This document shows, piece after piece, positions 1 through 64,000 of a DNA stretch of 64,000 nucleotides. Origin of the DNA: Sphingopyxis sp. USTB-05 (lineage in GTDB: Bacteria; Pseudomonadota; Alphaproteobacteria; Sphingomonadales; Sphingomonadaceae); NCBI RefSeq assembly GCF_023822045.1, contig NZ_CP084712.1, positions 2,294,001-2,358,000 on the forward strand. Reading direction: 5' to 3'. Position 1 is the stretch's first letter, and the number at the start of each line of letters is the position of its first letter. Both the position numbers and the translations under genes were made by a program. The notes below the pieces were generated by a model. That model searched no databases, was not told the DNA's origin, and was given only the letters and a program-made list of their open reading frames with translations.

Positions 1-827
1 AGCAGCCCTTGCGCGGTCCGGCGGCGCGTCGCCGCCTCGCGCACAGCGCGCAGCGTCTGCGGCAGGAACATCGCGGTCGCCGCCGCCACCATGCGCTCGC
101 GGTCGAGCAAAACCTTGCCGTAATTCCAGCCCATGCCCTCCTCGCCGACGACATTGGCCGCGGGAACGCGGACATCGTCGAGGAACACCTCATTTGTGTG
201 ATGCTTTTCGTCGAGAGTATGGATCGGGCTGATCCGGATGCCTGGCGTGTCCATATCGACGAGCATCAATGAAATGCCCTGCTGTCGCTGCCCCTCCGTC
301 GAGGTACGTGCAAGAATGAACATCCGATCGGCGACATGGGCATAGCTGGTCCACATCTTGTGCCCATTGACGATATAGTCATCGCCGTCCCGGTCGGCAC
401 GCGTACGAAGCGCCGCAAGGTCGGAACCGGCACCCGGCTCGGAATAGCCCTGACACCACCAATCCTCGCCGCTGATGATGCGCGGCAGGTAGAAATCCTT
501 CTGCGCCTGGCTGCCATAGGTGAAGATGATCGGGCCGATCAGTTCGAGCCCCTGATGGAATTGCGCGGGTGCATCGGCCGCGGACGCTTCCGACCAGAAG
601 ATATGCAGTTGCTGCGGAGTCCAGCCTGTGCCGCCATATTCCTTTGGCCAGGTCGGCGCACCCCAACCGCGATCGGCAAGCCGGCGCTGATAGGCGACCA
701 GGTTTTCGGGCGACAGGCGCAGCCCGGCGCGAACGGTCTTTTTCCATTCCTCGGGAATCGAGCCCGCGAAAAAATCACGCACTTCCTGCTGAAATTCCCG
801 GTCTTCGGGCGCTAGGTCCAGATTCAT
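1..827 (-). CDS. Acyl-CoA dehydrogenase, partial (C-terminus off the left edge)
   Basis: A FAD-dependent flavoenzyme expected to introduce a 2,3 double bond into an acyl-CoA. The minus-strand frame opens at the ATG at 827, chosen because GGAGAA lies just upstream, and stays open to base 1, so about 275 N-terminal residues are visible. They cover the N-terminal helical domain and the central beta domain. Typical family stretches are WPKEYGGTGW, QGYSEPGAGSD (FAD/substrate loop) and VNGHKMWTSYAHVADR. The C-terminal helical domain with the catalytic base is outside the window. It is divergent from the acyl-CoA ligase gene at 1010, with 182 bp between them. The large-subunit class used on sterol or branched substrates is possible; the substrate is unknown. 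Confidence 0.9.
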   Translation of the reverse strand, partial: MNLDLAPEDREFQQEVRDFFAGSIPEEWKKTVRAGLRLSPENLVAYQRRLADRGWGAPTWPKEYGGTGWTPQQLHIFWSEASAADAPAQFHQGLELIGPIIFTYGSQAQKDFYLPRIISGEDWWCQGYSEPGAGSDLAALRTRADRDGDDYIVNGHKMWTSYAHVADRMFILARTSTEGQRQQGISLMLVDMDTPGIRISPIHTLDEKHHTNEVFLDDVRVPAANVVGEEGMGWNYGKVLLDRERMVAAATAMFLPQTLRAVREAATRRRTAQGL

Positions 828-1009
828 CGTCGCTTCTCCCATCGATTGCGGAGGGCTTAGCGTCAGCGAGACCCCGCTGGCTCGCGAGCGGAAGGAGATC
901 GCGCCAATTTCGCAAATGTGATTGTCGGCGTGTGCGACCCGCGATGCTTCGCACCCGCCGCCGGCTGGGCAATCGTCGGCGGCAATCAAGTCACTAAGGG
1001 AGAGATTTC

Positions 1010-2662
1010 ATGCACGGCCTGATGCAGGCGCAACCATTGACGACCGCGATGCTGATCCGGCACGCGGCGACCAACCACTCGCGCCGTGAAATCGTGTCGC
1101 GCCGCGCCGACGGATCGCTCGAGCGGTCGGATTGGAAGACGGTCGAACGTCACGCGCGCCACATCGCCGCCGGGCTTGCCGACCTCGGCCTTACGCCCGG
1201 CGATCGCGTCGCGACGCTGGCCTGGAACCGCCTGCCCCACCTCGAACTCTATTATGGCGTCAGCGGTGCCGGCATGGTGCTGCACACCGTCAACCCCCGC
1301 CTCTTCCCCGATCAGATCCGTTACATCATCGATCATGGTGGCGCGCGCGTGCTGTGTGTCGACCCCGACCTGCTACCGATGATCGAGCCGCTACTCGGCG
1401 ACCTGCCCAAGATCGAGCGCATCATCATCCTGGCCGATCAGGCTGATATGCCCGAAACCGCTATCGCCGATCCAATTTCGTACCAGAGCCTGATCGGCGG
1501 CCCGCGCGCGATCGCGGACTGGCCCGAACTCGACGAGAACAGCGCGAGCGCGCTCTGCTACACCAGCGGGACGACCGGCAATCCGAAAGGCGTCCTTTAC
1601 AGCCATCGCTCGACCGTCCTGCACGCGATGAGTGCGCTCGCGAATGATTCAATGTCGTTAGGCGCTGCGGACACGATCCTGGTCGTCACTCCGCTGTTCC
1701 ACGTCAACGCCTGGGGCATCCCCTATTCGGCCGCGATGGCGGGATCGAAGCTCATCCTGCCTGGATCGGCGCTCGATCCCGTGTCGCTCTATGAACTGAT
1801 GCGCGACGAGGGCGTGACCTTCTCCCTTGGCGTGCCGACGATCTGGTTCGCCTTCCTCGATCATCTGGAGCGCGAGCGCGCGGCCGAAGATCGCGAGGCG
1901 CTCAAACTCGACCGCATCTTCACCGGCGGCGCCGCGACGCCTCGCTCGCTGATCGAACGCTTCCGCAACCTGCTGGGCGTCGAGACGATGCAAGCGTGGG
2001 GGATGACCGAAACCAGCCCGGTTGCGACCGTCTGCCGTCCGCTCGCGCATCATGCCGAACTCGGCGAGGAAGAGCAGGTGGACCTGCGCGCCATGCAAGG
2101 CCGTTCCGTGTTCGGCATTGAACTGCGCATCGAGGGTGAAGACGGCAAGGAACTTCCACGCGACGGCGAATCCTCGGGCCTGCTCAAAGTGCGCGGTCCG
2201 TGGGTCCTGAGCGCCTATCACGGCCAAGCGGCAGGCAGCGCGCTTGATGCGGGCGGCTGGTTCGACACGGGCGACGTCGCGAAAATCGATCCGGACGGCT
2301 TCCTTCAGATCACCGACCGCGCCAAAGACGTCATCAAGTCGGGCGGCGAATGGATTTCGTCGATCGATCTCGAAAATGCCGCCGTTGCGCACCCAAAGGT
2401 CGCCGAAGCCGCAGTGATCGGCGTCGCGCATCCCAAATGGCAGGAACGTCCGCTGCTGCTCGTCCGGTTACACGCCGCTGAAGCCTGCACGAAGGACGAG
2501 ATCATGGATCATCTTGCCGACAAGGTCGCGCGCTGGTGGCTGCCCGATGACGTGATCTTCGTCGAGGAATTGCCGCACACCGCGACGGGCAAGCTGCTCA
2601 AGACCGAACTTCGCAAGCGCCACGGCGATCATTTCGCTGCGGCGGTGGATGCCGTCACCTGA
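1010..2662 (+). CDS. AMP-dependent acyl-CoA ligase (FadD-type)
   Basis: A 550-aa adenylate-forming enzyme that activates a carboxylic acid to its CoA thioester through an acyl-AMP. The P-loop motif [11 protein letters not shown] is at about residues 184-194. [19 protein letters not shown] is the A8 hinge region, and [11 protein letters not shown] near the C-terminus carries the adenylation lysine. Length fits medium/long-chain acyl-CoA synthetases. The start is the ATG at 1010, preceded by GGGAGAGA. Its 3' end overlaps the convergent DUF3237 gene by 8 bp. Its neighbours are beta-oxidation enzymes, so it probably feeds them. The acid activated (fatty, terpenoid, steroid side chain or other) cannot be read from the sequence. 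Confidence 0.92.
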
Positions 2663-3122
2663 TCGCGAAGACGTGATACATCGGGCCGTCGTCGGTGCGC
2701 ATGCCATTGGCGACGGCGATGATGCGGTTCATCCAGTCATAATCGGGATGCGACGTGACGAAGCGCGGCGTCGTGCGCAGATAGAGATCTTCATACGGCC
2801 CCGGTTCCCGTCGCCTGAAACGCTCGGCCGCCTCGGGCGAGGTCGGTACGGTGAGGCCGGTGTAATGCATCGCGATCCGCGCGCCATCTTCGGTTTCGAG
2901 CGAGGTGCGAACGTCGATGATCATCGTCCCGTCCCCGCGCCAGGTCACCCAGTCGGCCCCATCGGGCATCACACGCCCTTTGAGGCGCGGCCCCTCGAAC
3001 GTCCCGCCATGCACGGGAAAAATCCCGAGCCGACTTTCACCGCCGATCGGCTGCGCCTGGTCATAGGCGACATTCAGCCGCATTACGAACAGCGGCTCCC
3101 ATGCCAGCGTCTCGATGCCCAT
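2655..3122 (-). CDS. DUF3237 family protein
   Basis: A 155-aa protein resembling the DUF3237 family of small soluble beta-barrel proteins of unknown biochemistry. These are often found in catabolic operons of Actinobacteria and sphingomonads. No catalytic motif can be named. It begins at the ATG at 3122, whose A is the last base of the TAA stop of the upstream SnoaL-like gene (TAATG), so the two are probably translationally coupled. It is the last gene of the five-gene operon running left from 7124 and overlaps the end of the convergent acyl-CoA ligase gene by 8 bp. Confidence 0.8.
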   Translation of the reverse strand: MGIETLAWEPLFVMRLNVAYDQAQPIGGESRLGIFPVHGGTFEGPRLKGRVMPDGADWVTWRGDGTMIIDVRTSLETEDGARIAMHYTGLTVPTSPEAAERFRRREPGPYEDLYLRTTPRFVTSHPDYDWMNRIIAVANGMRTDDGPMYHVFAIR

Positions 3123-3655
3123 TACCCCTCTCCCTTCTCCGCCGTACCGAACAGCGCATAGACCGGATCGTCGGGCCAGGGACGCCCGACCGATTTGCGG
3201 TGCGCGAACCGCTCGGCCTCGCTCTTGTCCGGCGCCGGGCGTTCGTCAATCCAGTCGAAGACGACGACCCGGTCGGCCACTCGCCATTCGCCTGCCCGCT
3301 TTTCGAACCGGTCAACATAGCGTCCCGCCATCATGAGTTCGACCTGCCCGCCTTCACTGCCGGGCTGGCGTTGCAAGGCGGTGAAATAGCTTTCTACTGC
3401 CGCCTCATCGCCTCGCAGCTCGATCAGAATATTGTGGATCTGGTGAATGCCGCGTTCGATCAGGGGCAGCGCCTGCATCGCCCAGTCGATAAAACCGTCG
3501 GTCGTCCCGTTATAGGCACCGTGATCGTCGGTGCCGCCAGGCCAGCAGGCGGATCGCAATAGCGCCTCGTCCGCGCGGTCGATTCCGCGACAATAGCGAA
3601 AGAGGCAATCGCGGATCATCTCGCGATCCCAGAGTTTACCGATGTCCGCTTCCAT
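3122..3655 (-). CDS. SnoaL-like / NTF2-fold protein
   Basis: About 177 aa with the pattern of the SnoaL-like NTF2-fold family. The N-terminal segment DREMIRDCLFRYCRGIDRAD is followed by the cone-shaped barrel region, in which FTALQRQ and DRFEKRAGEWRVADRVVVFD fit conserved strands. Members include hydratases, isomerases, dehydratases and dehydrochlorinases; which reaction applies here is not visible. I chose the ATG at 3655 because a GGAG lies 11 bases upstream. An in-frame ATG at 3664 has that GGAG only 2 bases away, and the frame is open up to 3739. The stop codon overlaps the start of the DUF3237 gene. Confidence 0.78.
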   Translation of the reverse strand: MEADIGKLWDREMIRDCLFRYCRGIDRADEALLRSACWPGGTDDHGAYNGTTDGFIDWAMQALPLIERGIHQIHNILIELRGDEAAVESYFTALQRQPGSEGGQVELMMAGRYVDRFEKRAGEWRVADRVVVFDWIDERPAPDKSEAERFAHRKSVGRPWPDDPVYALFGTAEKGEG

Positions 3656-3775
3656 GGCCTGCATATCTCCCGGGCTATTTCGGCCGAATGTGCCCCATCG
3701 GCGCGCGCGGCCAAAATTGCGCCGCGCCGGGAGCCGCATTATCCTGTGGGAGATGAACGGCCGGCGCGAAAGGCG

Positions 3776-4990
3776 TCAGGCGGCGCGCTCAAAGATCGCA
3801 GCGATGCCCTGTCCGCCGCCGATGCACATCGTCTCCAGCCCATACCGCCCGTCGCGGCGCACCAGCTCACGGGTCAGGTTCGCAAGAATGCGCCCGCCGG
3901 TCGCCCCGATCGGGTGCCCGAGCGAGATGCCCGACCCGTTGACGTTGAGGATTTCATTCCGGCTATCGCCGTCGGACCAGCCCCAGCCCTTGAGCACCGC
4001 AAGCACCTGCGGTGCAAAGGCTTCGTTGAGTTCGACGAGGTCGATGTCGCCCCAGCCAAGACCATTGCGCGCGAACAACCGCTCGACCGCGGGCACCGGT
4101 CCGATGCCCATCCGGCTCGGGTCGCAGCCCGCCGCCGCCGAGCTGTGATACCAGGCGATGGGCGTGAGCCCGAGTTCGTCGAGCTTGTCCTCGGCAACAA
4201 CAAGACAAGCGGCGGCAGCGTCATTCTGCTGGCTCGCATTGCCCGCAGTGACGACCCCGCCTTCGAGCGGCCGCAGCTTGCCCAGCGTCTCCAGCGTCGC
4301 GTCGGCACGGTAACCCTCATCATGCGCGAAGACGACCGGATCGCCCTTTTTCTGCGGCACACTTACGGGCACCAGTTCATCGTCGAATAGCCCGTTCGTC
4401 CACGCCGCGGCGGCGCGCTGATGGCTACGCACGGCATAGGCGTCACATGCCTCACGGCTGATATCATAATCCTTCGCCAGATTTTCGGCGGTCTCGATCA
4501 TGCCGGTGATGACGCCGAAGCGTTCGACCGGCTGCGACATCAGTCGCCCGCGCGTCAGCCGGTCATGGAGCGTCAGATTGCCCGCGCGCACCCCCTTGCG
4601 GATATCGGTGCTGTAATGTTCGACGTTCGACATCGATTCGACGCCGCCCGCAACGACGACATCGGACATTCCCGTCTGAACCATCATCGCGGCGTTGATC
4701 ACCGCCTGCAGCCCCGACCCGCAACGGCGGTCGAGCTGATATCCCGGCACTTCGAGCGGTAGCCCCGCGGCGAGCCACGACCAATGGCCGATACTCGGGG
4801 CCTCGCCATTGCCATAGCCTTGCGAAAACACGACATCGTCGACGCGCGTCGGATCGATCTTCGTCCGCTCGACCAACGCCTTCAGAATCACGGCACCCAG
4901 CTCGCCTGCGGTCATCGACGACAATGCTCCCCCGAACTTGCCGACGGCGGTGCGGATGGGGGCGACAATGGCGGCGCGGCGCAGGGTCAT
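3776..4990 (-). CDS. Thiolase (acetyl-CoA acyltransferase)
   Basis: A 404-aa thiolase-family enzyme, expected to cleave a 3-ketoacyl-CoA to acetyl-CoA plus the shortened acyl-CoA (or the reverse). The nucleophilic cysteine is in LDRRCGSGLQAV (Cys90). The family signatures GGVESMSN, NVNGSGISLGHPIGATGGR (catalytic His) and the C-terminal CIGGGQG loop (second Cys) are all present, so the active site looks complete. It is the third gene of the minus-strand operon, between an acyl-CoA dehydrogenase upstream and the SnoaL-like gene downstream. It would supply the last step of a beta-oxidation turn. Confidence 0.94.
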   Translation of the reverse strand: MTLRRAAIVAPIRTAVGKFGGALSSMTAGELGAVILKALVERTKIDPTRVDDVVFSQGYGNGEAPSIGHWSWLAAGLPLEVPGYQLDRRCGSGLQAVINAAMMVQTGMSDVVVAGGVESMSNVEHYSTDIRKGVRAGNLTLHDRLTRGRLMSQPVERFGVITGMIETAENLAKDYDISREACDAYAVRSHQRAAAAWTNGLFDDELVPVSVPQKKGDPVVFAHDEGYRADATLETLGKLRPLEGGVVTAGNASQQNDAAAACLVVAEDKLDELGLTPIAWYHSSAAAGCDPSRMGIGPVPAVERLFARNGLGWGDIDLVELNEAFAPQVLAVLKGWGWSDGDSRNEILNVNGSGISLGHPIGATGGRILANLTRELVRRDGRYGLETMCIGGGQGIAAIFERAA

Positions 4991-5026
4991 GACTTCGGTC
5001 TCCGGTCAGGTAAAAGGTGAAGATGA

Positions 5027-6196
5027 TCAGTTCGTAGCGGCGAATTCGCGTAGCATATGCTTCGCAATCTGGAGCTGAAGGATCTGCGTTGTGCCTTCGT
5101 AGATGCGGTAGATGCGCGCATCGCGGAAGAAACGCTCGGCGTCATATTCGGCCAGATAACCGGCGCCGCCATAGACCTGTACGCAGGCATCGACGACACG
5201 GCCGCACATTTCGCTGGCAAAGACTTTGAACGCCGCAGCCTTGCGGAGGACATTCTCGCCCGCGTCGGCACGCCGCGTAACATCGTCCATCATGCACTCA
5301 GCGGCGTAGATATCGATCTCGCTCTGTGCGAGCATCTGCTGGATCAGTTGGAAGTTTGCGATTGGTTCTCCGAACGCCTTGCGCTCGGTCGCGTAGCGGA
5401 TCGCGCTGTCGAGCGCGCGGCGGGCGTAGGCGGTCGCCGCCGCGCCGACCGACATACGGCCATTGTCGAGGCTCATCATCGCAAAAGCGAAACCCTTGCC
5501 AAGTTCGCCGCCAAGCAATGTCTCGCCGCCGACACGGACGTCCTCCATGATCACGTCGGCGATGTGGCTGCCCGACTGACCCATCTTCTTGTCCGACTTG
5601 CCGATCGAGATGCCGGGCGCGTCGAGGGGGACGACGAAAGCCGAGACATGCGCGTTTTTGGGCAAATTCTCCTTGCTCGTCCGCGCCATGATCAGGCCAA
5701 CCTTCGCAAAGGGCGAGTTGGTGATGTAGCGTTTGGTGCCGTTGAGTACCCAGCCATTGTCGGTTTGCGTCGCGGTCGTCTGAAGTCCTGCCGAGTCCGA
5801 TCCCGATCCCGGCTCCGTCAGGCCGAAACAGGCGATCTCGCCCGATGCGACCCGCGGCAGCCATTCGGCTTTCTGCGCCTCGGTCCCGCCGTTCTTCAGG
5901 GCCGACGCAAACATGCCGATGTTGATCGAGATGATCGAGCGGAACGCCGGCATCGCGTAGCTGATGGTGTGGATCGTCTTAATATACTGGCTGACGTTCA
6001 TCCCCGCGCCGCCGAATTCTTCGGGGATCGTCAGGCCGAACAGGCCCATATCGCGCATTTCGGCGAGAATATCGTCCGGGATCGCGTCGCTTTCGATGAT
6101 CTCCTTTTCGGCGGGTAGAAGGCGATCGCGCACATAACGTTCGAGCTGCTCGATAAACTGCTCAAAGACGTCCGCATCCATTCCGGGATTGCTCAT
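5027..6196 (-). CDS. Acyl-CoA dehydrogenase
   Basis: A 389-aa flavoprotein of the short/medium-chain acyl-CoA dehydrogenase type. FGLTEPGSGSD and LNGTKRYITNSPFA lie in the middle domain. DARIYRIYEGTTQI at the C-terminus holds the expected catalytic glutamate (YEGT). VYGGAGYLAEYDAERFFRDA is also characteristic. I set the start at the ATG at 6196, preceded by AGGAACAGGCC; a longer frame to 6259 would overlap the upstream gene. The SDR stop is only about 10 bp upstream, so the genes are co-transcribed. It carries out the first oxidation of the cycle completed by the SDR and the thiolase. Confidence 0.94.
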   Translation of the reverse strand: MSNPGMDADVFEQFIEQLERYVRDRLLPAEKEIIESDAIPDDILAEMRDMGLFGLTIPEEFGGAGMNVSQYIKTIHTISYAMPAFRSIISINIGMFASALKNGGTEAQKAEWLPRVASGEIACFGLTEPGSGSDSAGLQTTATQTDNGWVLNGTKRYITNSPFAKVGLIMARTSKENLPKNAHVSAFVVPLDAPGISIGKSDKKMGQSGSHIADVIMEDVRVGGETLLGGELGKGFAFAMMSLDNGRMSVGAAATAYARRALDSAIRYATERKAFGEPIANFQLIQQMLAQSEIDIYAAECMMDDVTRRADAGENVLRKAAAFKVFASEMCGRVVDACVQVYGGAGYLAEYDAERFFRDARIYRIYEGTTQILQLQIAKHMLREFAATN

Positions 6197-6206
6197 GGCC
6201 TGTTCC

Positions 6207-7124
6207 TCAAATCGGGTCGTAGGGAAAGACGTGCGCCGAGACCTCATCAGCGCGCGCAAAGTCGGGACGGAACGCCGGGATCAGCTCGTCGGCGATCGCC
6301 TCGGCGGTCCAGCCTTCGAGCTTCGCCATCGAACGCACGGGACGCGGTTTCGAGAAGAGCAATATCTCATTCTTGCGTACGCTGAAAATCTGGTTCGTGA
6401 CATCCTTCGACAGGTCTGACGCCAGATAGGCGACGAGCGGCGCGATCTTGTCGGCCGACATGGACTGGAGGCGCTTGACGCGCTCCTGCTCGGCTGGCGT
6501 GGTCGCGGGGATCGAAGATGTCATGCGACTCCATGCAAAGGGCGCAATGCAATTCGAACGCACCCCCACACGCGCCATATCGAGAGCGATCGACTGGGAC
6601 AGCGCGACGACGCCCAATTTTGCCGCCGAATAATTAGCCTGACCTATGTTGCCGATCAGCCCGCTGGTCGAGGTGAAGTGGATGAAGCTGCCCGACTGCT
6701 GTTCCCGAAAATACGGTGTTGCAGCCTTGGATACGTTGAAGACGCCGGTCAGGTTGACCTCGATGACACTCTTCCAGTCCTCGTAGCTCATCTTGTGCCA
6801 GATGGTATCGCGAAGGATGCCGGCGTTGTTCACAACGGCGTCGATGCGGCCGAACTTTGCGACCGCATCCTCGACGATACCGGCAGCTTCCTTGGGGTCG
6901 GCAACGTTGCCGAAATTTGCGGCCGCCTTGCCGCCCGCGGCGATGATGTCGTTTGCGGTGGCCTCGGCCGGAGCGGCGTCGCCACCGTCGCCCGCTTGCG
7001 CGACGCCTGGGTCGTTGACGATGACCGCCGCGCCCTGCGCTGCACAATGCAGCGCGAGTTCGCGGCCGATGCCGCGCCCCGCGCCCGTAATCGCAACGAC
7101 CTTTCCGTCCAGACATCCGTTCAT
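6207..7124 (-). CDS. SDR family oxidoreductase, MFE-2-like (3-hydroxyacyl-CoA dehydrogenase type)
   Basis: A 305-aa short-chain dehydrogenase. The cofactor motif TGAGRGIG is at residues 13-20, NNAG at about 99-102, the catalytic serine in the TSTSG stretch near 152, and YSAAK with Tyr165/Lys169. The body resembles the dehydrogenase domain of peroxisomal multifunctional enzyme type 2. It has a C-terminal extension of about 60 residues beyond the usual 250-aa SDR core. It is the first gene of the minus-strand operon, and its start lies 104 bp from the divergent IclR gene. The likely role is oxidation of a 3-hydroxyacyl-CoA; a (3R)-specific reaction is inference. Confidence 0.9.
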   Translation of the reverse strand: MNGCLDGKVVAITGAGRGIGRELALHCAAQGAAVIVNDPGVAQAGDGGDAAPAEATANDIIAAGGKAAANFGNVADPKEAAGIVEDAVAKFGRIDAVVNNAGILRDTIWHKMSYEDWKSVIEVNLTGVFNVSKAATPYFREQQSGSFIHFTSTSGLIGNIGQANYSAAKLGVVALSQSIALDMARVGVRSNCIAPFAWSRMTSSIPATTPAEQERVKRLQSMSADKIAPLVAYLASDLSKDVTNQIFSVRKNEILLFSKPRPVRSMAKLEGWTAEAIADELIPAFRPDFARADEVSAHVFPYDPI

Positions 7125-7199
7125 GGCTGTTCTCCCGACCGATTCCCGTCCGAATTGCGTTACGCGTTATATTTCGAATTTCAACATCAGGAATTGTTT

Positions 7200-7215
7200 T
7201 TTCATATATATGAAA
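7200..7215. promoter_or_regulatory. 16-bp perfect palindrome, candidate IclR operator
   Basis: TTTCATATATATGAAA is a perfect 16-bp inverted repeat in an AT-rich patch between the divergent SDR operon and the IclR-family regulator. It ends 13 bp before the regulator's ATG. IclR proteins bind palindromes of about this size as dimers, so this is the best candidate operator for control of the operon and self-control of the regulator. Binding itself is inference. Confidence 0.6.
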
Positions 7216-7228
7216 TTATTGACTGTGA

Positions 7229-7960
7229 ATGACCGGTCCGGTGCGTTCTGTTGCGCAAGCCTTTGCGATCCTTCGCCTGCTCGCTGATTCAAAGGCGCTC
7301 CCGTTGTCCGAGATTGCTCGAACCGTCGGGCTCAGCCCATCGAGCTGTCTGAACTTGCTGAAAACCCTTTCCGCGGAAGGTGCGATTGAGCGCGAAGAGC
7401 TTAAGAAGCGCTATCGCTTGACCTCCGCCTGGCTCGCCACTGGGATTTTTTCGGACAGCCGCGCGATGCGGTTGATCGATCGCGCACGACCCGGCATGGC
7501 GCATTTCGCGCAGTCTTTCGAAATGGCCGTCGGGCTGTGGCGCATTGTCTCGCGTGACCGAATGCAACTCGTCGCCCACGCGCAAAGCGATGCGGGAATG
7601 CGGCTCGCACTTGCCGATAACCAACGCCAACCGCTGGGTGCAGGTGCTGCCGGGCGCGCGATCGCAGCAGCTCAGGCGGTCGACAAAGCCGAATTGGAGC
7701 GACGCTTTGCATCGGTTCGCTGGCAGTCCGCGCTATCGTTGGACACCTACACCCGCCAAGTCGAAGAGGCTGCAGCGAAGGGATTTGGGCTCGATCGCGG
7801 CTATGCGCATCGAGGGGTTTATACGGCTGCCGCCGCGATTACCGAGGTCCCACCGGGTTTCTGCCTTACCGCGTCATGCGTCGCCGGATCGCGGACCGAC
7901 GAAGAACTCGCAATCTTCTGCTCGGCGCTCACCGGACTGCGTAATGAGCTGGTTTCATAA
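7229..7960 (+). CDS. IclR family transcriptional regulator
   Basis: A 243-aa regulator. The N-terminal winged helix-turn-helix is clear (residues about 1-60: SVAQAFAILRLLADS, LPLSEIARTVGLSPSSCLNL). A C-terminal effector domain of IclR type follows (about 75-243), with LGAGAAGRAI and DRGYAHRGVYTAAAAI. The ATG at 7229 has no convincing Shine-Dalgarno sequence, and a 16-bp palindrome ends 13 bp upstream. It is divergent from the beta-oxidation operon, the usual arrangement for a catabolic regulator. The effector is probably a substrate or CoA intermediate of that pathway. Confidence 0.92.
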   Translation: MTGPVRSVAQAFAILRLLADSKALPLSEIARTVGLSPSSCLNLLKTLSAEGAIEREELKKRYRLTSAWLATGIFSDSRAMRLIDRARPGMAHFAQSFEMAVGLWRIVSRDRMQLVAHAQSDAGMRLALADNQRQPLGAGAAGRAIAAAQAVDKAELERRFASVRWQSALSLDTYTRQVEEAAAKGFGLDRGYAHRGVYTAAAAITEVPPGFCLTASCVAGSRTDEELAIFCSALTGLRNELVS

Positions 7961-8042
7961 TCAAATTGGCTAGCCGAAAGTTGACGCCTAAACTTGAAGC
8001 GCGTCAGCGCGAGACAGATAATCGCAGCTAAGTGGCCGCTGA

Positions 8043-8177
8043 ACAATTTTCATTGCACTGGCGGACGCCGGCCTAATCGAGGTCGAACATGTCATATTCG
8101 CGGATGAGGACCATGGCAGCGTCGTTCCCGCGGCGATGATGCGCGGGCTGCGCTTCGCGGTCCCCGAGCCCGCGTGA
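8043..8177 (+). pseudogene. Relic: C-terminal end of an alpha/beta-hydrolase (esterase) gene
   Basis: An open stretch of 44 codons with no start of its own; a TGA at 8040-8042 precedes it. It ends at the TGA at 8175. The translated segment contains VIFADEDHGSVVPAAMMRGL, which looks like the catalytic-histidine end of the IroE/Fes-like esterase family (DxHGSV followed by a GLRF turn). The rest of such a gene, normally 250-300 codons, is absent upstream, where the IclR gene ends at 7960. I read it as a decayed gene fragment. The surrounding 7961-8358 interval holds no other recognisable gene. Confidence 0.6.
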
Positions 8178-8358
8178 GTCGTCCGCTCAAGGAATCTCGC
8201 GAACAGAGCAAGCCCCGCAATCTATTGAGAAATACGCTACGATCCATCGCGATAACGTCACCGATGATCAGGATAACGCTGGCTTAACCATGCTGCGGAG
8301 CAGCATGGCGAGTTGGTCGGGGTTAACCTCGGCAAAAAACAGCAAGGGGTCGTTCGTC

Positions 8359-10542
8359 ATGCCAAGCCTGTACATCTCGCCTGCCGGATCCGGGGACAAA
8401 AGTGGCAGCGATATCAACAACGCCGCGTCAATAGGCTCGCTCAACACACTGATCGGAAAGGCAGGCCCAGGGGGCGAGGTACTGCTTCTCGCCGATCAGG
8501 GCGACTACAAGGTCACGGGCATCATTGGTGTCACCCGTGGGGGTGCCGAGGGACAGCCGGTTGTAGTGCGCGGCATCGATTCTGCCGGCAATTCGATGGC
8601 CGCATATTTCACTGGCTCGCGACCAGCCGACTGGCAAGCGGGCGACGCCTCCGGCAACGAGCTGTTCAAACTCGGCACGGGCGCGGACAATCTGGAATTC
8701 CGCGACCTCAGGATCGACAATGTCGGAACCGCCTTCCGCGTTACCGCCGACATCAGCAGTCTCCATATTGAAAATATCGACGCGAACAATGTCCGCCGCT
8801 TCTTTGAGGATTACGCCAGCGCACCCTCCGGCACCGCGACGATCAGCGGGCTGACGATCCGCGATGTCGACGTGCAGGGTTTCTCAAGGACGGCGTTCCG
8901 CCTGCAATACGATACCAACAATGTGGTGATCGACAATGTCACGGCGAACATGGCCGGGCAAACGGGCGACGACCTGCCCGCCGGCGTCCATCTCGACGGC
9001 ACCGTCCACAATGTCACGCTCAACCGGGTGGTGATGGAAAATATCCAGAGCACCGCCGGCGCCTATTTCAACGGCGACGGCTTCTCGAGCGAGCGCGGCG
9101 TATATGACATACGCTTCATCGACACGGTCGCGCGCGGTAACAGCGACGGCGGCTACGACCTCAAGTCGAGCGGCACCTTGGTCGTCCGCGCGCTCAGCGA
9201 GGAGAATGGCCGCAACTACCGACTGTGGGGCGAGGCGACGCTGATCGACTCCGTGGGTCTGAACCCGCTGCTCCGCGGCGGCATCTCCGAACAGAACCAG
9301 CTCTGGCTCGACGATGAGGCGGATGTCACCGTAATCGGCGGGCGCTTCGACGATGCCGGGTCGGGCACCAAGGTCATTTCCTCGCAGGGTCATCTTAACT
9401 TGCAAGGCGTGGCTATCATCCGGTCCGAACTCTCGACGCTCGTCACTCGCGACTCGCTCCCTGGCCTGGTTGGAATCGAGACGATCCGCGAAACGCTGAC
9501 CGTCAATCAGGGCGAAGCCTCGCCCGGCGCAACCGGCTATATCTCGCTGCTTCCCCTCCCCACCACTGTCACAACGGACGCGCTGAGTGGCACGTCAGGC
9601 AATGATATATTCCTCATCGACGATATCGGGGACCGGATCACCGAGGCGGCCGACGCCGGGTTCGACCGGGTCGAGACGACGCTGGGCAGCTATACGCTCG
9701 CAGGCAACATCGAGCAGTTGATCCGCCGCGGCGCTGCCGATTTTACCGGCAATGGCAATGCGCTTGCCAACGTGGTGATCGGCGGCGCAGGCAGCGACAC
9801 GTTGGGCGGGCTCGGCGGCAATGACGATATTGCCGGCAATTCGGGCGACGACATTCTCGTGGGCGGCAATGGCGAGGATATTCTCGCCGGCCAGTCGGGT
9901 GCCGACGTGCTTCTCGGCGGCTGGCAGTCGGATACGCTCTTGGGCGGCGCAGGCGCGGACCGGCTCGTCGGTGACCAGGAATGGTTGAGCAGCCAGGGCG
10001 CCAACGACCGGCTCGACGGCGGCGACGATGCCGACCTGCTGATCGGGGATGCGACCAATATCTATGGCGCCGGCAGGGGAGGCAATGACCGGCTGACCGG
10101 CGGCGCGGGCAACGACATATTGATCGGCGACGGCGACATAATGATCGGCAGCGCCAGAGGTGGGGCGGACACGCTGGAGGGCGGCGAAGGCAATGACTGG
10201 CTCTACGGCGACGGCCGAGATTCCGCCGCGACCGTCATCGGCGGCGCAGACAAGCTCTATGGCGGCGACGGCCCCGATCATCTGATCGGCGGCGGCGGCA
10301 ACGACCTGCTCGCGGGCGGCGCAGGCGCCGACTGGTTTGTCTTTGCGCCCGGCTCGGGTGCCGACGAGATCAGCGATTTCGCCTCGGGTATGGACCATAT
10401 CGATCTCAGCGCTTTCGACATCGCGTTTGAGCAACTCGGCTTCATGACGAGCACCGACGGAGTCCGTATCACTATGGGTGCGGACAGCATCTTCGTCCGC
10501 GGCGCGCAGAACTTTTCGTCCAACGATTTTGTTTTCGGCTGA
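8359..10542 (+). CDS. Parallel beta-helix / RTX secreted protein (smaller paralogue)
   Basis: About 727 aa. I chose the ATG at 8359 (AAGGGG upstream) because the paralogue on the other strand starts with the same MP(S/T)LYISP sequence; the frame is open back to 8290. Residues about 1-380 have the repeating pattern of a right-handed parallel beta-helix, as in polysaccharide lyases and mannuronan epimerases. Residues about 480-690 carry calcium-binding RTX nonapeptides such as GGAGSDTLG, SGDDILVGG and GGAGADRLV. The C-terminus (DEISDFASGMDHIDLSAFD ... FSSNDFVFG) matches the serralysin-type type I secretion end. No cleavable signal peptide. Probably exported by the transporter at 15611-19155; the enzymatic activity is unproven. 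Confidence 0.88.
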   Translation: MPSLYISPAGSGDKSGSDINNAASIGSLNTLIGKAGPGGEVLLLADQGDYKVTGIIGVTRGGAEGQPVVVRGIDSAGNSMAAYFTGSRPADWQAGDASGNELFKLGTGADNLEFRDLRIDNVGTAFRVTADISSLHIENIDANNVRRFFEDYASAPSGTATISGLTIRDVDVQGFSRTAFRLQYDTNNVVIDNVTANMAGQTGDDLPAGVHLDGTVHNVTLNRVVMENIQSTAGAYFNGDGFSSERGVYDIRFIDTVARGNSDGGYDLKSSGTLVVRALSEENGRNYRLWGEATLIDSVGLNPLLRGGISEQNQLWLDDEADVTVIGGRFDDAGSGTKVISSQGHLNLQGVAIIRSELSTLVTRDSLPGLVGIETIRETLTVNQGEASPGATGYISLLPLPTTVTTDALSGTSGNDIFLIDDIGDRITEAADAGFDRVETTLGSYTLAGNIEQLIRRGAADFTGNGNALANVVIGGAGSDTLGGLGGNDDIAGNSGDDILVGGNGEDILAGQSGADVLLGGWQSDTLLGGAGADRLVGDQEWLSSQGANDRLDGGDDADLLIGDATNIYGAGRGGNDRLTGGAGNDILIGDGDIMIGSARGGADTLEGGEGNDWLYGDGRDSAATVIGGADKLYGGDGPDHLIGGGGNDLLAGGAGADWFVFAPGSGADEISDFASGMDHIDLSAFDIAFEQLGFMTSTDGVRITMGADSIFVRGAQNFSSNDFVFG

Positions 10543-10550
10543 CCGGAGGC

Positions 10551-13500
10551 TCAACCGAAAATGAAATCCGCCTGATCGAGCGCGGTCACCCCGCGCACGA
10601 AGATCGTATCGGTGCCGCCGAGTTGGATCGTCACCCCCGCGCTGCTCGTTGCAAAGCGCAGCGCCTCATATGCGATATCGAAGGCGCTGAGGTCGATCCG
10701 GTCGGCCTCGGCGCCGCCCCGGGTGAAGTCGGTGATCTCGTCGGCGCCCGAACCACGCGCGAAGACGAAGCGATCGTTCCCGCCACCACCGGTCAGCTTG
10801 TCCGCACCACCGCGTGCCCCGGCCGCCATGTTCATCGCATCGCCGACGAGCACATCATTGCCGAGCCCGCCGACCAGAGTGTCGGCACCGCCGACCCCAC
10901 TCGCCGTCATGCTCATTGCGTCACCGATCAGAATGTCGTCGCCATCGCCGCCGTCGAGCGTGTCCCTGGCGGCGAGCGCCGATACCCATTCGCTATCGCC
11001 AACAAGAAGATCGTTGCCTACGCCGCCGTAGAGCCGGTCGGTCTGCTGACCGCCGTAAAGCGTATCGTCGTCGTCCTCGCCGGCAAGCATGTCCTCATTC
11101 TTGCCGCCATCCAGCCGGTCGGCGCCGGTGCCACCCCGCAACGTGTCGTTGCCGTCGTCTCCGGAGAGCGCATCGTCGCCTTCACCGCCTGTGAGTATAT
11201 TTGCCACCGCGCTGCCGAGCAGCACATCGGCGAAGGCCGAGCCCTGTGCATTCTCGATGCTGATCAGCCGGTCGCCCATGGCATCCCCGCCGGTCGCGGT
11301 CTGGGCGCGAAGGTTGACCAGCACGCCGCCAAGCGAGCCAGCATATTCGGCCGTGTCCGATCCCGTACCACCGTCCAGGACATCGCCGCCCGCGCCGCCG
11401 CGCAGCACGTCCGCGCCGTCGCCGCCGGTTAACCTGTCCTCACCCCCGCTTCCGACGACGAAATTGTCGAGTGCATTGCCCGTCATCGTTGCGCCGATCG
11501 TCCCGGTATAAACAAGTTCCTCGATATTCGCTCCGAGCGTGTAGCTGGTCGCGGCAGTGCGGATGCGGTCGCGCCCCTCCCCCGCCCCTTCAATCACCTG
11601 ATCCCCGGCCTCATAGACCACATACAGGTCGTTGCCCGTGCCGCCGCGCATCACGTCGTTGCCACTACCCCCGTCGAGTTGGTCGTCACCGACGCCGCCG
11701 AACAGGAGATCGTCGCCGCCCCGTCCATAAAGGATGTCGCCAACCAGCAGATCGTCGCTGCCTGTGATGCTGTCGGCATAGTTGGAGCCGATCACCGTTT
11801 CAATGTCGACCAGCCGGTCGCCCTCGGCCTCGCCGCCGCGATTCACGTTGGTGACAAGGTTCACGATAATGGCGGCCGACTTGGTGTAGTCGACCTGGTC
11901 GCGCCCCGCGCCGCCGTCGAGCAGGTCGGCGCCCGCGCCGCCCACCAGCTTGTCGTCGCCTTCGAGCCCGTAAAGCGCGTCGTTCAGCGCCTTGCCGTAA
12001 AGGCTGTTGTCGAGCGCATTGCCGGTGCCGATAAAACCACCGCTGCCGGTATAACTCAAATCTTCGACGCCATCGGCGAGCGTCAGCGAGGACAGGCTGG
12101 TCCGCACGATATCGACCCCGCCGCCGACCAACTCCGTGACCTGATCGCCTTCATTGTCGATCACATAAGAATCGTCGCCCTCGCCGCCGATCATCGCATC
12201 CGCCCCCGCGCCGCCATCGAGTATATCGTTGCCCGCACCGCCTTCGAGCCGATTGGCGTTCACGTCGCCGGTCAGAGCGTCGGCGAAAGCGCTGCCCACT
12301 ACGCCTTCGATCCCCGACAGGCTGTCGCCCTGCGCGTCGCCGCCGGACATGGCGCCGGTGGCGAGGTTGACCTTCACCCCGAGGGCGCTGTTGGAATAGA
12401 CTGCGATGTCGAACCCACCCGCCCCGTCGATCCGGTCGCTGCCGGCCCCGCCCACGAGGATCTGATCGCCGCCATCGCCGACCAGCGTGTCCGCAAAGTT
12501 GGTGCCAATGAAACGCTCAACGCCATCGAACCGGTCGCCCTCGGCATCGGCGCCGCTACTGGCGCCGGTCTGGAGGTCGATCGAGACGGCACCCGCATTG
12601 GCGCTGTAGTCGACCGTATCGATGCCGTCCCCGCCGATCAGGATATCGGCGCCCGCGCCGCCCTGAAGCAGATCGTCGCCGCCGCGTCCTTCGAGCCGGT
12701 CGGCGCCCGTGCCGCCGTACAGCGCCTCGTCGGCGCTTACACCGGCCAACACATCGTCGAAGGCCGAGCCTACCAGCGCCTCGATGCTCAACAGCCGGTC
12801 ACCCACGGCGTCGCCGGTGCCGCCCTGCACCGACAGGGCCAAGTCGACCTCTACTGCCGCTGTCGATCCCGAATAGTCCGCCGTATCGAGGCCATCGCGC
12901 CCGTCAATCACGTCCGCGCCCGCGCCGCCGACCAGCAAATTGCGACCGGCGTCGCCGTTCAGCACGTCGTCGAACGCAGAGCCGATCAGTCCCTCGATCG
13001 CAACCAGGCTCACCCCGCCAGAGGCCGTGCCTTTCGCGAGATCCGCGGCCACCGCGCTCACGCTTGTTGAAAAGTCGGCGACATCGACACCCACGCCGCC
13101 GTCGAGCCGGTCCGCCCCGCCGTTGAGGACCAGTCGGTCGTCGCCGGCGGCGCCTGATAGGACATTGACGGCCCCATCGCCAACCAGCACATCGCCAAAT
13201 CGGCTACCGATCAGATTCTCGATATCCGCCAGCACGTCGCCCTCGGCATCTCCGCTGCTGCCAGTCCCGCCCAGCACCGCGTTTACCGCGGCGCCGCTCG
13301 CCGAATAGTCTGCGGTATCGATCCCGGCCCCGCCGGTCAGCCGGTCCGCGCCCGCGCCGCCGGCCAGCATGTTGTCGAACGCGTCGCCGGTCAGTCCATC
13401 GCCGAACGCAGAGCCGATCAGCCGCTCGATCCCCTCAAGCCGGTCGCCCTGTGCGTCTCCACCACTGCCAGTGCCGGTCGCAAGATCGATCGTCACGGCG

Positions 13501-15362
13501 CTACCGCTAGCCGAATAGTCCGCGCAGTCGAACCCCGTACCGCCGATCAGCGTGTCGGCACCCGTACCGCCAACCAGCAAATCATCCCCGCCCCGTCCGT
13601 CGATCCGGTCATCGCCCGCCCCGCCGCCGAACCAGTCCGCTCCTTCGGTGCCCGAAAGCGTGTCGGCAAAGGTCGAGCCTTCGACCCCTTCGATATCGAT
13701 CAGCCGGTCGCCCGCCGCGTCGCCGCCGCTCGCCGCGCCATCTGCCAAATCGACCACGACGCCCGCACCGCTGCTGCCATAATCGACCCGATCGACCCCG
13801 GCCCCGCCGTCAAGCAGGTCTGCGCCCACTCCCCCATCGAGCATATCATCGCCTGCACCGCCCGAAAGCGCGTCATCGCCCGCACCGCCGAACAACCGGT
13901 TCGCGCCGGCGTCGCCTGCCAGCACATCGGCAAAGGCCGAGCCCTCGACATCCTCGAACCCATCGAACAGGTCGCCCGCGGCATCGCCGCCGCTGGCGGT
14001 GAGCCGCATCAAGTCGACCTGCACCGCAGCATCGCTGCCCGCATAGCTTAGCAGATCGCGTCCGCCGCCTCCGACCAATATGTCCGCGCCCGCACCGCCG
14101 CTCAGAACATCGTCGCCAGCATTGCCGACCAGCATATCCTCGCCCGCGCCGCCGACCAGCAAATCGATGCCCGCGGTACCGCCGATCAGATCGTCCCCCG
14201 CGGTGCCCGCCGCGGCCAAAGCGCGTTGCCCCTCGAGCGTCAGCACCGACCCCGTGCCCTTTTTCCAAGTCATCGTGCCCGCGCCGGTAGCAAGGCCAAA
14301 ATCGCGCACGGTCAACGCGCCATTCCTTTCGGCGAGGTTGAACAAGGTCGGCGAGCCTGGATCGGAGAAGAAGGCCCCGTCGATCGTCGCGCTTGCGCCT
14401 TGGGCCAGCCAGATATGCTCGCGATTGCCGCCCGCCATCGGCGCACCGGCGTCAAGGCTGACGACATTGCTGAGCTGCCCGCCCGTGCCCCACAGCCGGA
14501 TGTTGCGGCCATTGCCCGAGACGATCGCGCCGTCGACCACGATGTTGTCGCTCTTGAGGTCGAGCCCGCCATCGCTGTTGCCCGTGGCAATCACGTTGCG
14601 AAGCGTGATATCATAGGTGCCGCGTTCGGTCGCAAATCCGTCGCCGTTGCGATAATCATTCACCGTGTCGAGCGTGTTGCGCATGGCGACGCGATCGATC
14701 GTCACATCGTGCGCGGTGCCGGTAATGTGAACGCCGATGGCGAAATTGTCGCCGTCCTGAAACTGACTGTCGCCGCGAACATCCTCTATCAGCACGTTAT
14801 TGGTGTCGTACTGGATACGGATCGCGCCTTTAGAATATCCGTCCACGGCGACGTCGCGGATCGTCAATCCAGAGATTGTCGCGCTGGCATTCGCCCCCGA
14901 GACCATATTGTCGAAGAAGCGCGAGACGTTCGCCGCGTCGACATGCTCGATCGTCAGGTTGCGCACGTCTGCCCCGACGCGAAAGGCCGTGCCGACATTC
15001 TCGAAGGCAATGTCGCTGAAGCGGAGATTGTCGGCGCCGCTCAACAGCCGGAAGACTTCCTCTCCCGAGGGATTGGCCGGATCGAATGGTTCAATCCGCG
15101 TGCCGGCGATCGTTGCCGCCATCGCATTGCCCGCGCCGTCCACGCCGCGGATCGTTACCGGCGCGCTCGCCGTCCCTCCCCCGACGATCGCGAGCGCCCC
15201 GGTCGGCGCGACATAGTCACCCTGATCGGCGAGCAGAAGCACCTGCCCGCCCGGCCCCGCCGCAGCGATGAGCTGCGGCAAATCTTTCAGCGTCGCAGCG
15301 TTCGCAGCGCTCGAGCCATCGCCCGAACCGCTGCCGGTCGGCGAGATGTAGAGGGTGGGCAT
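10551..15362 (-). CDS. Giant parallel beta-helix / RTX secreted protein (larger paralogue)
   Basis: About 1603 aa from the ATG at 15362 (GGGAG upstream). The N-terminal beta-helix domain parallels the smaller protein (MPTLYISPTGSG, VLLLADQGDY, TNNVLIEDV). After it, ten copies of a 70-100-aa module follow. Each pairs a DYS-S--AV-VDL segment and a SGGDA-GD-L--IE--IGS-FAD-L segment with RTX nonapeptides (GGAGADRL, GGAGDDML). Two longer linkers, containing DNEGDQVTEL and YEAGDQVIEG, interrupt the series. The C-terminus (DEITDFTRGG, DRIDLSAFDIAYEALRF, FIFG) is the type I secretion signal. The gene is convergent with its paralogue, with only 8 bp between their stop codons. Function could be surface adhesin or calcium-dependent polysaccharide enzyme. 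Confidence 0.9.
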   Translation of the reverse strand: MPTLYISPTGSGSGDGSSAANAATLKDLPQLIAAAGPGGQVLLLADQGDYVAPTGALAIVGGGTASAPVTIRGVDGAGNAMAATIAGTRIEPFDPANPSGEEVFRLLSGADNLRFSDIAFENVGTAFRVGADVRNLTIEHVDAANVSRFFDNMVSGANASATISGLTIRDVAVDGYSKGAIRIQYDTNNVLIEDVRGDSQFQDGDNFAIGVHITGTAHDVTIDRVAMRNTLDTVNDYRNGDGFATERGTYDITLRNVIATGNSDGGLDLKSDNIVVDGAIVSGNGRNIRLWGTGGQLSNVVSLDAGAPMAGGNREHIWLAQGASATIDGAFFSDPGSPTLFNLAERNGALTVRDFGLATGAGTMTWKKGTGSVLTLEGQRALAAAGTAGDDLIGGTAGIDLLVGGAGEDMLVGNAGDDVLSGGAGADILVGGGGRDLLSYAGSDAAVQVDLMRLTASGGDAAGDLFDGFEDVEGSAFADVLAGDAGANRLFGGAGDDALSGGAGDDMLDGGVGADLLDGGAGVDRVDYGSSGAGVVVDLADGAASGGDAAGDRLIDIEGVEGSTFADTLSGTEGADWFGGGAGDDRIDGRGGDDLLVGGTGADTLIGGTGFDCADYSASGSAVTIDLATGTGSGGDAQGDRLEGIERLIGSAFGDGLTGDAFDNMLAGGAGADRLTGGAGIDTADYSASGAAVNAVLGGTGSSGDAEGDVLADIENLIGSRFGDVLVGDGAVNVLSGAAGDDRLVLNGGADRLDGGVGVDVADFSTSVSAVAADLAKGTASGGVSLVAIEGLIGSAFDDVLNGDAGRNLLVGGAGADVIDGRDGLDTADYSGSTAAVEVDLALSVQGGTGDAVGDRLLSIEALVGSAFDDVLAGVSADEALYGGTGADRLEGRGGDDLLQGGAGADILIGGDGIDTVDYSANAGAVSIDLQTGASSGADAEGDRFDGVERFIGTNFADTLVGDGGDQILVGGAGSDRIDGAGGFDIAVYSNSALGVKVNLATGAMSGGDAQGDSLSGIEGVVGSAFADALTGDVNANRLEGGAGNDILDGGAGADAMIGGEGDDSYVIDNEGDQVTELVGGGVDIVRTSLSSLTLADGVEDLSYTGSGGFIGTGNALDNSLYGKALNDALYGLEGDDKLVGGAGADLLDGGAGRDQVDYTKSAAIIVNLVTNVNRGGEAEGDRLVDIETVIGSNYADSITGSDDLLVGDILYGRGGDDLLFGGVGDDQLDGGSGNDVMRGGTGNDLYVVYEAGDQVIEGAGEGRDRIRTAATSYTLGANIEELVYTGTIGATMTGNALDNFVVGSGGEDRLTGGDGADVLRGGAGGDVLDGGTGSDTAEYAGSLGGVLVNLRAQTATGGDAMGDRLISIENAQGSAFADVLLGSAVANILTGGEGDDALSGDDGNDTLRGGTGADRLDGGKNEDMLAGEDDDDTLYGGQQTDRLYGGVGNDLLVGDSEWVSALAARDTLDGGDGDDILIGDAMSMTASGVGGADTLVGGLGNDVLVGDAMNMAAGARGGADKLTGGGGNDRFVFARGSGADEITDFTRGGAEADRIDLSAFDIAYEALRFATSSAGVTIQLGGTDTIFVRGVTALDQADFIFG

Positions 15363-15610
15363 GGCAGGGCTCCCGTCATAAGCCTGAAAACATACCCCCC
15401 ACTTGATGGCGCCCAGACAGCCCGCGCCGGCACCCGGGTCAACCATATGCTGCACTTGCGAAAGCCGAGCTGCCCCTTTGCTCCGACGACCGGAGCCGCA
15501 GTGCCTTCGCTCTCCAGACTTTGGCCGCTACCTAGGTTCGTGCCGGACGAGTCACGGTGCCGCACCCCGCAGATTGTCAACGCTTCAATAATCCGATCGG
15601 AGACCCACCC

Positions 15611-17764
15611 GTGCAGCAGGACCTGTCCCCCGGGACATCGGAGCCGCCCGTGGACACCGGGCTCGCGGCCTTCGCCCAGATCCTCGCCATGCACCGCATC
15701 GTCGCGGACCCGGCCGAGTTGCGTCACAGCCTTGGCCATTCCGCACCGGTCGCCGCATCCGATCTGGTGCGTCTCGCAAAGCGCATCGAGGGCGTTCGCG
15801 CGCGCGTCACGAGCGGCGATTTCGATCGGTTGAGACGCCTTCCCATGCCCGTACTGGCCAACGGCGCCGGGGGCTGGTTCGTGATCGGCCGCGTGGGCGA
15901 GGATGCCGTCGCGATTCAGCGCCCCGGCGCCGAAATCGAGCGCTGGCACCGCGCAGACCTCGAGGCCCGCTGGTCGGGCGAGTTGCTCCTCGTCGCCACC
16001 CGCGACGCCGCGCAGGTCGCAGCACCCGCCTTCGACATGACCTGGTTTGTCCCCCAGATCGTCAAATACCGAAAGTTGATCGGCGAGGTGCTGCTGATCA
16101 CGCTCGCGCTCAATCTGCTCGGCCTCGCCGCGCCGCTCTTTTTCCAGAATGTCGTCGACAAGGTGCTGGCACACAACAGCCTCGCAACCCTGCAGGTGCT
16201 TGCCATAGGGCTGGTGGTCGTCTCACTCTGGGAAGTCGCCTTCGGCTGGCTGCGTACCCGGCTCTATTCGGAAACGAGCCAGAAACTGGATGTCGAGCTT
16301 GGCAGCCGCCTCTTCCGCCACCTGCTCCGCCTGCCGCTTGGCTGGTTCGAAAATCGCCGCGTCGGCGATACCGTCACGCGCGTCCGCGAGTTGGAGACGG
16401 TGCGTGAATTCATGACGAATGCCTCGCTCTCCGTCCTGATCGACCCGCTGTTCACGATCGTCTTCATGGTCGCGATGTGGCTCTACTCGCCGCTCCTCTT
16501 CGTCATCGTCGCGCTTACCCTCCCCGCCTATGTGATCGTCTCGCTCGTCGTCACGGGCCCCTTGCGGCGCCGGCTCGACGAAAAGTTCGCACGCGGCGCC
16601 GCAAACAACGCGCTGCTCGTCGAGAGCGTCTCGGGCATACAGACGCTAAAGGCCGCCGCGGTCGAGCCGCAATGGCAGGACCGCTGGGAGCGCCAGCTTG
16701 CCGCTTACAGCGCCGCCAACCAGCGCGTGATCAACCTTGGCAACTCGGGCAGCCAGACGGTCCAGCTCATCTCGAAGCTCAGCCTCGCCGCTATCCTGTT
16801 CTTTGGCGCGCAACAGGTCATCGCCGGCGCGCTGACCATCGGCGGACTGGTCGCGTTCAACATGTTCGCCCAGCGCGTGTCGGGGCCCGTAATCCGCATG
16901 GCGCAGCTCTGGCAGGACTTTCAGCAGGTGCGCCTCTCGGTCCAGCGGATGGGCGACATCCTGAACGCCGGGACGGAGCCCGGCGCCGGATCGCGTACCA
17001 CCTTGCCCACGCTCGCCGGTCATGTCCGGTTCGAGAATGTCCGCTTCCGTTATGCCGCCGAGGGTCCCTGGACACTCGACGGCATCGATCTCGACCTGCC
17101 CTCCGGCGCCACACTCGGTATCGCCGGGGCTTCGGGCTCGGGCAAATCGACGCTCACCAAATTGCTCCAGCGCCTCTATCTGCCCGCAAGCGGCCGCGTG
17201 CTGATCGATGGCGTCGACATTGCCCAGATCGACCCCGCCTGGCTACGCCGCCAGATCGGGGTGGTGTTGCAAGAGAATATCCTTTTCAATCGTTCGATCC
17301 GCGAGAATATCGCGCTCGCCGACCCCGTTACGCCGATCGAGCGCGTTATGACCGCAGCCCGCCTCGCCGGCGCACACGATTTCATTCTCGAGTTGCCTCG
17401 CGGTTACGACACGATCGTGGAGGAGCGCGGTGTCAACTTCTCGGGCGGTCAGCGTCAGCGCCTCGCCATTGCCCGTGCGCTGATCACTAATCCTCGCATC
17501 CTTATTCTCGACGAAGCGACCTCGGCGCTCGATGCCGAGAGCGAGGAGGTCGTGCAGCGCAACCTCAAGGCGATCGCCGCCGGCCGCACAGTGCTGATCA
17601 TCGCACACCGCCTCTCTGCGATCCGCCAGTGCGACAGCATCCTTACGCTCGACAAGGGGCGCATCGTCGAAAGCGGCACCCACGACGAGTTGCTCCGCCT
17701 CGGCGGCCGCTATTCCGCGCTCCATCACCGCCAGATCGGCGTGCAAGCCGGAGCTGCGGCATGA
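15611..17764 (+). CDS. Type I secretion ABC transporter, HlyB-like, with degenerate C39-like domain
   Basis: A 717-aa peptidase-domain-type ABC exporter if it starts at the GTG at 15611 (GGAG 8 bases upstream); an in-frame GTG at 15557 would add 18 residues. Order: C39-like domain (about 1-140), six-helix membrane domain (about 150-430), nucleotide-binding domain (about 470-700). The Walker A GASGSGKST, signature FSGGQRQRLAIARAL, Walker B ILILDEATSALD and H-loop IIAHRLS are intact. The C39-like domain lacks the catalytic cysteine and histidine, so it should bind substrate without cleaving it, as in HlyB. The stop overlaps the HlyD gene start (ATGA). Substrates are probably the two RTX proteins next door. 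Confidence 0.93.
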   Translation: MQQDLSPGTSEPPVDTGLAAFAQILAMHRIVADPAELRHSLGHSAPVAASDLVRLAKRIEGVRARVTSGDFDRLRRLPMPVLANGAGGWFVIGRVGEDAVAIQRPGAEIERWHRADLEARWSGELLLVATRDAAQVAAPAFDMTWFVPQIVKYRKLIGEVLLITLALNLLGLAAPLFFQNVVDKVLAHNSLATLQVLAIGLVVVSLWEVAFGWLRTRLYSETSQKLDVELGSRLFRHLLRLPLGWFENRRVGDTVTRVRELETVREFMTNASLSVLIDPLFTIVFMVAMWLYSPLLFVIVALTLPAYVIVSLVVTGPLRRRLDEKFARGAANNALLVESVSGIQTLKAAAVEPQWQDRWERQLAAYSAANQRVINLGNSGSQTVQLISKLSLAAILFFGAQQVIAGALTIGGLVAFNMFAQRVSGPVIRMAQLWQDFQQVRLSVQRMGDILNAGTEPGAGSRTTLPTLAGHVRFENVRFRYAAEGPWTLDGIDLDLPSGATLGIAGASGSGKSTLTKLLQRLYLPASGRVLIDGVDIAQIDPAWLRRQIGVVLQENILFNRSIRENIALADPVTPIERVMTAARLAGAHDFILELPRGYDTIVEERGVNFSGGQRQRLAIARALITNPRILILDEATSALDAESEEVVQRNLKAIAAGRTVLIIAHRLSAIRQCDSILTLDKGRIVESGTHDELLRLGGRYSALHHRQIGVQAGAAA

Positions 17765-19155
17765 ACGCACTAACGCGTCACTGGACCTCCGTGCGCGACG
17801 CGCTCGACAATGAACGTGCGCGATCGCGCGGGGTACTGCGCACCGAGGAGGCCGACTTCCTTCCCGCCGCGCTCGAAGTGATCGAGCGCCCCGTGTCGCC
17901 GACCGCGCGGGTCACAGCCTGGCTATTGCTCGGCCTGCTCACCGTTACCGTGCTGTGGCTGGTTCTTGGCCGGGTCGATGTCGTCGCGTCGGCGCCGGGC
18001 AAGCTCGTCCCCGCCGACGACGTCAAGTTGATCCAGCCCGGCGCGGCGGGGATCGTGCACGCCATCCTGGTCCGTGACGGCCAGCGCGTCCGCGCCGGCC
18101 AGCCGCTCGTCGAGCTGGATCCCACCGTCTCGGACGCCGATACGGCACAGGCGAGCAAGGCGTTGGAGGCCGCGATGCTCGACGCCGCGCGGCTGCGCGC
18201 CATATTGTCCTCGCTGGACGGTCAGGGGCTCCGCTTCACGCCGCCCGCCGGAACCACCGCCAACGTGGCCGACACCCAAATCGCGCTCGCCCGCGCCCAA
18301 CTCGCGGAGATCCGGGCGGGTAGCCAGACGCGCGCCGCCGACACCGAATCCGCGCGCGCGTCGCGGGCCGAGGCACAGATCCAAGCAGCCAAGCTCGCCG
18401 AGACCCTCCCGCTGCTCGACGAGCAGATCGCTGCCAACGAGAAATTGCTTGAAAAAGGCTATGTGTCGAAGCTGCGTGTGATCGAAATGCGCCGCCAACG
18501 GCTCGTCGCCGCGCGCGACCGCGATGCCGCCCTTGCCACCGCGCGTAAGGCGGAGGCGCAGATCGCAGTCGCCGGCGGCAATTCGCGCCAGTCCACCGCC
18601 GAGGCCCGCGCCCGCATCCTCGCCGACCTCGCCAAAGCCGAGAGCGACGCTCGGCTGCGCAAGGAAGAACTGACCAAGGCCGCGAAACGCAGCAGCCTTC
18701 AGCGCCTCGTCAGTCCGGTCGACGGCACGGTCACCCAACTGGCCGTCCACACCGTCGGCGGTGTGGTCGAGGCAGCCAAGCCGATCATGGTCATCGTGCC
18801 GACACGTGGGAAGCTGGTCGCAGAAGTGACCATCGCCAACAAGGATGTCGGCTTCGTCCGCGCTGGCCAACCCGTCGCGCTCAAGGTCGAAGCCTTTCCC
18901 TTCACGCGTTACGGCGCTGTGCCGGGCCGGCTCGAACATATCAGCTCGGACGCGGTACAGGATGAAAAGCGCGGTCTTATCTATACCGCGCGGATCACGC
19001 TGGACCATGCGACGATCCGGCGTGACGGCGCGACGATCCCCTTTACCCCCGGCATGGCCGTCACCGCCGACATACGCACCGGCCGCCGTTCGCTCGCCTC
19101 CTATCTGGTGAGCCCGATCGACGAGATTCGCGCAACGGCGGGGCGCGAGCGCTAG
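17761..19155 (+). CDS. HlyD family type I secretion periplasmic adaptor
   Basis: A 464-aa membrane fusion protein. There is a short cytoplasmic N-terminus, one membrane helix (about residues 45-65, WLLLGLLTVTVLWLVLG), a lipoyl half-motif (VASAPGKLVPADDVKLIQPG), and long coiled-coil helices rich in Ala/Glu/Arg (about 120-320). The second lipoyl half (SPVDGTVTQL) and a C-terminal beta-barrel follow. It starts at the ATG at 17761, overlapping the exporter stop by 4 bp, so the two are co-translated. It would bridge the ABC exporter to a TolC-like outer-membrane channel, which is not encoded in this window. Confidence 0.94.
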   Translation: MNALTRHWTSVRDALDNERARSRGVLRTEEADFLPAALEVIERPVSPTARVTAWLLLGLLTVTVLWLVLGRVDVVASAPGKLVPADDVKLIQPGAAGIVHAILVRDGQRVRAGQPLVELDPTVSDADTAQASKALEAAMLDAARLRAILSSLDGQGLRFTPPAGTTANVADTQIALARAQLAEIRAGSQTRAADTESARASRAEAQIQAAKLAETLPLLDEQIAANEKLLEKGYVSKLRVIEMRRQRLVAARDRDAALATARKAEAQIAVAGGNSRQSTAEARARILADLAKAESDARLRKEELTKAAKRSSLQRLVSPVDGTVTQLAVHTVGGVVEAAKPIMVIVPTRGKLVAEVTIANKDVGFVRAGQPVALKVEAFPFTRYGAVPGRLEHISSDAVQDEKRGLIYTARITLDHATIRRDGATIPFTPGMAVTADIRTGRRSLASYLVSPIDEIRATAGRER

Positions 19156-19394
19156 CAACCGGCACCGCTTTCAGGATTTGGAGCCGCAAGCCTGACAGAT
19201 AAATCAACGCTCGCCCGTGGGCATATGTACGTTGCCGAGGGAATACTCGCGACGTCGGTCGGCCAACGCTTCGGAACTTGCCATTTCGCCGACCCAGAGG
19301 ACACGCTTAAGCATCGGGGCCGGTTGTTCTTTTAAGCTTCGTCGGATGCAAAGAGAAAGGAATTCCCAGCCCACGGGGTTCATTCGCGGGCTGA

Positions 19395-21284
19395 TCATTT
19401 ACCGTTTGGTGCCACGGACATCGAGATCGAGGAAGGAAAGTCACGCGAATAGAAGACCGAATGGGTTTGCGCCTGATAATCCCCTGACTTCGCCCTCAGA
19501 ATATTGGGTATGAAAGTTTGCGGATTGCGGTTGATCAGCGGGAACCAGCTGCTCTGGACCTGCACGCCGATACGGTGGCCTTTTTGAAAAACATGCGACG
19601 CCGAATGGAGGTCGATCCTATATTCCAGAACCTTACCCGGTTTGAGCGCCGCCGGCTTTTCATAACTGACGCGAAAGCGGCCGCGGAACACATCGTTCGC
19701 AATCATGCGCTGACGGCCGCGCAAGCCCTCGGGTATCGCCGCATCGGACGGATAGATGTCGACAAGCTTGACCACCCAGTCAGCATCGGTGCCAGTCGTA
19801 CTGGCAAACAAGCGCGCCGCAATGTCGCCAGCGACGGTAACATCCTCTACCAGCGGCTCGGTCTGCCAGAACAACACATCCTTTCTTTGCGTAAAGGGCG
19901 CCTGGTCGTCCGATATCCACGTTGACCAGTCAGACCCCGGCCGCATGAACGGCTTCAATATGGTCCGATCGCGATAAGGAACCGGGTTCGCCGGGTCCGA
20001 AACGAAGCTACTGGAGCCCTTGCGCGACTGCGGCGCGTCGAAGGAGAGCTTGCCTTCGGGATGGAGATACAGGTTGCGTCGCCTGCCTTCGGCGGCGGGC
20101 CAGCGCGAAAGGCGCTGCCACCGATTGCTACCCGACTGAAAAACGAGCGCCTCGGGCTGATCGAGTTTGCCGATGCCCTTGAGCCAATGGCGAAACCAGG
20201 GAAGCTCCACCGAAGTGCGAAACCATTCCCCCGTCGGCCCGCCCAGTTCGTACGGACCGTATTTGCTTCCATCGCCGCGCCAACCGCCATGGTTCCATGG
20301 CCCGACCACCAGATAATTCAGACCCCGGTCGTCACCCTTCTCCTGATTGGCATAGATTGTCATGGGACCATAAAAATCTTCCTGGTCCCACCAGCCGGCA
20401 ACGATCAGATTGGGGACAGCGACCTTTTTGGGCATCATGTGCGAGGTTCGGCTCGCGCGCCAAAAGCCGTCATAGTTTGGATGTGAAACGAAGTTTTGCC
20501 AGCTTGGCATGGAACGGCCGAGCAATTGCTGATCCATATTGGCGAGGTCCGACTGTTTCAGATACCAGCCATAGGCATCGTCGGTGCCGAAATCGAACGC
20601 GTTCATCGTCCGCCCGTCGGTCTCCAGCGCCGACACCCACGACCAGGCATAATCGAGCCGGAAGGCACCATTGTGCAGGAAGTCGTCACCGATGAACATA
20701 TCTTCGGGCGACGCCTGCGATGTGACCGCCTTGAGCGCGGGATGCGGATTCACTGTCGCAATAGCTGCGGTCCAGCCGCCATAGGAGACGCCGAACACGC
20801 CGACTTTGCCGTTATTTTCAGGCAGGTTCCTGATCAACCACTCGATGGTGTCGTAGGTGTCGGTCGCCTCGTCGATTCCGTCGGCCGTCTTCTTCAGCGG
20901 GCGTAGGTTCACAAACTCACCTTCGGAGCCAAAGCGGCCGCGAATGTCCTGAAAGACAAAGATGAACTTGTCCTCAGCCAACTCGCCATAGGCCCCCGCC
21001 TTGCTGAGGTTTCGGTCGATCCGATCACGCGTAAAGCCATAGGGCGACCGTGTCATGAGAATGGGAAGTTCGCCGACATGGCCCTTCGGACGCCAGACTT
21101 GCGCGTGCAGCCGGATGCCGTCGCGCGTCGGGATCATCACATCCTGCGCTTCATATCCGGAGAGGCTTGGAGCGGCGGCAATCGGCGGACTCGCCGCCGG
21201 TTGAACCATCGCAGGCGCGCCAACGAGAAGACCAAGTAACAACGCGGACAATGCAAAACTGTGACGGATCGAACCTATGCGCAT
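19395..21284 (-). CDS. CocE/NonD family hydrolase (X-Pro dipeptidyl-peptidase S15 type)
   Basis: About 629 aa from the ATG at 21284 (AGGA 9 bases upstream). An N-terminal signal sequence is visible (RIGSIRHSFALSALLLGLLV with a small-residue end), so export is likely. The alpha/beta-hydrolase domain holds MIPTRDGIRLHAQVWRP and the nucleophile elbow GVFGVSYGGW (catalytic Ser). The C-terminal X-Pro dipeptidyl-peptidase-like beta domain follows (DADWVVKLVDIYPSDAAI, HRIGVQVQSSWFPLINRNP). Family members hydrolyse amide or ester bonds such as glutaryl-7-ACA or cocaine; the natural substrate is unknown. A longer frame to 21359 exists but would place residues before the signal peptide. Confidence 0.9.
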   Translation of the reverse strand: MRIGSIRHSFALSALLLGLLVGAPAMVQPAASPPIAAAPSLSGYEAQDVMIPTRDGIRLHAQVWRPKGHVGELPILMTRSPYGFTRDRIDRNLSKAGAYGELAEDKFIFVFQDIRGRFGSEGEFVNLRPLKKTADGIDEATDTYDTIEWLIRNLPENNGKVGVFGVSYGGWTAAIATVNPHPALKAVTSQASPEDMFIGDDFLHNGAFRLDYAWSWVSALETDGRTMNAFDFGTDDAYGWYLKQSDLANMDQQLLGRSMPSWQNFVSHPNYDGFWRASRTSHMMPKKVAVPNLIVAGWWDQEDFYGPMTIYANQEKGDDRGLNYLVVGPWNHGGWRGDGSKYGPYELGGPTGEWFRTSVELPWFRHWLKGIGKLDQPEALVFQSGSNRWQRLSRWPAAEGRRRNLYLHPEGKLSFDAPQSRKGSSSFVSDPANPVPYRDRTILKPFMRPGSDWSTWISDDQAPFTQRKDVLFWQTEPLVEDVTVAGDIAARLFASTTGTDADWVVKLVDIYPSDAAIPEGLRGRQRMIANDVFRGRFRVSYEKPAALKPGKVLEYRIDLHSASHVFQKGHRIGVQVQSSWFPLINRNPQTFIPNILRAKSGDYQAQTHSVFYSRDFPSSISMSVAPNGK

Positions 21285-21748
21285 GATCGCGAATCCTGTT
21301 GCCGTGTCTGGGAGCTCGACCATGGCGGATTCGCCGATCAACTCCAAATAATTTTCCAATCAGGATTGCATTTCTCCAAACTGCATGGTTTTCTCCGATG
21401 GACGTCGAACTGTTCGTGTCGTGTCAACTGACTGGGGCTGACCGTTGGCAGACGCATGTTTGCGGTGCATCGCGTGCACATGTGGACGTTCGGGAGTCAG
21501 TGCCGGAGAGAATTGAAAATTATCAGTGTTTCGTGACGATAGCCAACGTCCGCGCGATGCGTTCCCAGGTGCAGGAGGTCGTGGCGCAGCATGTCGTGAA
21601 GACTGCCGCGTGAACTGTTGGTGTGCTCCTAGGCACTGTCGCTCAGGCATGTACAAGAATGCCGGCAAAAGAAGCTGCGTTGGACAATCGCACGGGTGTC
21701 CCTATCAGTCCGGCGCGACGTGTTGGTCGATATTATGTGGAGTTTACC
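21285..21748. other. Non-coding gap between divergent hydrolase and aminotransferase genes
   Basis: 464 bp separate the divergent CocE-type hydrolase and aminotransferase genes. In-frame extensions of both genes reach into it but have no family resemblance. I see no convincing gene, terminator or known binding site; it presumably holds both promoters. Confidence 0.5.
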
Positions 21749-22909
21749 ATGCCGGTCGAAATCGATCCCTTTCATGCCATCACGATCAGCCGTCTTGCGC
21801 ATCGGATGCGCGCCGAGGGACGGTCGGTGATCCATATGGAGTTCGGTCAACCCTCGACCGGCGCTCCCGCGGCGGCGATCGAGGCGGCACACCATATTCT
21901 CGATACCGACGGCATGGGCTATTGGGAAAGTCCGGAACTGAAGGCACGTATCGCGGCGCACTATGAAGAAACCTATGGGGTCGGCGTCGAACCCGAACAG
22001 GTCATCCTCACCTGCGGCGCGTCACCGGCGCTGGTCCTTGCGCTCTCCTGCCTGTTTTCCCCCGGCGCCCGGGTTGCGCTGGCGCGCCCCGGCTATGTTG
22101 CCTATCGCAATACGCTGAAAGCCCTTCATCTGGAGCCGGTCGAGCTCGCCTGCGGCGAAGCCGAACGGTTCCAGATCACGGCCGAAGCGGTCGAACGGCT
22201 TGAGCCCGCGCCCGATGGGCTGATCGTCGCGAGCCCGGCCAACCCCACCGGCACGATCATTCCGCCGGAGGAATTGCGGGCTTTGGCGGAGGTCTGCGAA
22301 CGCCGCGGCATTGCCCTTGTCTCGGACGAAATCTATCACGGGCTAAGCTATACCCGTCCCGCTGAAACTATGCTGAAGCACTCGCCCGATGCGCTGATCG
22401 TCAACAGCTTTTCGAAATATTTCAGCATGGCGGGCTGGCGCCTCGGTTGGCTCGTCGTTCCCGAGAAGCTGATCGACGCGGCGCGTGCCCGCATGGGCAA
22501 TTTGTTCCTGACGCCGCCCTCTCTCGCTCAGCATGCCGGCCTGATCGCGTTCGACTGCCGCGAGGAGCTCGAAGGTCATATCCAAACCTATGCGCGCAAT
22601 CGCGAACTCTTACTCAAAGCGCTTCCCAAAATGGGGCTTCGGCGGATCGCTCCGCCCGATGGCGCTTTCTATATCTACGCCGATGTCGGCCATTTGACGG
22701 ATGACAGCCTCGCCTTCTGCGAAGCCTTACTGCGCGACACGGGCGTGGCGGTGGCGCCCGGGCTGGATTTCGATCCGGTCGATGGCAAGGCTTTCATCCG
22801 CCTCAGCTTCGCGGTCTCCACCGACCTGGTCGAGGAGGCGATACGGCGCATTGAACCATGGCTGACTGCCCAAAAGGCGGCCGGAGCGGCTATCCCGCTC
22901 GCTGGATGA
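21749..22909 (+). CDS. Class I/II pyridoxal-phosphate aminotransferase
   Basis: A 386-aa fold-type I PLP enzyme of the aspartate/aromatic aminotransferase group. HMEFGQPSTGAPAAAIEAA is at the N-terminus, SPANPTGTIIPPEEL in the cofactor domain, and VSDEIYHGLSY contributes the Asp/Tyr contacts. The Schiff-base lysine is in NSFSKYFSMAGWRLGW, and FIRLSFAVSTD contains the carboxylate-binding Arg. I set the start at the ATG at 21749 (GTGGAG upstream); the frame is open back to 21623 without family similarity. It stands alone in its direction, so the amino-acid substrate cannot be inferred from neighbours. Confidence 0.92.
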   Translation: MPVEIDPFHAITISRLAHRMRAEGRSVIHMEFGQPSTGAPAAAIEAAHHILDTDGMGYWESPELKARIAAHYEETYGVGVEPEQVILTCGASPALVLALSCLFSPGARVALARPGYVAYRNTLKALHLEPVELACGEAERFQITAEAVERLEPAPDGLIVASPANPTGTIIPPEELRALAEVCERRGIALVSDEIYHGLSYTRPAETMLKHSPDALIVNSFSKYFSMAGWRLGWLVVPEKLIDAARARMGNLFLTPPSLAQHAGLIAFDCREELEGHIQTYARNRELLLKALPKMGLRRIAPPDGAFYIYADVGHLTDDSLAFCEALLRDTGVAVAPGLDFDPVDGKAFIRLSFAVSTDLVEEAIRRIEPWLTAQKAAGAAIPLAG

Positions 22910-23243
22910 GACTTTTAAGCAATCGTGTAGCAGCAACCGAATGACATTGGCCATTCGCGGTCTGGCAGCTTTTGGCGCGACAATAGCGAAAGCCGACGTA
23001 GGTCGATCTCCTGATGAGCGGCGGCTTAAATCGGCTGGTCGCGGCAGCTTCCAAGACAGGTGGGTCTGAAAACGGCAGCCTTACCAAGGGCCACGTAACT
23101 ATTGAATGATGACAAAATCACGATTCCGAAAAAATGGCGCGGCCGCATTAGTTAAGCGAAAGTATTTTATAGAATAATACCGAAAATGGGCTATCCAAGT
23201 CGCAATCCTCCTCAGCTCGGCGGATGCTTGATGAGGTTAGTTC
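22910..23243. other. Non-coding gap, relatively AT-rich near its right end
   Basis: 334 bp between the aminotransferase and the TonB-C-like gene. No open frame resembles a known family. The stretch about 23090-23190 is clearly richer in A/T than the surroundings and is the likely promoter region of the downstream gene. No terminator was recognised. Confidence 0.4.
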
Positions 23244-24143
23244 ATGTGGCACTTTTCAACTTTAACCGGTTTCCTAGCTTTGGCCTTCATGCCGCAAGCT
23301 TACGCAGCAGAGCCGATGCGCCTCCAGCCGTCGTCAAACTGGCACGTCAACTATGCCGACGACAGTTGCCGGCTGGCGCGTTCATTCGGTAGTGGCGAAG
23401 AAGAGGTGACGCTTGTCCTCGACCGATTTCGGCCGGGCCCGAGAGTCCATATGACACTTGTCGGTAGTCCGGTCGACGTGCGTAGCGATGTACGCAGAAT
23501 CGTTCTTCGCTTCGGTCCGAACGATGCCGAATTCGAGAAAAGGTTTGCACCCGGCACCCTCGACAACGGAAAGGCCGCGATCGTCGTCGGCGGGAACGTG
23601 TGGATCACGGGCTATGATGCCAAAGAGGCGGCTCTGGAAGATGAGGGAGAGCCAAATAGGCGACGGCCCATCGATCCCGCGCTCTACTCCGCGATCCAAT
23701 TTCTCGAACTGCGCATTGCTGGCAAGCGGTCGGTTGTACTCGAAACCGGATCAATGTTGGCCGCCGAACAGGCGCTGACAGCCTGCAACGACGATTTGCT
23801 TCGCGGTTGGGGCATCGATGCCGAGGTAGACAAGAGGCTGTCGCGCCGCGTCACGCCTAACGGCGACCCCCGCAAATGGTTGAGGAGCAGCGATTATCCG
23901 TCTCGGATGAGGTTCCTTGGCTACCAAGGGCTGGTACATTTCCGATTGATTGTCGATGAACGGGGAATCCCTCAGAGCTGCCATATCCAGCTCTCGACTC
24001 GGCCGAAGGACTTCGACGACGCGGTGTGCAACAAGATCATGGCACGCGCCCGGTTCCAGCCGGCGCTCGACGCGGACGGAAAGCCGGTCGCCTCCTATTA
24101 TACCAACAGCGCTCACTTCGCCATTCCCACACGCTCGTGGTAA
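23244..24143 (+). CDS. Exported protein with TonB C-terminal-like domain
   Basis: A 299-aa protein with a probable signal peptide (MWHFSTLTGFLALAFMPQAY, cleavage after AYA). The middle region (about 30-200) matches no family I recognise. The last ~95 residues (GYQGLVHFRLIVDERGIPQS, CHIQL, DDAVCNKIMARARFQPALD) resemble the TonB C-terminal fold seen in many orphan sphingomonad proteins. It lacks the N-terminal membrane anchor and proline-rich linker of a true TonB, so energy transduction is unlikely. It is convergent with the beta-lactamase-like gene. Function is unknown. Confidence 0.72.
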   Translation: MWHFSTLTGFLALAFMPQAYAAEPMRLQPSSNWHVNYADDSCRLARSFGSGEEEVTLVLDRFRPGPRVHMTLVGSPVDVRSDVRRIVLRFGPNDAEFEKRFAPGTLDNGKAAIVVGGNVWITGYDAKEAALEDEGEPNRRRPIDPALYSAIQFLELRIAGKRSVVLETGSMLAAEQALTACNDDLLRGWGIDAEVDKRLSRRVTPNGDPRKWLRSSDYPSRMRFLGYQGLVHFRLIVDERGIPQSCHIQLSTRPKDFDDAVCNKIMARARFQPALDADGKPVASYYTNSAHFAIPTRSW

Positions 24144-24318
24144 CAGTGGGTGACGGGACTCACGAAAATTGGAAACGTTCCGCTTCTTAGGCTCCAACGA
24201 ATTGAATGAACGCAGGAAGCTCAGGTCGCAGCTTCCCGGCCAATAGCGACCAGCTTATTGGCTTCGGACTTCATAAGCTGTCCATCGACGGTGGAAGATG
24301 CGCACCCTTCAAGAACAC

Positions 24319-25863
24319 CTATTCGCGCGCAAATTTGTCGCCACCGAGTTCCAGAGTGGCGATCTCTCCATCCGGGGCAAAGGTGAACCCGACGGGGGTT
24401 TGGCCGATTATGCTCATCTGGCCAGGACTATCCCACTGTGCCTTGAACATATCGTTGCGATCATGGTTGAGCATCGCCGTTGCCTGCGGACGTGCTAGCT
24501 TGAGCTTGCCGTCGGCCAGCGTGATCGAGATCTTACCGAGCAAGTCGCTCGAATAGGTGCCGACATAGCGACCGAGCGGCAGTCGCGCGGGCGCAATCGC
24601 CTCTGGACCCGACATCGCCGCTGCCTTTTCTCGCGCAATTCGGACCGCGTCATCATTCTCCTGCTTCATGGCGGCGCTGTGATCGGTCGCAGGCCCGCCA
24701 AGGAACGCATCAAGCACTCGCAATTCGACGGCCGCAGCCAGCTTTGTGCGCAGGCCGTTGGTCAGCACGACTATGCCGAGCTTCCTTTCAGGTATCATTG
24801 CAACCATGCTCTGCATCCCGTCGATCGCCCCGGAATGCTGGACAATCTTTTGACCGCGATATTCCTGCACGCCCCAGCCAAGGCCGTATTCACTGAACTT
24901 GAAAAGCGGGTCGGCTCGTCCGCGCGGGACGATCTGACCGCTATGCATTTCCGCCAGCGTCGTGGGGGCGATCAGCCGCTTGCCCTCGAAAGTGCCGCCA
25001 CCTAATTGCAGGCGCAGCCACTGCGCCATGTCGCGAGCGCTGGAGTTGATCACCCCGGCGCCGCCGACATTGTCGATCATGCGATATTCGACCGGTATCA
25101 TCCTGCCTTCGAGCAGCACATGCGGCGTTGCGACATTGTTCATCGCTTTGAGAGCGGTAATACTGGTGCTGGTCCGGCGCATTCCCAGCGGCTCGAATAT
25201 GCGGCGGGTAATGAATTGGTCAAAGCTGGCGCCGCTCACTGCGGTGACGATCTCGCCCGCAACGATGAACATCTCATTCTGATACTGAAACTGGTTGCGA
25301 AAACCGAGCGTCTCGGCCTGAAAGCGTAGCCGCCGGATGATTTCCTGACGGTCGAACCCCGATCCATACCAGAGGCTGCCGTTGGTAACGACGCCGGTGC
25401 GATGCGACAGCAGATCGCGTACGGTCACGTGGCGGGTGACATAGGGGTCCTGAAGTTCGAACGACGGCATATAATCGTGCACCGCGCCGTCCCACTCGAT
25501 CTTCTTCTCATCGACGAGCATGCCGAGCGCCGCGGCAGTGAAAGCCTTGGTCGCGGATCCGATCGCAAAGACGGTATCGGCATCGACCTTGCCCGGCTTG
25601 CCATCCTCGCGGACACCGAAACCTCTGGAATATATAATTTGGTCATCCTTGACGATCGCGATGGACAGGCCCGGCACTTGCCAAGTCTGCCGGGCGCCCT
25701 CGATATATGCGTCGAGCCCTATGAGCGCTTCCGGCGTCGCCGGCGATATCACCGGCGCTGGAGTGGGCGTCTCGGCCAAAGCCGGAGCGAAGACCTGACC
25801 GGCGAACAGGGCCAGGCTCGCGCTAGACACGACAAAATGCCTCAATCGTTTATTCGAGACCAC
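24319..25863 (-). CDS. Beta-lactamase-fold serine hydrolase (class C / esterase EstB-like)
   Basis: About 514 aa from a GTG at 25863, chosen because GGAGG lies about 10 bases upstream; the frame runs back to an ATG at 25920 without a ribosome site. A signal peptide is visible (RHFVVSSASLALFAGQVFAP then ALAE). The catalytic SxxK is in AIGSATKAFTA, the YxN motif is YQNEMF, and the third motif is HSG (QHSGAIDGMQS) where class C enzymes have KTG. That points to an esterase, D-aminopeptidase or transpeptidase-like enzyme rather than a true beta-lactamase. The C-terminal ~110 residues form a separate lipocalin-like domain. Probably periplasmic. Confidence 0.88.
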   Translation of the reverse strand: MVSNKRLRHFVVSSASLALFAGQVFAPALAETPTPAPVISPATPEALIGLDAYIEGARQTWQVPGLSIAIVKDDQIIYSRGFGVREDGKPGKVDADTVFAIGSATKAFTAAALGMLVDEKKIEWDGAVHDYMPSFELQDPYVTRHVTVRDLLSHRTGVVTNGSLWYGSGFDRQEIIRRLRFQAETLGFRNQFQYQNEMFIVAGEIVTAVSGASFDQFITRRIFEPLGMRRTSTSITALKAMNNVATPHVLLEGRMIPVEYRMIDNVGGAGVINSSARDMAQWLRLQLGGGTFEGKRLIAPTTLAEMHSGQIVPRGRADPLFKFSEYGLGWGVQEYRGQKIVQHSGAIDGMQSMVAMIPERKLGIVVLTNGLRTKLAAAVELRVLDAFLGGPATDHSAAMKQENDDAVRIAREKAAAMSGPEAIAPARLPLGRYVGTYSSDLLGKISITLADGKLKLARPQATAMLNHDRNDMFKAQWDSPGQMSIIGQTPVGFTFAPDGEIATLELGGDKFARE

Positions 25864-26707
25864 GCTGTATGCCCCTCCGCAAGAAATTTCTATTTTGAAA
25901 ATATTTTCTGATATGAGCATAATTGCCCCGAACAGAAATTGTCAACGGCCTGTCGTTCTGACCGTAGAGCGATGCGCGCCCCAGATCGAAGGCGTGTCGG
26001 CGACCGAATTTCTGGACACGGCCCACCCCGAACTTCGCTCCGCTCGGTGACACGACGAAAAAAGGCCCTCGCCATTGCCACGGCGACCCGGCCGATCTTC
26101 CAATTTTGCCGTCGCTGCAGTTAGGTTTGGAATGATCAGTTTTTTCCCACATTTCCTCCCTCAGGAGGAATTTGACACGTCCGGATCGGCATGGACTGGC
26201 GGACACGGATCACCTGAAAGCAGCGCAAGCGCTTGGCCTTCTGTCGATGCTCTCGGTTGTGTGGGGAAAACCCCTGGTGGCAGGGCTTGTATCGAACCTT
26301 AGATTTACTACCTGATTTATCAGTATTTTAGGTCGTCAAGAGGGCTTGATTCCCCCACATTTTCCCCCACACATTTCTTCAGCTGGCGAAAAAAATTCGA
26401 ACGAACGTTTTTCATATAGCCGATCGTGTCGAAGATTTTGGTCGCGATGGATCGCCCTTTGAGAGGAGAATAAGGGTCCCCATGCCGTGGTGAGAGGAAG
26501 CGGATCAAAGCCACAGCAACATGATGTACCGCACGAAGCTGAACATCGGCTTAGGCCATCGCCGGACGCGGGATTTCTGAGGTCGAAATCTGCAGGAGTG
26601 TGGCTTGACCTGTGGTGGCGAAGCGAGTGCGGTCGTGCAAACAATGGTATCACGGGTGGCCGGGCGAAATGTCGCTCGCAGTCAGATCGGCGGAAAAGGA
26701 CGATCCC
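25864..26707. other. 844-bp gap at the probable left boundary of the conjugative element
   Basis: No gene is supported here. The part near 25880-25925 is AT-rich and probably holds the hydrolase promoter. A short inverted repeat TTCCTCCCTCAGGAGGAA sits near 26153-26170, and GGGGAAAACCCC near 26263. Direct repeats TTCCCCCACA lie at 26350-26371, a look-alike at about 26143, and a copy on the opposite strand near 26258. Such short repeats can be arm-type sites of tyrosine recombinases, but no integrase gene is in the window. Base use changes from chromosomal genes on the left to the trb operon on the right. Confidence 0.45.
26350..26371. repeat. Tandem short direct repeat TTCCCCCACA, possible integrase arm sites
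   Basis: Two copies of TTCCCCCACA at 26350-26359 and 26362-26371 are separated by 2 bp, just outside the last gene of the conjugation operon. Spacing of about one helical turn fits recombinase arm-site repeats. The role as an attachment region is inference only. Confidence 0.4.
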
Positions 26708-26914
26708 TTACCCCGTAATGTCGGTTCGATAAGAGGGTGGGTCTGCAATCCATCGATCAAGTTGCGACTCTCGCCAGCCGACGGCAGTTTTGCTCAAGCG
26801 GATCTGGCTCGGAAAAGTGCCGTCGGCGATCTTCTCGTAGATCGTTGATCGCGAGAGCCCGGTGCGCGAAATTACAGTTGCGAGGCGAACAAGTCGGTCG
26901 GGGCGGTCGCTCAT
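26708..26914 (-). CDS. AlpA-family helix-turn-helix regulator / excisionase-like
   Basis: A 68-aa protein of the AlpA/Xis-like MerR-fold family: RLATVISRTGLSRSTIYEKI is the helix-turn-helix and TFPSQIRLSKTAVGWRESQL the wing. Such proteins act as excision factors or as regulators of mobile elements. It is the last gene of the trb operon, overlapping the DUF2274 gene by 4 bp. Its position at the element's edge fits a recombination-directionality role, though no integrase is seen. Confidence 0.85.
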   Translation of the reverse strand: MSDRPDRLVRLATVISRTGLSRSTIYEKIADGTFPSQIRLSKTAVGWRESQLDRWIADPPSYRTDITG

Positions 26915-27138
26915 GGCTTCCTCCGGCGCTGCTTGCTAAACTCCCGATCGCTCCCAATAAAGCGTTCGATCATAGGAGGAATGAGCCGCTCGGGCGGGAT
27001 CGCCTCGGGCAATCCGTTCAACTTGGCATGGACAGCACCATAATCTTGAAGGTCGCGCACGAGAGCGCCCGGGAGCTCAATCGTAAGTTTGACGGGCTTC
27101 TCTTCAATGATCGGGCCAAGGCGAAGCTTGCTCATCAC
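26911..27138 (-). CDS. DUF2274 domain protein
   Basis: A 75-aa protein with KLTIELPGALVRDLQDYGAV and LIPPMIERFIGSDREFSK, matching the small DUF2274 family that follows trbI in Tn4371-like and sphingomonad conjugative elements. The N-terminal strand-helix pattern suggests a ribbon-helix-helix-like fold, so it may bind DNA; the role is unknown. It overlaps trbI and the alpA gene by 4 bp each. Confidence 0.8.
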   Translation of the reverse strand: MMSKLRLGPIIEEKPVKLTIELPGALVRDLQDYGAVHAKLNGLPEAIPPERLIPPMIERFIGSDREFSKQRRRKP

Positions 27139-28370
27139 CTACGCTCGCTGTTCTCAAAAACGAGATCCCGCGTCACGATGACGCGAAAGACGAAGCCGGG
27201 GCGCACCGTGAGCGTCGGCGCCATGGAAATCTCTCGCTCGACAACTCGCCGTCCCGCTTCATTCGTGCCGTCCTGCAGGCCGGACCGAAGCGCTCGGACA
27301 AGATCGCCCTCGCCGCTCGCCGCCAATTCTGTACCGACTCCGAGTAGCGACGAAACCAAGGCGGCGCGCAGCATGCGTCCCCAGTGACTGTTCACGCGAT
27401 CCTCGAGTCCTGCATAGCCGGCCGCATCGGCACCCGGCTGGCGATCGAGGCGAATAGATCGTCCTCCGGGTAAAATGAGCCGATCCCAAGCCAGAAGTAC
27501 CCGGCGCTGACCTGCCGCGACCTCGCTGTCATATTCGCCGATCAATCGGGCGCCCTGCGGAACCAGCAACAAGCGTCCCGTAGGGCTATCGTAGATATTC
27601 TGCGTGACCTGCGCAGTGATCTGGCCGGGCAGGTCCGAGCGGATACCAGTGATCAACGCTGCCGGGATAACGGTTCCTGCCTGAATGACTGCGGCCGAGC
27701 TCGGCGCAACAATGCGCTCACCGCTTTCGGCCCCACCACGCGGGCCTCCGGCGAGAAAAGCCTGCCGGCCCGTTTTTGCACCTTCTGGTACGTTTGCGGC
27801 CTGAGCTTGCGAAGACAGCGCCTCGGCTGCAGTCGTTCCGGACATCGCACCGCCGGTTCCCCCCAAGAAGAGCCGACTGCCTTGGGCGGCTTCACGCTCC
27901 TGCATAGCGCGCAGTCTTGCCTGTTTACGTGCCGATTGCGCGGGGTCGGCTGGCGGCGGCCCCATTGCGGGCACGGGCATCGGCTCGCCCGCCTTCTGCG
28001 CCGATACGATCGGTCGGCCTAAATCGCCCGGCAGGGGCGGACCGAGTTTCGGGACGGCGCCATAATCGGCCGGGGCGCCGGTCACAGTCTCGGAACGGTT
28101 CGGCACCGCGACCTCGTAAAGTTCCTGCGCGGCTTTGGGATCGACTGGCCGCAGCGCCCAGAGCAAGGCGCCCCCGATTGCGATTCCTGCGGCCCCGCCC
28201 AGCACGGCGAGCGTCTTTCGCGACAAGCGCATCACGTTCGGCAGCTCGCCCTCGAGACGAAAGCCGTCGGGACTGGGCGGCGCCATCGCCGCCGCCTCCG
28301 CTTCGGGAGCCGCGGGGCTCGCTTCCGTCGTATCGAGCGGATCCCCCGGCACGTCTTCGCGCCGGCTCAC
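27135..28370 (-). CDS. trbI: TrbI/VirB10-type conjugation channel protein
   Basis: A 411-aa protein. It has a cytoplasmic N-terminus, one membrane helix (KTLAVLGGAAGIAIGGALLW, about residues 52-71), a proline-rich periplasmic linker, and the C-terminal VirB10 beta-barrel/antenna domain (VIQAGTVIPAALITGIRSDL, GARLIGEYDSEVAAGQRRVL, GVGTELAASGEGD). In type IV secretion systems it spans both membranes and forms the core complex with TrbG/TrbH equivalents. It overlaps trbG upstream and the DUF2274 gene downstream by 4 bp each. Confidence 0.94.
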   Translation of the reverse strand: MSRREDVPGDPLDTTEASPAAPEAEAAAMAPPSPDGFRLEGELPNVMRLSRKTLAVLGGAAGIAIGGALLWALRPVDPKAAQELYEVAVPNRSETVTGAPADYGAVPKLGPPLPGDLGRPIVSAQKAGEPMPVPAMGPPPADPAQSARKQARLRAMQEREAAQGSRLFLGGTGGAMSGTTAAEALSSQAQAANVPEGAKTGRQAFLAGGPRGGAESGERIVAPSSAAVIQAGTVIPAALITGIRSDLPGQITAQVTQNIYDSPTGRLLLVPQGARLIGEYDSEVAAGQRRVLLAWDRLILPGGRSIRLDRQPGADAAGYAGLEDRVNSHWGRMLRAALVSSLLGVGTELAASGEGDLVRALRSGLQDGTNEAGRRVVEREISMAPTLTVRPGFVFRVIVTRDLVFENSERR

Positions 28371-29203
28371 GGGCGGCCTCGCTCGACCGGCGTGTCGCGC
28401 GAGATGCGAACCTTCTTCGCCGCCTTACCTGCCCCGAGCCGTAGCTCGCCGCGTTCGAACAGCCGGTCGACGATCATGAAGCGGCCATCGACCCGGTAAT
28501 TCAGGAGTTCGGCCGCCCCTTTCTCGCCGACCGCAAACAGCGGCGGCATTTCGCCGGTCGCAACCGAAGGGCCGAACTCGACGAAGAGCTGCCGGCCGTC
28601 GTCGAACGCGCGCAACGGTCGCCATGCGACCTTGTCGCCGCTGATCCGATACGCGAAGTTGAGCGACGGCAGGTCGATCCCGCCGGCGACCGGCGCGGCC
28701 CGCACACGCTCGGCTTCGGCGGCGCGAAGCGCGATCAGCTCGTCCCGCGGATAGCGCCACGAAACAGCGGCCATATAGGTCGATGGCGTCGCGCGAAGCT
28801 CGACGTGATAAGTCCTGCGGCTCGTGTTGATGATCAAATTCGTGACAATGTCGGGCCGCGTTGGTTTCACAAGGATATGAACGCGCCGCGTCGCGCCTTC
28901 GCCGCTCAGCGTGTCGCCGATAATCCACCGAACCGTATCGCCGGCGGCGACCGGACCGGGCCCGACCAGCTCCTCGCCTTCCTGTAGCGCGATATCGGTC
29001 ACCTGGCCCGGCGCGGTATAGACCTGGAACAACGCGCCCTCTGCCCAAGCATATTGCTGGATAGCATTGAGGAAGGTCGTGCGCTCGGGCTGCACGCGCG
29101 CTGCATCGTTGGCGCGACCGACCTGCGTGCGCGGATCGCCAGGTGCTGCGTGGAGGGGCAAAGCCAACAGTGCGGCGCCTACGAGCATTGAAATTTTGAT
29201 CAT
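28367..29203 (-). CDS. trbG: TrbG/VirB9-type conjugation protein
   Basis: A 278-aa VirB9/CagX-family protein with an N-terminal signal peptide (KISMLVGAALLALPLHAAPG) for export. The VirB9 N-domain contains YTAPGQVTDIALQEGE and TVRWIIGD. The C-domain contains FAYRISGDKVAWRPLRAFDD, QLFVEFGPSV and LLNYRVDGRFMIVDRLF. It would form the outer-membrane-side ring of the core complex with TrbI. Both ends overlap neighbours by 4 bp (trbF stop, trbI start). Confidence 0.94.
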   Translation of the reverse strand: MIKISMLVGAALLALPLHAAPGDPRTQVGRANDAARVQPERTTFLNAIQQYAWAEGALFQVYTAPGQVTDIALQEGEELVGPGPVAAGDTVRWIIGDTLSGEGATRRVHILVKPTRPDIVTNLIINTSRRTYHVELRATPSTYMAAVSWRYPRDELIALRAAEAERVRAAPVAGGIDLPSLNFAYRISGDKVAWRPLRAFDDGRQLFVEFGPSVATGEMPPLFAVGEKGAAELLNYRVDGRFMIVDRLFERGELRLGAGKAAKKVRISRDTPVERGRP

Positions 29204-29883
29204 TGGCTGAGCTCCTTGGAAAGATTGATGGCGGTCACTCGGAGACCGAGGGGATTTTTTTGCAGTGCCTCGGGGGTGCGCGGCGGCTGGATCGTGACGG
29301 TCACGATCGCCGACCAGCGCGAGGTCTCGATGAGGCCGCCGTCCTGATAACGGCGCTCGGTCCAGGCGATGCGGAAGCTGTCCTTCGACGCGCGGATCAC
29401 GCTCGACACATCGACAGCGACCTGCTGCTTGCCGACCTCGGCGAACGGGTCGTTGTTGCGCGCATAATCGTTGAGTGCCTGCGCGCCCGACGTCGCCGCA
29501 AAATCATAGGCGCTGAGCCAGTTCGCGCGCAGCACTACGGGATCGGCGGGGATCGAGCGGATATGCTCGATGAAGCGCGCAAGGTGAAAGGCAACCTGCG
29601 GATCGGTGGGCGCATAGTCGGCGTCCGCCGGCGCGACCGCCCTCGCCTCGCCGAGCTTGTCGACCTCAACCACCCAAGGGGTGATCGTGCCGCGCAGCGA
29701 CTGCCAGACAAGCGCCGAGGCGAGCCCGCCCGAAAGCGCGAGGCAGCCGAAGAAGGCGAGCCGCCAATTCTTCGCCTGGATCCGCGCCGAGCCGATCCGA
29801 TCGTCCCAAATCTGCGCGGCGCGCTGATAGGGGGTCACCGGCTCGGGCGATTTTCCGTAATGTTGGTGTGGTCGTCGGAACAT
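29200..29883 (-). CDS. trbF: TrbF/VirB8-type conjugation protein
   Basis: About 227 aa, starting at the ATG at 29883 (AAGGATTGAG upstream, 4 bp after the trbL stop). There is a short cytoplasmic N-terminus, one membrane helix (RLAFFGCLALSGGLASALVW), and a periplasmic NTF2-like VirB8 domain (EARAVAPADADYAPTDPQVA, FRIAWTERRYQDGGLIETSR). VirB8 proteins dimerise and nucleate assembly of the secretion channel. The stop overlaps trbG. Confidence 0.92.
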   Translation of the reverse strand: MFRRPHQHYGKSPEPVTPYQRAAQIWDDRIGSARIQAKNWRLAFFGCLALSGGLASALVWQSLRGTITPWVVEVDKLGEARAVAPADADYAPTDPQVAFHLARFIEHIRSIPADPVVLRANWLSAYDFAATSGAQALNDYARNNDPFAEVGKQQVAVDVSSVIRASKDSFRIAWTERRYQDGGLIETSRWSAIVTVTIQPPRTPEALQKNPLGLRVTAINLSKELSQ

Positions 29884-29887
29884 GGTC

Positions 29888-31171
29888 TCAATCCTTCTGG
29901 CTGATATCGGGGGCTGAACCGGCGCCATGGCTGTCGCCTTGCTTGAGTGTCTGCGCGCCGATCGTGGCGCCCGAGGTGATCGCCTGCCGTCGCTTCATGG
30001 CGGCGGCCCAAGCCGGCTGGCCGGAGGCTTCCGCACCGGTTGCAGCGGCGGGCGCCGCCTTGCTCGCCTGTCCGTCGGCAAAGTTCTGGCGAAGCTTGGC
30101 CGCGGCCTTACGCAAGGGCGAACCCGCGCCGCTCGCTGCGTCGCGCGCGACATTGGCCATGCCCGAACCAAAGGCCCGCATCCCGGAATTGCCCGCAGCA
30201 CCGCGCGCGTAAGAGGCGGAGGCCGATCCGGCAGCCCGCGAGGCACCTGCCGCGCCCTTCCCGGCCATCGATGCGGCGGCACCCGTTGCGAGGGTGGCGC
30301 CGGCGGCTCCGGCGGCAATCGTCGCGCCAGCGGCCAAGGTCGTTCCCGCCGCGGCACCAGCGCCGAGCTGCGGACCACCGGCGACGATGCCGTTGGCGAC
30401 GCTCGGACCAAAAATGCCGAGGCCCAAGAGCGTGAGCGCGCCGAGCGCGATCGCCATCACTTCGCGGATGTCGGGCTCGGTGCCGAGGCCCGCCTCCATG
30501 AAGCGCTCGAACAGCGTGACGCCAATCCCGGTGATCACCGCGAGGACAAGCAGCTTGATGCCTGAGGAAATGACATGCCCGAGGACGCGCTCGGCCATGA
30601 AGGCGGTGCGATTGAAGAAGGCGAAGGGCAGCAGGACGAAGCCCGCGAGCGTCACGAGCTTGAATTCGAGGATCGTGACGAAGACCTGCACTGCGAGTAT
30701 GAAGAAGGCGAGCACGACGATCACCCAGGCGATCAGCAGGATCAGGATCTGGACGAAGTTGGTGAAGAGCCCGACGGGGCCTACGAGATCGGCGGTCGCA
30801 TCGAGCAGCGGCTCGGCGGCATCGAGACCGGTCGCGGCAATCATGCCGGGGCCCATGAAGTCGCCGACCGCCATCGCCCCACCGCTCGCCTTGAGACCCA
30901 AGCCTGCGAAGCTCTCGAGCAGGATGACCGACAACGCCTGAAAGTTGCCGATGATGAAGGCGAAGACGCCAATATAGAGCGTCTTCTTGATGAGCCGCTG
31001 CAGCACGTCCTCATCGGTGCCCCACGCCCAGAAGAGCGCCGCAATCGTCACGTCGATCACGATGAGTGTCGAGGACAGGAAGCCGACCTCGCCGCCGAGC
31101 AGGCCGAAGCCGCTGTCTATATAGGTCGAGAAGACCGACAGGAAATTGTCGATGACGCCGGTGTCGTTCAT
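29888..31171 (-). CDS. trbL: TrbL/VirB6-type polytopic membrane protein
   Basis: About 427 aa from the ATG at 31171, which overlaps the stop of the trbK-like gene. Five or more hydrophobic helices are visible in the first ~260 residues (GEVGFLSSTLIVIDVTIAAL, LLIAWVIVVLAFFILAVQVF). The C-terminal ~170 residues are a low-complexity Ala/Gly-rich tail (AAGAAGATLATGAAASMAG) that is probably cytoplasmic. This is the normal layout of TrbL/VirB6, the inner-membrane channel component. Confidence 0.92.
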   Translation of the reverse strand: MNDTGVIDNFLSVFSTYIDSGFGLLGGEVGFLSSTLIVIDVTIAALFWAWGTDEDVLQRLIKKTLYIGVFAFIIGNFQALSVILLESFAGLGLKASGGAMAVGDFMGPGMIAATGLDAAEPLLDATADLVGPVGLFTNFVQILILLIAWVIVVLAFFILAVQVFVTILEFKLVTLAGFVLLPFAFFNRTAFMAERVLGHVISSGIKLLVLAVITGIGVTLFERFMEAGLGTEPDIREVMAIALGALTLLGLGIFGPSVANGIVAGGPQLGAGAAAGTTLAAGATIAAGAAGATLATGAAASMAGKGAAGASRAAGSASASYARGAAGNSGMRAFGSGMANVARDAASGAGSPLRKAAAKLRQNFADGQASKAAPAAATGAEASGQPAWAAAMKRRQAITSGATIGAQTLKQGDSHGAGSAPDISQKD

Positions 31172-31419
31172 TGCTCGGGCTTTCCAGAACGGAAGAAGTG
31201 GCGCCGCTTGGCTTCCCAGGCCGCCTTGCACTCGGGATCGGCCTCGGTGGCTGTTCGGCAGCGGCGCAACGTGTCGCCATAGTCGGGGGGTGCGTCCGCT
31301 CCGGAGATTTGGGGAGCGGACGCACGGGGCGCGGGCGGATCGAGCGCGGCGATGAGGGCAAGGGTCAGCGCAAGACCCACGACAATTGCCGCCATCACCA
31401 GCCCGCCCGCCCGGCCCAT
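31168..31419 (-). CDS. Putative entry-exclusion protein, TrbK-like
   Basis: An 83-aa protein with an N-terminal membrane helix or signal anchor (MAAIVVGLALTLALIAAL), then a short periplasmic part with two cysteines (TLRRCRTATEADPECKAAW). Its place between trbJ and trbL and its size fit the alternative TrbK-type entry-exclusion proteins of Tn4371-like elements. Sequence alone gives only weak family evidence. It overlaps trbL by 4 bp and follows trbJ by 1 bp. Confidence 0.7.
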   Translation of the reverse strand: MGRAGGLVMAAIVVGLALTLALIAALDPPAPRASAPQISGADAPPDYGDTLRRCRTATEADPECKAAWEAKRRHFFRSGKPEQ

Positions 31420-31420
31420 C

Positions 31421-32137
31421 TCAATCGCCCTTGCGGAAGCGGCGGAAGCGTTCGCGGCCTTCGGCCTCGGCTGCGGCGGCGCGCGCGGCGCCCAGCATCT
31501 CGGCGCGGCCCTGCGCCGTCATGACGGCGGCAAGGTCGGCGATCTGCTGCGACTGGATCGCGAGCAACTGGTTGCCCGCCTGCGCCGCCTGCAGCGCGCC
31601 GGTCGCCGACTGGCTGGCGCCGACGATCGTCGAGATCGACGTCCGCGTCCCGCCCATGTTCGAGACGATACCGGCCTGCACCTTCATCGCATCCTCGAAC
31701 GCTCCGACGCTGTCTTTCCAGCGCGCCTCGGCATTGGCGACCAATGCCGACGTCGGGCCCGAGAAGGCGGTTCCCTTGTAGCGCTGCTCGAAGCCCTTGC
31801 GGATATCGGCGACGTCATAGGCAATGCCTTCGGCCTCGGTGAGCAGCTGCTTGGTCTGGTCGATCTGCGCCTGCAGTTCGCCGAGCGTCGAGGTCGGCAG
31901 GCTCTGGAGGTTGCGTGCCTCGTTGAGCAGCGACGTCGCCTGGTTCTGGAGCTGCTTGATCTGGTTGTTGATCTGCTCGAGCGTGCGCGCGGCGGTCAGG
32001 ATATTCTGCGAATAGTTGCGCGGATCGTGGACGATGCCGCCGACCTGTGCGCTCGCCGGCGCTGAAAGCATCGGACCCGACACACTCGCGGCGACGAGCG
32101 CCGCTGCGGTGATCGAGCGGAGGATATTCTTCTTCAT
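31421..32137 (-). CDS. trbJ: TrbJ/VirB5-type pilus-associated protein
   Basis: A 238-aa secreted protein. The signal peptide is ITAAALVAASVSGPMLSAPA, followed by mostly long helices typical of VirB5/TrbJ (LEQINNQIKQLQNQATSLLN, LQSLPTSTLGELQAQIDQTK, MKVQAGIVSNM). VirB5 proteins cap the conjugative pilus and aid mating contact. It overlaps trbE by 4 bp (ATGA). Confidence 0.92.
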   Translation of the reverse strand: MKKNILRSITAAALVAASVSGPMLSAPASAQVGGIVHDPRNYSQNILTAARTLEQINNQIKQLQNQATSLLNEARNLQSLPTSTLGELQAQIDQTKQLLTEAEGIAYDVADIRKGFEQRYKGTAFSGPTSALVANAEARWKDSVGAFEDAMKVQAGIVSNMGGTRTSISTIVGASQSATGALQAAQAGNQLLAIQSQQIADLAAVMTAQGRAEMLGAARAAAAEAEGRERFRRFRKGD

Positions 32138-34575
32138 TGGGGGGACTCCTCATTGGGGGCGACTGCGGGGGGCAGCAGCTCGGTCGCCCATTCGAGCTTG
32201 CGGTGGGAGAGCCACGCAGCCGCGAAGCCCTCGCGGCCGTGCGCGGCGAAAAGCTCGCCGATGCGGGTCTGGTCGGTTTTCGAGGAGGCGGCCGTGAAGG
32301 CGAGCGCGATGTCGCCGAGCCCGAGGTCAAAGAGGCGGTTGCCGCGGCGCGACTGGCAATAATAGTCGCGCTTGGGCGTCGCTCGGCTCAATATCTCGGC
32401 CTGCCGGTCGTTGAGCCCGAATCGCTCGTAGATACGCGCTATCTGCGGTTCGAGCGCGCGCTCGTTCGGCAGGAAGATACGCGTGGGACAGCTTTCGATG
32501 ATCGCCGGCGCGATGCTCGAAGTCTCGATATCGGCAAGGCTCTGCGTCGCGAAGATGACGCTGGCGTTCTTCTTGCGCAGCGTCTTGAGCCATTCGCGCA
32601 GCTGCGCGGCAAAGGCTCGGCTGTCGAGAACGAGCCAGCCTTCGTCGATGATGATCAGCGTCGGCGATCCGTCGAGCCGGCCGGCGATGCGGTGGAAGAG
32701 ATAGGACAGTACCGCGCCAGCCGAGGCTGCGCCGACGAGACCCTCGGTCTCGAACACCTGCACCATCGCCTCGCCGAGCTTCTCCTCGTCGGCGTCGAGC
32801 AGCCGGCCCCAGGGACCGCCGACCAGATAGGGCGCGAGTGCCTGCTTGAGTTCGATCGACTGAAGCAGCACCGCAAGACCCGTCAGCGTGCGCTCGGCCA
32901 CCGGCGCAGTCGCGAGCGAGGTGAGCGCCGACCAGAGATGCTCCTTTGCCGCCGGATCGATCTCGACGCCTTCACCCGCGAGCATCGCGGCGAGCCATTC
33001 GGCCGCCCAGCTGCGTTCAGCCGCCTCGTCGATCCGCGCAAGTGGTTGCAACGAAACGCCGCCCTCGCCATCGTGCAAGGCGCCGCCGAGATCCTGCCAG
33101 TCGCCGCCCATGGCGAGCGCAGCAGCGCGGATCGAGCCGCCAAAGTCGAAGGCGAATATTTGCGCCCGCGGATAGCGACGGAACTGCATCGCCATGGTTG
33201 CGAGCAGCACCGATTTGCCGGCGCCGGTCGGTCCGACGACGAGGCAGTGCCCAACATCGCCGACATGAAGGGAAAGACGGAACGGGGTCGAACCTTCGGT
33301 CTTGCCGTACAGCAAGGGGGCATCACCGAAATGTTCGTCCCGTTCCGCTCCCGCCCACACGGCAGAGAGGGGGACTATGTGGGCGAGATTGAGCGTCGAA
33401 ATGGGAGGCTGGCGGACATTGGCATAGACGTGCCCCGGAAGCCCCCCAAGCCAGGCCTCGATCGCGTTCATGCCCTCGATCGTGCAGGTGAAGTCGCGGC
33501 CCTGGATGACCTTCTCGACGAGCCGTAGCTTCTCGGCCGCGAGCGCCGGATCGGCGTCCCACACGGTGACCGTGGCGGTCACATAGGCGATGCCCGCGTG
33601 ATCGGCACCCAGCTCCTGCAGCGCGATGTCGGCATCGGCCGCCTTGTTCGAGGCGTCGCTGTCCATGAGCACCGACTGCTCATTGGTCATGACCTCTTTC
33701 AGGATCGCCGCGATCGACTTACGCTTGGCGAACCATTGCCGCCGGATCTTGGTCAGCAGCTTGGTGGCATCGGTCTTGTCGAGCATGATCGCGCGGGTCG
33801 ACCAGCGGTAGGCGAAGGCGAGCCGGTTGAGTTCGTCGAGCAGCCCCGGCCAGGTCGACGACGGAAATCCCGTGATCGTCAGCGTCCGCAGATGCTGGTC
33901 GCCAAGCCGCGGCTCAAGCCCGCCGACGAGCGGCTGATCGGTGAGCAGCGCATCGAGATAGACCGGCGTTTCAGGCACGCGGACGCGCTGCCGCTTGGTC
34001 GAGACGGTCGAATGGAGGTAGGTCAGCGTCTCGCCGTCATCGAGCCATTCGGCCTCGGGCATGAAGCCTTCGACGAGATGGAGGACGCGGTTCGTCCGGT
34101 CGGTGAAGCTCGCGACGTGTTCGCGCGGGTCCACGCCCGAGCGCGCCATCCCTTCATAGAGCCACCCTTCCGCGCGCGAGGCATCCTCCGCCGGCGGCAT
34201 CCACAAAAGAGTCAGGAAATAGCGGCTCTCGAAATGCGCCCCTTCCTCCCGGAACTGCTCCTGCCGCTCCATGTCGACAAGCGCGGACGCCGGATCGGGA
34301 AACTCCGACTGCGGATAGCCGCTCGCCGGCAACCGCTGGGCCTCGACGAACACCGCCCAGCCCGAGCCGAGGCGCCGCAGCGTATTGTTGAGGCGTGAGG
34401 TCACCGCGACCAGTTCGGCTCGCGTGGCGCTGTCGAGATCGGGGCCGCGGAAGCGCGCCGTGCGCTGCAGCGATCCGTCCTTGTTCAGCACCACGCCCTC
34501 GCCCACCAGCGCGACCCACGGGAGAAAATCGGCAAGGCAGGCGGATTTCGAGCGATATTCGGCAAGGTTCATCAT
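32134..34575 (-). CDS. trbE: TrbE/VirB4-type conjugation ATPase
   Basis: About 813 aa from the ATG at 34575 overlapping the trbD stop. The N-terminal CagE/TrbE domain begins MMNLAEYRSKSACLADFLPW. The ATPase domain has Walker A GPTGAGKSVLLA, Walker B TLIIIDEGWLVL and a conserved RKKNASVIFATQSLADI stretch. VirB4 ATPases energise pilus assembly and substrate transfer at the inner membrane. The ATG at 34572 is an equally placed alternative. Confidence 0.95.
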   Translation of the reverse strand: MMNLAEYRSKSACLADFLPWVALVGEGVVLNKDGSLQRTARFRGPDLDSATRAELVAVTSRLNNTLRRLGSGWAVFVEAQRLPASGYPQSEFPDPASALVDMERQEQFREEGAHFESRYFLTLLWMPPAEDASRAEGWLYEGMARSGVDPREHVASFTDRTNRVLHLVEGFMPEAEWLDDGETLTYLHSTVSTKRQRVRVPETPVYLDALLTDQPLVGGLEPRLGDQHLRTLTITGFPSSTWPGLLDELNRLAFAYRWSTRAIMLDKTDATKLLTKIRRQWFAKRKSIAAILKEVMTNEQSVLMDSDASNKAADADIALQELGADHAGIAYVTATVTVWDADPALAAEKLRLVEKVIQGRDFTCTIEGMNAIEAWLGGLPGHVYANVRQPPISTLNLAHIVPLSAVWAGAERDEHFGDAPLLYGKTEGSTPFRLSLHVGDVGHCLVVGPTGAGKSVLLATMAMQFRRYPRAQIFAFDFGGSIRAAALAMGGDWQDLGGALHDGEGGVSLQPLARIDEAAERSWAAEWLAAMLAGEGVEIDPAAKEHLWSALTSLATAPVAERTLTGLAVLLQSIELKQALAPYLVGGPWGRLLDADEEKLGEAMVQVFETEGLVGAASAGAVLSYLFHRIAGRLDGSPTLIIIDEGWLVLDSRAFAAQLREWLKTLRKKNASVIFATQSLADIETSSIAPAIIESCPTRIFLPNERALEPQIARIYERFGLNDRQAEILSRATPKRDYYCQSRRGNRLFDLGLGDIALAFTAASSKTDQTRIGELFAAHGREGFAAAWLSHRKLEWATELLPPAVAPNEESPQ

Positions 34576-34832
34576 GGCCGCATCCAGACAGGATATTTGA
34601 GGTGACGCCTTGCGACGTCGACGAAGAGGGGATCGCGGCGCGCCGCCCAGACCGAGAGCGCATGGCCGATCGCCCAGATCGCGATGCCGGCGATCCAAAG
34701 GCGAAGTCCGAGTCCGATCGCCCCGGCAAGCGTGCCGTTGACGATCGCGAGCGACCGCGGCGCGCCGCCGAGCAAGATCGGCTCGGCGAGCGCCCGGTGA
34801 ACCGGGGCGAAGAAGCCCGGAACCTCCTCCAT
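34572..34832 (-). CDS. trbD: TrbD/VirB3-type membrane protein
   Basis: An 86-aa protein. The N-terminus (MEEVPGFFAPVHRALAEPIL, LLGGAPRSLAIVNGT) and one or two membrane helices (GAIGLGLRLWIAGIAIWAIG) are typical VirB3/TrbD features. The C-terminus ends RRHLKYPVWMRP. Its start codon shares a base with the trbC stop (TGATG at 34834-34830) and its stop overlaps trbE, so it is tightly coupled. In many systems VirB3 works with VirB4 in pilin handling. Confidence 0.9.
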   Translation of the reverse strand: MEEVPGFFAPVHRALAEPILLGGAPRSLAIVNGTLAGAIGLGLRLWIAGIAIWAIGHALSVWAARRDPLFVDVARRHLKYPVWMRP

Positions 34833-35164
34833 CAGATCAGCGCTCCGCCGCCGAAGGAAAAGAAGGACAGGAAGAAACTCGACGCCGCGAATGCGATCGA
34901 CAGACCGAACACGATCTGGACGAGGCGGCGGAACCCGCCCGACGTGTCGCCGAATGCGAGGCTGAGGCCCGTCACGATGATGATGATCACCGCAACGATC
35001 TTGGCGACCGGCCCCTCGATGCTCTCGAGGATCGATTGCAGCGGCGCTTCCCACGGCATCGACGAACCGCCGGCATGCGCCGGGGCGGAAACGACCAGCG
35101 CGACGAACAGCGCGGTAGAGCAGAGCATGGCGCGACGGGCGCCATGCCGGAAGGCATGGGTCAT
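34832..35164 (-). CDS. trbC: TrbC/VirB2-type major pilin precursor
   Basis: About 110 aa. There is a signal peptide (RRAMLCSTALFVALVVSAPA then HAGG), then two hydrophobic helices (IVAVIIIIVTGLSLAFGD; LVQIVFGLSIAFAASSFFLS) separated by a short loop with basic residues, the classic TrbC/VirB2 pilin plan. Starts at 35164 or 35167 are both possible (GAAGGAGAAAT upstream favours 35164). The start region overlaps the trbB stop codon. The TraF protease at 44178 may process it. Confidence 0.92.
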   Translation of the reverse strand: MTHAFRHGARRAMLCSTALFVALVVSAPAHAGGSSMPWEAPLQSILESIEGPVAKIVAVIIIIVTGLSLAFGDTSGGFRRLVQIVFGLSIAFAASSFFLSFFSFGGGALI

Positions 35165-36141
35165 CATATTTCTCCTTCGGGGATGAGCGGGGTGATGCAG
35201 AACTGGCCGGTCACAGGGTCGAGGCCATCGACACGGGCAAGTTCGGAAAGGCGGCGCCCGGTGCCGTCGCGTACCAGCACGGCGACAAGGTCGATCGTCT
35301 CGGCGAGCAGCGCGCGCGGGACCGTCACCACGGCCTCCTGAATGAGTTGCTCCATCCGGCGCAGCGAGCCGAGTGCGGTCCCCGCATGGATCGTGCCGAT
35401 ACCGCCGGGGTGACCGGTGCCCCACGCCTTCAGAAGCTCAAGCGCCTCCGCTCCCCGGACTTCGCCGATCGGGATGCGATCAGGCCGTAGACGGAGCGAA
35501 GAGCGCACGAGGTCCGCGAGCGTCGCCACGCCGTCCTTCGTTCGCATGGCGACGAGATTGGGCGCGGCGCATTGAAGCTCGCGCGTATCTTCGATCAGAA
35601 CGATACGATCCGACGTCTTCGCAACTTCCGCGAGCAATGCGTTGGTAAGCGTAGTTTTTCCGGTACCGGTACCGCCGGCCACCAGAATATTTTTCCGCTC
35701 GGACACTGCGCAGCGGAGGATCTCGGCCGAGAGGTCCGACATGATACCGGCGGTGGCATAATCGTGAAGGGTGAACACCGCGACGGCGGGCTTCCGGATG
35801 GCGAAGGTCGGCGCTGCCACCACCGGCGGCAACAGCCCTTCGAAGCGCTCGCCGGTCTCCGGGAGTTCGGCAGAGACGCGCGGCGAGCCAGCGTGGACCG
35901 CGGCGCCAACATGGTGCGCGACGAGGCGAATGATGCGTTCGCCATCGGCGGCGGCAAGAAGGATTCCGCTGTCGGCGATGCCGATGCCCAACCGGTCGAC
36001 CCAAAGACGGCCATCGGGGTTGAGCATGATCTCGATGACCGAGGGGTCGGCAAGCCATTCGGCGATGGCGCCGCCAAGCGCGGTCCGGAGCATGCGCGCG
36101 CCGCGTGCCTGCGGCTCATTGCCAGTCGATGCTGCGCCCAT
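35164..36141 (-). CDS. trbB: TrbB/VirB11-type conjugation ATPase
   Basis: A 325-aa hexameric traffic ATPase and first gene of the trb operon. The N-terminal domain contains [20 protein letters not shown] and [16 protein letters not shown]. Walker A is [15 protein letters not shown], the Asp box [10 protein letters not shown], Walker B region [20 protein letters not shown], and the His box [14 protein letters not shown]. All VirB11 motifs are present. It powers secretion and pilus biogenesis. The start codon at 36141 is directly preceded by a strong nested hairpin in the leader. Confidence 0.95.
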
Positions 36142-36145
36142 CGGA

Positions 36146-36191
36146 GTCCCCGTTCATTGGTCCGGGCAACGGCGCCCGGCTCGACGGGGAC
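36146..36191 (-). promoter_or_regulatory. Nested hairpin in the trb operon leader
   Basis: Outer arms GTCCCCG (36146-36152) and CGGGGAC (36185-36191) enclose an inner stem CCGGGC/GCCCGG (36062-like spacing at 36162-36167 and 36174-36179). In the transcript the only Shine-Dalgarno-like bases (GGGGAC) before the trbB ATG lie in the outer arm. The hairpin could therefore limit translation of the first transfer gene. The structure is seen; the regulatory effect is inferred. Confidence 0.5.
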
Positions 36192-36349
36192 GAGTAAGAG
36201 ACGCAGAAAAGTCCCGGCTTCAACAGGGATTTACGCGCGTCAAACCATCGGAAAGAATGACTAGCCATTGCCTATGCGGCCGGCTCGGTCTGCAGCCATC
36301 TTACCGCGACTCACTCCGATGATGCTTGCGCGCGGCGCTATTTCGACAA

Positions 36350-36363
36350 TCATGTAAACATGA
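36350..36363. promoter_or_regulatory. Inverted repeat over the LuxR-type gene start
   Basis: TCATGTAAACATGA has 6-bp arms around a 2-bp centre and covers the ATG of the LuxR-type gene at 36360. It lies in the 218-bp divergent region with the trb operon. It is a candidate autoregulatory operator, or it may reflect a leaderless start; binding is not shown. Confidence 0.4.
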
Positions 36364-36878
36364 ATGATTCGGGGTCGCACCCAATTGACGACGAAGCTCG
36401 ATGGAACCGCCTGACAGAGAAGCAGCGCGCGTGCCTTGACCTGCTCATCGAGCACAAGACCTCGAAAGAGATCGCGCGGCTTCTCGATATTTCGAAGCAC
36501 ACCGTCGATCAGCGGTTGAATCTGGCGCGCGACACACTTGGCGCGCAGGACCGGAACGAGTCCGCCTTCATCTACCGTCAGATGAAGGAGAAATACGACC
36601 GAGTGACATACGACGCGGTGGAGGTTCCGGCGACGCCGGCATTGGTGCGATCCGAGTTTCCGGACGGCGGCTCGCCCAACCTCATGGAACTGCACGACAG
36701 TTCGGCGTTGCAGGGCGGGTCATCGGGAATTCGCCCGCCGTTCAGAGGTCTTTTCAAGCGCGATCATAATTCGGCAAACCGGCTTTGGATCTATCTCGCC
36801 GGACTTGCCGCTGCGGTCTGGATTGTCCTGGGTGGTCTCGGCGTTGCCCAAGCGCTGAACCAGCTGATCCAGAACTGA
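36360..36878 (+). CDS. LuxR-type HTH regulator with C-terminal membrane anchor
   Basis: A 172-aa protein. The LuxR/FixJ helix-turn-helix comes first (about residues 14-62: LTEKQRACLDLLIEHKTSKE, IARLLDISKHTVDQRLNLAR), with no receiver domain before it. A polar linker of about 80 residues follows, then one membrane helix at the end (YLAGLAAAVWIVLGGLGVA). The DNA-binding domain would thus be tethered to the inner membrane. There is no clear ribosome site, and an inverted repeat covers the start codon. It is divergent from trbB, so it probably controls transfer genes. Confidence 0.85.
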   Translation: MNDSGSHPIDDEARWNRLTEKQRACLDLLIEHKTSKEIARLLDISKHTVDQRLNLARDTLGAQDRNESAFIYRQMKEKYDRVTYDAVEVPATPALVRSEFPDGGSPNLMELHDSSALQGGSSGIRPPFRGLFKRDHNSANRLWIYLAGLAAAVWIVLGGLGVAQALNQLIQN

Positions 36879-36936
36879 CCTCTCTTCAAATCGGTCCAAT
36901 TGGCTGAGGCTCTGCGGCTTCGGCGAAGGAGAACCT

Positions 36937-37266
36937 ATGTCTGAGAATATTGCCGCAATGGCGGCCCGGCTGCATCGCGACGTCCCAAATGCCGAGGGAA
37001 GTATCGACGACGCGCTGATTGCCGTGGCTTCGCTCACCACCAGCGTCGTTATGGCCCGGCGCGCGATCGGCGCACCGGCGAAAACGGGCCAAGGAACGAT
37101 CATACGCTTGGTCGAGGCGCAGATGTCGCTCGTCAAGGTCAGCGGCAGCATTCTTCGCGCGCACAATGAGCTGGCCGAGATCGGCAAGGAAACGGCCGGG
37201 TACGATCTGCGCGAATGCCCGTCTGTTGCCGGCACGAAGGTCGTTCCGCTTTCTTCGGCTTCGTGA
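36937..37266 (+). CDS. Conserved small hypothetical protein of the element
   Basis: A 109-aa mostly helical protein (AEGSIDDALIAVASLTTSVV, IIRLVEAQMSLVKVSGSILR) with no family I recognise. A strong ribosome site (AAGGAGAACCT) precedes the ATG at 36937. It lies 58 bp after the LuxR-type gene on the same strand and may be co-expressed with it. No signal peptide or membrane helix; cytoplasmic. Function unknown. Confidence 0.75.
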   Translation: MSENIAAMAARLHRDVPNAEGSIDDALIAVASLTTSVVMARRAIGAPAKTGQGTIIRLVEAQMSLVKVSGSILRAHNELAEIGKETAGYDLRECPSVAGTKVVPLSSAS

Positions 37267-37307
37267 AGCGAATTGACCGAGAGCGATCAGCATGAAAAGT
37301 CACGAGA

Positions 37308-37796
37308 ATGCGCATAGCCATTTTCGCCACGATATTGCTGATCGCTCTCCTCTATGCGGCGTGGAAGGGTGGCGGACCCGAGCGGGCGATGGTCGGAATA
37401 GCCGTTACCATCGTGGTCTGGGATCGCTTGTTGGTCGCTTCTGGGATGGTCTCCTATCATGTGCTCGATATTGGTTATCTCGCGCACGACGCATTTGGAG
37501 CCCTAGCGACGCTTGCCCTGGCGATGGTCGCGTACCGCTTCTGGACCATTCCCGCGGCGATCCTTCATGCTTTGCCCCTGCTCGCCCACCTGAGCCGAGC
37601 CGTGGACCTCTCCATCAGTCCTGTCGTGTATCTGACGATGCAGGTGGCATCGTCCTGGCTGGTCCCACCCCTGCTAATCCTTGCAACCTGGCATCACCAG
37701 CGTCGCCTGAAGCAGTGCGGCAGCGATCCGTCCTGGCACATCTCGTGGAAATCGCGGTCCCCGGACGCGGCGCAGCGCTCGCCAACGCTCTCCTAG
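37308..37796 (+). CDS. Putative small integral membrane protein
   Basis: A 162-aa frame with about four hydrophobic stretches (IAIFATILLIALLYAAW, MVGIAVTIVVWDRLLVASGM, FGALATLALAMVAYRFW, VVYLTMQVASSWLVPPLLIL). The hydrophobicity supports a real membrane protein, but I recognise no family. Only a weak GAGA precedes the ATG. Its last ~80 bp overlap the RadC-family gene in another frame, so either this gene's end or the RadC start may be set wrongly. Confidence 0.55.
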   Translation: MRIAIFATILLIALLYAAWKGGGPERAMVGIAVTIVVWDRLLVASGMVSYHVLDIGYLAHDAFGALATLALAMVAYRFWTIPAAILHALPLLAHLSRAVDLSISPVVYLTMQVASSWLVPPLLILATWHHQRRLKQCGSDPSWHISWKSRSPDAAQRSPTLS

Positions 37797-38716
37797 ACGA
37801 ATTCCAGTCGCTAGGCCGCCTGTGGGCGCAAGAGCCCGAGGCCATAGCAAGGATCGTCGGCAGCAATTCTGCCGTGGCATCCCTTATCCTTCAAGCCCGC
37901 GACACCGCAATCGCGGCGGCGAGTTCCGACATCCGCGGGATTCGCATCGATCCGTTCGCGGCCGAGGTCAGGCAATATCTGATCTTGTCGATGGGCAGCC
38001 TTGCCGACGAGCGCTTCCGCATCCTGTTCCTGGATTCTTCGCACCGCCTGATCACCGACGAAGAGATGCAGCGCGGGACGATTTCCCAGATCAGCCTCTA
38101 CCCGAGAACCATCTTTCGGCGTGCCCTCGAGGTGAACTCTGCCGCCATCATTCTCGTCCACAATCACCCGAGCGGCGATCCCAGCCCAAGCGCGGAAGAT
38201 ATCGAGGTGACGAGGCGCCTCGACCAGATAGGCCGCTCGCTCGGGGTCGAGGTGCTCGACCATATCATCGTGACCGCTGCTTACGCACATCACCTCATCA
38301 ATCGCGGTCCGACCGCCAATCGGGAGGCGGCGGCGCCATATACGCTTCGAAGCCCTGACAGCCAGCAGACCTCGGACGGCGAGGACCTGGCGCTCGCCAA
38401 TGCGCGCGCAATGATGCGGAGACGGCTGCTCCGCCAACAACTGCTCGGTGCGCCCGAACTCTTCGGCGATCCCGCGTGGGAGATGTTGGTCGACCTCTTC
38501 ATCCACGAATGCGAACGCAAGCCCATCTCGGTGACATCGCTATGCGTTTCCCCGAGCATCCCGATGAGCAGCGCCATTCGGCTCTGCCAGAAGCTCTGCG
38601 ACGCCAACCTCATCCGGCGCAAACCAGATCTCTACGATGGTCGCCGCGTCTTCATCGAACTCACGCCTGAGGTGTCCCACCGCCTTCGCGCCTATTTCCT
38701 CGCCGGATCAGATTGA
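37715..38716 (+). CDS. RadC-family JAB/MPN protein with C-terminal winged-helix domain
   Basis: About 333 aa if it starts at the GTG at 37715; the true start is uncertain, and the frame stays open back to 37292. An N-terminal helix-hairpin-helix-like part is followed by the MPN/JAB domain with RTIFRRALEVNSAAIILVHN and the metal motif HNHPSGDPSPSAED. A ~100-residue C-terminal part (PISVTSLCVSPSIPMSSAIR, LIRRKPDLYDGRRVFIELT) looks like a MarR-type winged helix, absent from ordinary RadC. RadC-like proteins are common on mobile elements with unclear roles. It ends convergently, overlapping the ribbon-helix-helix gene by 25 bp. Confidence 0.8.
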   Translation: MRQRSVLAHLVEIAVPGRGAALANALLDEFQSLGRLWAQEPEAIARIVGSNSAVASLILQARDTAIAAASSDIRGIRIDPFAAEVRQYLILSMGSLADERFRILFLDSSHRLITDEEMQRGTISQISLYPRTIFRRALEVNSAAIILVHNHPSGDPSPSAEDIEVTRRLDQIGRSLGVEVLDHIIVTAAYAHHLINRGPTANREAAAPYTLRSPDSQQTSDGEDLALANARAMMRRRLLRQQLLGAPELFGDPAWEMLVDLFIHECERKPISVTSLCVSPSIPMSSAIRLCQKLCDANLIRRKPDLYDGRRVFIELTPEVSHRLRAYFLAGSD

Positions 38717-39123
38717 TCTTCGTTGCGGCTCAGTTCGGCCGCGAACTTCGCGCCGCCATCCATCCGCTTTGCGAGTGCATCGACAAATCCCTCCCACCGC
38801 CGCTTGCCGGTCGCCTGCGCCGCAGCGAGAGCGTTGGCAGGAAGCGGTGTCGTGCTGGTCAGCCAGTGCCGCACGAAGACCGCCAGCGTCTCGTTGGTAA
38901 GGTCGGTATGCCATGCGAGCCGTTCGAGGAGGCGAACCAAGCGGTCGAGGCGCCGGATCAGGAGAGCTTCGGCCCGATCCTGATCTTGGGGCAGCAACAA
39001 GGCGCTGAGCGCCGCCTCGACGACCTCAGTCTTGGTAGTGCCGCGTTGCCGGGCCCGATCTTCCAAACGTCGCACGAGGCCAGCGTCGAGGCGAAACGTC
39101 TGTTTGATATGGGCGCGACTCAC
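38692..39123 (-). CDS. Ribbon-helix-helix (CopG-type) accessory transfer protein
   Basis: A 143-aa protein. The N-terminus IKQTFRLDAGLVRRLEDRAR followed by GTTKTEVVEAAL is a CopG/Arc ribbon-helix-helix. The rest is helical (LIRRLDRLVRLLERLAWHTD). It sits directly behind the coupling protein gene, overlapping by 4 bp. That suggests a role at oriT or in regulating transfer, as for TraJ/MobC-like accessory proteins. Its stop lies inside the convergent RadC gene's end. Confidence 0.8.
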   Translation of the reverse strand: MSRAHIKQTFRLDAGLVRRLEDRARQRGTTKTEVVEAALSALLLPQDQDRAEALLIRRLDRLVRLLERLAWHTDLTNETLAVFVRHWLTSTTPLPANALAAAQATGKRRWEGFVDALAKRMDGGAKFAAELSRNEDQSDPARK

Positions 39124-41114
39124 AGGTCGATCCCGTCGCCGGGATCGAGCGAGGCATTTCGCGCTGCGCGCGACAGGCGGCGATCGGCAGCGGCGCGGGC
39201 GCGGGCTGCGTCGCCTTGTGCGTCGTCGTCGGCGTAGTCGAACTCGCCCTGCACCGGACGGCTTGGCGGCGCGACATCTTCATGTGCCGGAAGCTCGGGT
39301 TCCTGCCGGATCCCGCTATTCGCAGTGTCGCTCTCGCTTTCGTTTTGCTCCTTTGCATCAGGCGCGGGCAATGCGAGGCGAACGGGAGCAGGTGCAGCTT
39401 CCTCCCTCCGCGCCCAATCATTGGGCTTCATCGGTCCGGCCTTCCGATGTGGCGGCGCAACAATCCGCGCACGGAACCGGGCGTCGAGGAAATAGCGCGC
39501 CTTCCTCGCCCGGATCGGCGGAAGACCCGCGACCATCACGATCTCGTCGTCGGGCTGGAGCTGCATCACCTCGCCAGGCGTGAGCAAGGCACGGGCCGTC
39601 TCGGTACGCGATATCATCAGGTGACCGAGCCAAGGCGAGAGCCGGTGGCCCGCATAATTCTTCATCGCCCGCTGTTCGGTCGCGGTTCCGAGTGCGTCCG
39701 ATATGCGCTTGGCGGTTCGCTCGTCGTTCGTCGCGAAACTGACGCGGACATGGCAATTGTCGAGGATCGCGTTGTTCTGGCCATAGGCCTTCTCGATCTG
39801 GTTGAGCGACTGGGCGATCAGAAAGGCCTTGATCCCGTACCCCGCCATGAAGGCCAGCGCGCTTTCGAAGAAGTCGAGCCGTCCAAGCGCCGGGAATTCG
39901 TCGAGCATCAGCAACAGCCGGCGCGGCCGCGCCGCCGGATTGAGCTCCTCGGTGAGGCGCCGCCCGATCTGGTTGAGGATCAGGCGGATCAGCGGCTTGG
40001 TCCGGCTGATGTCTCCCGGCGGTACGACGAGATAGAGCGACACCGGGACATCGTCTTCCATAAGGTCGGCGATCCGCCATTCGGACGATCCGGTGACGGC
40101 GGCGATGACCGGATCGCGGTAGAGGCCGAGAAAGGACATGGCGGTCGAGAGCACGCCTGAACGCTCATTCTCGCTCTTGTTGAGGAGCTCCTGCGCTGCA
40201 GCCGCCACCACCGGGTGAGCCGATGCGCCGAGGTGCTTCGTCGTCTTCATGCGTCGCAGCGTCGTCTCGATCGGACGGCGCGGGTCCGACAGGAAAGCGG
40301 CAACTCCCGCGAGCGTCTTGTCCTCCTCGGCATAAAGGACATGGAGGATCGCGCCGACGAGAAGCGCGTGGCTCGTCTTCTCCCAATGATTGCGTTTCTC
40401 GAGGCTGCCCTCGGGGTCGACGAGCACGTCGGCGACATTCTGCACGTCGCGCACCTCCCATTCGCCCCGCCGCACCTCGAAGAGCGGATTATAGGCGGCC
40501 GACGCCTTGTTGGTCGGATCGAAGAGCAGCACGCGGCCGTGCTTCGCGCGGAAGCCCGCGGTGAGCTCCCAATTCTCTCCCTTGATGTCGTGGACGATGC
40601 AGCTGCCGGGCCAGGTCAGCAGCGTCGGGATGACGAGGCCGACGCCCTTCCCCGACCGCGTCGGAGCGAAGCAGAGGAGATGCTCGGCGCCATCATGCCG
40701 CAGATAGCGTTTCCCGAGCCGCCCGATGATCACCCCGTCCTCGCCGAGCATGCCGGCGGCGCGAACCTCGCGTTCGCTTGCCCAGCGCGCCGAGCCATAG
40801 GTCTCGGCGCGCCGCCGCTCGCGGGCGCGCCAGATCGACATGAAGATCGCGACGACGATCGACAGGAAGCCGCCGGACGCCGCGATCGCCGCGCCGCGAT
40901 AGAAGACCGGCGGCGCATAGGCATCGAAGGCGAACCACCACCAGAAGAAAGCGGGCGGCGGGTAAACGGGATAGCCCGAAATCCGGAACCAGGGATCGCC
41001 GAGCGCCGCCTGATAGCCAAGCTCCCATGCCGTCCACTGCGTCGCGGTCCACACCGCACCAAGGACGATCAGGAAGATGACGGTGATTTGTCCCCATAGG
41101 ATGCGGTCGTTCAT
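39120..41114 (-). CDS. traG: TraG/VirD4-type coupling protein
   Basis: A 664-aa inner-membrane ATPase linking the relaxosome to the channel. Two N-terminal membrane helices are visible (WGQITVIFLIVLGAVWTATQ; AAIAASGGFLSIVVAIFMSI). The nucleotide domain has Walker A APTRSGKGVGLVIPTLL, the HDIKGENWEL stretch, Walker B LLLMLDEFPALGRL and the AFLIAQSLNQIEKAYGQNNA motif. A hydrophilic acidic tail ends the protein. The start at 41114 has AGGAGAAGACCC upstream. It lies between the relaxase and the ribbon-helix-helix genes, the usual tra order. Confidence 0.95.
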   Translation of the reverse strand: MNDRILWGQITVIFLIVLGAVWTATQWTAWELGYQAALGDPWFRISGYPVYPPPAFFWWWFAFDAYAPPVFYRGAAIAASGGFLSIVVAIFMSIWRARERRRAETYGSARWASEREVRAAGMLGEDGVIIGRLGKRYLRHDGAEHLLCFAPTRSGKGVGLVIPTLLTWPGSCIVHDIKGENWELTAGFRAKHGRVLLFDPTNKASAAYNPLFEVRRGEWEVRDVQNVADVLVDPEGSLEKRNHWEKTSHALLVGAILHVLYAEEDKTLAGVAAFLSDPRRPIETTLRRMKTTKHLGASAHPVVAAAAQELLNKSENERSGVLSTAMSFLGLYRDPVIAAVTGSSEWRIADLMEDDVPVSLYLVVPPGDISRTKPLIRLILNQIGRRLTEELNPAARPRRLLLMLDEFPALGRLDFFESALAFMAGYGIKAFLIAQSLNQIEKAYGQNNAILDNCHVRVSFATNDERTAKRISDALGTATEQRAMKNYAGHRLSPWLGHLMISRTETARALLTPGEVMQLQPDDEIVMVAGLPPIRARKARYFLDARFRARIVAPPHRKAGPMKPNDWARREEAAPAPVRLALPAPDAKEQNESESDTANSGIRQEPELPAHEDVAPPSRPVQGEFDYADDDAQGDAARARAAADRRLSRAARNASLDPGDGIDL

Positions 41115-41132
41115 GGGTCTTCTCCTGTCCGG

Positions 41133-42875
41133 TCAGATGCCGATCCCGCGGCCGCGGCCGAGCGACCAGTCGATGCCGTGGGTCGCCGTCGCGGTTCCGC
41201 TGATATGCTTGCCGAGATGCGGCTCGAGCGCGGGTCGCCAGGGCACGAGCTGGAAACCCATCCCGTCGTCGATCATCGCGAAGCGCCCCGAGGCGAGCTG
41301 CACGCGCTCGCGATAGATGCCGCTCACATGCTCGCCCGGCGCCGACGGCCGATGCTCGAGCCCGGTTCGCGCCGCAATCGCGTCCACCGCCGCGTCCATC
41401 TCATTGCGGCGGAGTGTCTCGATCCGTTCCGTGGAGGATGGGCGCTCCATGCCGCGCGGCAACAATTCCTCGCGCTCGAGAAAGGCGGTGCGCGCCTTCA
41501 TCGCATCTCGGACCTCGCCGCCGAAGCCTTGGGAGCGCATCGACCGGTCGGGCCCGGCGAGCTGCCGGTCGAGCCATGTCGCGCCGCGCGCCTCGACCTG
41601 TTCGCCGAGCGGCAGATCCGAGCGAACCGTGAGCGAGATATGGCGGGCACTATCACGTCCGTCCCAGTGCCTCAGCTCGACAATCGCGCCGGGCTTTGCG
41701 TCACCGGTCCATTCAAGATCGGGAAAGCGGATATGGTGGGTTCGGCCATCGATCCCGTCGACGATCGCAAAGGCAGAACCCGCGAGTTCGTCGTCGAGGC
41801 CCCGCGCCACCAGACGGCCGATCACAGAACCGTCGCCCTGCTCGCCGATCGCCAGGGCCGAAGGATCGAATGCAATCCCGCGCGCGGCCATCTCGCGGTG
41901 CATGGTCTTGATGATGTCGCCGCGTTCCCCGATCGCGCGAAGTCTCTCCTCGGCCACCGGATCGACAAGATATTGGGCCGGTCCGACGCGCGAGGCGAGC
42001 CCCAGCGCCTCGAGCTTCGCGACGCGCCCCAGCAGATGCCGGTTGGCTCCCGCCTCGGGTCCCGCGACCGGGCGAAGGTCGACGATTGCATTCTCGCGCG
42101 ATCGCCGCGCAAGCTCGGCATCGAGGCTGGTCCAGCGCTCGGCCTCGACTTCGCGGCGTAGCGCGGCATCGACCTGAAGCTCGCTCCTGGGGCCAAGCTC
42201 CAGGGTCGCGATCTCGGACGCGCGGCCGCGCACACCCTCTGCCATATAGCCCCGGTCGACGACGAGATCAGTGCCATCGGCCGCGACCCCGCGCACCAGG
42301 ACATGGATGTGCGGATTGTCGGTATTCCAATGATCGACCGCGACCCAGTCGAGGCGCGTCTCGAGATCGACCTCGAGCTGGCTCATCAGGTCGCGCGTGT
42401 AGCCGCGCAGGTCGCCAAGTTCGGCCGCGTCCTCGGGACTGACGATGAAACGGAAGTGGTGACGATCGCCGCCGCAGCGCTCGGCGAAGAATCCGCGATC
42501 GGCCTCATCGCCGGCGGCGTCGAACATAGAGGCGTCGCGTCCGTCGCGGGTCACGCCGTCGCGTTCGAGATAGGCTATGTGACGTCCGAGCGGGGCGGCA
42601 CGAAACCCTGCGCCGCGATGCCGGACGATCCTCGCCATCACAGTTACACGGCGCATCGCGGGACCGCGCCGGATGACCGCTAGCGCCCTGCGGCCGCGCC
42701 CGTGGCGACCGGTCCCGCCGCGCGAAGGCCCCGCGCGCCGGAGCCGCGTGGCGCCGGAACGCGCGGCCGCGCGCCGCACCTCCGCCGCGAGCCGCTTGCC
42801 GCGACCGGCGGAACCCGCCCCCGCGTCTCTCCCCCTTCCCGGCCTGACCCGGAAGTCATGGTCGTCATCGCTCAT
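41133..42875 (-). CDS. MOBP-type relaxase (VirD2-like, DUF3363)
   Basis: About 580 aa from the ATG at 42875; an extension to 42983 lacks family similarity. After a basic, low-complexity N-terminus (about 60 residues), the relaxase fold follows. RIVRHRGAGFRAAPLGRHIA comes first, then FRFIVSPEDAAELGDLRGYT, and DHWNTDNPHIHVLVRG is the metal-binding HxDxxHxH-like motif III. The large C-terminal region matches DUF3363 (GRLVARGLDDELAGSAFAIV). It should nick at oriT and lead the strand into recipients. A candidate oriT lies just upstream. Confidence 0.92.
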   Translation of the reverse strand: MSDDDHDFRVRPGRGRDAGAGSAGRGKRLAAEVRRAAARSGATRLRRAGPSRGGTGRHGRGRRALAVIRRGPAMRRVTVMARIVRHRGAGFRAAPLGRHIAYLERDGVTRDGRDASMFDAAGDEADRGFFAERCGGDRHHFRFIVSPEDAAELGDLRGYTRDLMSQLEVDLETRLDWVAVDHWNTDNPHIHVLVRGVAADGTDLVVDRGYMAEGVRGRASEIATLELGPRSELQVDAALRREVEAERWTSLDAELARRSRENAIVDLRPVAGPEAGANRHLLGRVAKLEALGLASRVGPAQYLVDPVAEERLRAIGERGDIIKTMHREMAARGIAFDPSALAIGEQGDGSVIGRLVARGLDDELAGSAFAIVDGIDGRTHHIRFPDLEWTGDAKPGAIVELRHWDGRDSARHISLTVRSDLPLGEQVEARGATWLDRQLAGPDRSMRSQGFGGEVRDAMKARTAFLEREELLPRGMERPSSTERIETLRRNEMDAAVDAIAARTGLEHRPSAPGEHVSGIYRERVQLASGRFAMIDDGMGFQLVPWRPALEPHLGKHISGTATATHGIDWSLGRGRGIGI

Positions 42876-42929
42876 CGGCTGGATGCCAGACGGAAAGCCG
42901 TTGAAAGGAAAGGCGTAACCCGCCTGCGA

Positions 42930-43016
42930 TATGGCACGGCAGGCCGCGTGCCATACGCAAAAGCCGATACAAACCAACCACATACCGCCAGCAAGCTGGC
43001 CGGTCTTTTATCTTGC
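42930..43016. other. Candidate origin of transfer (oriT)
   Basis: In the gap upstream of the relaxase gene there are two inverted repeats. The first has 9-bp arms TATGGCACG/CGTGCCATA with an 8-bp spacer (42930-42955). The second is GCCAGCAAGCTGGC (42987-43000). Fifteen bases after the second comes TATCTTGCC (43009-43017), close to the IncP-family nic consensus (T)ATCCTGC. An inverted repeat followed by a nic-like core next to a MOBP relaxase gene is the expected oriT layout. The nick position is inference. Confidence 0.55.
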
Positions 43017-43098
43017 CATGCCCCCTTCCCCTTCCAGACAAGCCAGAACAGCCAAACCAACAGGTCCGGGCAAGCCATCGAAGCCGAGGCGCGACAGA

Positions 43099-43845
43099 TC
43101 ATTGGTCGCGGCCGGAAAGCGGAACGAAGAGCGTCGCAGGCGCACGACGTTCCGCACGTTCCACTGCATCGGCGCTGCGCGCGGATTGCAGCGGAGCTGC
43201 ACCGGGCAGCGCGGCCGCATCGTCGCCGGGGCGTTCGGCGAACAGCGAAGCGCTGCGCCAGGACGGTGCCGTCGGTGTCGGCGCGGGGGCGAGCGAAGCG
43301 ATGCCCGATGCGCCGATCGCCGGTGCAATCGCGGCAACATAGGCGGCAGTCTCTGCGGGAAGTCGGCGGCGACCCGCCGCATAGGCGTCGGCGCGGCCCG
43401 GTCCCGCATTATAGGCGGCGAGCATGAGCGATACGTCGCCATATCGGTCCCACATCATGCGCAGATAGGCAGCACCCGCATGGATGTTCGCTCGCGTGTC
43501 GAAGGGGTCTGATCCCAGCCCGAATCGTGCAGTCAGCATGGCCCAGGTTCCTGGCATGATCTGCATCAACCCCATCGCCCCCGCATGTGAGACGGCGCGC
43601 GATCGGCCCCGGCTTTCGACATGCATGACGCGCCATATCCATGCCTCGGGTATGGCGAACCGGTGCGAAGCCTCGCTGACATGGGCCGCATAAGGATGCA
43701 CGGCAGGCGCAGCGACAGGCTGCTCGCGCGCTGCCGCCGGAACGGCAGGCAGCGCCGCGAGCGCCAGCAAAGCGGCAGCGGCTAGGCGCATGGCGCGGAA
43801 GCGCGCCGAGCGCGCCGAGCGAGCCGAGCGAGCCGAAGACCGCAT
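43099..43845 (-). CDS. Lytic transglycosylase (SLT domain), conjugation-associated
   Basis: A 248-aa protein. The export signal lies at MRLAAAALLALAALPAVPAA, and a catalytic SLT domain follows: RVMHVESRGRSRAVSHAGAM with the Glu-Ser pair, GLMQIMPGTW, and MLAAYNAGPGRADAY. The tail is disordered. It would open peptidoglycan locally for the transfer channel (VirB1 role). I keep the ATG at 43845, which has AAGGG and sits 3 bp after the DUF736 gene stop. That start adds an odd SARSARSARSAR repeat before the signal; a start at 43791 would omit it. Confidence 0.88.
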   Translation of the reverse strand: MRSSARSARSARSARFRAMRLAAAALLALAALPAVPAAAREQPVAAPAVHPYAAHVSEASHRFAIPEAWIWRVMHVESRGRSRAVSHAGAMGLMQIMPGTWAMLTARFGLGSDPFDTRANIHAGAAYLRMMWDRYGDVSLMLAAYNAGPGRADAYAAGRRRLPAETAAYVAAIAPAIGASGIASLAPAPTPTAPSWRSASLFAERPGDDAAALPGAAPLQSARSADAVERAERRAPATLFVPLSGRDQ

Positions 43846-43848
43846 CGC

Positions 43849-44181
43849 TCAACCCTTCGCCTGCGGTGCCGGGCGCGACCAGAGCAGATGATATTCATCC
43901 TCGCTTCGCGTCGAGCGAATGAGGTTGGCGCGCAGCGGCGCCGGCAAGGCCGGGTCGTCGATCTGCAGCGCGATATACGAACCGGCGCGTTCGCCGCTGC
44001 GGTCCCAGCCGGCTCCGATCTCGACGCCATCGTCGGCCTCGACAAGCAGCACCCGCCAGCCCGGCGCGTTTTCCGCGTCGGACGGCGCCGCCGGAACGAT
44101 CGCGATCATTACATCGAGAAGGAGGGTCCGGATCGATCCTGCATAGCCATCGCCCGCAGTCTGAAAGCTTCCGATCATCAT
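43849..44181 (-). CDS. DUF736 family protein (copy 1)
   Basis: About 110 aa of the DUF736 type, shown by MMIGSFQTAGDGYAGSIRTL at the start, GAGWDRSGERAGSYIALQID in the middle, and SEDEYHLLWSRP at the end. DUF736 genes travel with conjugative elements of Alphaproteobacteria; their biochemistry is unknown. The ATG at 44181 overlaps the stop of the traF gene, and a second ATG at 44178 is possible. Unlike copies 2 and 3 it is embedded in an operon and has no hairpin leader. Confidence 0.85.
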   Translation of the reverse strand: MMIGSFQTAGDGYAGSIRTLLLDVMIAIVPAAPSDAENAPGWRVLLVEADDGVEIGAGWDRSGERAGSYIALQIDDPALPAPLRANLIRSTRSEDEYHLLWSRPAPQAKG

Positions 44182-44768
44182 GATGTCTGTTCCTCGTCCG
44201 GCAGGTTGGTGGAATGCCGCGCGCCGTTCCGGCGCCAGCGAAGCGGCGCGCCGGAGGCGTCGCGGGTGAGAATGGGATGCGCGGTGCCGATGACGGCGGA
44301 TGCCGGAAGCGGCCCGAAATATCGGCCGTCGAGGCTGTCGGGAGACAGACCTAGGACGAATAGCTCGCCACGCTCCAGTCGGCGGCAGCCGAGCCAGAGC
44401 GGCAGCGTTCGCCCCATGCGGTCGGCCGATCGCGTGCGCGCCGCAGGCGCGCCGTCGATCGTGACGAAGACGCCGCTGCGGCAGACGAGCGCGCCGTTCG
44501 TTGCTGCGACCCGTTTCAGGAGGGGCACGCCGCGCGGCAAATAGCCGCGCTCCGAAAGCCAGTCGGAGAACGGCGCGGGCGGCGCAATGGCGACAAGGTC
44601 GCCGCGCGCGGGCTTGGCGCCGACGTCGATGGCGTAGAGCCCGACCGGCACGCTCGCGCTGGCGTTCCAGATGAACCGCGGGTGCGGCGCGAGGATCGCG
44701 GCCGCGCCGAACAGCCCGCAAAAGAGCGCGCCGCAGGCAGCGGTCGTGCGGAGCCACCGCCGGTTCAT
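44178..44768 (-). CDS. traF: TraF-type S26 serine protease (conjugal signal peptidase)
   Basis: A 196-aa S26-family protease with an N-terminal membrane helix (TTAACGALFCGLFGAAAILA). The catalytic serine lies in NASASVPVGLYAID and the lysine in GVPLLKRVAA. FVLGLSPDSLDGRYFGPLPA closes the domain. TraF of IncP plasmids cyclises the TrbC pilin, so it probably acts on the product of trbC at 34832. The start overlaps the DUF2840 gene stop by 4 bp. Confidence 0.9.
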   Translation of the reverse strand: MNRRWLRTTAACGALFCGLFGAAAILAPHPRFIWNASASVPVGLYAIDVGAKPARGDLVAIAPPAPFSDWLSERGYLPRGVPLLKRVAATNGALVCRSGVFVTIDGAPAARTRSADRMGRTLPLWLGCRRLERGELFVLGLSPDSLDGRYFGPLPASAVIGTAHPILTRDASGAPLRWRRNGARHSTNLPDEEQTS

Positions 44769-45307
44769 GGACGGGCCTCGCCGCGGCGGAGCCACGCGGC
44801 ATGGCGTTCGGCTGAGTAGGAGCGGAACGGCAGTGCGGCTGCGAGCCGCTGCCCGATATGGCGCCAGTGATCGGGCGACACGTCGCACGCATCGACGCCC
44901 GCGGCCTCGATCATGTCGATCTCTCGGCACACCGCTCGGATGGGTTCGAGGTCGGAAAGGCTGAGAAGAATTTCCCCTCCGGGTTGAACACCGGGTTGGA
45001 TCGCGTAGGGCGCACCGGCTGCGACCGCCCTGATGATGGCAAGGCTCGAGAACAGGCATCCGAAATCGTTCACGGTGCAACCGATCAGCCCGAAGGTCGC
45101 GCCCGGACGGAAAGACGCGATGCGCTTGTGCGGTCCGCCGGACCGCTCGGCGGCAACCCGCCCGAAGCGCAGCTGCTGTTCGAGCCGGCCCTCGATCCAG
45201 GTCATCTCGACGTCGGTCAGGCCGCTTGCCGGCAACACGACGCCGACAGGCGGAGGGGCGGCCGGCGGCTTGGGCGACGGCAAAGCCGATGCCATTCGCG
45301 GGCGCAT
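44765..45307 (-). CDS. DUF2840 family protein
   Basis: A 180-aa protein of the DUF2840 family found next to traF in Tn4371-like and related elements. Recognisable parts are LTDVEMTWIEGRLEQQLRFG, GATFGLIGCTVNDFGCLFSS and HWRHIGQRLAAALPFRSYSA. The role is unknown. Its start codon at 45307 shares a base with the stop of the upstream AlpA-like gene (TGATG), so the genes are coupled. In related elements repA and parA often lie just upstream of DUF2840; here they are missing. Confidence 0.85.
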   Translation of the reverse strand: MRPRMASALPSPKPPAAPPPVGVVLPASGLTDVEMTWIEGRLEQQLRFGRVAAERSGGPHKRIASFRPGATFGLIGCTVNDFGCLFSSLAIIRAVAAGAPYAIQPGVQPGGEILLSLSDLEPIRAVCREIDMIEAAGVDACDVSPDHWRHIGQRLAAALPFRSYSAERHAAWLRRGEARP

Positions 45308-45558
45308 CAGCGGCGACCCGGGCGCAGCGGCGAGATGTCGCCGACGCCGGGATCCGACGTCGATGTCTTGCGTCCGATCGCCGCCCAGGCGTCGAGGTCG
45401 GCGATCGCATAGACAACGCGTCCTCCAAGCTTGTGATAGCGCGGTCCGGTCCCGTAGCAGCGATGCTTCTCGAGCGTCGCCGCCGACAGGCTCAAGTGGA
45501 CGGCTGCTTCCGGCGTCCGGAGATAGCGGGCGACGACGGGCGTGGGACGATCGGACAA
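45307..45558 (-). CDS. AlpA-like helix-turn-helix protein (copy 2)
   Basis: An 83-aa MerR-fold/excisionase-like protein: RYLRTPEAAVHLSLSAATLE is the helix-turn-helix, and GPRYHKLGGRVVYAIADLDA the wing. It heads the operon with DUF2840, traF, DUF736, transglycosylase and possibly relaxase, so it may regulate that operon. It differs clearly from the AlpA gene at 26708 apart from the shared fold and a chance similarity of the first residues (MSDRP). Confidence 0.85.
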   Translation of the reverse strand: MSDRPTPVVARYLRTPEAAVHLSLSAATLEKHRCYGTGPRYHKLGGRVVYAIADLDAWAAIGRKTSTSDPGVGDISPLRPGRR

Positions 45559-45675
45559 TGGGGCCTCCTGCCAAGGACCGGAACCGGGATCAGGGTTCAG
45601 GAACGAGGAGGCGTTCTTGGAAAATCATACGAAGGATTCGGAACGGACAAAGCGAAGGGCGTCGGAATGTCCCGA

Positions 45676-46456
45676 TCAGGCCGCGCCGAGCAGAGCGTTG
45701 AACCCGCCGTCCCGCATGGCAACGGCGGCGCGCTGCCAGCGCGCGATGCGGCGGCGTTCGCTCGACGCGTCCCACTCGGCCGCGGAATAGTGGCGCGCCT
45801 CGGCGAGCAGCAGCGCCGCTGCCATGTCGCGGGCCGATGCGCCCTCGGCTATGGCGTCGAGAAGGCGAAGCCATTGCACCAGGCGCCAGTGCTCGGTCGC
45901 GCCCGGGACACTGTCCGGCGCGGGACGAGCGCCACCCGTATCGAGAAGTTCACGGTGCAGCGCCATGATCAGCGAGGCACGGAGGCCGGCCTGCCCATCG
46001 GCGGGTGTGAGATACGCCAGCCGCTCGTTCGCGCGGCAGCGCCGGATCAGCAGACGATAGCGCCGTCCCCCGGCGAGCAGGACGACATGCCAGTCGCGGT
46101 ACGAAAGCAACTCGGCGGCAATCTCGGGTCCGTCGACGATCTGGGCGAGGCGCAGCGCGGCAAAGCCCTTGGGCGCCGGGCGCGCGATCGTGACGAAGGC
46201 GCAGGTCTGCGGCCGCCACAGGGCGGGTGCGGCCGCGGCCGGAAGATCAGGATCGAAGGCGAAAGACCAACCCCCAGCGGCTGGCGAGCCGCCGAAAGAG
46301 CCGCGGGCGGTCGGCGCCCGGCGCCGCCGCGGCGGCGGCATAGCCGCTGCGATAGGCGGGGCTTCGGCGCAGGAATTCCTGCGCGAAGTCCGCGCGATCA
46401 TATCGCTCGAATATTTTCGGAAAATATGGCGACTGCCATCCGACTGCCTGATCCAT
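45676..46456 (-). pseudogene. DUF6499-DUF2285 protein gene split by a frameshift
   Basis: Two overlapping frames make up one usual protein. The first, from the ATG at 46456, encodes the DUF6499 part (MDQAVGWQSPYFPKIFERYD, DFAQEFLRRSPAYRSGY) and stops at 46247. The second encodes the DUF2285 part (DLPAAAAPALWRPQTCAFVT, HVVLLAGGRRYRLLIRRCRA, YSAAEWDASSERRRIARWQR) to the stop at 45676. Joining SRWGLVF of the first with AFDPDLP of the second restores a continuous sequence if one base is removed from the TTT run at about 46262-46264. A single-base insertion, a sequencing error or programmed slippage could explain this. Members are suspected regulators on conjugative elements. Confidence 0.75.
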
Positions 46457-46605
46457 TCGCACCTCCGACCCGTTTGAGGAGAATAAACCGCCGCTTTCAG
46501 CCAATATTGCCCCGCCCATGGCGGCGTGGTTACCGGCGCATACATCATGGACTTAGCGCAAAAATATCCGAGCTACGCACGCTAAAGCCCTCAAATTGGA
46601 TATAA

Positions 46606-46631
46606 CATCGCCCGGCCGAGACCGGGCGATG
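46606..46631 (-). terminator. Strong hairpin downstream of DUF736 copy 2
   Basis: CATCGCCCGG and CCGGGCGATG form a 10-bp perfect stem with a 6-base loop (46606-46631), starting 10 bp after the DUF736 stop. No U-run follows, so it may act as a transcript 3'-end stabiliser rather than a textbook intrinsic terminator. Confidence 0.55.
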
Positions 46632-46640
46632 GGCGCCGCA

Positions 46641-46958
46641 TCAATTGTCGTTGCGGCGATTCTGACGGCTCCAGACCAGGTCATATTCGCCCTCGTCGCC
46701 AGCGAAGAGCTGCGCGAAGATCGGGGCGATGAAGCTCGGGTCGTCGAGTTTGACCGAAAGATAGGGACGCTTGTCCTGGCTCGTCTTCGACCAGGCTGCG
46801 CCGACCTCGGCATCGCCGACGAATACGCGGTGGCTCGGGGCGTTGCCGCTGTGGTTCTGCTCGGGGGTGATACGGACCGCTTGGGCCTGCACCGAAAGGG
46901 TGACGATCTCGCCCTGATATTCACCCGAGACGAGTTTGAAGCTGCCGATCTTGCTCAT
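46641..46958 (-). CDS. DUF736 family protein (copy 2)
   Basis: About 105 aa from the ATG at 46958 (AAAGGA upstream): MSKIGSFKLVSGEYQGEIVT, VGAAWSKTSQDKRPYLSVKL and GDEGEYDLVWSRQ are typical DUF736 stretches. It is a stand-alone transcription unit, bounded by a hairpin leader upstream (46983-47000) and a strong stem-loop downstream (46606-46631). Function unknown; the family marks alphaproteobacterial conjugative elements. Confidence 0.9.
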   Translation of the reverse strand: MSKIGSFKLVSGEYQGEIVTLSVQAQAVRITPEQNHSGNAPSHRVFVGDAEVGAAWSKTSQDKRPYLSVKLDDPSFIAPIFAQLFAGDEGEYDLVWSRQNRRNDN

Positions 46959-46982
46959 GACGATGTCCTTTGCTGCATGTCG

Positions 46983-47000
46983 GGCCGCACCAGCGCGGCC
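46983..47000 (-). promoter_or_regulatory. Leader hairpin before DUF736 copy 2
   Basis: GGCCGC-ACCAGC-GCGGCC forms a 6-bp stem. In the RNA the loop reads GCUGGU. It ends 24 nt before the start codon. Similar stem-loops with UGGU in the loop precede the genes at 47998 (18 nt) and 49339 (20 nt). Confidence 0.45.
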
Positions 47001-47239
47001 TCGATGCGCATCGACAGCCGGCACGGGAGCGCGCCGCAGCCGCCAGGCCCGGAGCGAAGCGGAGGACGGCGGGCCGAGGCTTTCTTGGCTCGCGAGGAAC
47101 GGCGGAACGCCGGGGGAAGAAAGTCGCAGGCCCGCGGTTGCGGCCAGCGATCCAGCGTCAGCGGCTTGCCGGCAGATGGCGCAGATCGGAGGCCGGGCTG
47201 GTGCGAGATGCTGCGAGGCTTCGACGCGAGATCAGTCTT

Positions 47240-47707
47240 TCAACCGACCCGGTTGAGGAAGGAGTTCGGGCTCAAGCTGTGCCGAGCGCTCCGTCGCACG
47301 GGGGGATTCCTCTCGGCTGTCCCGAGCCCCCGCCAGGCTGCAACGGCCGCCGCGAGAGCGCCTGCAATTCCGAGCGCCTCAAGCGTATATCCTCCGCCGA
47401 TCGCGAGCCCGGCCAGCCCCTTCGCGGCCTGATAACCGGCAAAACCGGCGGGGCCGGAAAATGCCGCCGCGACGATCGCGCGATAAAAGGGCGGCAGGAC
47501 AGCGCAAAGTGCCCGTCCGGCAACGAGGATGAGAACTCCGACCAGCAATCCTGCCGCGATCGATGCCGGATAGCCGAAGTCGCGGCCGATGAGGTAAATC
47601 GAGATGCCGACGCCGGCGTAAAGCGGAAGCGCCACCGCAGCCAGGCGAAACATCAGCACGGCGATATAGATGGCGGCCGCGGCGCCGAGGATGATGATGA
47701 AGGTCAC
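47240..47707 (-). CDS. Small polytopic membrane protein of the element
   Basis: About 155 aa from a GTG at 47707, chosen because AGGAGG lies 6 bases upstream; the longer frame to 47809 lacks a ribosome site. At least three hydrophobic segments are visible (FIIILGAAAAIYIAVLMFRL, SIAAGLLVGVLILVAGRALC, LGIAGALAAAVAAW). I recognise no family. It lies between two hairpin-leader genes of the element. It may be an accessory inner-membrane protein; function unknown. Confidence 0.65.
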   Translation of the reverse strand: MTFIIILGAAAAIYIAVLMFRLAAVALPLYAGVGISIYLIGRDFGYPASIAAGLLVGVLILVAGRALCAVLPPFYRAIVAAAFSGPAGFAGYQAAKGLAGLAIGGGYTLEALGIAGALAAAVAAWRGLGTAERNPPVRRSARHSLSPNSFLNRVG

Positions 47708-47833
47708 GGGCGTCCTCCTGTCGGACGCGCTCTCCACCACCACCGCAGCGCAATCTGCCTCGCGGGCATAGCGAAATCGCCCCGAAGGTGAAACCGGAAC
47801 CGGGTCCACCCTGGAGCGAAATCCCGCGCGATA

Positions 47834-47998
47834 TCAGCGGTTGAACGGGTCATATTCGCAGACGATGCAAGCGGGGTCGCCGTCGAACTCGTCGAGCGGC
47901 ATGACCGAATATCCAGCCGATGTTTCAACGAGGACGATGATCGTCATCATCGTGCGGGCGAGATTCCAGCCAAGCGATTGGGCGGTTGAAAGCGGCAT
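47834..47998 (-). CDS. 54-aa hypothetical protein with hairpin leader
   Basis: A small gene starting at the ATG at 47998 with CAGGAG 7 bases upstream. The product has one hydrophobic stretch (MMTIIVLVETSAGYSV) and an acidic C-terminus with two cysteines (DGDPACIVCEYD), a CxxC that could bind metal. No family recognised. The good ribosome site and a hairpin leader shared with two DUF736 genes support it as real. Confidence 0.6.
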   Translation of the reverse strand: MPLSTAQSLGWNLARTMMTIIVLVETSAGYSVMPLDEFDGDPACIVCEYDPFNR

Positions 47999-48016
47999 AT
48001 CGAGGCTCCTGTCGGG

Positions 48017-48035
48017 GAGCGGGACCATCCCGCTC
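48017..48035 (-). promoter_or_regulatory. Leader hairpin before the 54-aa gene
   Basis: GAGCGGGACCATCCCGCTC has 7-bp arms and an ACCAT loop (AUGGU in the RNA), ending 18 nt before the ATG at 47998. It is the closest match to the hairpin before DUF736 copy 3 at 49360-49374. Confidence 0.5.
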
Positions 48036-48250
48036 GACAGTCGCCCCGCCGGACGGGGACAGGCCGCAATCACCGCAGCGAAGCGAAGGCCCAAGCGCAG
48101 CGCCGGGACCCCTTGCGGGTTGATTGAAGGAGGCCGGTCCTCGGCCCAGGGATCAGCGGCTATTCGAGAGCGGGTGGGGCCGCTTCCGGGCCGGAGACAT
48201 GGCGCTGATCGAGCGTCGGTTTGCAGGATTACGCGTCGATGACGGAAATC

Positions 48251-48670
48251 TCATCTGCTCCAGGGATCGACGATCTCGATACCGCAATGTTCGAAATCCC
48301 GGCTGTTTCGCGTCGCCAGAATAGCTCCCCGCGAACGGGCGATCGCGGCGATCTGGGCGTCAAACTGGCTTATCGGGCGCCCCATGCCACGGCGTGCCGC
48401 TGCGATTTCGGCAAATGCCGTCGCTGCGTCGCCGTCGAATGCCAGGAGGCGACCGGAAAAATCCTCGGAGAACGTCAAGAGTGCGGCGGCTGCCAGTTCG
48501 TCGCGCCGCCGACCTTTGTCAAGAATTGCGATACCGTAGAGAATTTCCGCCTGGGTGACCGTCGTCACGAAGAGCGACGAAGCAGCTTGCCGCCCGATCC
48601 AGTCGAGAACCCGCGGCTCAGGCGCGGCCCGCAAGACTTCGGATAATATATTGGTGTCGAGGAGGATCAT
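48251..48670 (-). CDS. PIN-domain toxin ribonuclease (VapC/FitB-like)
   Basis: A 139-aa PIN-domain protein with the acidic residues in place: Asp5 in MILLDTNILSE, Glu42 in TQAEILYGIA, Asp104 in QFDAQIAAIA and the TRNSRDF end. FitB/VapC toxins are Mg-dependent RNases. It is encoded directly after, and overlapping by 4 bp, a FitA-like antitoxin gene. The pair would stabilise the element. Confidence 0.92.
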   Translation of the reverse strand: MILLDTNILSEVLRAAPEPRVLDWIGRQAASSLFVTTVTQAEILYGIAILDKGRRRDELAAAALLTFSEDFSGRLLAFDGDAATAFAEIAAARRGMGRPISQFDAQIAAIARSRGAILATRNSRDFEHCGIEIVDPWSR

Positions 48671-48912
48671 GAGAGATCGATGGGCTCGCGCGTGTCCTCG
48701 CGTGGCGCAATGTCGAGTTCGATGCCGCCGAGCGGCGCGAAGCGCGCGCGAATGGCCGCCGCGAGATTGCCCATCGGCGCATCGTCGGTAGAAAGCGCCG
48801 AGCGGAGGATGTCGCGCACCTCTTCTTCCATCGAACGGCCATGCGCTGCCGCCTGCAGCCGCAGCCGGCGCTTCAGCGCGTCGTCGATGCCCCTGATCGT
48901 CATGCTGCCCAT
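48667..48912 (-). CDS. FitA/VapB-like ribbon-helix-helix antitoxin
   Basis: An 81-aa antitoxin. SMTIRGIDDALKRRLRLQAA is the ribbon-helix-helix, HGRSMEEEVRDILRSAL the second helix region, and the C-terminal tail the likely toxin-binding part. ATG at 48912 with AGGAG upstream; an in-frame ATG at 48903 is an alternative. It neutralises the PIN-domain protein of the next gene and probably represses its own operon through the repeats at 48941-48972. Confidence 0.9.
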   Translation of the reverse strand: MGSMTIRGIDDALKRRLRLQAAAHGRSMEEEVRDILRSALSTDDAPMGNLAAAIRARFAPLGGIELDIAPREDTREPIDLS

Positions 48913-48940
48913 GTCGCGTCTCCTTGAGCGTAGATATTAG

Positions 48941-48972
48941 TCATTGACTGCAAAACAATCAATGACTGCAAA
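48941..48972. promoter_or_regulatory. Candidate antitoxin operator: direct and inverted repeat
   Basis: TCATTGACTGCAAA (48941-48954) recurs as TCAATGACTGCAAA (48959-48972). The TCATTGA/TCAATGA parts also form an inverted repeat. It starts 29 bp upstream of the antitoxin ATG in an AT-rich patch, as expected for FitAB/VapBC self-repression. Confidence 0.6.
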
Positions 48973-48978
48973 GGAAAG

Positions 48979-49006
48979 TGCGGCCCCGCTCGAAGGCGGA
49001 GCCGCA
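48979..49006 (-). terminator. Intrinsic terminator after DUF736 copy 3
   Basis: In the minus-strand transcript an 11-bp stem (TGCGGCTCCGC pairing with GCGGGGCCGCA, one G-U pair) with a 6-base loop begins 6 bp after the DUF736 stop and is followed by CTTTCCTTT. Confidence 0.7.
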
Positions 49007-49012
49007 ATGCTG

Positions 49013-49339
49013 TCAGTTGCCGGGGGCGTTCCAGATCAGCACCTTCTTCGAGGGATCGTCGCCCGGCGCGTTCGCGACATTGCAGAAGATCTCGCCGAGT
49101 TCGGGGGCCGACAGCGACACCGAGATATATTCGGCGCCGGTCGAGCGCGCGGTTTTCGTCCAGCCGCCGCCGAGTTCGAAGCCGTTCCGGCGGCTGACCA
49201 CGCGGAAGTCGGGCTCGCTTTCCTTCATCTTGCGGCCGTTCGGAACGATCGCGATCGGCACGGTGACCATCAAGGTCGCGAGCGTGCCCTCGTAGCTTCC
49301 GTCGTCCTTGAGGGTCAGATTTCCAATGGTGGTACCCAT
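49013..49339 (-). CDS. DUF736 family protein (copy 3)
   Basis: About 108 aa from the ATG at 49339 (AAAGGAG upstream): MGTTIGNLTLKDDGSYEGTL, ELGGGWTKTARSTGAEYISV and the sequence LIWNAPGN at the end. It is the most diverged of the three DUF736 copies here. A stand-alone unit with hairpins upstream (49360-49374, 49429-49445) and a terminator at 48979-49006. Function unknown. Confidence 0.88.
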   Translation of the reverse strand: MGTTIGNLTLKDDGSYEGTLATLMVTVPIAIVPNGRKMKESEPDFRVVSRRNGFELGGGWTKTARSTGAEYISVSLSAPELGEIFCNVANAPGDDPSKKVLIWNAPGN

Positions 49340-49359
49340 GTTCAGTCTCCTTTGATGCT

Positions 49360-49374
49360 CGGGGACCATCCCCG
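49360..49374 (-). promoter_or_regulatory. Leader hairpin before DUF736 copy 3
   Basis: CGGGGACCATCCCCG has 5-bp arms and an ACCAT loop (AUGGU in RNA), 20 nt before the ATG at 49339. A second perfect hairpin, AACCCCCGCAGGGGGTT at 49429-49445, lies further upstream in the same leader and has a weaker counterpart near 48100 upstream of the 54-aa gene. Confidence 0.5.
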
Positions 49375-49757
49375 ATGGCGCCAGAAGGAGGGGCCGTGAG
49401 CCGCCGTCACCGAGCGCATGCGAGGGCGAACCCCCGCAGGGGGTTGACGGCATTAGGCGAGCCGAGCCCCGCAATCAGGCAGCCAATGCGGGAAAGGTCC
49501 CATGCAACGGGAGACAATGGGCCTCAGCGGAATCATGACTCCGGACGCGAAAGCCAGGCTCGCGGCCGTCGCGATTGCCCCGCTCCGCGCTCCGTTGCCG
49601 CATCCCGGCGCAAGGGCCCGAACCTTCAGTATGCCCCGCCGCCGGCTCGTACCTCCCTCCGGCCGGCGGCGCCCCCGGCACCCTCGCTTTCCGGTCTTTC
49701 ATCCACAGCGATGACACCGCTTCGCCGCAGCGCGCCTTGACGAACAGCGGGCAATGA

Positions 49758-49772
49758 GAACAAAGAAGGAAC
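49758..49772. promoter_or_regulatory. SOS (LexA) box upstream of imuA
   Basis: GAACAAAGAAGGAAC is GAAC-N7-GAAC, the reverse complement of the alphaproteobacterial LexA site GTTC-N7-GTTC. It ends 31 bp before the imuA ATG. imuA-imuB-dnaE2 cassettes are classic SOS-regulated genes, so this match is very likely functional. Confidence 0.85.
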
Positions 49773-49803
49773 ATAAGACCAGCTTACCGAGTTATCCGCA
49801 CCT

Positions 49804-50535
49804 ATGCGCCAGTCCGTCGTTCTTGAAGATATTCGCGCCAAAATTGCGCAAATCGAAGGCGTTGGCGCGCGTCATGACGTCATTCCGTTCGGGATCGATG
49901 ATCTCGACTCGCGAATCCCGGCGCGCGGAATCGCGACGGGCGCGCTCCACGAGCTCGCCGGCAGCCCCGAACTGGCCGACGATGCGAGCGCCACGATCTT
50001 CCTCGCCGGCATCCTCGCGCGGAGCGACGGCCCGGTTTTCTGGTGCCTGCGCTGGCGCGATCTCTTCGCCCCCGCGCTTCATCTAGCCGGACTGCATCCC
50101 GACCGGCTCATTCATGTCGAAGCGGGCAGCGACACCAACGTCCTCCTCGCGATGGAGGAGTGCCTCCGCCATCCGGGGCTCGCCGGGGTCGTCGGCGAGG
50201 TCAAGAAGTACAGCACCACCGCGTCGAAGCGGCTGCAGCTCGCCGCCGAAGCCTCGGGCGTCCCCGCCTTCATCTTCCGCCGGGCCTGCAAGGCCGGCGA
50301 GCCTGCCGAAGGCAGCGCCGCTTTGACCCGCTGGCGCATCACCGCGAGTCCGACCGAGGATCTCGGCATCCCCGCGATCGGACGCGCGCGCTGGCGCGTC
50401 GCGCTCGAGCGCGCGCGCGGGGGCAATCCCTACAACTGGATCGTGGAGGGCTGCGATGCGACGGGTCGTATCGCTCTTCCTGCCGCACTGGTCGACCGAC
50501 CGGCTGCGCAGGAAGATGCGCAAGCCGCAGCCTGA
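49804..50535 (+). CDS. imuA: ImuA, accessory protein of the mutagenesis cassette
   Basis: A 243-aa RecA/SulA-related protein. PARGIATGALHELAGSPELA and GPVFWCLRWRDLFAPALHLA fit the ImuA fold, and no intact Walker A is visible, as usual for ImuA. It works with ImuB and DnaE2 in translesion synthesis and damage-induced mutagenesis. It is the first gene after an SOS box at 49758. Its last 80 bp overlap the start of imuB in another frame, so the two are probably coupled. Confidence 0.92.
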   Translation: MRQSVVLEDIRAKIAQIEGVGARHDVIPFGIDDLDSRIPARGIATGALHELAGSPELADDASATIFLAGILARSDGPVFWCLRWRDLFAPALHLAGLHPDRLIHVEAGSDTNVLLAMEECLRHPGLAGVVGEVKKYSTTASKRLQLAAEASGVPAFIFRRACKAGEPAEGSAALTRWRITASPTEDLGIPAIGRARWRVALERARGGNPYNWIVEGCDATGRIALPAALVDRPAAQEDAQAAA

Positions 50536-52003
50536 CGGCAGCGCCCCGCCCCGCCCGCTCGTTACCGCGATTCCCGACCATGGCCGGCGTATCGTCGCGG
50601 CGACGTGCCGCGAGGCGCAAATGCTTGGCATCCAGACAGGCATGACGATCACGAAAGCGCGGGCTTTCGCGCCCGAGCTGGATGTCGTCGACGCCGAGCC
50701 CGAGGCTGATCTCGACGGGTTGCGTCGCCTCGCCCTCTGGGCAGGTGCACGCTATTCGCCGGTTGTCGCGCCTGATCCGCCCGACGGGCTCTGGCTCGAC
50801 ATCACGGGCTGCGCGGCCATCTTCAGCAGCGAGCGAGCCTTGCTCAAGGATCTTCACCGCCGCGTCGCGGCCTTCGGTCTCAGCCTGCAAATTGCGGTCG
50901 CGGACACGGCCGGCTGCGCGCATGCGGCCGCCCGCCATGTCCCCGCCGGGCGGCCTGTCACGGTTGAACCCGGAGCGCACCGTAAGGCGATCGCGCTCCT
51001 ACCCGTCTCAGCGCTCCGCCTGCCGTCCGCCGATGTCGAAGGCCTTCGCAAATTGGGCTTCGAGCGGATCGAGCAGCTGATCGGGAGCCCACGCGGTCCG
51101 CTCGCGAAACGGTTCGGGCGCGAACTGCATCGCCGGCTCGACCAGGCACTCGGCACGCTGCCGGAGCCGATCGAACCGCTCTTCCCCGAAGAGCTGCCGC
51201 AGGCGAGGCGCGGCTTCATGGAGCCGCTCGCGACGGCGGACGCCTTGGCGCAGGTGATCGGCGACCTTGCGCACGATATCGCGGGCCAGCTCAACCGCGC
51301 GGGAACGGGCGCGCGGCGCCTCGACTGCTATTTCCACCGCGTCGACGGGCAGACGCAGGCCATCCGTGTCGGAACCGCCTCGCCCTCGCGCGATCCCCGG
51401 CATCTTGCGAAGCTGCTCGCCGCGCGGATCGAGAGCATCGATCCCGGTCTCGGGATCGAGGCGATGACCCTCGTCGCCGCGCTCGCCGAGCGGCAGCCAG
51501 GGAGCCAGGCCGACGCGCTCGAAAATATCGGACGGCGCGGACCCGATCTTCCCGCGCTGGTCGACACGCTCGCCAATCGCTTCGGGCAGCGCGCGCTCCA
51601 GCGCGCGGCGCCGCGACCGAGCGCGATGCCCGAGCGCTCGGTTGCTGCCCTCCCCGCGCTCGCGCCCGAGACAGGCGAGAGCTGGAGCGACTGGCCGCGG
51701 CCGTCGCGCATGCTAGCGCGGCCCGAACCAGTCGATGTCGTCGCCTTGCTCCCCGACGATGCGCCGCGCCTCTTCATCTGGCGCCGTAAACGCTACCGGG
51801 TCACCCAAGGCGATGGACCCGAGCGGCTCCAAGGCGAATGGTGGCGCGAGGGCGGGATCGAAGGCGAAACCCACCTCACCGTCCGCGACTATTATCAGGT
51901 CGAGACCGAGACGGGCGGCCGTTACTGGCTCTTCCGCCTCGGCGACGGGGTCAATCCCGCAACCGGTTCGATGCGCTGGTTTATTCACGGAGCATTCGCT
52001 TGA
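50456..52003 (+). CDS. imuB: ImuB, Y-family polymerase-like protein
   Basis: A 515-aa Y-family homologue. The N-terminus MRRVVSLFLPHWSTDRLRRK lacks the catalytic acidic residues of DinB. LWLDITGCAAIFSSERAL and VADTAGCAHAAARHV fit the palm/fingers, and LPSADVEGLRKLGFERIEQL the thumb helix-hairpin-helix. A little-finger domain and the ImuB C-terminal tail (GEWWREGGIEGETHLTVRDY) follow. ImuB scaffolds DnaE2 and the beta clamp without polymerase activity of its own. It overlaps imuA by 80 bp, and its stop lies in a 33-bp tandem repeat. Confidence 0.93.
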   Translation: MRRVVSLFLPHWSTDRLRRKMRKPQPDGSAPPRPLVTAIPDHGRRIVAATCREAQMLGIQTGMTITKARAFAPELDVVDAEPEADLDGLRRLALWAGARYSPVVAPDPPDGLWLDITGCAAIFSSERALLKDLHRRVAAFGLSLQIAVADTAGCAHAAARHVPAGRPVTVEPGAHRKAIALLPVSALRLPSADVEGLRKLGFERIEQLIGSPRGPLAKRFGRELHRRLDQALGTLPEPIEPLFPEELPQARRGFMEPLATADALAQVIGDLAHDIAGQLNRAGTGARRLDCYFHRVDGQTQAIRVGTASPSRDPRHLAKLLAARIESIDPGLGIEAMTLVAALAERQPGSQADALENIGRRGPDLPALVDTLANRFGQRALQRAAPRPSAMPERSVAALPALAPETGESWSDWPRPSRMLARPEPVDVVALLPDDAPRLFIWRRKRYRVTQGDGPERLQGEWWREGGIEGETHLTVRDYYQVETETGGRYWLFRLGDGVNPATGSMRWFIHGAFA

Positions 52004-52057
52004 GAATGCGACCGGTAGCGAACCGCATTCGCTTGAGACTGCCACCGGTGTTTAACT
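51992..52057. repeat. Two 33-bp tandem repeats at the imuB-dnaE2 junction
   Basis: Two direct copies begin GCATTCGCTTGAGA at 51992 and 52025, with a third degenerate unit (GCATTTGCGTGATG) at 52058. Copy 1 contains the imuB stop codon TGA; the third unit runs into the region of the dnaE2 start. Cores ACCGGT are also shared by the first two. Confidence 0.75.
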
Positions 52058-52097
52058 GCATTTGCGTGATGCGGCCATCAAGCAGCGTTGCTTTCGC

Positions 52098-55000
52098 ATG
52101 ACCGATGACGGGGCGGCCTATATCGAGCTGCAGGTCACGACGCATTTCAGCTTCCTGCGCGGGGCCTCGTCGCCCGAGGAGCTCTTCACCGCCGCTGCCA
52201 TGCTCGGACTGCCCGCGCTCGGCGTCGCCGACCGGCACAGCGTCGCCGGGATCGTGCGCGCGTGGGACGCCGAGAAGGTTACCGGCGTTCGCGCGTTGAC
52301 CGGCACGCGCCTCAATCTTGCCGATGGCACGGCACTTCTCGTCTATCCAACCGACAAGATGGCCTATGGGCGGATGTGCCGGCTGCTCAGCGTCGGAAAG
52401 ACGCGCGCCGGCAAGGGCGCCTGCCATCTCGACTGGCCCGATCTCGAGGACTGGAACGAGGGTCTGCTTGCGATCCTGCTTCCCGACCGCGCCGATGGCG
52501 CAGCCGAGGCGGCGATCGCCCGCGCCAGTCGCATCTTCGGCGATCGCCTCTATCTCGCACTCACGATCCGGCGCCGCCCCGGCGACGCGATCAGGCTGCG
52601 CGATCTCGCAGCCTTGGCCGCCAAAGCGAAAGTGCCGACGCTCGCAACGGGCGACGTCCTCTATCACATGCCCGACCGGCGCCTGCTGCAGGATGTCGTC
52701 ACCTGCATCCGGGAGAAATGCACGATCGACGAGCTTGGTGATCGCCGCGAGCGCTTCGCCGACCGCCACATCAAGACGGCGGCCGAGATGGAGCGCCTGT
52801 TCCGCCGCTACCTCAAGGACAGCTCGCCGGTCGCCCGCACGGTCGATTTCGCGGCGCGCTGCACCTTCAGTCTCGAAGAACTGCGTTACCAATATCCCGA
52901 CGAGATCCAGGTTCCTGGACGCACCCCGCAGGAGGAGCTTGAGCGGCTGACATGGGAGAAGGCTCCCGTCCGCTACCCCGAAGGCGTCAGCACCGAGGTC
53001 CGCACTCAGCTCGAGCATGAGCTGCGATTGATCGGAGAACTCGATTACGCCCCCTATTTCCTGACGGTTCACTCGATCGTCGCCGAAGCCCGCCGCCGCG
53101 AGATTCTCTGCCAAGGCCGCGGCAGCGCGGCGAACAGCGCGGTCTGTTACGTCCTTGGTATCACTTCGATCGATCCGGTGCGGTCCGAACTCCTGTTCGA
53201 ACGCTTCGTCAGCGCCGAGCGCCGGGAGCCGCCCGATATCGATGTCGACTTCGAGCATGAGCGGCGCGAGGAAATCATCCAGTGGATCTACGAGACCTAT
53301 GGCCGGACCCGCAGCGCGCTGACCGCAGTCGTCACGCGTTATCGTTCGCGCGGCGCCGTCCGCGAAGTCGGCAAGGCGCTCGGGCTTAGCGAAGACATCA
53401 CCGCGGGGCTCGCCGGCGCGGTCTGGGGTTACAGCCGCGAGGGCGTCGAGGAAAAGCATGCCGAAGCGCTGAACCTCGACCTCGGGGACAAGCGCCTCGC
53501 GCTGACGCTCGAGCTCGCGCGCACGCTCATCAACACGCCCCGCCACCTTTCGCAGCACCCCGGCGGCTTCGTGCTGACGCGCGACCGGCTAGACGAACTC
53601 GTGCCAATCGAGCCCGCCGCGATGGAAGACCGGCAGGTCATCGAATGGGACAAGGACGACATCGACGCCCTCGGTTTCATGAAGGTCGACATCCTTGCTT
53701 TGGGGATGCTGAGCTGCATGCGCCGTGCCTTCGAATTCCTGCACGATCACAAAGGACTGAAGCACGATCTTTCCACCATTCCCGCGGAAGATCCCGCGAC
53801 CTATGCGATGATCCGCAAAGCCGACACGCTGGGCGTTTTCCAGATCGAGAGCCGCGCCCAGATGGCGTCGATCCCGCTCATGGCGCCGCGCACCTTCTAC
53901 GATCTCGTCATTCAGGTCGCGATCGTCCGGCCGGGCCCGATCCAGGGCGACATGGTCCATCCCTATCGCCGCCGCCGAAACGGACAGGAGGAGGTGACTT
54001 ACCCGACCCCCGAACTCAGGCGCGTGCTTGAGAAGACGCTGGGGGTCCCGCTCTTCCAAGAGCAGGCGATGCGCGTCGCGATCGAATGCGCCGGCTTCAC
54101 CCCGAGCGAGGCCGATCTCCTCCGCCGCGCGATGGCGACCTTCAAACTCACCGGCGGGGTCAGCCATTTCCGCGACAAGCTGATCGATGGCATGGTCGGC
54201 CGCGGCTACGACCGCGAGTTTGCCGAAAAGACCTTCAAGCAGATCGAGGGTTTCGGCTCCTACGGCTTTCCCGAAAGCCACGCCGCGAGCTTCGCGCTCA
54301 TCGCCTATGCCTCGTCGTGGATGAAATGCCATCATCCCGACGCATTCTGCGCCGCGCTGCTCAACGCCCAGCCGATGGGTTTTTACGCGCCCGCGCAGAT
54401 CGTCCGCGATGCCCGCAATCATGGCGTCGAGATCAGGCCCATCGATGTCAATCACAGCCGCTGGGACTGCACACTCGAAGAAGCGGCCAACGGCAAATAT
54501 CATGCGGTGCGCCTGGGTCTGCGCATGGTCCGCGGTCTCGCCAATGAGGATGGCGCCGCGGTCGCCACGGCCCGTGCCGGCGAGCCCTATAGCAGCGCCG
54601 AGGAAATCCAGCGCCGCGCCGGGGTCGGGCGCGGCGCGCTCGACCGGATCGGCGACGCGGACGGCTTCGCCTCGCTCGGAAGCTCGCGCCGGGAAGGGCT
54701 ATGGGAAGTGAAGGGCCTCGGACCTGCCGCCCTTCCCCTCTTTCAGGCTGCCGACGAACGCGCCGGACGTCTCCAGCGCGAAGCGCTGGAACCCGAAACG
54801 CTGCTCGCGCCGATGGGCGAAGGCGCCGAGGTCGTCGAGGACTATAGAGCGTCCGGTCTGTCACTCAGGGCCCATCCCCTCGCCTTCCTGCGCGACGAGC
54901 TTCGCTCGCGAAAGATCATCACGTGCCGGGAGCTTCACGGCATCAAGGACGGCCGCTGGGTCAACCTCGCCGGGGTCGTTCTCGTCCGCCAGAAGCCGGG

Positions 55001-55418
55001 CTCGGCAAAGGGCGTCATGTTCATCACCCTCGAAGACGAGACCGAGGTCGCGAACCTCGTCGTGTGGACCAATGTCTTCGAGAAATATCGCCCCGTGGTC
55101 CTCGGCGCCGCGATGATGGGTGTGCGCGGTCAGGTTCAGCGCGAGGGCGAGGTCATCCATATCGTCGCGCAAAGGCTCGACGACCTCTCCCCGCTGCTCG
55201 CGAGCGTCGGGCAGCGCAAGGACATCGCCGATATCTACAAGGTAGGCCGCGCCGACGTCGTCAAGAGCCCCGTGGGTCCCGACCCGCGCGATCCGGAGAC
55301 GAAGCCGCTCGGCCGCAATCCGCGCGACATCTATATTCCCGACCTCCGCCTCGGGTCCGGTATCATTCCCGGCCAACCCACCGAGGGCATCAAGATCAAG
55401 CCACGGGATTTCCGTTAG
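52098..55418 (+). CDS. dnaE2: DnaE2, error-prone DNA polymerase III alpha subunit
   Basis: About 1106 aa from the ATG at 52098; an in-frame TTG at 52062 would add 12 residues, and neither has a clear ribosome site. An N-terminal PHP domain ([20 protein letters not shown]) and catalytic palm stretches [17 protein letters not shown] and [16 protein letters not shown] (catalytic Asp residues) are visible. [40 protein letters not shown] and a C-terminal OB-fold ([20 protein letters not shown]) follow. Length and order match DnaE2/ImuC. It does the mutagenic synthesis of the ImuA-ImuB-DnaE2 mutasome. Confidence 0.95.
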
Positions 55419-55531
55419 CTTTCAAATGGCAGGCGGCGGAACTCGACATGGTTTCAGGGGTCTAGATCATGAGGGGCCAGCGCATGCCCCGCCAAGGTCG
55501 GCCAGGCACGCAACCAAATGGAGTGATGCCG

Positions 55532-55975
55532 ATGAACCGCCTGATGATCCTTCCCCTCGCAGCCGCAACCGCCATGGTAAGTGCCTGCGCCTCCACAGGC
55601 AGCAGCTACGCCTATGACGACGGCGGCTATGGCTATTATGATCGTGCCTATTACGACCAATATGGCCGCTACGACTATGACCGCCCCGATCCGCGCTACA
55701 GCGGCTATTATGCGGAGAATTACTATCGCAACGACCGACGCTATCGCGAACGCCGCCTCAACGACAACGACCGGATCTATCGCGGCCGCGACAATAAATA
55801 TTACTGCCGCCGAAACGACGGGTCGACCGGACTGATCGTCGGCGGGATCGCCGGCGGCGTGCTCGGTAACGTCATCGCCGACGGCAGGTCGGAAACGCTG
55901 GGCACCGTGATCGGTGCCATCGGCGGCGCAGCCGTCGGGCGCGAAATCGATCGCAGCAATGTGCGCTGCCGATAG
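55532..55975 (+). CDS. Glycine-zipper 2TM lipoprotein
   Basis: About 147 aa from the ATG at 55532 (GGAG 8 bases upstream). A lipoprotein signal with lipobox VSAC (MILPLAAATAMVSACAST) is followed by a Tyr/Asp/Arg-rich low-complexity stretch and a C-terminal glycine zipper (LIVGGIAGGVLGNVIADG, TVIGAIGGAAVGREI) as in the 17-kDa surface antigen family. Probably outer-membrane anchored with a structural or envelope-stress role. A terminator follows at 56063-56093. Confidence 0.88.
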   Translation: MNRLMILPLAAATAMVSACASTGSSYAYDDGGYGYYDRAYYDQYGRYDYDRPDPRYSGYYAENYYRNDRRYRERRLNDNDRIYRGRDNKYYCRRNDGSTGLIVGGIAGGVLGNVIADGRSETLGTVIGAIGGAAVGREIDRSNVRCR

Positions 55976-56062
55976 TCGCAAAATAATCGACGGCCGTTGG
56001 AACGATCTGGCGGTCAGCGCGTATCTACTTTGCAAGCTCGGGTCTCAGGACCCGACTTCAGG

Positions 56063-56093
56063 AAAGCCCCGCAGCCTTGTGCAGCGGGGCTTT
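56063..56093 (+). terminator. Intrinsic terminator after the glycine-zipper lipoprotein
   Basis: AAAGCCCCGC (56063-56072) pairs perfectly with GCGGGGCTTT (56084-56093) around an 11-base loop, followed by ACCTTTTT. It lies 88 bp after the lipoprotein stop. Confidence 0.85.
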
Positions 56094-56240
56094 ACCTTTT
56101 TGGGCGTCGGATGCGCCCCACTTCCAACTTTGTTAACGCTCGGGGTCTAGGCTGAGCGTGCGGGATTTCAGGAGGTTCGGCCGTCCGCAGGTGGAACCGG
56201 TCCTCCCGGTGGGCGGTAATTCTCGGCAAGGAGCTGAGCG

Positions 56241-57365
56241 ATGTCGACCCCGGTCAAATATTCACCCGATGCGATCGAGATCGAGCTGATCCGAAGTCTC
56301 TACGATGGCCTGCTGCCCTCGCTCGTGATGTCGCTCGGCTTTCTCATCTGCGGGGCGCTGATCATCGAACAATCGGGCGACATGCTGATCGCGGGACCCT
56401 ATGCGATCGGCGTCCTCGCCTCGATCGCCCGGCTCCTCGTCGCCTCGTGCGACGCAGCTGCCGCGGATAATCCCGCGATCACACTCGGTGAGGCCCGCCG
56501 GCTCGAGCGCCGCTATGCGGCGAGCTATATCGTCTTTGCAGCCATGCTCGGCTTCTTCGCGGCGCGCGCGCTTGCCCTCCCCGATCCAGCCATCGACAAG
56601 CTCGCGATCTGTCTCGTCATCGGCTATGCGGCGGGCGTCGCGGCGGGGACGAGCCTTCGCCCGCGCATCGCCATCGCCGCGCTCCTTCTCGCCGTCATGC
56701 CGCCGGTCGTCACGATGCTCGTTGCCGGAAAGCCACTCCACATCGCGACCGCGCTGATGACCGCCGCTTTCCTAGCGGGCGGTATCTTCAGCTTGCGCAA
56801 ACGACACGCCCGCGCCCTCGACGACATTGGCCGGCGGCTCACCTTCGCCTCGCTCGCGCGAAGCGACGGGCTCACGGACTTGCCCAACCGGCTGGCGCTG
56901 CGCGAATGGTTCGACCGCCATGTACGCGCCGCTAAGCTCCGCCCGATCGCACTACACTGCCTCGACCTCAACGGCTTCAAACCTGTGAACGACAGCTTCG
57001 GCCATCCCGTCGGCGACGCGTTGCTCACCGCGGTCGCGAGAAGAATTTCGGGAACCTTGCGCGAAGGCGACATTGCCGCGCGGCTGGGAGGCGACGAGTT
57101 CGTGATCATCCAGCTTCAGATCGGCAATCCTGACGAGGCCTATATGCTCGCGGAACGCGTCGCAGCCTCGATCGCGCGTCCCTTTGCCGTCGGAAGCCAT
57201 GATATCCGCGTCTCGGCGTCGATCGGTTACATCGTCTGCGACGACCTGTCGCGCGACCTTGAACAACTGATCAGCCTCGCCGACGAGGCGCTCTACACCG
57301 CAAAGCGAAGCGGCCGCGGCATATGCCGATATCAGGACGCTGCCGAGGTACAGGCAGCGGCTTAA
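56241..57365 (+). CDS. Membrane diguanylate cyclase (GGDEF)
   Basis: A 374-aa protein with about six membrane helices in the first ~185 residues (LVMSLGFLICGALIIEQSGD, AASYIVFAAMLGFFAARALA, IAIAALLLAVMPPVVTMLVA), then a GGDEF domain. The active-site motif is exact (Gly283-Phe287, RLGGDEFVII), and an RxxD product-inhibition site (REGD) sits 5 residues before it. It should make c-di-GMP and be feedback-inhibited. ATG at 56241 with AAGGAG upstream. The N-terminal membrane part is probably a MASE-type sensor. Confidence 0.93.
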   Translation: MSTPVKYSPDAIEIELIRSLYDGLLPSLVMSLGFLICGALIIEQSGDMLIAGPYAIGVLASIARLLVASCDAAAADNPAITLGEARRLERRYAASYIVFAAMLGFFAARALALPDPAIDKLAICLVIGYAAGVAAGTSLRPRIAIAALLLAVMPPVVTMLVAGKPLHIATALMTAAFLAGGIFSLRKRHARALDDIGRRLTFASLARSDGLTDLPNRLALREWFDRHVRAAKLRPIALHCLDLNGFKPVNDSFGHPVGDALLTAVARRISGTLREGDIAARLGGDEFVIIQLQIGNPDEAYMLAERVAASIARPFAVGSHDIRVSASIGYIVCDDLSRDLEQLISLADEALYTAKRSGRGICRYQDAAEVQAAA

Positions 57366-57432
57366 AAACGGCCAGGGAGCAGCAACATCCGTTCACGTCG
57401 CGCGTTGGTGCTGCGAGGGGGATCGAGGATGA

Positions 57433-57930
57433 ATGATGCCCCGTATTCTATTGCTCATGACGTCCGTCCTCGCAATCGGTGCCGCCACCCTTTCGCTCCA
57501 GTCCTGCGGCAGCGAACCGGTTGAGGCCGCACCGCCGGAAGCAGCGACGAGCGCGCTCGTCACGCTTCCCGATGGATCGACGATGGCGGCAGCATCCGGA
57601 TCGCTCACGCGCGAGATGGCCGATTGGCTTGCATCGCGCGATGGCCAAAGCGAGACATTCACTTTTCATGGCTTCGACGAAGACAGGCCCAAATTGACGA
57701 GCATCGGTCTCGGCCGAGCCGCGGACCTCGCCACCGTCCTTCGCGCGGCTCCGGCCGCGACGATCGAAATCGCCGGCGACGAAGCCCAGATCAGCCTCCT
57801 CGCCCATTTGCTCGAGGATCGCGGCATCGCATCCGAACGGATGAAGATCGTCCCGGCGGCCGGGATCGGAACGGCGATGCTGACGCTCCATCGCGGCTCC
57901 ATGTCTCCGCTGATGACGGCAAAGTCCTGA
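57433..57930 (+). CDS. Putative exported lipoprotein
   Basis: A 165-aa protein with a lipoprotein-like signal: hydrophobic ILLLMTSVLAIGAATLSL, then LQSC as lipobox and an Ala/Glu/Pro-rich linker. The rest (TFTFHGFDEDRPKLTSIGLG, IEIAGDEAQISLLAHLLEDR) has the alternating strand-helix pattern and NxxL/RA stretches of an OmpA-like or BON-like domain, but I cannot assign a family. ATG at 57433 or 57436. It follows the diguanylate cyclase by 67 bp; function unknown. Confidence 0.7.
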   Translation: MMPRILLLMTSVLAIGAATLSLQSCGSEPVEAAPPEAATSALVTLPDGSTMAAASGSLTREMADWLASRDGQSETFTFHGFDEDRPKLTSIGLGRAADLATVLRAAPAATIEIAGDEAQISLLAHLLEDRGIASERMKIVPAAGIGTAMLTLHRGSMSPLMTAKS

Positions 57931-57958
57931 ACCTCTATGAGGTGAATGAAGGCCAGCT

Positions 57959-58372
57959 TTAGCCTGCCAAGTCCTCGAACCACCGCGCGTAGGGCGTGTT
58001 GACTGCCATATGCCGGTTATAGTCCGGGGCTCCATCGTCCCACCACACCGGTCCGCGCTCGCCAAGCGCGCGTTTCGACCGATCGATCGCCGAGCGGGCC
58101 CGCCGAAGCGCGACGCCATCCCTTGCTGCGAGCGCCGTTCGCACGTTCCGCCGGGCAGTCATTAGTTCGGAAACAAGTCGCTCGCGCTGGCCAGGCTCAA
58201 GCGCCGGGTTCGACATACGCCAAAGGCGGCCGCGAATGACGAAATAGCGGCCGTCGGGGGTGACTTGGATTGTGTCGGGCCGCTGCTCAGACACGGCCGA
58301 AAAAGGAAGGCGATATAGTCGTGTGCCGGCGACCGAGGGGTTTGTGATCGCCGGCACCCGTGAGGATGGCAA
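57959..58372 (-). CDS. Conserved hypothetical protein
   Basis: A 137-aa cytoplasmic protein. TIQVTPDGRYFVIRGRLWRM and the C-terminal GPVWWDDGAPDYNRHMAVNT, YARWFEDLAG are strongly conserved-looking stretches that I have seen in sphingomonad and rhizobial hypothetical proteins. No catalytic motif is evident. The middle is a charged helix. The start may be internal (the first ~30 residues look less conserved). Convergent with the lipoprotein gene at 57433. Confidence 0.78.
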   Translation of the reverse strand: MPSSRVPAITNPSVAGTRLYRLPFSAVSEQRPDTIQVTPDGRYFVIRGRLWRMSNPALEPGQRERLVSELMTARRNVRTALAARDGVALRRARSAIDRSKRALGERGPVWWDDGAPDYNRHMAVNTPYARWFEDLAG

Positions 58373-58400
58373 AGTCGGAAACTTCGGCCATCCCGGAAAC

Positions 58401-58571
58401 TCAGGGCAATGTGCGGCGTCCGCGCCCGAATACGAAGGCGACGATGAAGAGGACGACGCCGATCACGAGCAAGATCTTGGCGAAGTCGGCCGAAAGGCCG
58501 GCGATGCCGCCGAAGCCGAGAAGCGCCGCGACGAGCGCGACGACGGCAAAGATGATAGCCCATCTGAACAT
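58401..58571 (-). CDS. DUF1328 (YtjA-like) small membrane protein
   Basis: A 56-aa protein with two membrane helices: [40 protein letters not shown] and [11 protein letters not shown]. These match the DUF1328/YtjA family of small stress-related membrane proteins. The gene is short but has the full family length. An EcfG-type promoter sequence lies about 100 bp upstream (58670-58694), which supports stress induction. Confidence 0.92.
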
Positions 58572-58939
58572 GATAAATCTCCCGTCTGGACGCAGTCCGC
58601 CAGTCGCCCGACCGCGTGAGCGGGGGACGGTGAAAGCTGCGCCGATTCATCCGTGGTGGATGTCCGGGTAACGCTGGCTCGTTTAGAAAGTTCCGCGCCG
58701 AGCGCGCCTCCGCATCCCCGGAATAACCTGTGTTAATCCGAAAAATTTTCTCGGGAACGCTTGCCGTCGTCGGCGCGTCATTCGGGGTTGAGAGCGCCAC
58801 TCCGCTCAACCGGCGAAAGAGGTATCGAAGGCAAGGTGCCGACAGAATCGCGGCACAGACAGGCGCAGATTGCTGCGCCTTCTGGGCCGGGCCGCAGCTC
58901 CCGCGCGGCCCGGCTTCGCGAGCGCAGACACAGGAGACC
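58572..58939. other. Divergent intergenic region between DUF1328 and DUF3606 genes
   Basis: 368 bp without a supported gene. It contains a good EcfG-type promoter on the minus strand (58670-58694) and a weaker plus-strand look-alike (GGAAC at 58754, 17-bp spacer, CGTC at 58776). GC-rich inverted sequences lie near 58880-58920 just before the DUF3606 ribosome site. Confidence 0.5.
58670..58694 (-). promoter_or_regulatory. EcfG (general stress sigma) type promoter
   Basis: On the minus strand GGAAC (58694-58690), a 16-bp spacer and CGTT (58673-58670) match the alphaproteobacterial EcfG consensus GGAAC-N16/17-CGTT exactly. It lies about 100 bp upstream of the DUF1328 start codon and reads toward it. 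Confidence 0.7.
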
Positions 58940-59125
58940 ATGATGGCGGATGACAAGAGACTGACGGGCGCCTCCGATCGCGATCGGATCAGCCTTTCCG
59001 AAGATTATGAGATCCGCGATTGGAGCGAGAGCCTCGGCGTGGGCGAAGAAGAACTTCGCGAGGCTGTCGATGCTGTCGGAAACAGCGCGGACGCGGTCCG
59101 CGCCTATCTGAACCACGGCCGATGA
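58940..59125 (+). CDS. DUF3606 domain protein
   Basis: A 61-aa protein from the ATG at 58940 with AGGAGACC upstream. RISLSEDYEIRDWSESLGVG and EELREAVDAVGNSADAVRAY match the DUF3606 family of small soluble proteins, common in Alphaproteobacteria and often stress-induced. The stop overlaps the next gene (ATGA). Function unknown. Confidence 0.85.
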   Translation: MMADDKRLTGASDRDRISLSEDYEIRDWSESLGVGEEELREAVDAVGNSADAVRAYLNHGR

Positions 59126-59388
59126 CTCGGGACACTGCAGCAACGGCTCCGGTCGAGCGGATAGCCAGGGTCCTTGCCGGACATGAGCTCAGCCGGAACG
59201 GCGAAGGCGAACTGCGGTCGGCGGCCGATGCCGTCGACATGCTCTGGCCGGAGTATACCGCCGCGGCGCTCGCTATCCTCAAGACGATGCGGGAGCCGAG
59301 CGGGCGCATGCTGGCAGTCGGGGATGCCGGGGTGTGGGAAAGAATGATCACCGCGGCGATCGAGGACGAGACGATCTCCGAGAGCTGA
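59122..59388 (+). CDS. Hypothetical protein, coupled to DUF3606 gene
   Basis: An 88-aa soluble helical protein (VERIARVLAGHELSRNGEGE, ADAVDMLWPEYTAAALAILK). No family I can name with confidence. The ATG at 59122 overlaps the DUF3606 stop by 4 bp, which argues for a real, translationally coupled gene. Confidence 0.7.
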   Translation: MTRDTAATAPVERIARVLAGHELSRNGEGELRSAADAVDMLWPEYTAAALAILKTMREPSGRMLAVGDAGVWERMITAAIEDETISES

Positions 59389-59431
59389 TCGTTCAGCCAC
59401 GCGACACGAGGCCGGTGGTAAAGCCGCCGAT

Positions 59432-60052
59432 ATGCCTCTCACCACCGATCTCCCTTGGGAGCAACTCGCGATCTATGCGGCTGGCGCCGCGCTCGTCTTG
59501 ATCCTGCTGTTCAAGATCCCCTATGTCGGCCGCGTGCTGCGCGGCCTCTTCTCCTTCGCGCTTCTCGCCTTCGCGATCTTCCTCATTCTTCAGCACGCCC
59601 CCTTCGATCCGAACCTCGGCCGCCTCACCGCGGCGATTGGTCTCGATCGACAGCAGGTCGTCGGCAGCGAGGTGCGCATTCCCATGGCGCGCGACGGACA
59701 TTTCTGGGTCGATGCCGAAATCAATGGCGTTAAGCGAAGGATGCTCGTCGACAGCGGCGCCACCGTGACCGCGCTATCGCAGGAGACCGCCCGCGCAGCC
59801 GGGGTCGAGGCCGATGCAACGCTGCTGCCGCTCCTGATGCAGACCGCGAACGGGACGGTGCGGGCCGAGGCCGGAACGGTCGATGCGCTCGCGGTCGGCG
59901 CCATCGAGGTACAGCGGCTGAAGGTCGTGATCTCACCCGCTCTCGGCAATACGGATGTGCTCGGCATGAATTTCCTGTCGCAGCTCGCCGCCTGGCGCGT
60001 CGAGGGCCGCACGCTCTTCCTTGTTCCTCAACCCGCCGACGTCGACCCCTGA
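59432..60052 (+). CDS. Membrane-anchored retropepsin-like aspartic protease (clan AA)
   Basis: A 206-aa protein. Two N-terminal membrane helices (LAIYAAGAALVLILLFKIPY; LFSFALLAFAIFLILQHAPF) are followed by a retroviral-type protease fold. The catalytic motif is LVDSGATVTALS, and the conserved end is NTDVLGMNFLSQLAAWRVEG. This matches the TIGR02281/PerP-like clan AA group in Alphaproteobacteria, thought to act in the periplasm as a dimer. Substrate unknown. Confidence 0.9.
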   Translation: MPLTTDLPWEQLAIYAAGAALVLILLFKIPYVGRVLRGLFSFALLAFAIFLILQHAPFDPNLGRLTAAIGLDRQQVVGSEVRIPMARDGHFWVDAEINGVKRRMLVDSGATVTALSQETARAAGVEADATLLPLLMQTANGTVRAEAGTVDALAVGAIEVQRLKVVISPALGNTDVLGMNFLSQLAAWRVEGRTLFLVPQPADVDP

Positions 60053-60076
60053 TAGACACGGCACGGATTCGCCTTT

Positions 60077-60091
60077 GTTCCATTTTTGTTC
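60077..60091. promoter_or_regulatory. SOS (LexA) box upstream of the SRAP/AlkB operon
   Basis: GTTCCATTTTTGTTC is an exact GTTC-N7-GTTC, the alphaproteobacterial LexA site. It lies 37 bp upstream of the ATG at 60128, the first gene of a five-gene run containing two SRAP genes and an alkB-like gene. Confidence 0.82.
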
Positions 60092-60127
60092 TATGTTCCG
60101 TGACCGACTCGCAACGAAAGACCGGCC

Positions 60128-60571
60128 ATGGGTGACGTAATCCCGTTCGACAGATCCGAAGGTGACGACCGCATCGGCGGCCATGCTGCCGCCAATGATT
60201 TTTTCGCACCCGGCGGTTTTCTCGCCGCGATCAATGCGGTCCATATCACCGGCGCGCATCTCGCGCGCGCGATCGAGACGATCCGGCATCTTGTGGTGAA
60301 GAGCCCGAGCGACATTGCGGAGCATGGCCGTCTGCTTGAGCGCTTCGCGCGCGAGCAGGGACTCGGTGATCACGGCGGCGCCGCGCTCCACGCGCGCGCA
60401 ATCGCCCTCGATCGCTGGGCGCAGGAATTCGACCCGTTCGGCGAGAGCGACATCAGCGGCTTCTACGCCGCCGGCGGCAGCGCCCCGCTCGTCGAAACCG
60501 AGATCGGTCTCGGATTCGAGCCGGCGAGCTTTGCGGAACAAGTCCAAAAATGGACGAAGATTTTCGCCTGA
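60128..60571 (+). CDS. Hypothetical protein, first gene of an SOS-box operon
   Basis: A 147-aa soluble helical protein (MGDVIPFDRSEGDDRIGGHA, RAIETIRHLVVKSPSDIAEH, LHARAIALDRWAQEFDPFGE). I recognise no family. The exact SOS box 37 bp upstream, and the SRAP genes that follow 10 bp later, suggest a DNA-damage role. No membrane segment or signal peptide. Confidence 0.78.
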   Translation: MGDVIPFDRSEGDDRIGGHAAANDFFAPGGFLAAINAVHITGAHLARAIETIRHLVVKSPSDIAEHGRLLERFAREQGLGDHGGAALHARAIALDRWAQEFDPFGESDISGFYAAGGSAPLVETEIGLGFEPASFAEQVQKWTKIFA

Positions 60572-60581
60572 AGCCCGAGAG

Positions 60582-61241
60582 ATGAGCCGCCTCTACACCC
60601 TTGCCGCCACGGCTTCGGACGTCGCCGATCATTTCGGCGCCGGCGGCTTTACCGATATCGCCGTTCCCTCGGAGACGATCGAGGCCCTCCCCGGCCTCGT
60701 CGTCCACGAAACGAACGGCCGGCGGCACCTTCGCCAGATGCTCTGGGGCTTCCCGCGCCTCACCCGCGAGATGCGGCTGCGCGGCGATCCGCCGGGCCGC
60801 ATCGGCCTCGTCGCCGATCTCACCAACCCGATGTGGGAAGGTCTCGTCGTCGAGCCCCGCTATCGCTGCCTCATTCCGCTGACGCACTTCGCGAACCCCA
60901 ACGGCTCGCCCGGCGAGAAGACACGCAGTTGGTTCTCTGCCGAAGGCCAGCCGATCATGGCCTGGGCGGGCTTCGCCAAGAACACCCCCGAATTGGGTCC
61001 CGTTTACGCCGGCATGACGATGGACGCGAACGAGCTCGTGCATCCCACCAACGATCGCATGCCCGTCCTCCTCATGCCCCATGAATATGAACGCTGGCTC
61101 CACGGCTCGATCAAGGATGTCATCGGCTTCCAGTTTCGTCCGCCACCGCCCGCAGAAAATTTTGTCGCCGAGCATACCGACGATCTTTGGCGCAGCGGCA
61201 AATTGCCGCCGAGCGCGCGGCCCCAGCAAGCGCTGCTCTAG
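60582..61241 (+). CDS. SRAP (YedK/HMCES) family protein lacking the catalytic residues
   Basis: A 219-aa SRAP-domain protein from the ATG at 60582. The fold is clear: QMLWGFPRLT, YRCLIPLTHFANP, IMAWAGFAKN and DRMPVLLMPHEYERWL. The active site is not intact. Position 2 is Ser (MSRLY) instead of the Cys that forms the thiazolidine link to abasic DNA. The usual Glu after RCLIP is Asn105, and the His before DRMP is Asn157. It cannot form the normal crosslink. It sits immediately before an intact paralogue, so it may have a structural or regulatory role. Confidence 0.88.
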   Translation: MSRLYTLAATASDVADHFGAGGFTDIAVPSETIEALPGLVVHETNGRRHLRQMLWGFPRLTREMRLRGDPPGRIGLVADLTNPMWEGLVVEPRYRCLIPLTHFANPNGSPGEKTRSWFSAEGQPIMAWAGFAKNTPELGPVYAGMTMDANELVHPTNDRMPVLLMPHEYERWLHGSIKDVIGFQFRPPPPAENFVAEHTDDLWRSGKLPPSARPQQALL

Positions 61242-61301
61242 CAGAGCGCCGTTTCCCCCCATGCCCTTCCTTCCCGGCTCGATGCTGATAGACTGACGTC
61301 C

Positions 61302-61976
61302 ATGTGCAATCTCTACACCGAGCGCAAAAGCGCGGCCGAGGTTGCGGCGCATTTCGGCGTCGACCTCCCCGTACCGGCGTTCAACAGCGCCGAGGATGTG
61401 TATCCCGGCTATTCGGGCATGGTCGTCCGCGAAGAGCAGGGAAAGCGCGTCCTGCGCTCGATGACCTGGGGTTTTCCGCGCCACTCCAAAAGCAAGAAGA
61501 CGGGCCTGCCTAACAAGCCGAGCCCGACGAACAACGCACGCGACGATCAGCTCTTCAATCCTTATGGTATGTGGAGCCAATGGTTTGCCCAGCCGGCGCA
61601 TCGCTGCCTGATCCCGTTCACCGCCTTTGCCGAAGCCGTCGGCGAAAAAGGCGCAATGACGAAGACCTGGGTCAGCGTCACCGATCAGCCGCTTGCGGCC
61701 TGGGCGGGACTATGGCGCCCCACCGACGAATGGGGCGACGCCTATACCGGCGTGATGGTGGACGCGACCGAGGAACTGCTCGATATCCACGACCGCATGC
61801 CGGTGATCCTCCGTCCCGAAGATCATGAGACTTGGCTGCACGCGCCCGCCGACGAAGCATTCGGGCTCGTGCGCAAATATCCGGGCGACCGCCTCGTTGC
61901 CGAGCATAGCAACGACCCCTGGAGCAACCGCGGCAGGACGTCGCCCCCGCTCCCCGATATGCCGACCCTGCTCTGA
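61302..61976 (+). CDS. SRAP (YedK/HMCES) family abasic-site crosslinking protein
   Basis: A 224-aa SRAP protein with all catalytic residues: Cys2 (MCNLYTERKS), the NNAR stretch (residues 77-80), Glu111 in RCLIPFTAFAEA and His163 in HDRMPVIL. It should form a DNA-protein crosslink with abasic sites in single-stranded DNA after self-removal of Met1. It follows a degenerate paralogue in the same SOS-box operon, and its stop shares a base with the next gene's start. Confidence 0.93.
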   Translation: MCNLYTERKSAAEVAAHFGVDLPVPAFNSAEDVYPGYSGMVVREEQGKRVLRSMTWGFPRHSKSKKTGLPNKPSPTNNARDDQLFNPYGMWSQWFAQPAHRCLIPFTAFAEAVGEKGAMTKTWVSVTDQPLAAWAGLWRPTDEWGDAYTGVMVDATEELLDIHDRMPVILRPEDHETWLHAPADEAFGLVRKYPGDRLVAEHSNDPWSNRGRTSPPLPDMPTLL

Positions 61977-62155
61977 TGCTCACCGAAGACCGCCATCTCT
62001 GGGCCTGCGCCCTCGCCGTCGAAAAGCAGCATGGAGCGGGCGCACCGCGCTTCGTCGCAGCGCGCATCGGTGCGCTCGCGCTCGCGGGGGATAATGCGGG
62101 CGTCGAGCGCTGGAAAGCGATCGCGGCGAAGCTGAACGCACTCGCAAGGACATGA
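61976..62155 (+). CDS. 59-aa conserved small protein (DUF6961-like)
   Basis: A 59-aa helical protein: LTEDRHLWACALAVEKQHGA, RFVAARIGALALAGDNAGVE, WKAIAAKLNAL. The pattern resembles the small DUF6961-type proteins of sphingomonads, though I cannot verify this. Its start shares one base with the SRAP stop, and its stop overlaps the alkB-like start by 4 bp. It is therefore embedded in the operon and likely real. Confidence 0.72.
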   Translation: MLTEDRHLWACALAVEKQHGAGAPRFVAARIGALALAGDNAGVERWKAIAAKLNALART

Positions 62156-62742
62156 AACACAACCCTGTCAGCAAAAGTGCCGCGGCGCAGGCCGATCTGT
62201 TTGGCCGTGCACTGCTTCCCGGTCTCGAAGCGGCCGAAGCCTTCGTCACGGAAGCCGAGGAAGCGGCGCTCATAGCCCATATCGAACATGCTGGGCTCGA
62301 GGCCTTCAAATTCCAGCAATGGGAGGGCAAACGCCTCACCCGCTCATTCGGATGGAGCTATGATTTCCAGACGGGGGTTTTCGCACGCGCCGCGCCGATC
62401 CCCGACTGGCTCGCGCCGATCGCCGCTCGCGCCGAGCGTTTTTCAGAACTTCCGCCGGGCGCCCTCGCGCAGGCGCTGCTGATTTCATACGGCCCCGGGG
62501 CCGGCATCGGCTGGCATAAAGACCGGCCCGTCTTCGAGCATGTCGTCGGCATTTCGCTGGGAGCAGAGGCGGCGATGCGCTTCCGGCGCCGCCGAGGAGA
62601 CAAGTTCGACCGCTTTGCACTGCCGCTCGCGCCCCGCTCGATCTATCGTTTCACCGGCGAAGCGCGGCACGCGTGGGAACATAGCATCGCGCCGATCGAG
62701 ACGGCGCGCTGGTCGATCACCTTCCGCAGCCTCGCGAGTTGA
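62152..62742 (+). CDS. AlkB-type 2-oxoglutarate/Fe(II) dioxygenase
   Basis: A 196-aa AlkB-family demethylase. The iron ligands His122 and Asp124 are in GIGWHKDRPVFEHV and His177 in RHAWEHSI; the 2-oxoglutarate Arg186 is in ARWSITFRSL. Upstream RSFGWSYDFQTG fits the nucleotide-recognition lid. It should reverse N-alkyl damage in DNA or RNA by oxidative demethylation. Last gene of the SOS-box operon, overlapping the small gene by 4 bp. Confidence 0.93.
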   Translation: MKHNPVSKSAAAQADLFGRALLPGLEAAEAFVTEAEEAALIAHIEHAGLEAFKFQQWEGKRLTRSFGWSYDFQTGVFARAAPIPDWLAPIAARAERFSELPPGALAQALLISYGPGAGIGWHKDRPVFEHVVGISLGAEAAMRFRRRRGDKFDRFALPLAPRSIYRFTGEARHAWEHSIAPIETARWSITFRSLAS

Positions 62743-62784
62743 TCGCGATAGCGAAGGCAAATATTCGCTCCTATAGAGACCGCC

Positions 62785-62805
62785 CGGTCGGCGAGGGGCC
62801 GACCG
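62785..62805 (+). promoter_or_regulatory. Hairpin between alkB-like gene and HU gene
   Basis: CGGTCGG and CCGACCG form a 7-bp stem with a 7-base loop, 17 bp before the HU ATG and 42 bp after the alkB-like stop. No U-run follows, so it is more likely a leader structure of HU than a terminator. Confidence 0.45.
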
Positions 62806-62822
62806 CATAAGGGAGATATTGA

Positions 62823-63098
62823 ATGAACCATGCCGACCTTTCGGACGCAGTTGCTAGCGCGCTCGGAACCAGCAAGGCCGACGGCAAGAAGGCTGTCGAC
62901 GCCGTGTTCGCCGCGATCGCCGACGCCGCCGCCAAGGGCGAGGAAGTATCGGTAAACGGCTTCGGCAAGTTCAAGGTCAAGGAAAGCGCAGCCCGCGAGG
63001 GCCGCAACCCTTCGACCGGTGAGACCATCCAGATCGCGGCCTCGAAAAAGCTCGGCTTCGGCGCGGCGAAGGCGGTCAAGGATCGCCTCAACGGCTAA
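62823..63098 (+). CDS. HU family DNA-binding protein
   Basis: A 91-aa histone-like protein: LSDAVASALGTSKADGKKAV, ISV-type strand VSVNGFGKFKVKESAAREGR, the conserved GRNPSTGETIQIAASKKLGF arm and the C-terminal helix AAKAVKDRLNG. It bends and compacts DNA as a dimer and assists recombination and repair. GGGAG lies before the ATG. Convergent with the VOC gene, with 9 bp between stops. Confidence 0.95.
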   Translation: MNHADLSDAVASALGTSKADGKKAVDAVFAAIADAAAKGEEVSVNGFGKFKVKESAAREGRNPSTGETIQIAASKKLGFGAAKAVKDRLNG

Positions 63099-63107
63099 GA
63101 CCCGACG

Positions 63108-63530
63108 TCAGGCGCCGAAGGTCACATGGCCTTCGGCGTCGATCGGCCAAGCCGGATTCCAAGCGATTTCCCAGGCGTGATCGTCGGGATCGGCGACATA
63201 GCCCCGATAGCCGCCATGCGGCGGTGCATCGCCTGGCCGGAGCACCCGCCCGCCTGCAGCCTCCAGTGCCGCGATCACTGCATCGACCTCTTCCGCCGAC
63301 CCGACATTATGGGCGAGCGCGAAGGCCCCCGGGCCTCCGAACGAGGTCCGCGTCATGTCCTCGGCGAGCTTTGCCTCAAGCCATGTGCCGAGGATCAGAC
63401 CGTTCATCTGATAGAAGGCGATTTCCTCGTTCGCGAACACCGGCGTCCAGCCGAAGCCTTCGCTATAGAAGCGGCGGGACCGGACGAGATCCGCGATCCC
63501 GAGCGTCACGACTGCAATCTGCTGCTGCAT
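63108..63530 (-). CDS. VOC (glyoxalase/bleomycin-resistance fold) protein
   Basis: A 140-aa VOC-superfamily protein: VVTLGIADLVRSRRFYSEGF, IAFYQMNGLILGTWLEAKLA, and the second module AVIAALEAAGGRVLRPGDAP, GGYRGYVADPDDHAWEIAWN. The C-terminal DxHxWE pattern fits a metal ligand; the N-terminal ligand is less clear. Could be a dioxygenase-like or resistance protein; the substrate is unknown. Confidence 0.88.
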   Translation of the reverse strand: MQQQIAVVTLGIADLVRSRRFYSEGFGWTPVFANEEIAFYQMNGLILGTWLEAKLAEDMTRTSFGGPGAFALAHNVGSAEEVDAVIAALEAAGGRVLRPGDAPPHGGYRGYVADPDDHAWEIAWNPAWPIDAEGHVTFGA

Positions 63531-63698
63531 GCATCGGTCTCCGATATAGGCTCTTTAACAACGGCAAGGGAGCCAGCCTTGTTCCCGCGATCACGAAGTC
63601 CCTATGAATCGCCGAAGCCAGACATCAGCTCGCGCCGAACAATGGATCACGAACCTCCTTGTTGGAAAGTCGAGTACCGCACGGAAATTCGGGTAAAC

Positions 63699-63712
63699 TT
63701 GATCGAAATCAA
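63699..63712. promoter_or_regulatory. Perfect FNR/FixK-type box
   Basis: TTGATCGAAATCAA matches TTGAT-N4-ATCAA exactly, the FNR/FixK/Dnr consensus. It lies in the 342-bp divergent region between the VOC gene (start 63530) and the lipoprotein gene (start 63873), about 160-170 bp from each start codon. An AT-rich stretch follows on the right. Confidence 0.6.
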
Positions 63713-63767
63713 TATCATATTACACGTCATTCGGAACAATTCCTCGTAGGTGCGCATTCTTGTAGTG

Positions 63768-63801
63768 CCTCGTCTCTCCCCCTGGTTCCCGGGAGACGAG
63801 G
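63768..63801. repeat. 9-bp inverted repeat hairpin upstream of the last gene
   Basis: CCTCGTCTC (63768-63776) and GAGACGAGG (63793-63801) form a perfect 9-bp stem around a 16-base loop that contains a further CCC/GGG pairing. It lies 71 bp before the ATG at 63873. It may be a leader structure or mark the end of an unseen short transcript. Confidence 0.5.
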
Positions 63802-63872
63802 TTCTCTCCCCAGATAATATTGCTGCCAACGAAGAGGTTGAAAGCGCCCCGCGTCGCGGCCAGAAGCGCCCG

Positions 63873-64000
63873 ATGAACCAGCGCCTCCTTTTTATAGCTG
63901 CTACTCTCCTTTCGCTCAGCGCTTGCGCGGGCGCCGAGCAAGCTTCGCAGCCCTTTTCGCCCTCTGTCCTGCAAGACCGGCCGCTCACCCTGGCGAGCTG
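63873..64000 (+). CDS. Putative lipoprotein, partial (runs off the right edge)
   Basis: The first 42 codons of a plus-strand gene. MNQRLLFIAATLLSLSACAG is a typical lipoprotein signal with lipobox LSAC (Cys18), followed by a polar linker (AEQASQPFSPSVLQ). No clear ribosome site is visible before the ATG. The rest lies beyond the window, so the function cannot be stated. A perfect FNR-type box and a 9-bp inverted repeat lie upstream. Confidence 0.6.
   Translation, partial: MNQRLLFIAATLLSLSACAGAEQASQPFSPSVLQDRPLTLAS

Follow-up and report, generated by a model that had tools for sequence, protein, structure and literature searches.

The described systems that stand closest to the locus analysed here include the ImuA-ImuB-DnaE2 mutagenesis cassette and the SRAP proteins of the YedK/HMCES type. 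The active site of YedK includes Cys2, Glu105 and His160, with Asn75 nearby, as set out in passages of PMC9436759. The location of SRAP genes beside imuB, imuA and dnaE2 has already been described in a paper whose excerpts call the SRAP cysteine absolutely conserved (PMC3765255). In addition, the available part of a study on the conjugative symbiotic plasmid pRalta reports that this plasmid carries imuABC and raises mutation in the recipient (PMC4151985); the terms SRAP and DUF159 have no occurrences in the text of that paper (PMC4151985).

The locus under study lies in a 64,000-nt stretch of DNA, referred to as the window, in whose numbering all coordinates are given. It comprises the following features:

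26708..49345, minus strand, conjugation segment adjoining imuA, with AlpA, DUF2274, Trb-type secretion genes, TraG, DUF3363, an S26 peptidase, PIN and DUF736
49758..49772, plus strand, LexA-type box upstream of imuA, GAACAAAGAAGGAAC, exact GAAC-N7-GAAC
49804..50535, plus strand, imuA (ImuA_translesion, E 5.9e-16, 58.9 bits, below the cut-off of 150)
50456..52003, plus strand, imuB, Y-family polymerase-like subunit (PF00817, PF11799, PF20114)
52098..55418, plus strand, dnaE2, error-prone polymerase (NF004225, 1358 bits, cut-off 939)
60077..60091, minus strand, LexA-type box upstream of a five-gene operon, GAACAAAAATGGAAC, exact, with boxes at the same place in relatives
60128..60571, plus strand, 147-aa protein of unassigned family, mostly helical in its model
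60582..61241, plus strand, SRAP1, a pseudo-SRAP without all four active-site residues (PF02586, 46.7 bits, cut-off 27.1)
61302..61976, plus strand, SRAP2, with Cys2, Asn, Glu and His intact (PF02586, 102.9 bits)
61976..62155, plus strand, 59-aa DUF6961 protein (PF22284, E 3.2e-16)
62152..62742, plus strand, AlkB-type 2OG-Fe(II) dioxygenase (PF13532, E 1.8e-17, 64.7 bits, cut-off 31.2)

The gene content foreseen by the original prediction was confirmed by family assignment, namely ImuA (below its cut-off), ImuB, DnaE2, two SRAP proteins, a DUF6961 protein and an AlkB-type enzyme. The first three genes show the order and families of an imuA-imuB-dnaE2 cassette, resemble the described cassette also in their LexA-type box and look ordinary, whereas the SRAP pair and AlkB in a second operon are an addition here. 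A longer alternative frame of dnaE2, with a TTG start, begins at 52062. The 147-aa protein had no match in Pfam or NCBIfam profile searches; it has 31 homologues, and its AF2 model (mean pLDDT 84.7) gave no clear match in fold comparison. The residue motifs of the AlkB family, HxD and RxSxTFR, are visible in the translation of the window AlkB and were also found in an identical relative (L095); against the AlkB equivalog NF011930 the protein scored 22 of 267 bits, far under the cut-off. Both operons had been regarded as a single damage-tolerance island followed by an HU gene. The operons are indeed there, but they lie about 4.7 kb apart, with lipoprotein-like, GGDEF, aspartic protease and further genes in between, and the HU gene, present beside AlkB in the window, is an unstable member which does not adjoin AlkB in genomes G117 and G135.

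The exact LexA-type boxes predicted before the two operons stood up to scrutiny, being located 31 bp from the ATG of imuA (box at 49758, ATG at 49804) and 36 bp from that of the 147-aa gene (box at 60077, ATG at 60128), having a lexA-like form and recurring in relatives. The genome contains one LexA-domain match, and directly upstream of its start there is an exact box of the same GAAC-N7-GAAC form, GTTCCACTATCGTTC. Exact boxes number 122 in the whole genome vs 74 for a backward control pattern; in the window there are five vs a shuffle mean of 1.40, with five or more reached in 0 of 100 shuffles. As about 1.4 per window are expected by chance and five are present, a single box is weak evidence, and the case for these two rests on their position, their conservation and the comparison with the box at lexA. 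The box upstream of imuA was kept in all seven relatives whose fetched stretch contains a close imuA, letter for letter in five of these, and the one upstream of the 147-aa gene was retained in G135 and G117 despite protein identities of only 54 and 56% for that gene. A set of 80 SRAP1 loci was collected from titled genome records (the best 80 of 95 confirmed, near-copies included). In 47 of them a box lies at most 300 bp upstream of the start of the SRAP1 operon, against a background of about 0.0094 per 300 bp, and the remaining 33 comprise 16 with a co-directional imuA and a box, five with a divergent imuA and a box and 12 boxless by the rule used; the loci being related, these cases are not independent of one another.

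Passages of a study on Sphingopyxis granuli TFA report that during anaerobic growth lexA and recA increased 6 times each, imuABdnaE2 (genes 3201-3199) 11-12 times, SRAP and alkB (genes 3204-3205) 8-10 times, and more SRAP proteins (genes 2555-2550) also 8-10 times (PMC6472365). The imuABdnaE2 and SRAP-alkB genes of that strain have near gene numbers and are co-induced; the passages on them contain no analysis of residues. The condition was anaerobiosis, with no damaging agent applied as far as the same passages show (PMC6472365). The conserved boxes, along with this co-induction with lexA and recA, support the joint SOS induction of both operons put forward originally; a joint control by LexA is likely, with repression suggested by the boxes and by the transcriptome of the relative.

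The shielding of abasic sites had been attributed to both SRAP proteins, which is not supported for SRAP1, as it lacks the equivalents of Cys2, Asn75, Glu105 and His160. Aligned to YedK, SRAP2 reads C-N-E-H (state CNEHR) and has all four active-site residues described in the excerpts of PMC9436759; it is expected to cap abasic sites covalently via Cys2. SRAP1, in contrast, has the Pfam domain above cut-off and reads S-L-N-N, that is, Ser at position 2 and Asn at the Glu105 and His160 equivalents, with the Arg kept; the Asn75 column is Leu in one alignment and Ile in another. Among the SRAP1 homologues (best 120 of 664), position 2 is occupied by Ser in 100, Thr in seven, Ala in six and Pro in one, with six gapped there, and Cys is absent from all of them; Glu105 is replaced by Asn in 120/120 and His160 by Asn in 119/120. 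Of 193 different SRAPs that were compared, 103 are CNEHR and 65 SLNNR. The structure model of SRAP1 had a mean pLDDT of 47.4, too low for use.

Trees were built by a quick method on reduced sets (95 rows from the 193 SRAPs, and 125 rows including 75 of 120 Reyranella-type proteins). In the 95-row tree one side of a branch with support 99 is made up of the disarmed SRAPs, 36 in number, their neighbour being a Reyranella protein that reads CLQN, and in the tree of 125 rows 39 fully disarmed rows come together with support 100, one further long-branch row falling outside. The relatives of the Reyranella protein (best 120 of 818) display several states, CLENR (30), CLQNR (26), SLQNR (20), CNEHR (20), SLENR (6) and others (18). 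On the 125-row tree the minimum number of changes was two for Asn75, two for His160, four for Glu105 and ten for Cys2. These numbers can be read as Leu and Asn marking the subfamily and the cysteine having been lost many times; the root was not inferred, so that any order of residue losses is only a reading.

With regard to selection, the dN/dS of SRAP1 was 0.17 in the comparison with G117 and 0.03-0.12 in those with six other Sphingopyxis copies, and in 7/7 Sphingopyxis comparisons it was below that of SRAP2, the SRAP2 partners used for G135 and G117 being non-orthologous. Comparison with three sphingomonads at a greater distance gave 0.12, 0.26 and 0.24 for SRAP1, with dS > 1. SRAP1 belongs to a conserved alphaproteobacterial subfamily without catalytic residues, under purifying selection. 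That it might be a functionless, decaying duplicate, as the loss of all four active-site residues and two seemingly frame-broken Sphingobium copies (L166 and L167) could suggest, is contradicted by the low dN/dS (0.03-0.17 over the seven Sphingopyxis copies) and by 52 invariant columns in 28 homologues, leaving this explanation a next to negligible probability.

The existence of such a subfamily contradicts the “absolutely conserved” cysteine in the excerpts of PMC3765255, a work to which this locus is alike in the neighbourhood of the SRAP genes and whose excerpts mention neither a disarmed subfamily nor a live-dead pair. No paper naming a disarmed SRAP subfamily was found in the literature search. 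Automatic SRAP labels mislead, as exemplified by an SRAP1-type gene on a Sphingopyxis fribergensis plasmid that is annotated with the GO term covalent protein-DNA crosslinking.

A Cys2 SRAP accompanies SRAP1 in 75 of the 80 loci, and in 51 of these it is encoded on the same strand at most 150 bp downstream; start codons in the fetched loci were picked by script, and for this reason at least one Cys2 SRAP (L107) was probably overlooked. In G156 the frames of SRAP1 and SRAP2 are continuous as one open frame. The SRAP2 of the window falls into a group (support 97) with eight SRAPs encoded in other genomes, seven being from the same genus, apart from the SRAP2s usually found in pairs, so a fixed SRAP1-SRAP2 heterodimer is not implied. 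At least one of imuA, imuB and dnaE2 occurs in 46/80 SRAP1 loci (up to 8 kb on each side), and imu genes are absent from the fetched stretch in the other 34, some stretches stopping at contig ends. The order imuA-imuB-dnaE2-SRAP1-SRAP2 was observed in 16 loci, all rhizobial by their record titles, and on one conjugative Agrobacterium plasmid; AlkB lies near SRAP1 in 24/80 loci, all sphingomonad by title. Within the genus imuA and SRAP1 can be uncoupled, since G148 and G136 have a close imuA without a close SRAP1 and G129 and G133 show the reverse.

The C-terminus of SRAP1 provides a further lead. The consensus for binding to the sliding clamp is given in passages of PMC13254535 as Q, an aliphatic residue (L/I/V/A), any residue, L/M and F/L. 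Among the SRAP1 homologues (best 120 of 664), 48/120 C-termini match in a strict form and 84/120 in a lax form (Met and Ile allowed), compared with a mean of 0.07/120 when the last 20 residues are shuffled; in the SRAP1 proteins of the genome loci the matches are 24/78 strict and 34/78 lax, and 44/78 fail even the lax form. Elsewhere the motif occurs in 4/74 SRAP2 proteins, in 4/120 relatives of the Reyranella protein (best 120 of 818) and in 0/39 other Cys2 SRAPs. A looser tail pattern gave 97/120, 34/78 and 6/76, and the strict and lax figures are preferred. The tail of the window SRAP1, QQALL, does not match the published consensus; a clamp tether of SRAP1 in many relatives is put forward as a lead. 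The window AlkB carries QADLF at residues 13-17, and the consensus is present in the first 40 residues of 14/28 different AlkB proteins, among which DLF near the N-terminus is common.

Based on the available evidence, the locus is rather probably a LexA-controlled damage-tolerance module, made up of the mutasome and of an operon with an accessory pair formed by an active SRAP2 and a non-crosslinking SRAP1. RecA filaments would lead to cleavage of LexA and both operons would be expressed; SRAP2 would cap abasic sites in single-stranded DNA through Cys2, and SRAP1, strictly conserved in spite of its lost chemistry, would most likely act there non-covalently, keeping hold of the lesion or of SRAP2 and handing the site over to the mutasome. 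The SRAP1 of many relatives is perhaps tethered to the clamp by its C-terminal motif. The SRAP pair would be the core of the second operon and AlkB a frequent extra in sphingomonads. A SRAP1 that only binds is plausible because SRAP active-site mutants show less crosslinking with DNA binding intact, according to the excerpts of PMC9436759. What the analysis shows directly are the genes, the boxes, the residues, the selection, the pairing and the exchange, and what we infer are LexA repression, capping by SRAP2, the role of SRAP1, its contact with the clamp and the effect on mutation. On a more tentative level, as a possibility that we hold with less confidence, the alphaproteobacterial live-dead SRAP pair may be a component of the SOS mutasome whose SRAP1 was disarmed stepwise (Asn75/His160, then Glu105 and, repeatedly, Cys2), keeps either abasic sites or the SRAP-DNA crosslink reversibly bound at the clamp and decides between capping and copying by ImuB-DnaE2. 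The disarmed subfamily itself gives a testable entry point to the balance of abasic-site capping vs error-prone bypass in bacteria.

Alternatively, SRAP1 could have lost the binding of DNA and abasic sites and serve as a protein-protein subunit of the mutasome, as a partner of ImuB or DnaE2. The imu genes in 46/80 SRAP1 loci are consistent with this, as is a 2026 survey in whose available passages (PMC12926913) UmuC-like Y-family polymerases are proposed to have SRAP-like regulatory subunits; however, the pocket of SRAP1 has been rebuilt with fixed residues (two Asn, the Arg being retained) instead of being left free to vary, and for 34/80 loci the stretch fetched contains no imu gene, which makes this role rather unlikely. 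Still less probable is that SRAP1 retains a weak chemistry, in which the amine of Ser2 forms a Schiff base and serves for an abasic-site lyase activity. The idea draws on YedK, whose C2A and C2S variants were trapped as Schiff bases and whose C2A has lyase activity, but the lyase of C2A E105Q is about 25 times slower than that of C2A (0.002 vs 0.05), all as given in parts of PMC9436759, and SRAP1 is without the equivalents of both Glu105 and His160.

The module was also predicted to travel as cargo of a conjugative element, and part of this claim can be upheld: conjugation genes adjoin the cluster, the region has been transferred and relatives are found on conjugative plasmids, and the element next to imuA is a candidate vehicle for this copy. 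The conjugation genes include TrbI, CagX/TrbG, VirB8, TrbL, CagE/TrbE, a T2SSE/VirB11-type ATPase, the coupling protein TraG and DUF3363. Of the components of an integrative-conjugative element, the coupling protein and type IV secretion genes are present, DUF3363 is strong and the Relaxase profile is below cut-off. No tyrosine integrase (PF00589) was detected within about 150 kb and no tRNA in the window or at the right edge, and comparing the edges gave no clear repeat. Far from the island being part of the conserved chromosome of all relatives, a close SRAP1 (≥80%) was found in 12/60 genus genomes and a close imuA (≥77%) also in 12/60, in keeping with the original prediction. In those members of the genus that lack the island but retain the cox genes, the match begins at about 65.9 kb, the cluster not being alongside.

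Identity to other genomes extends over long distances. Against G156 it is 94.7-97.4% from 49210 to 134161, the right part lying beyond the window; against G141 it is 90.9-95.9% in main pieces from 30156 to at least 121365, with a weaker 80.7% at 26718-30156; and against G132 it is 90.8-99.9% in main pieces from 26569 to 109518, falling to 81.8 and 85.3% in its weaker parts. For the cluster alone the identity is 99.5% to that of G125 (lexA locus 85%) and 99.0% to that of G151. By comparison, the lexA locus is 77-79% identical in G141 (77), G132 (78) and G156 (79), and also in G151, and long matches in a 4.0-Mb core piece are 77-85% vs G141, G132, G151 and G156. As most of the segment is 91-99.9% identical vs 77-79% at the lexA locus, it was exchanged recently among several species. 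The chromosomal segment with the module, which measures at least 85 kb, has been exchanged between Sphingopyxis species, an instance of damage-tolerance machinery seen passing between species.

A vertically inherited chromosomal cluster, with conjugation genes nearby by chance, would agree with the lack of integrase, tRNA and clear edge repeats and with a trb-imu order common to G117, at 76.6% identity and like the cox genes at 76.5%. This explanation is nevertheless very improbable considering the high identity to G156, G141 and G132 over the segment, as against 79, 77 and 78% at the lexA locus, the dS of 0 for imuA and imuB vs G132 and the plasmid-borne relatives. To the left of the cluster G156 drops to 80-86%, with a trb remnant at 75-76%, and both G156 and G151 are without most of the conjugation genes. 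Exchange between species being the preferred explanation, a conjugative route may have been used by this copy. In pRalta the cassette moves by a conjugative plasmid, according to the available part of PMC4151985, whereas here it belongs to a chromosomal segment with a SRAP pair and AlkB. Plasmid relatives of SRAP1 (E up to 1e-40) amount to 30 of 72,556 records, of which 17 are conjugative, three mobilizable and ten neither, and those of ImuB (E up to 1e-60) to 487 records, 278 of them conjugative.

In the tree, SRAP2 (window 61302-61976) clusters with SRAPs from other SOS-boxed loci and stands apart from the SRAP2s that accompany SRAP1, the pseudo-SRAP without the four active-site residues, in other loci. 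By this grouping, the active SRAP partner of SRAP1 seems to have been swapped. A dnaE2-SRAP1-SRAP2 arrangement similar to the rhizobial ones was also present in a record titled Erwinia oleae (L160), a gammaproteobacterium by title, reflecting either transfer or contamination.

Other degenerate or apparently broken SRAPs were observed. In five loci (L061-L064 and L009) a second degenerate SRAP-like protein, distinct from SRAP1, precedes a predicted active SRAP, with a LexA-type box farther upstream of the pair; the one protein tested matched Pfam SRAP with an E-value of 0.001, under the cut-off. Several related loci encode a small Cys-rich protein between the LexA-type box and the SRAP, and in two Sphingobium loci (L166 and L167) the SRAP1 copy is apparently broken into two frames.

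The 147-aa protein of the SRAP operon (window 60128-60571) has few relatives (31 homologues among the matches listed), and no convincing match was detected in the other 98 of the 99 family genomes. Its structure model is confident and helical, and structure comparison gave no clear fold match.

Genome comparison showed that window position 28833 is directly joined to 49210 in three relatives (G156, G151, and G135), which are of very different divergence, lack ~20.4 kb of conjugation genes and have this junction in common; in G156 a single open frame spans DUF736 and TrbG at this point. In another genome, G129, position 28753 is joined to 57444, the SRAP operon being kept and imuA-imuB-dnaE2 missing at this site; no close imuA (77% identity or more) was found in G129.

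Two further exact LexA-type boxes, near each other, were located within the conjugation genes:

39674-39688, minus strand, exact GAAC-N7-GAAC box within the TraG frame
39715-39729, minus strand, exact GAAC-N7-GAAC box within the TraG frame

The exchanged chromosomal segment that contains the cluster also encodes a photolyase-like gene (locus L201, 3818-5191; about 126.5 kb in window coordinates), which matched NF007955 with an E-value of 7.7e-82, yet under the cut-off of that profile.
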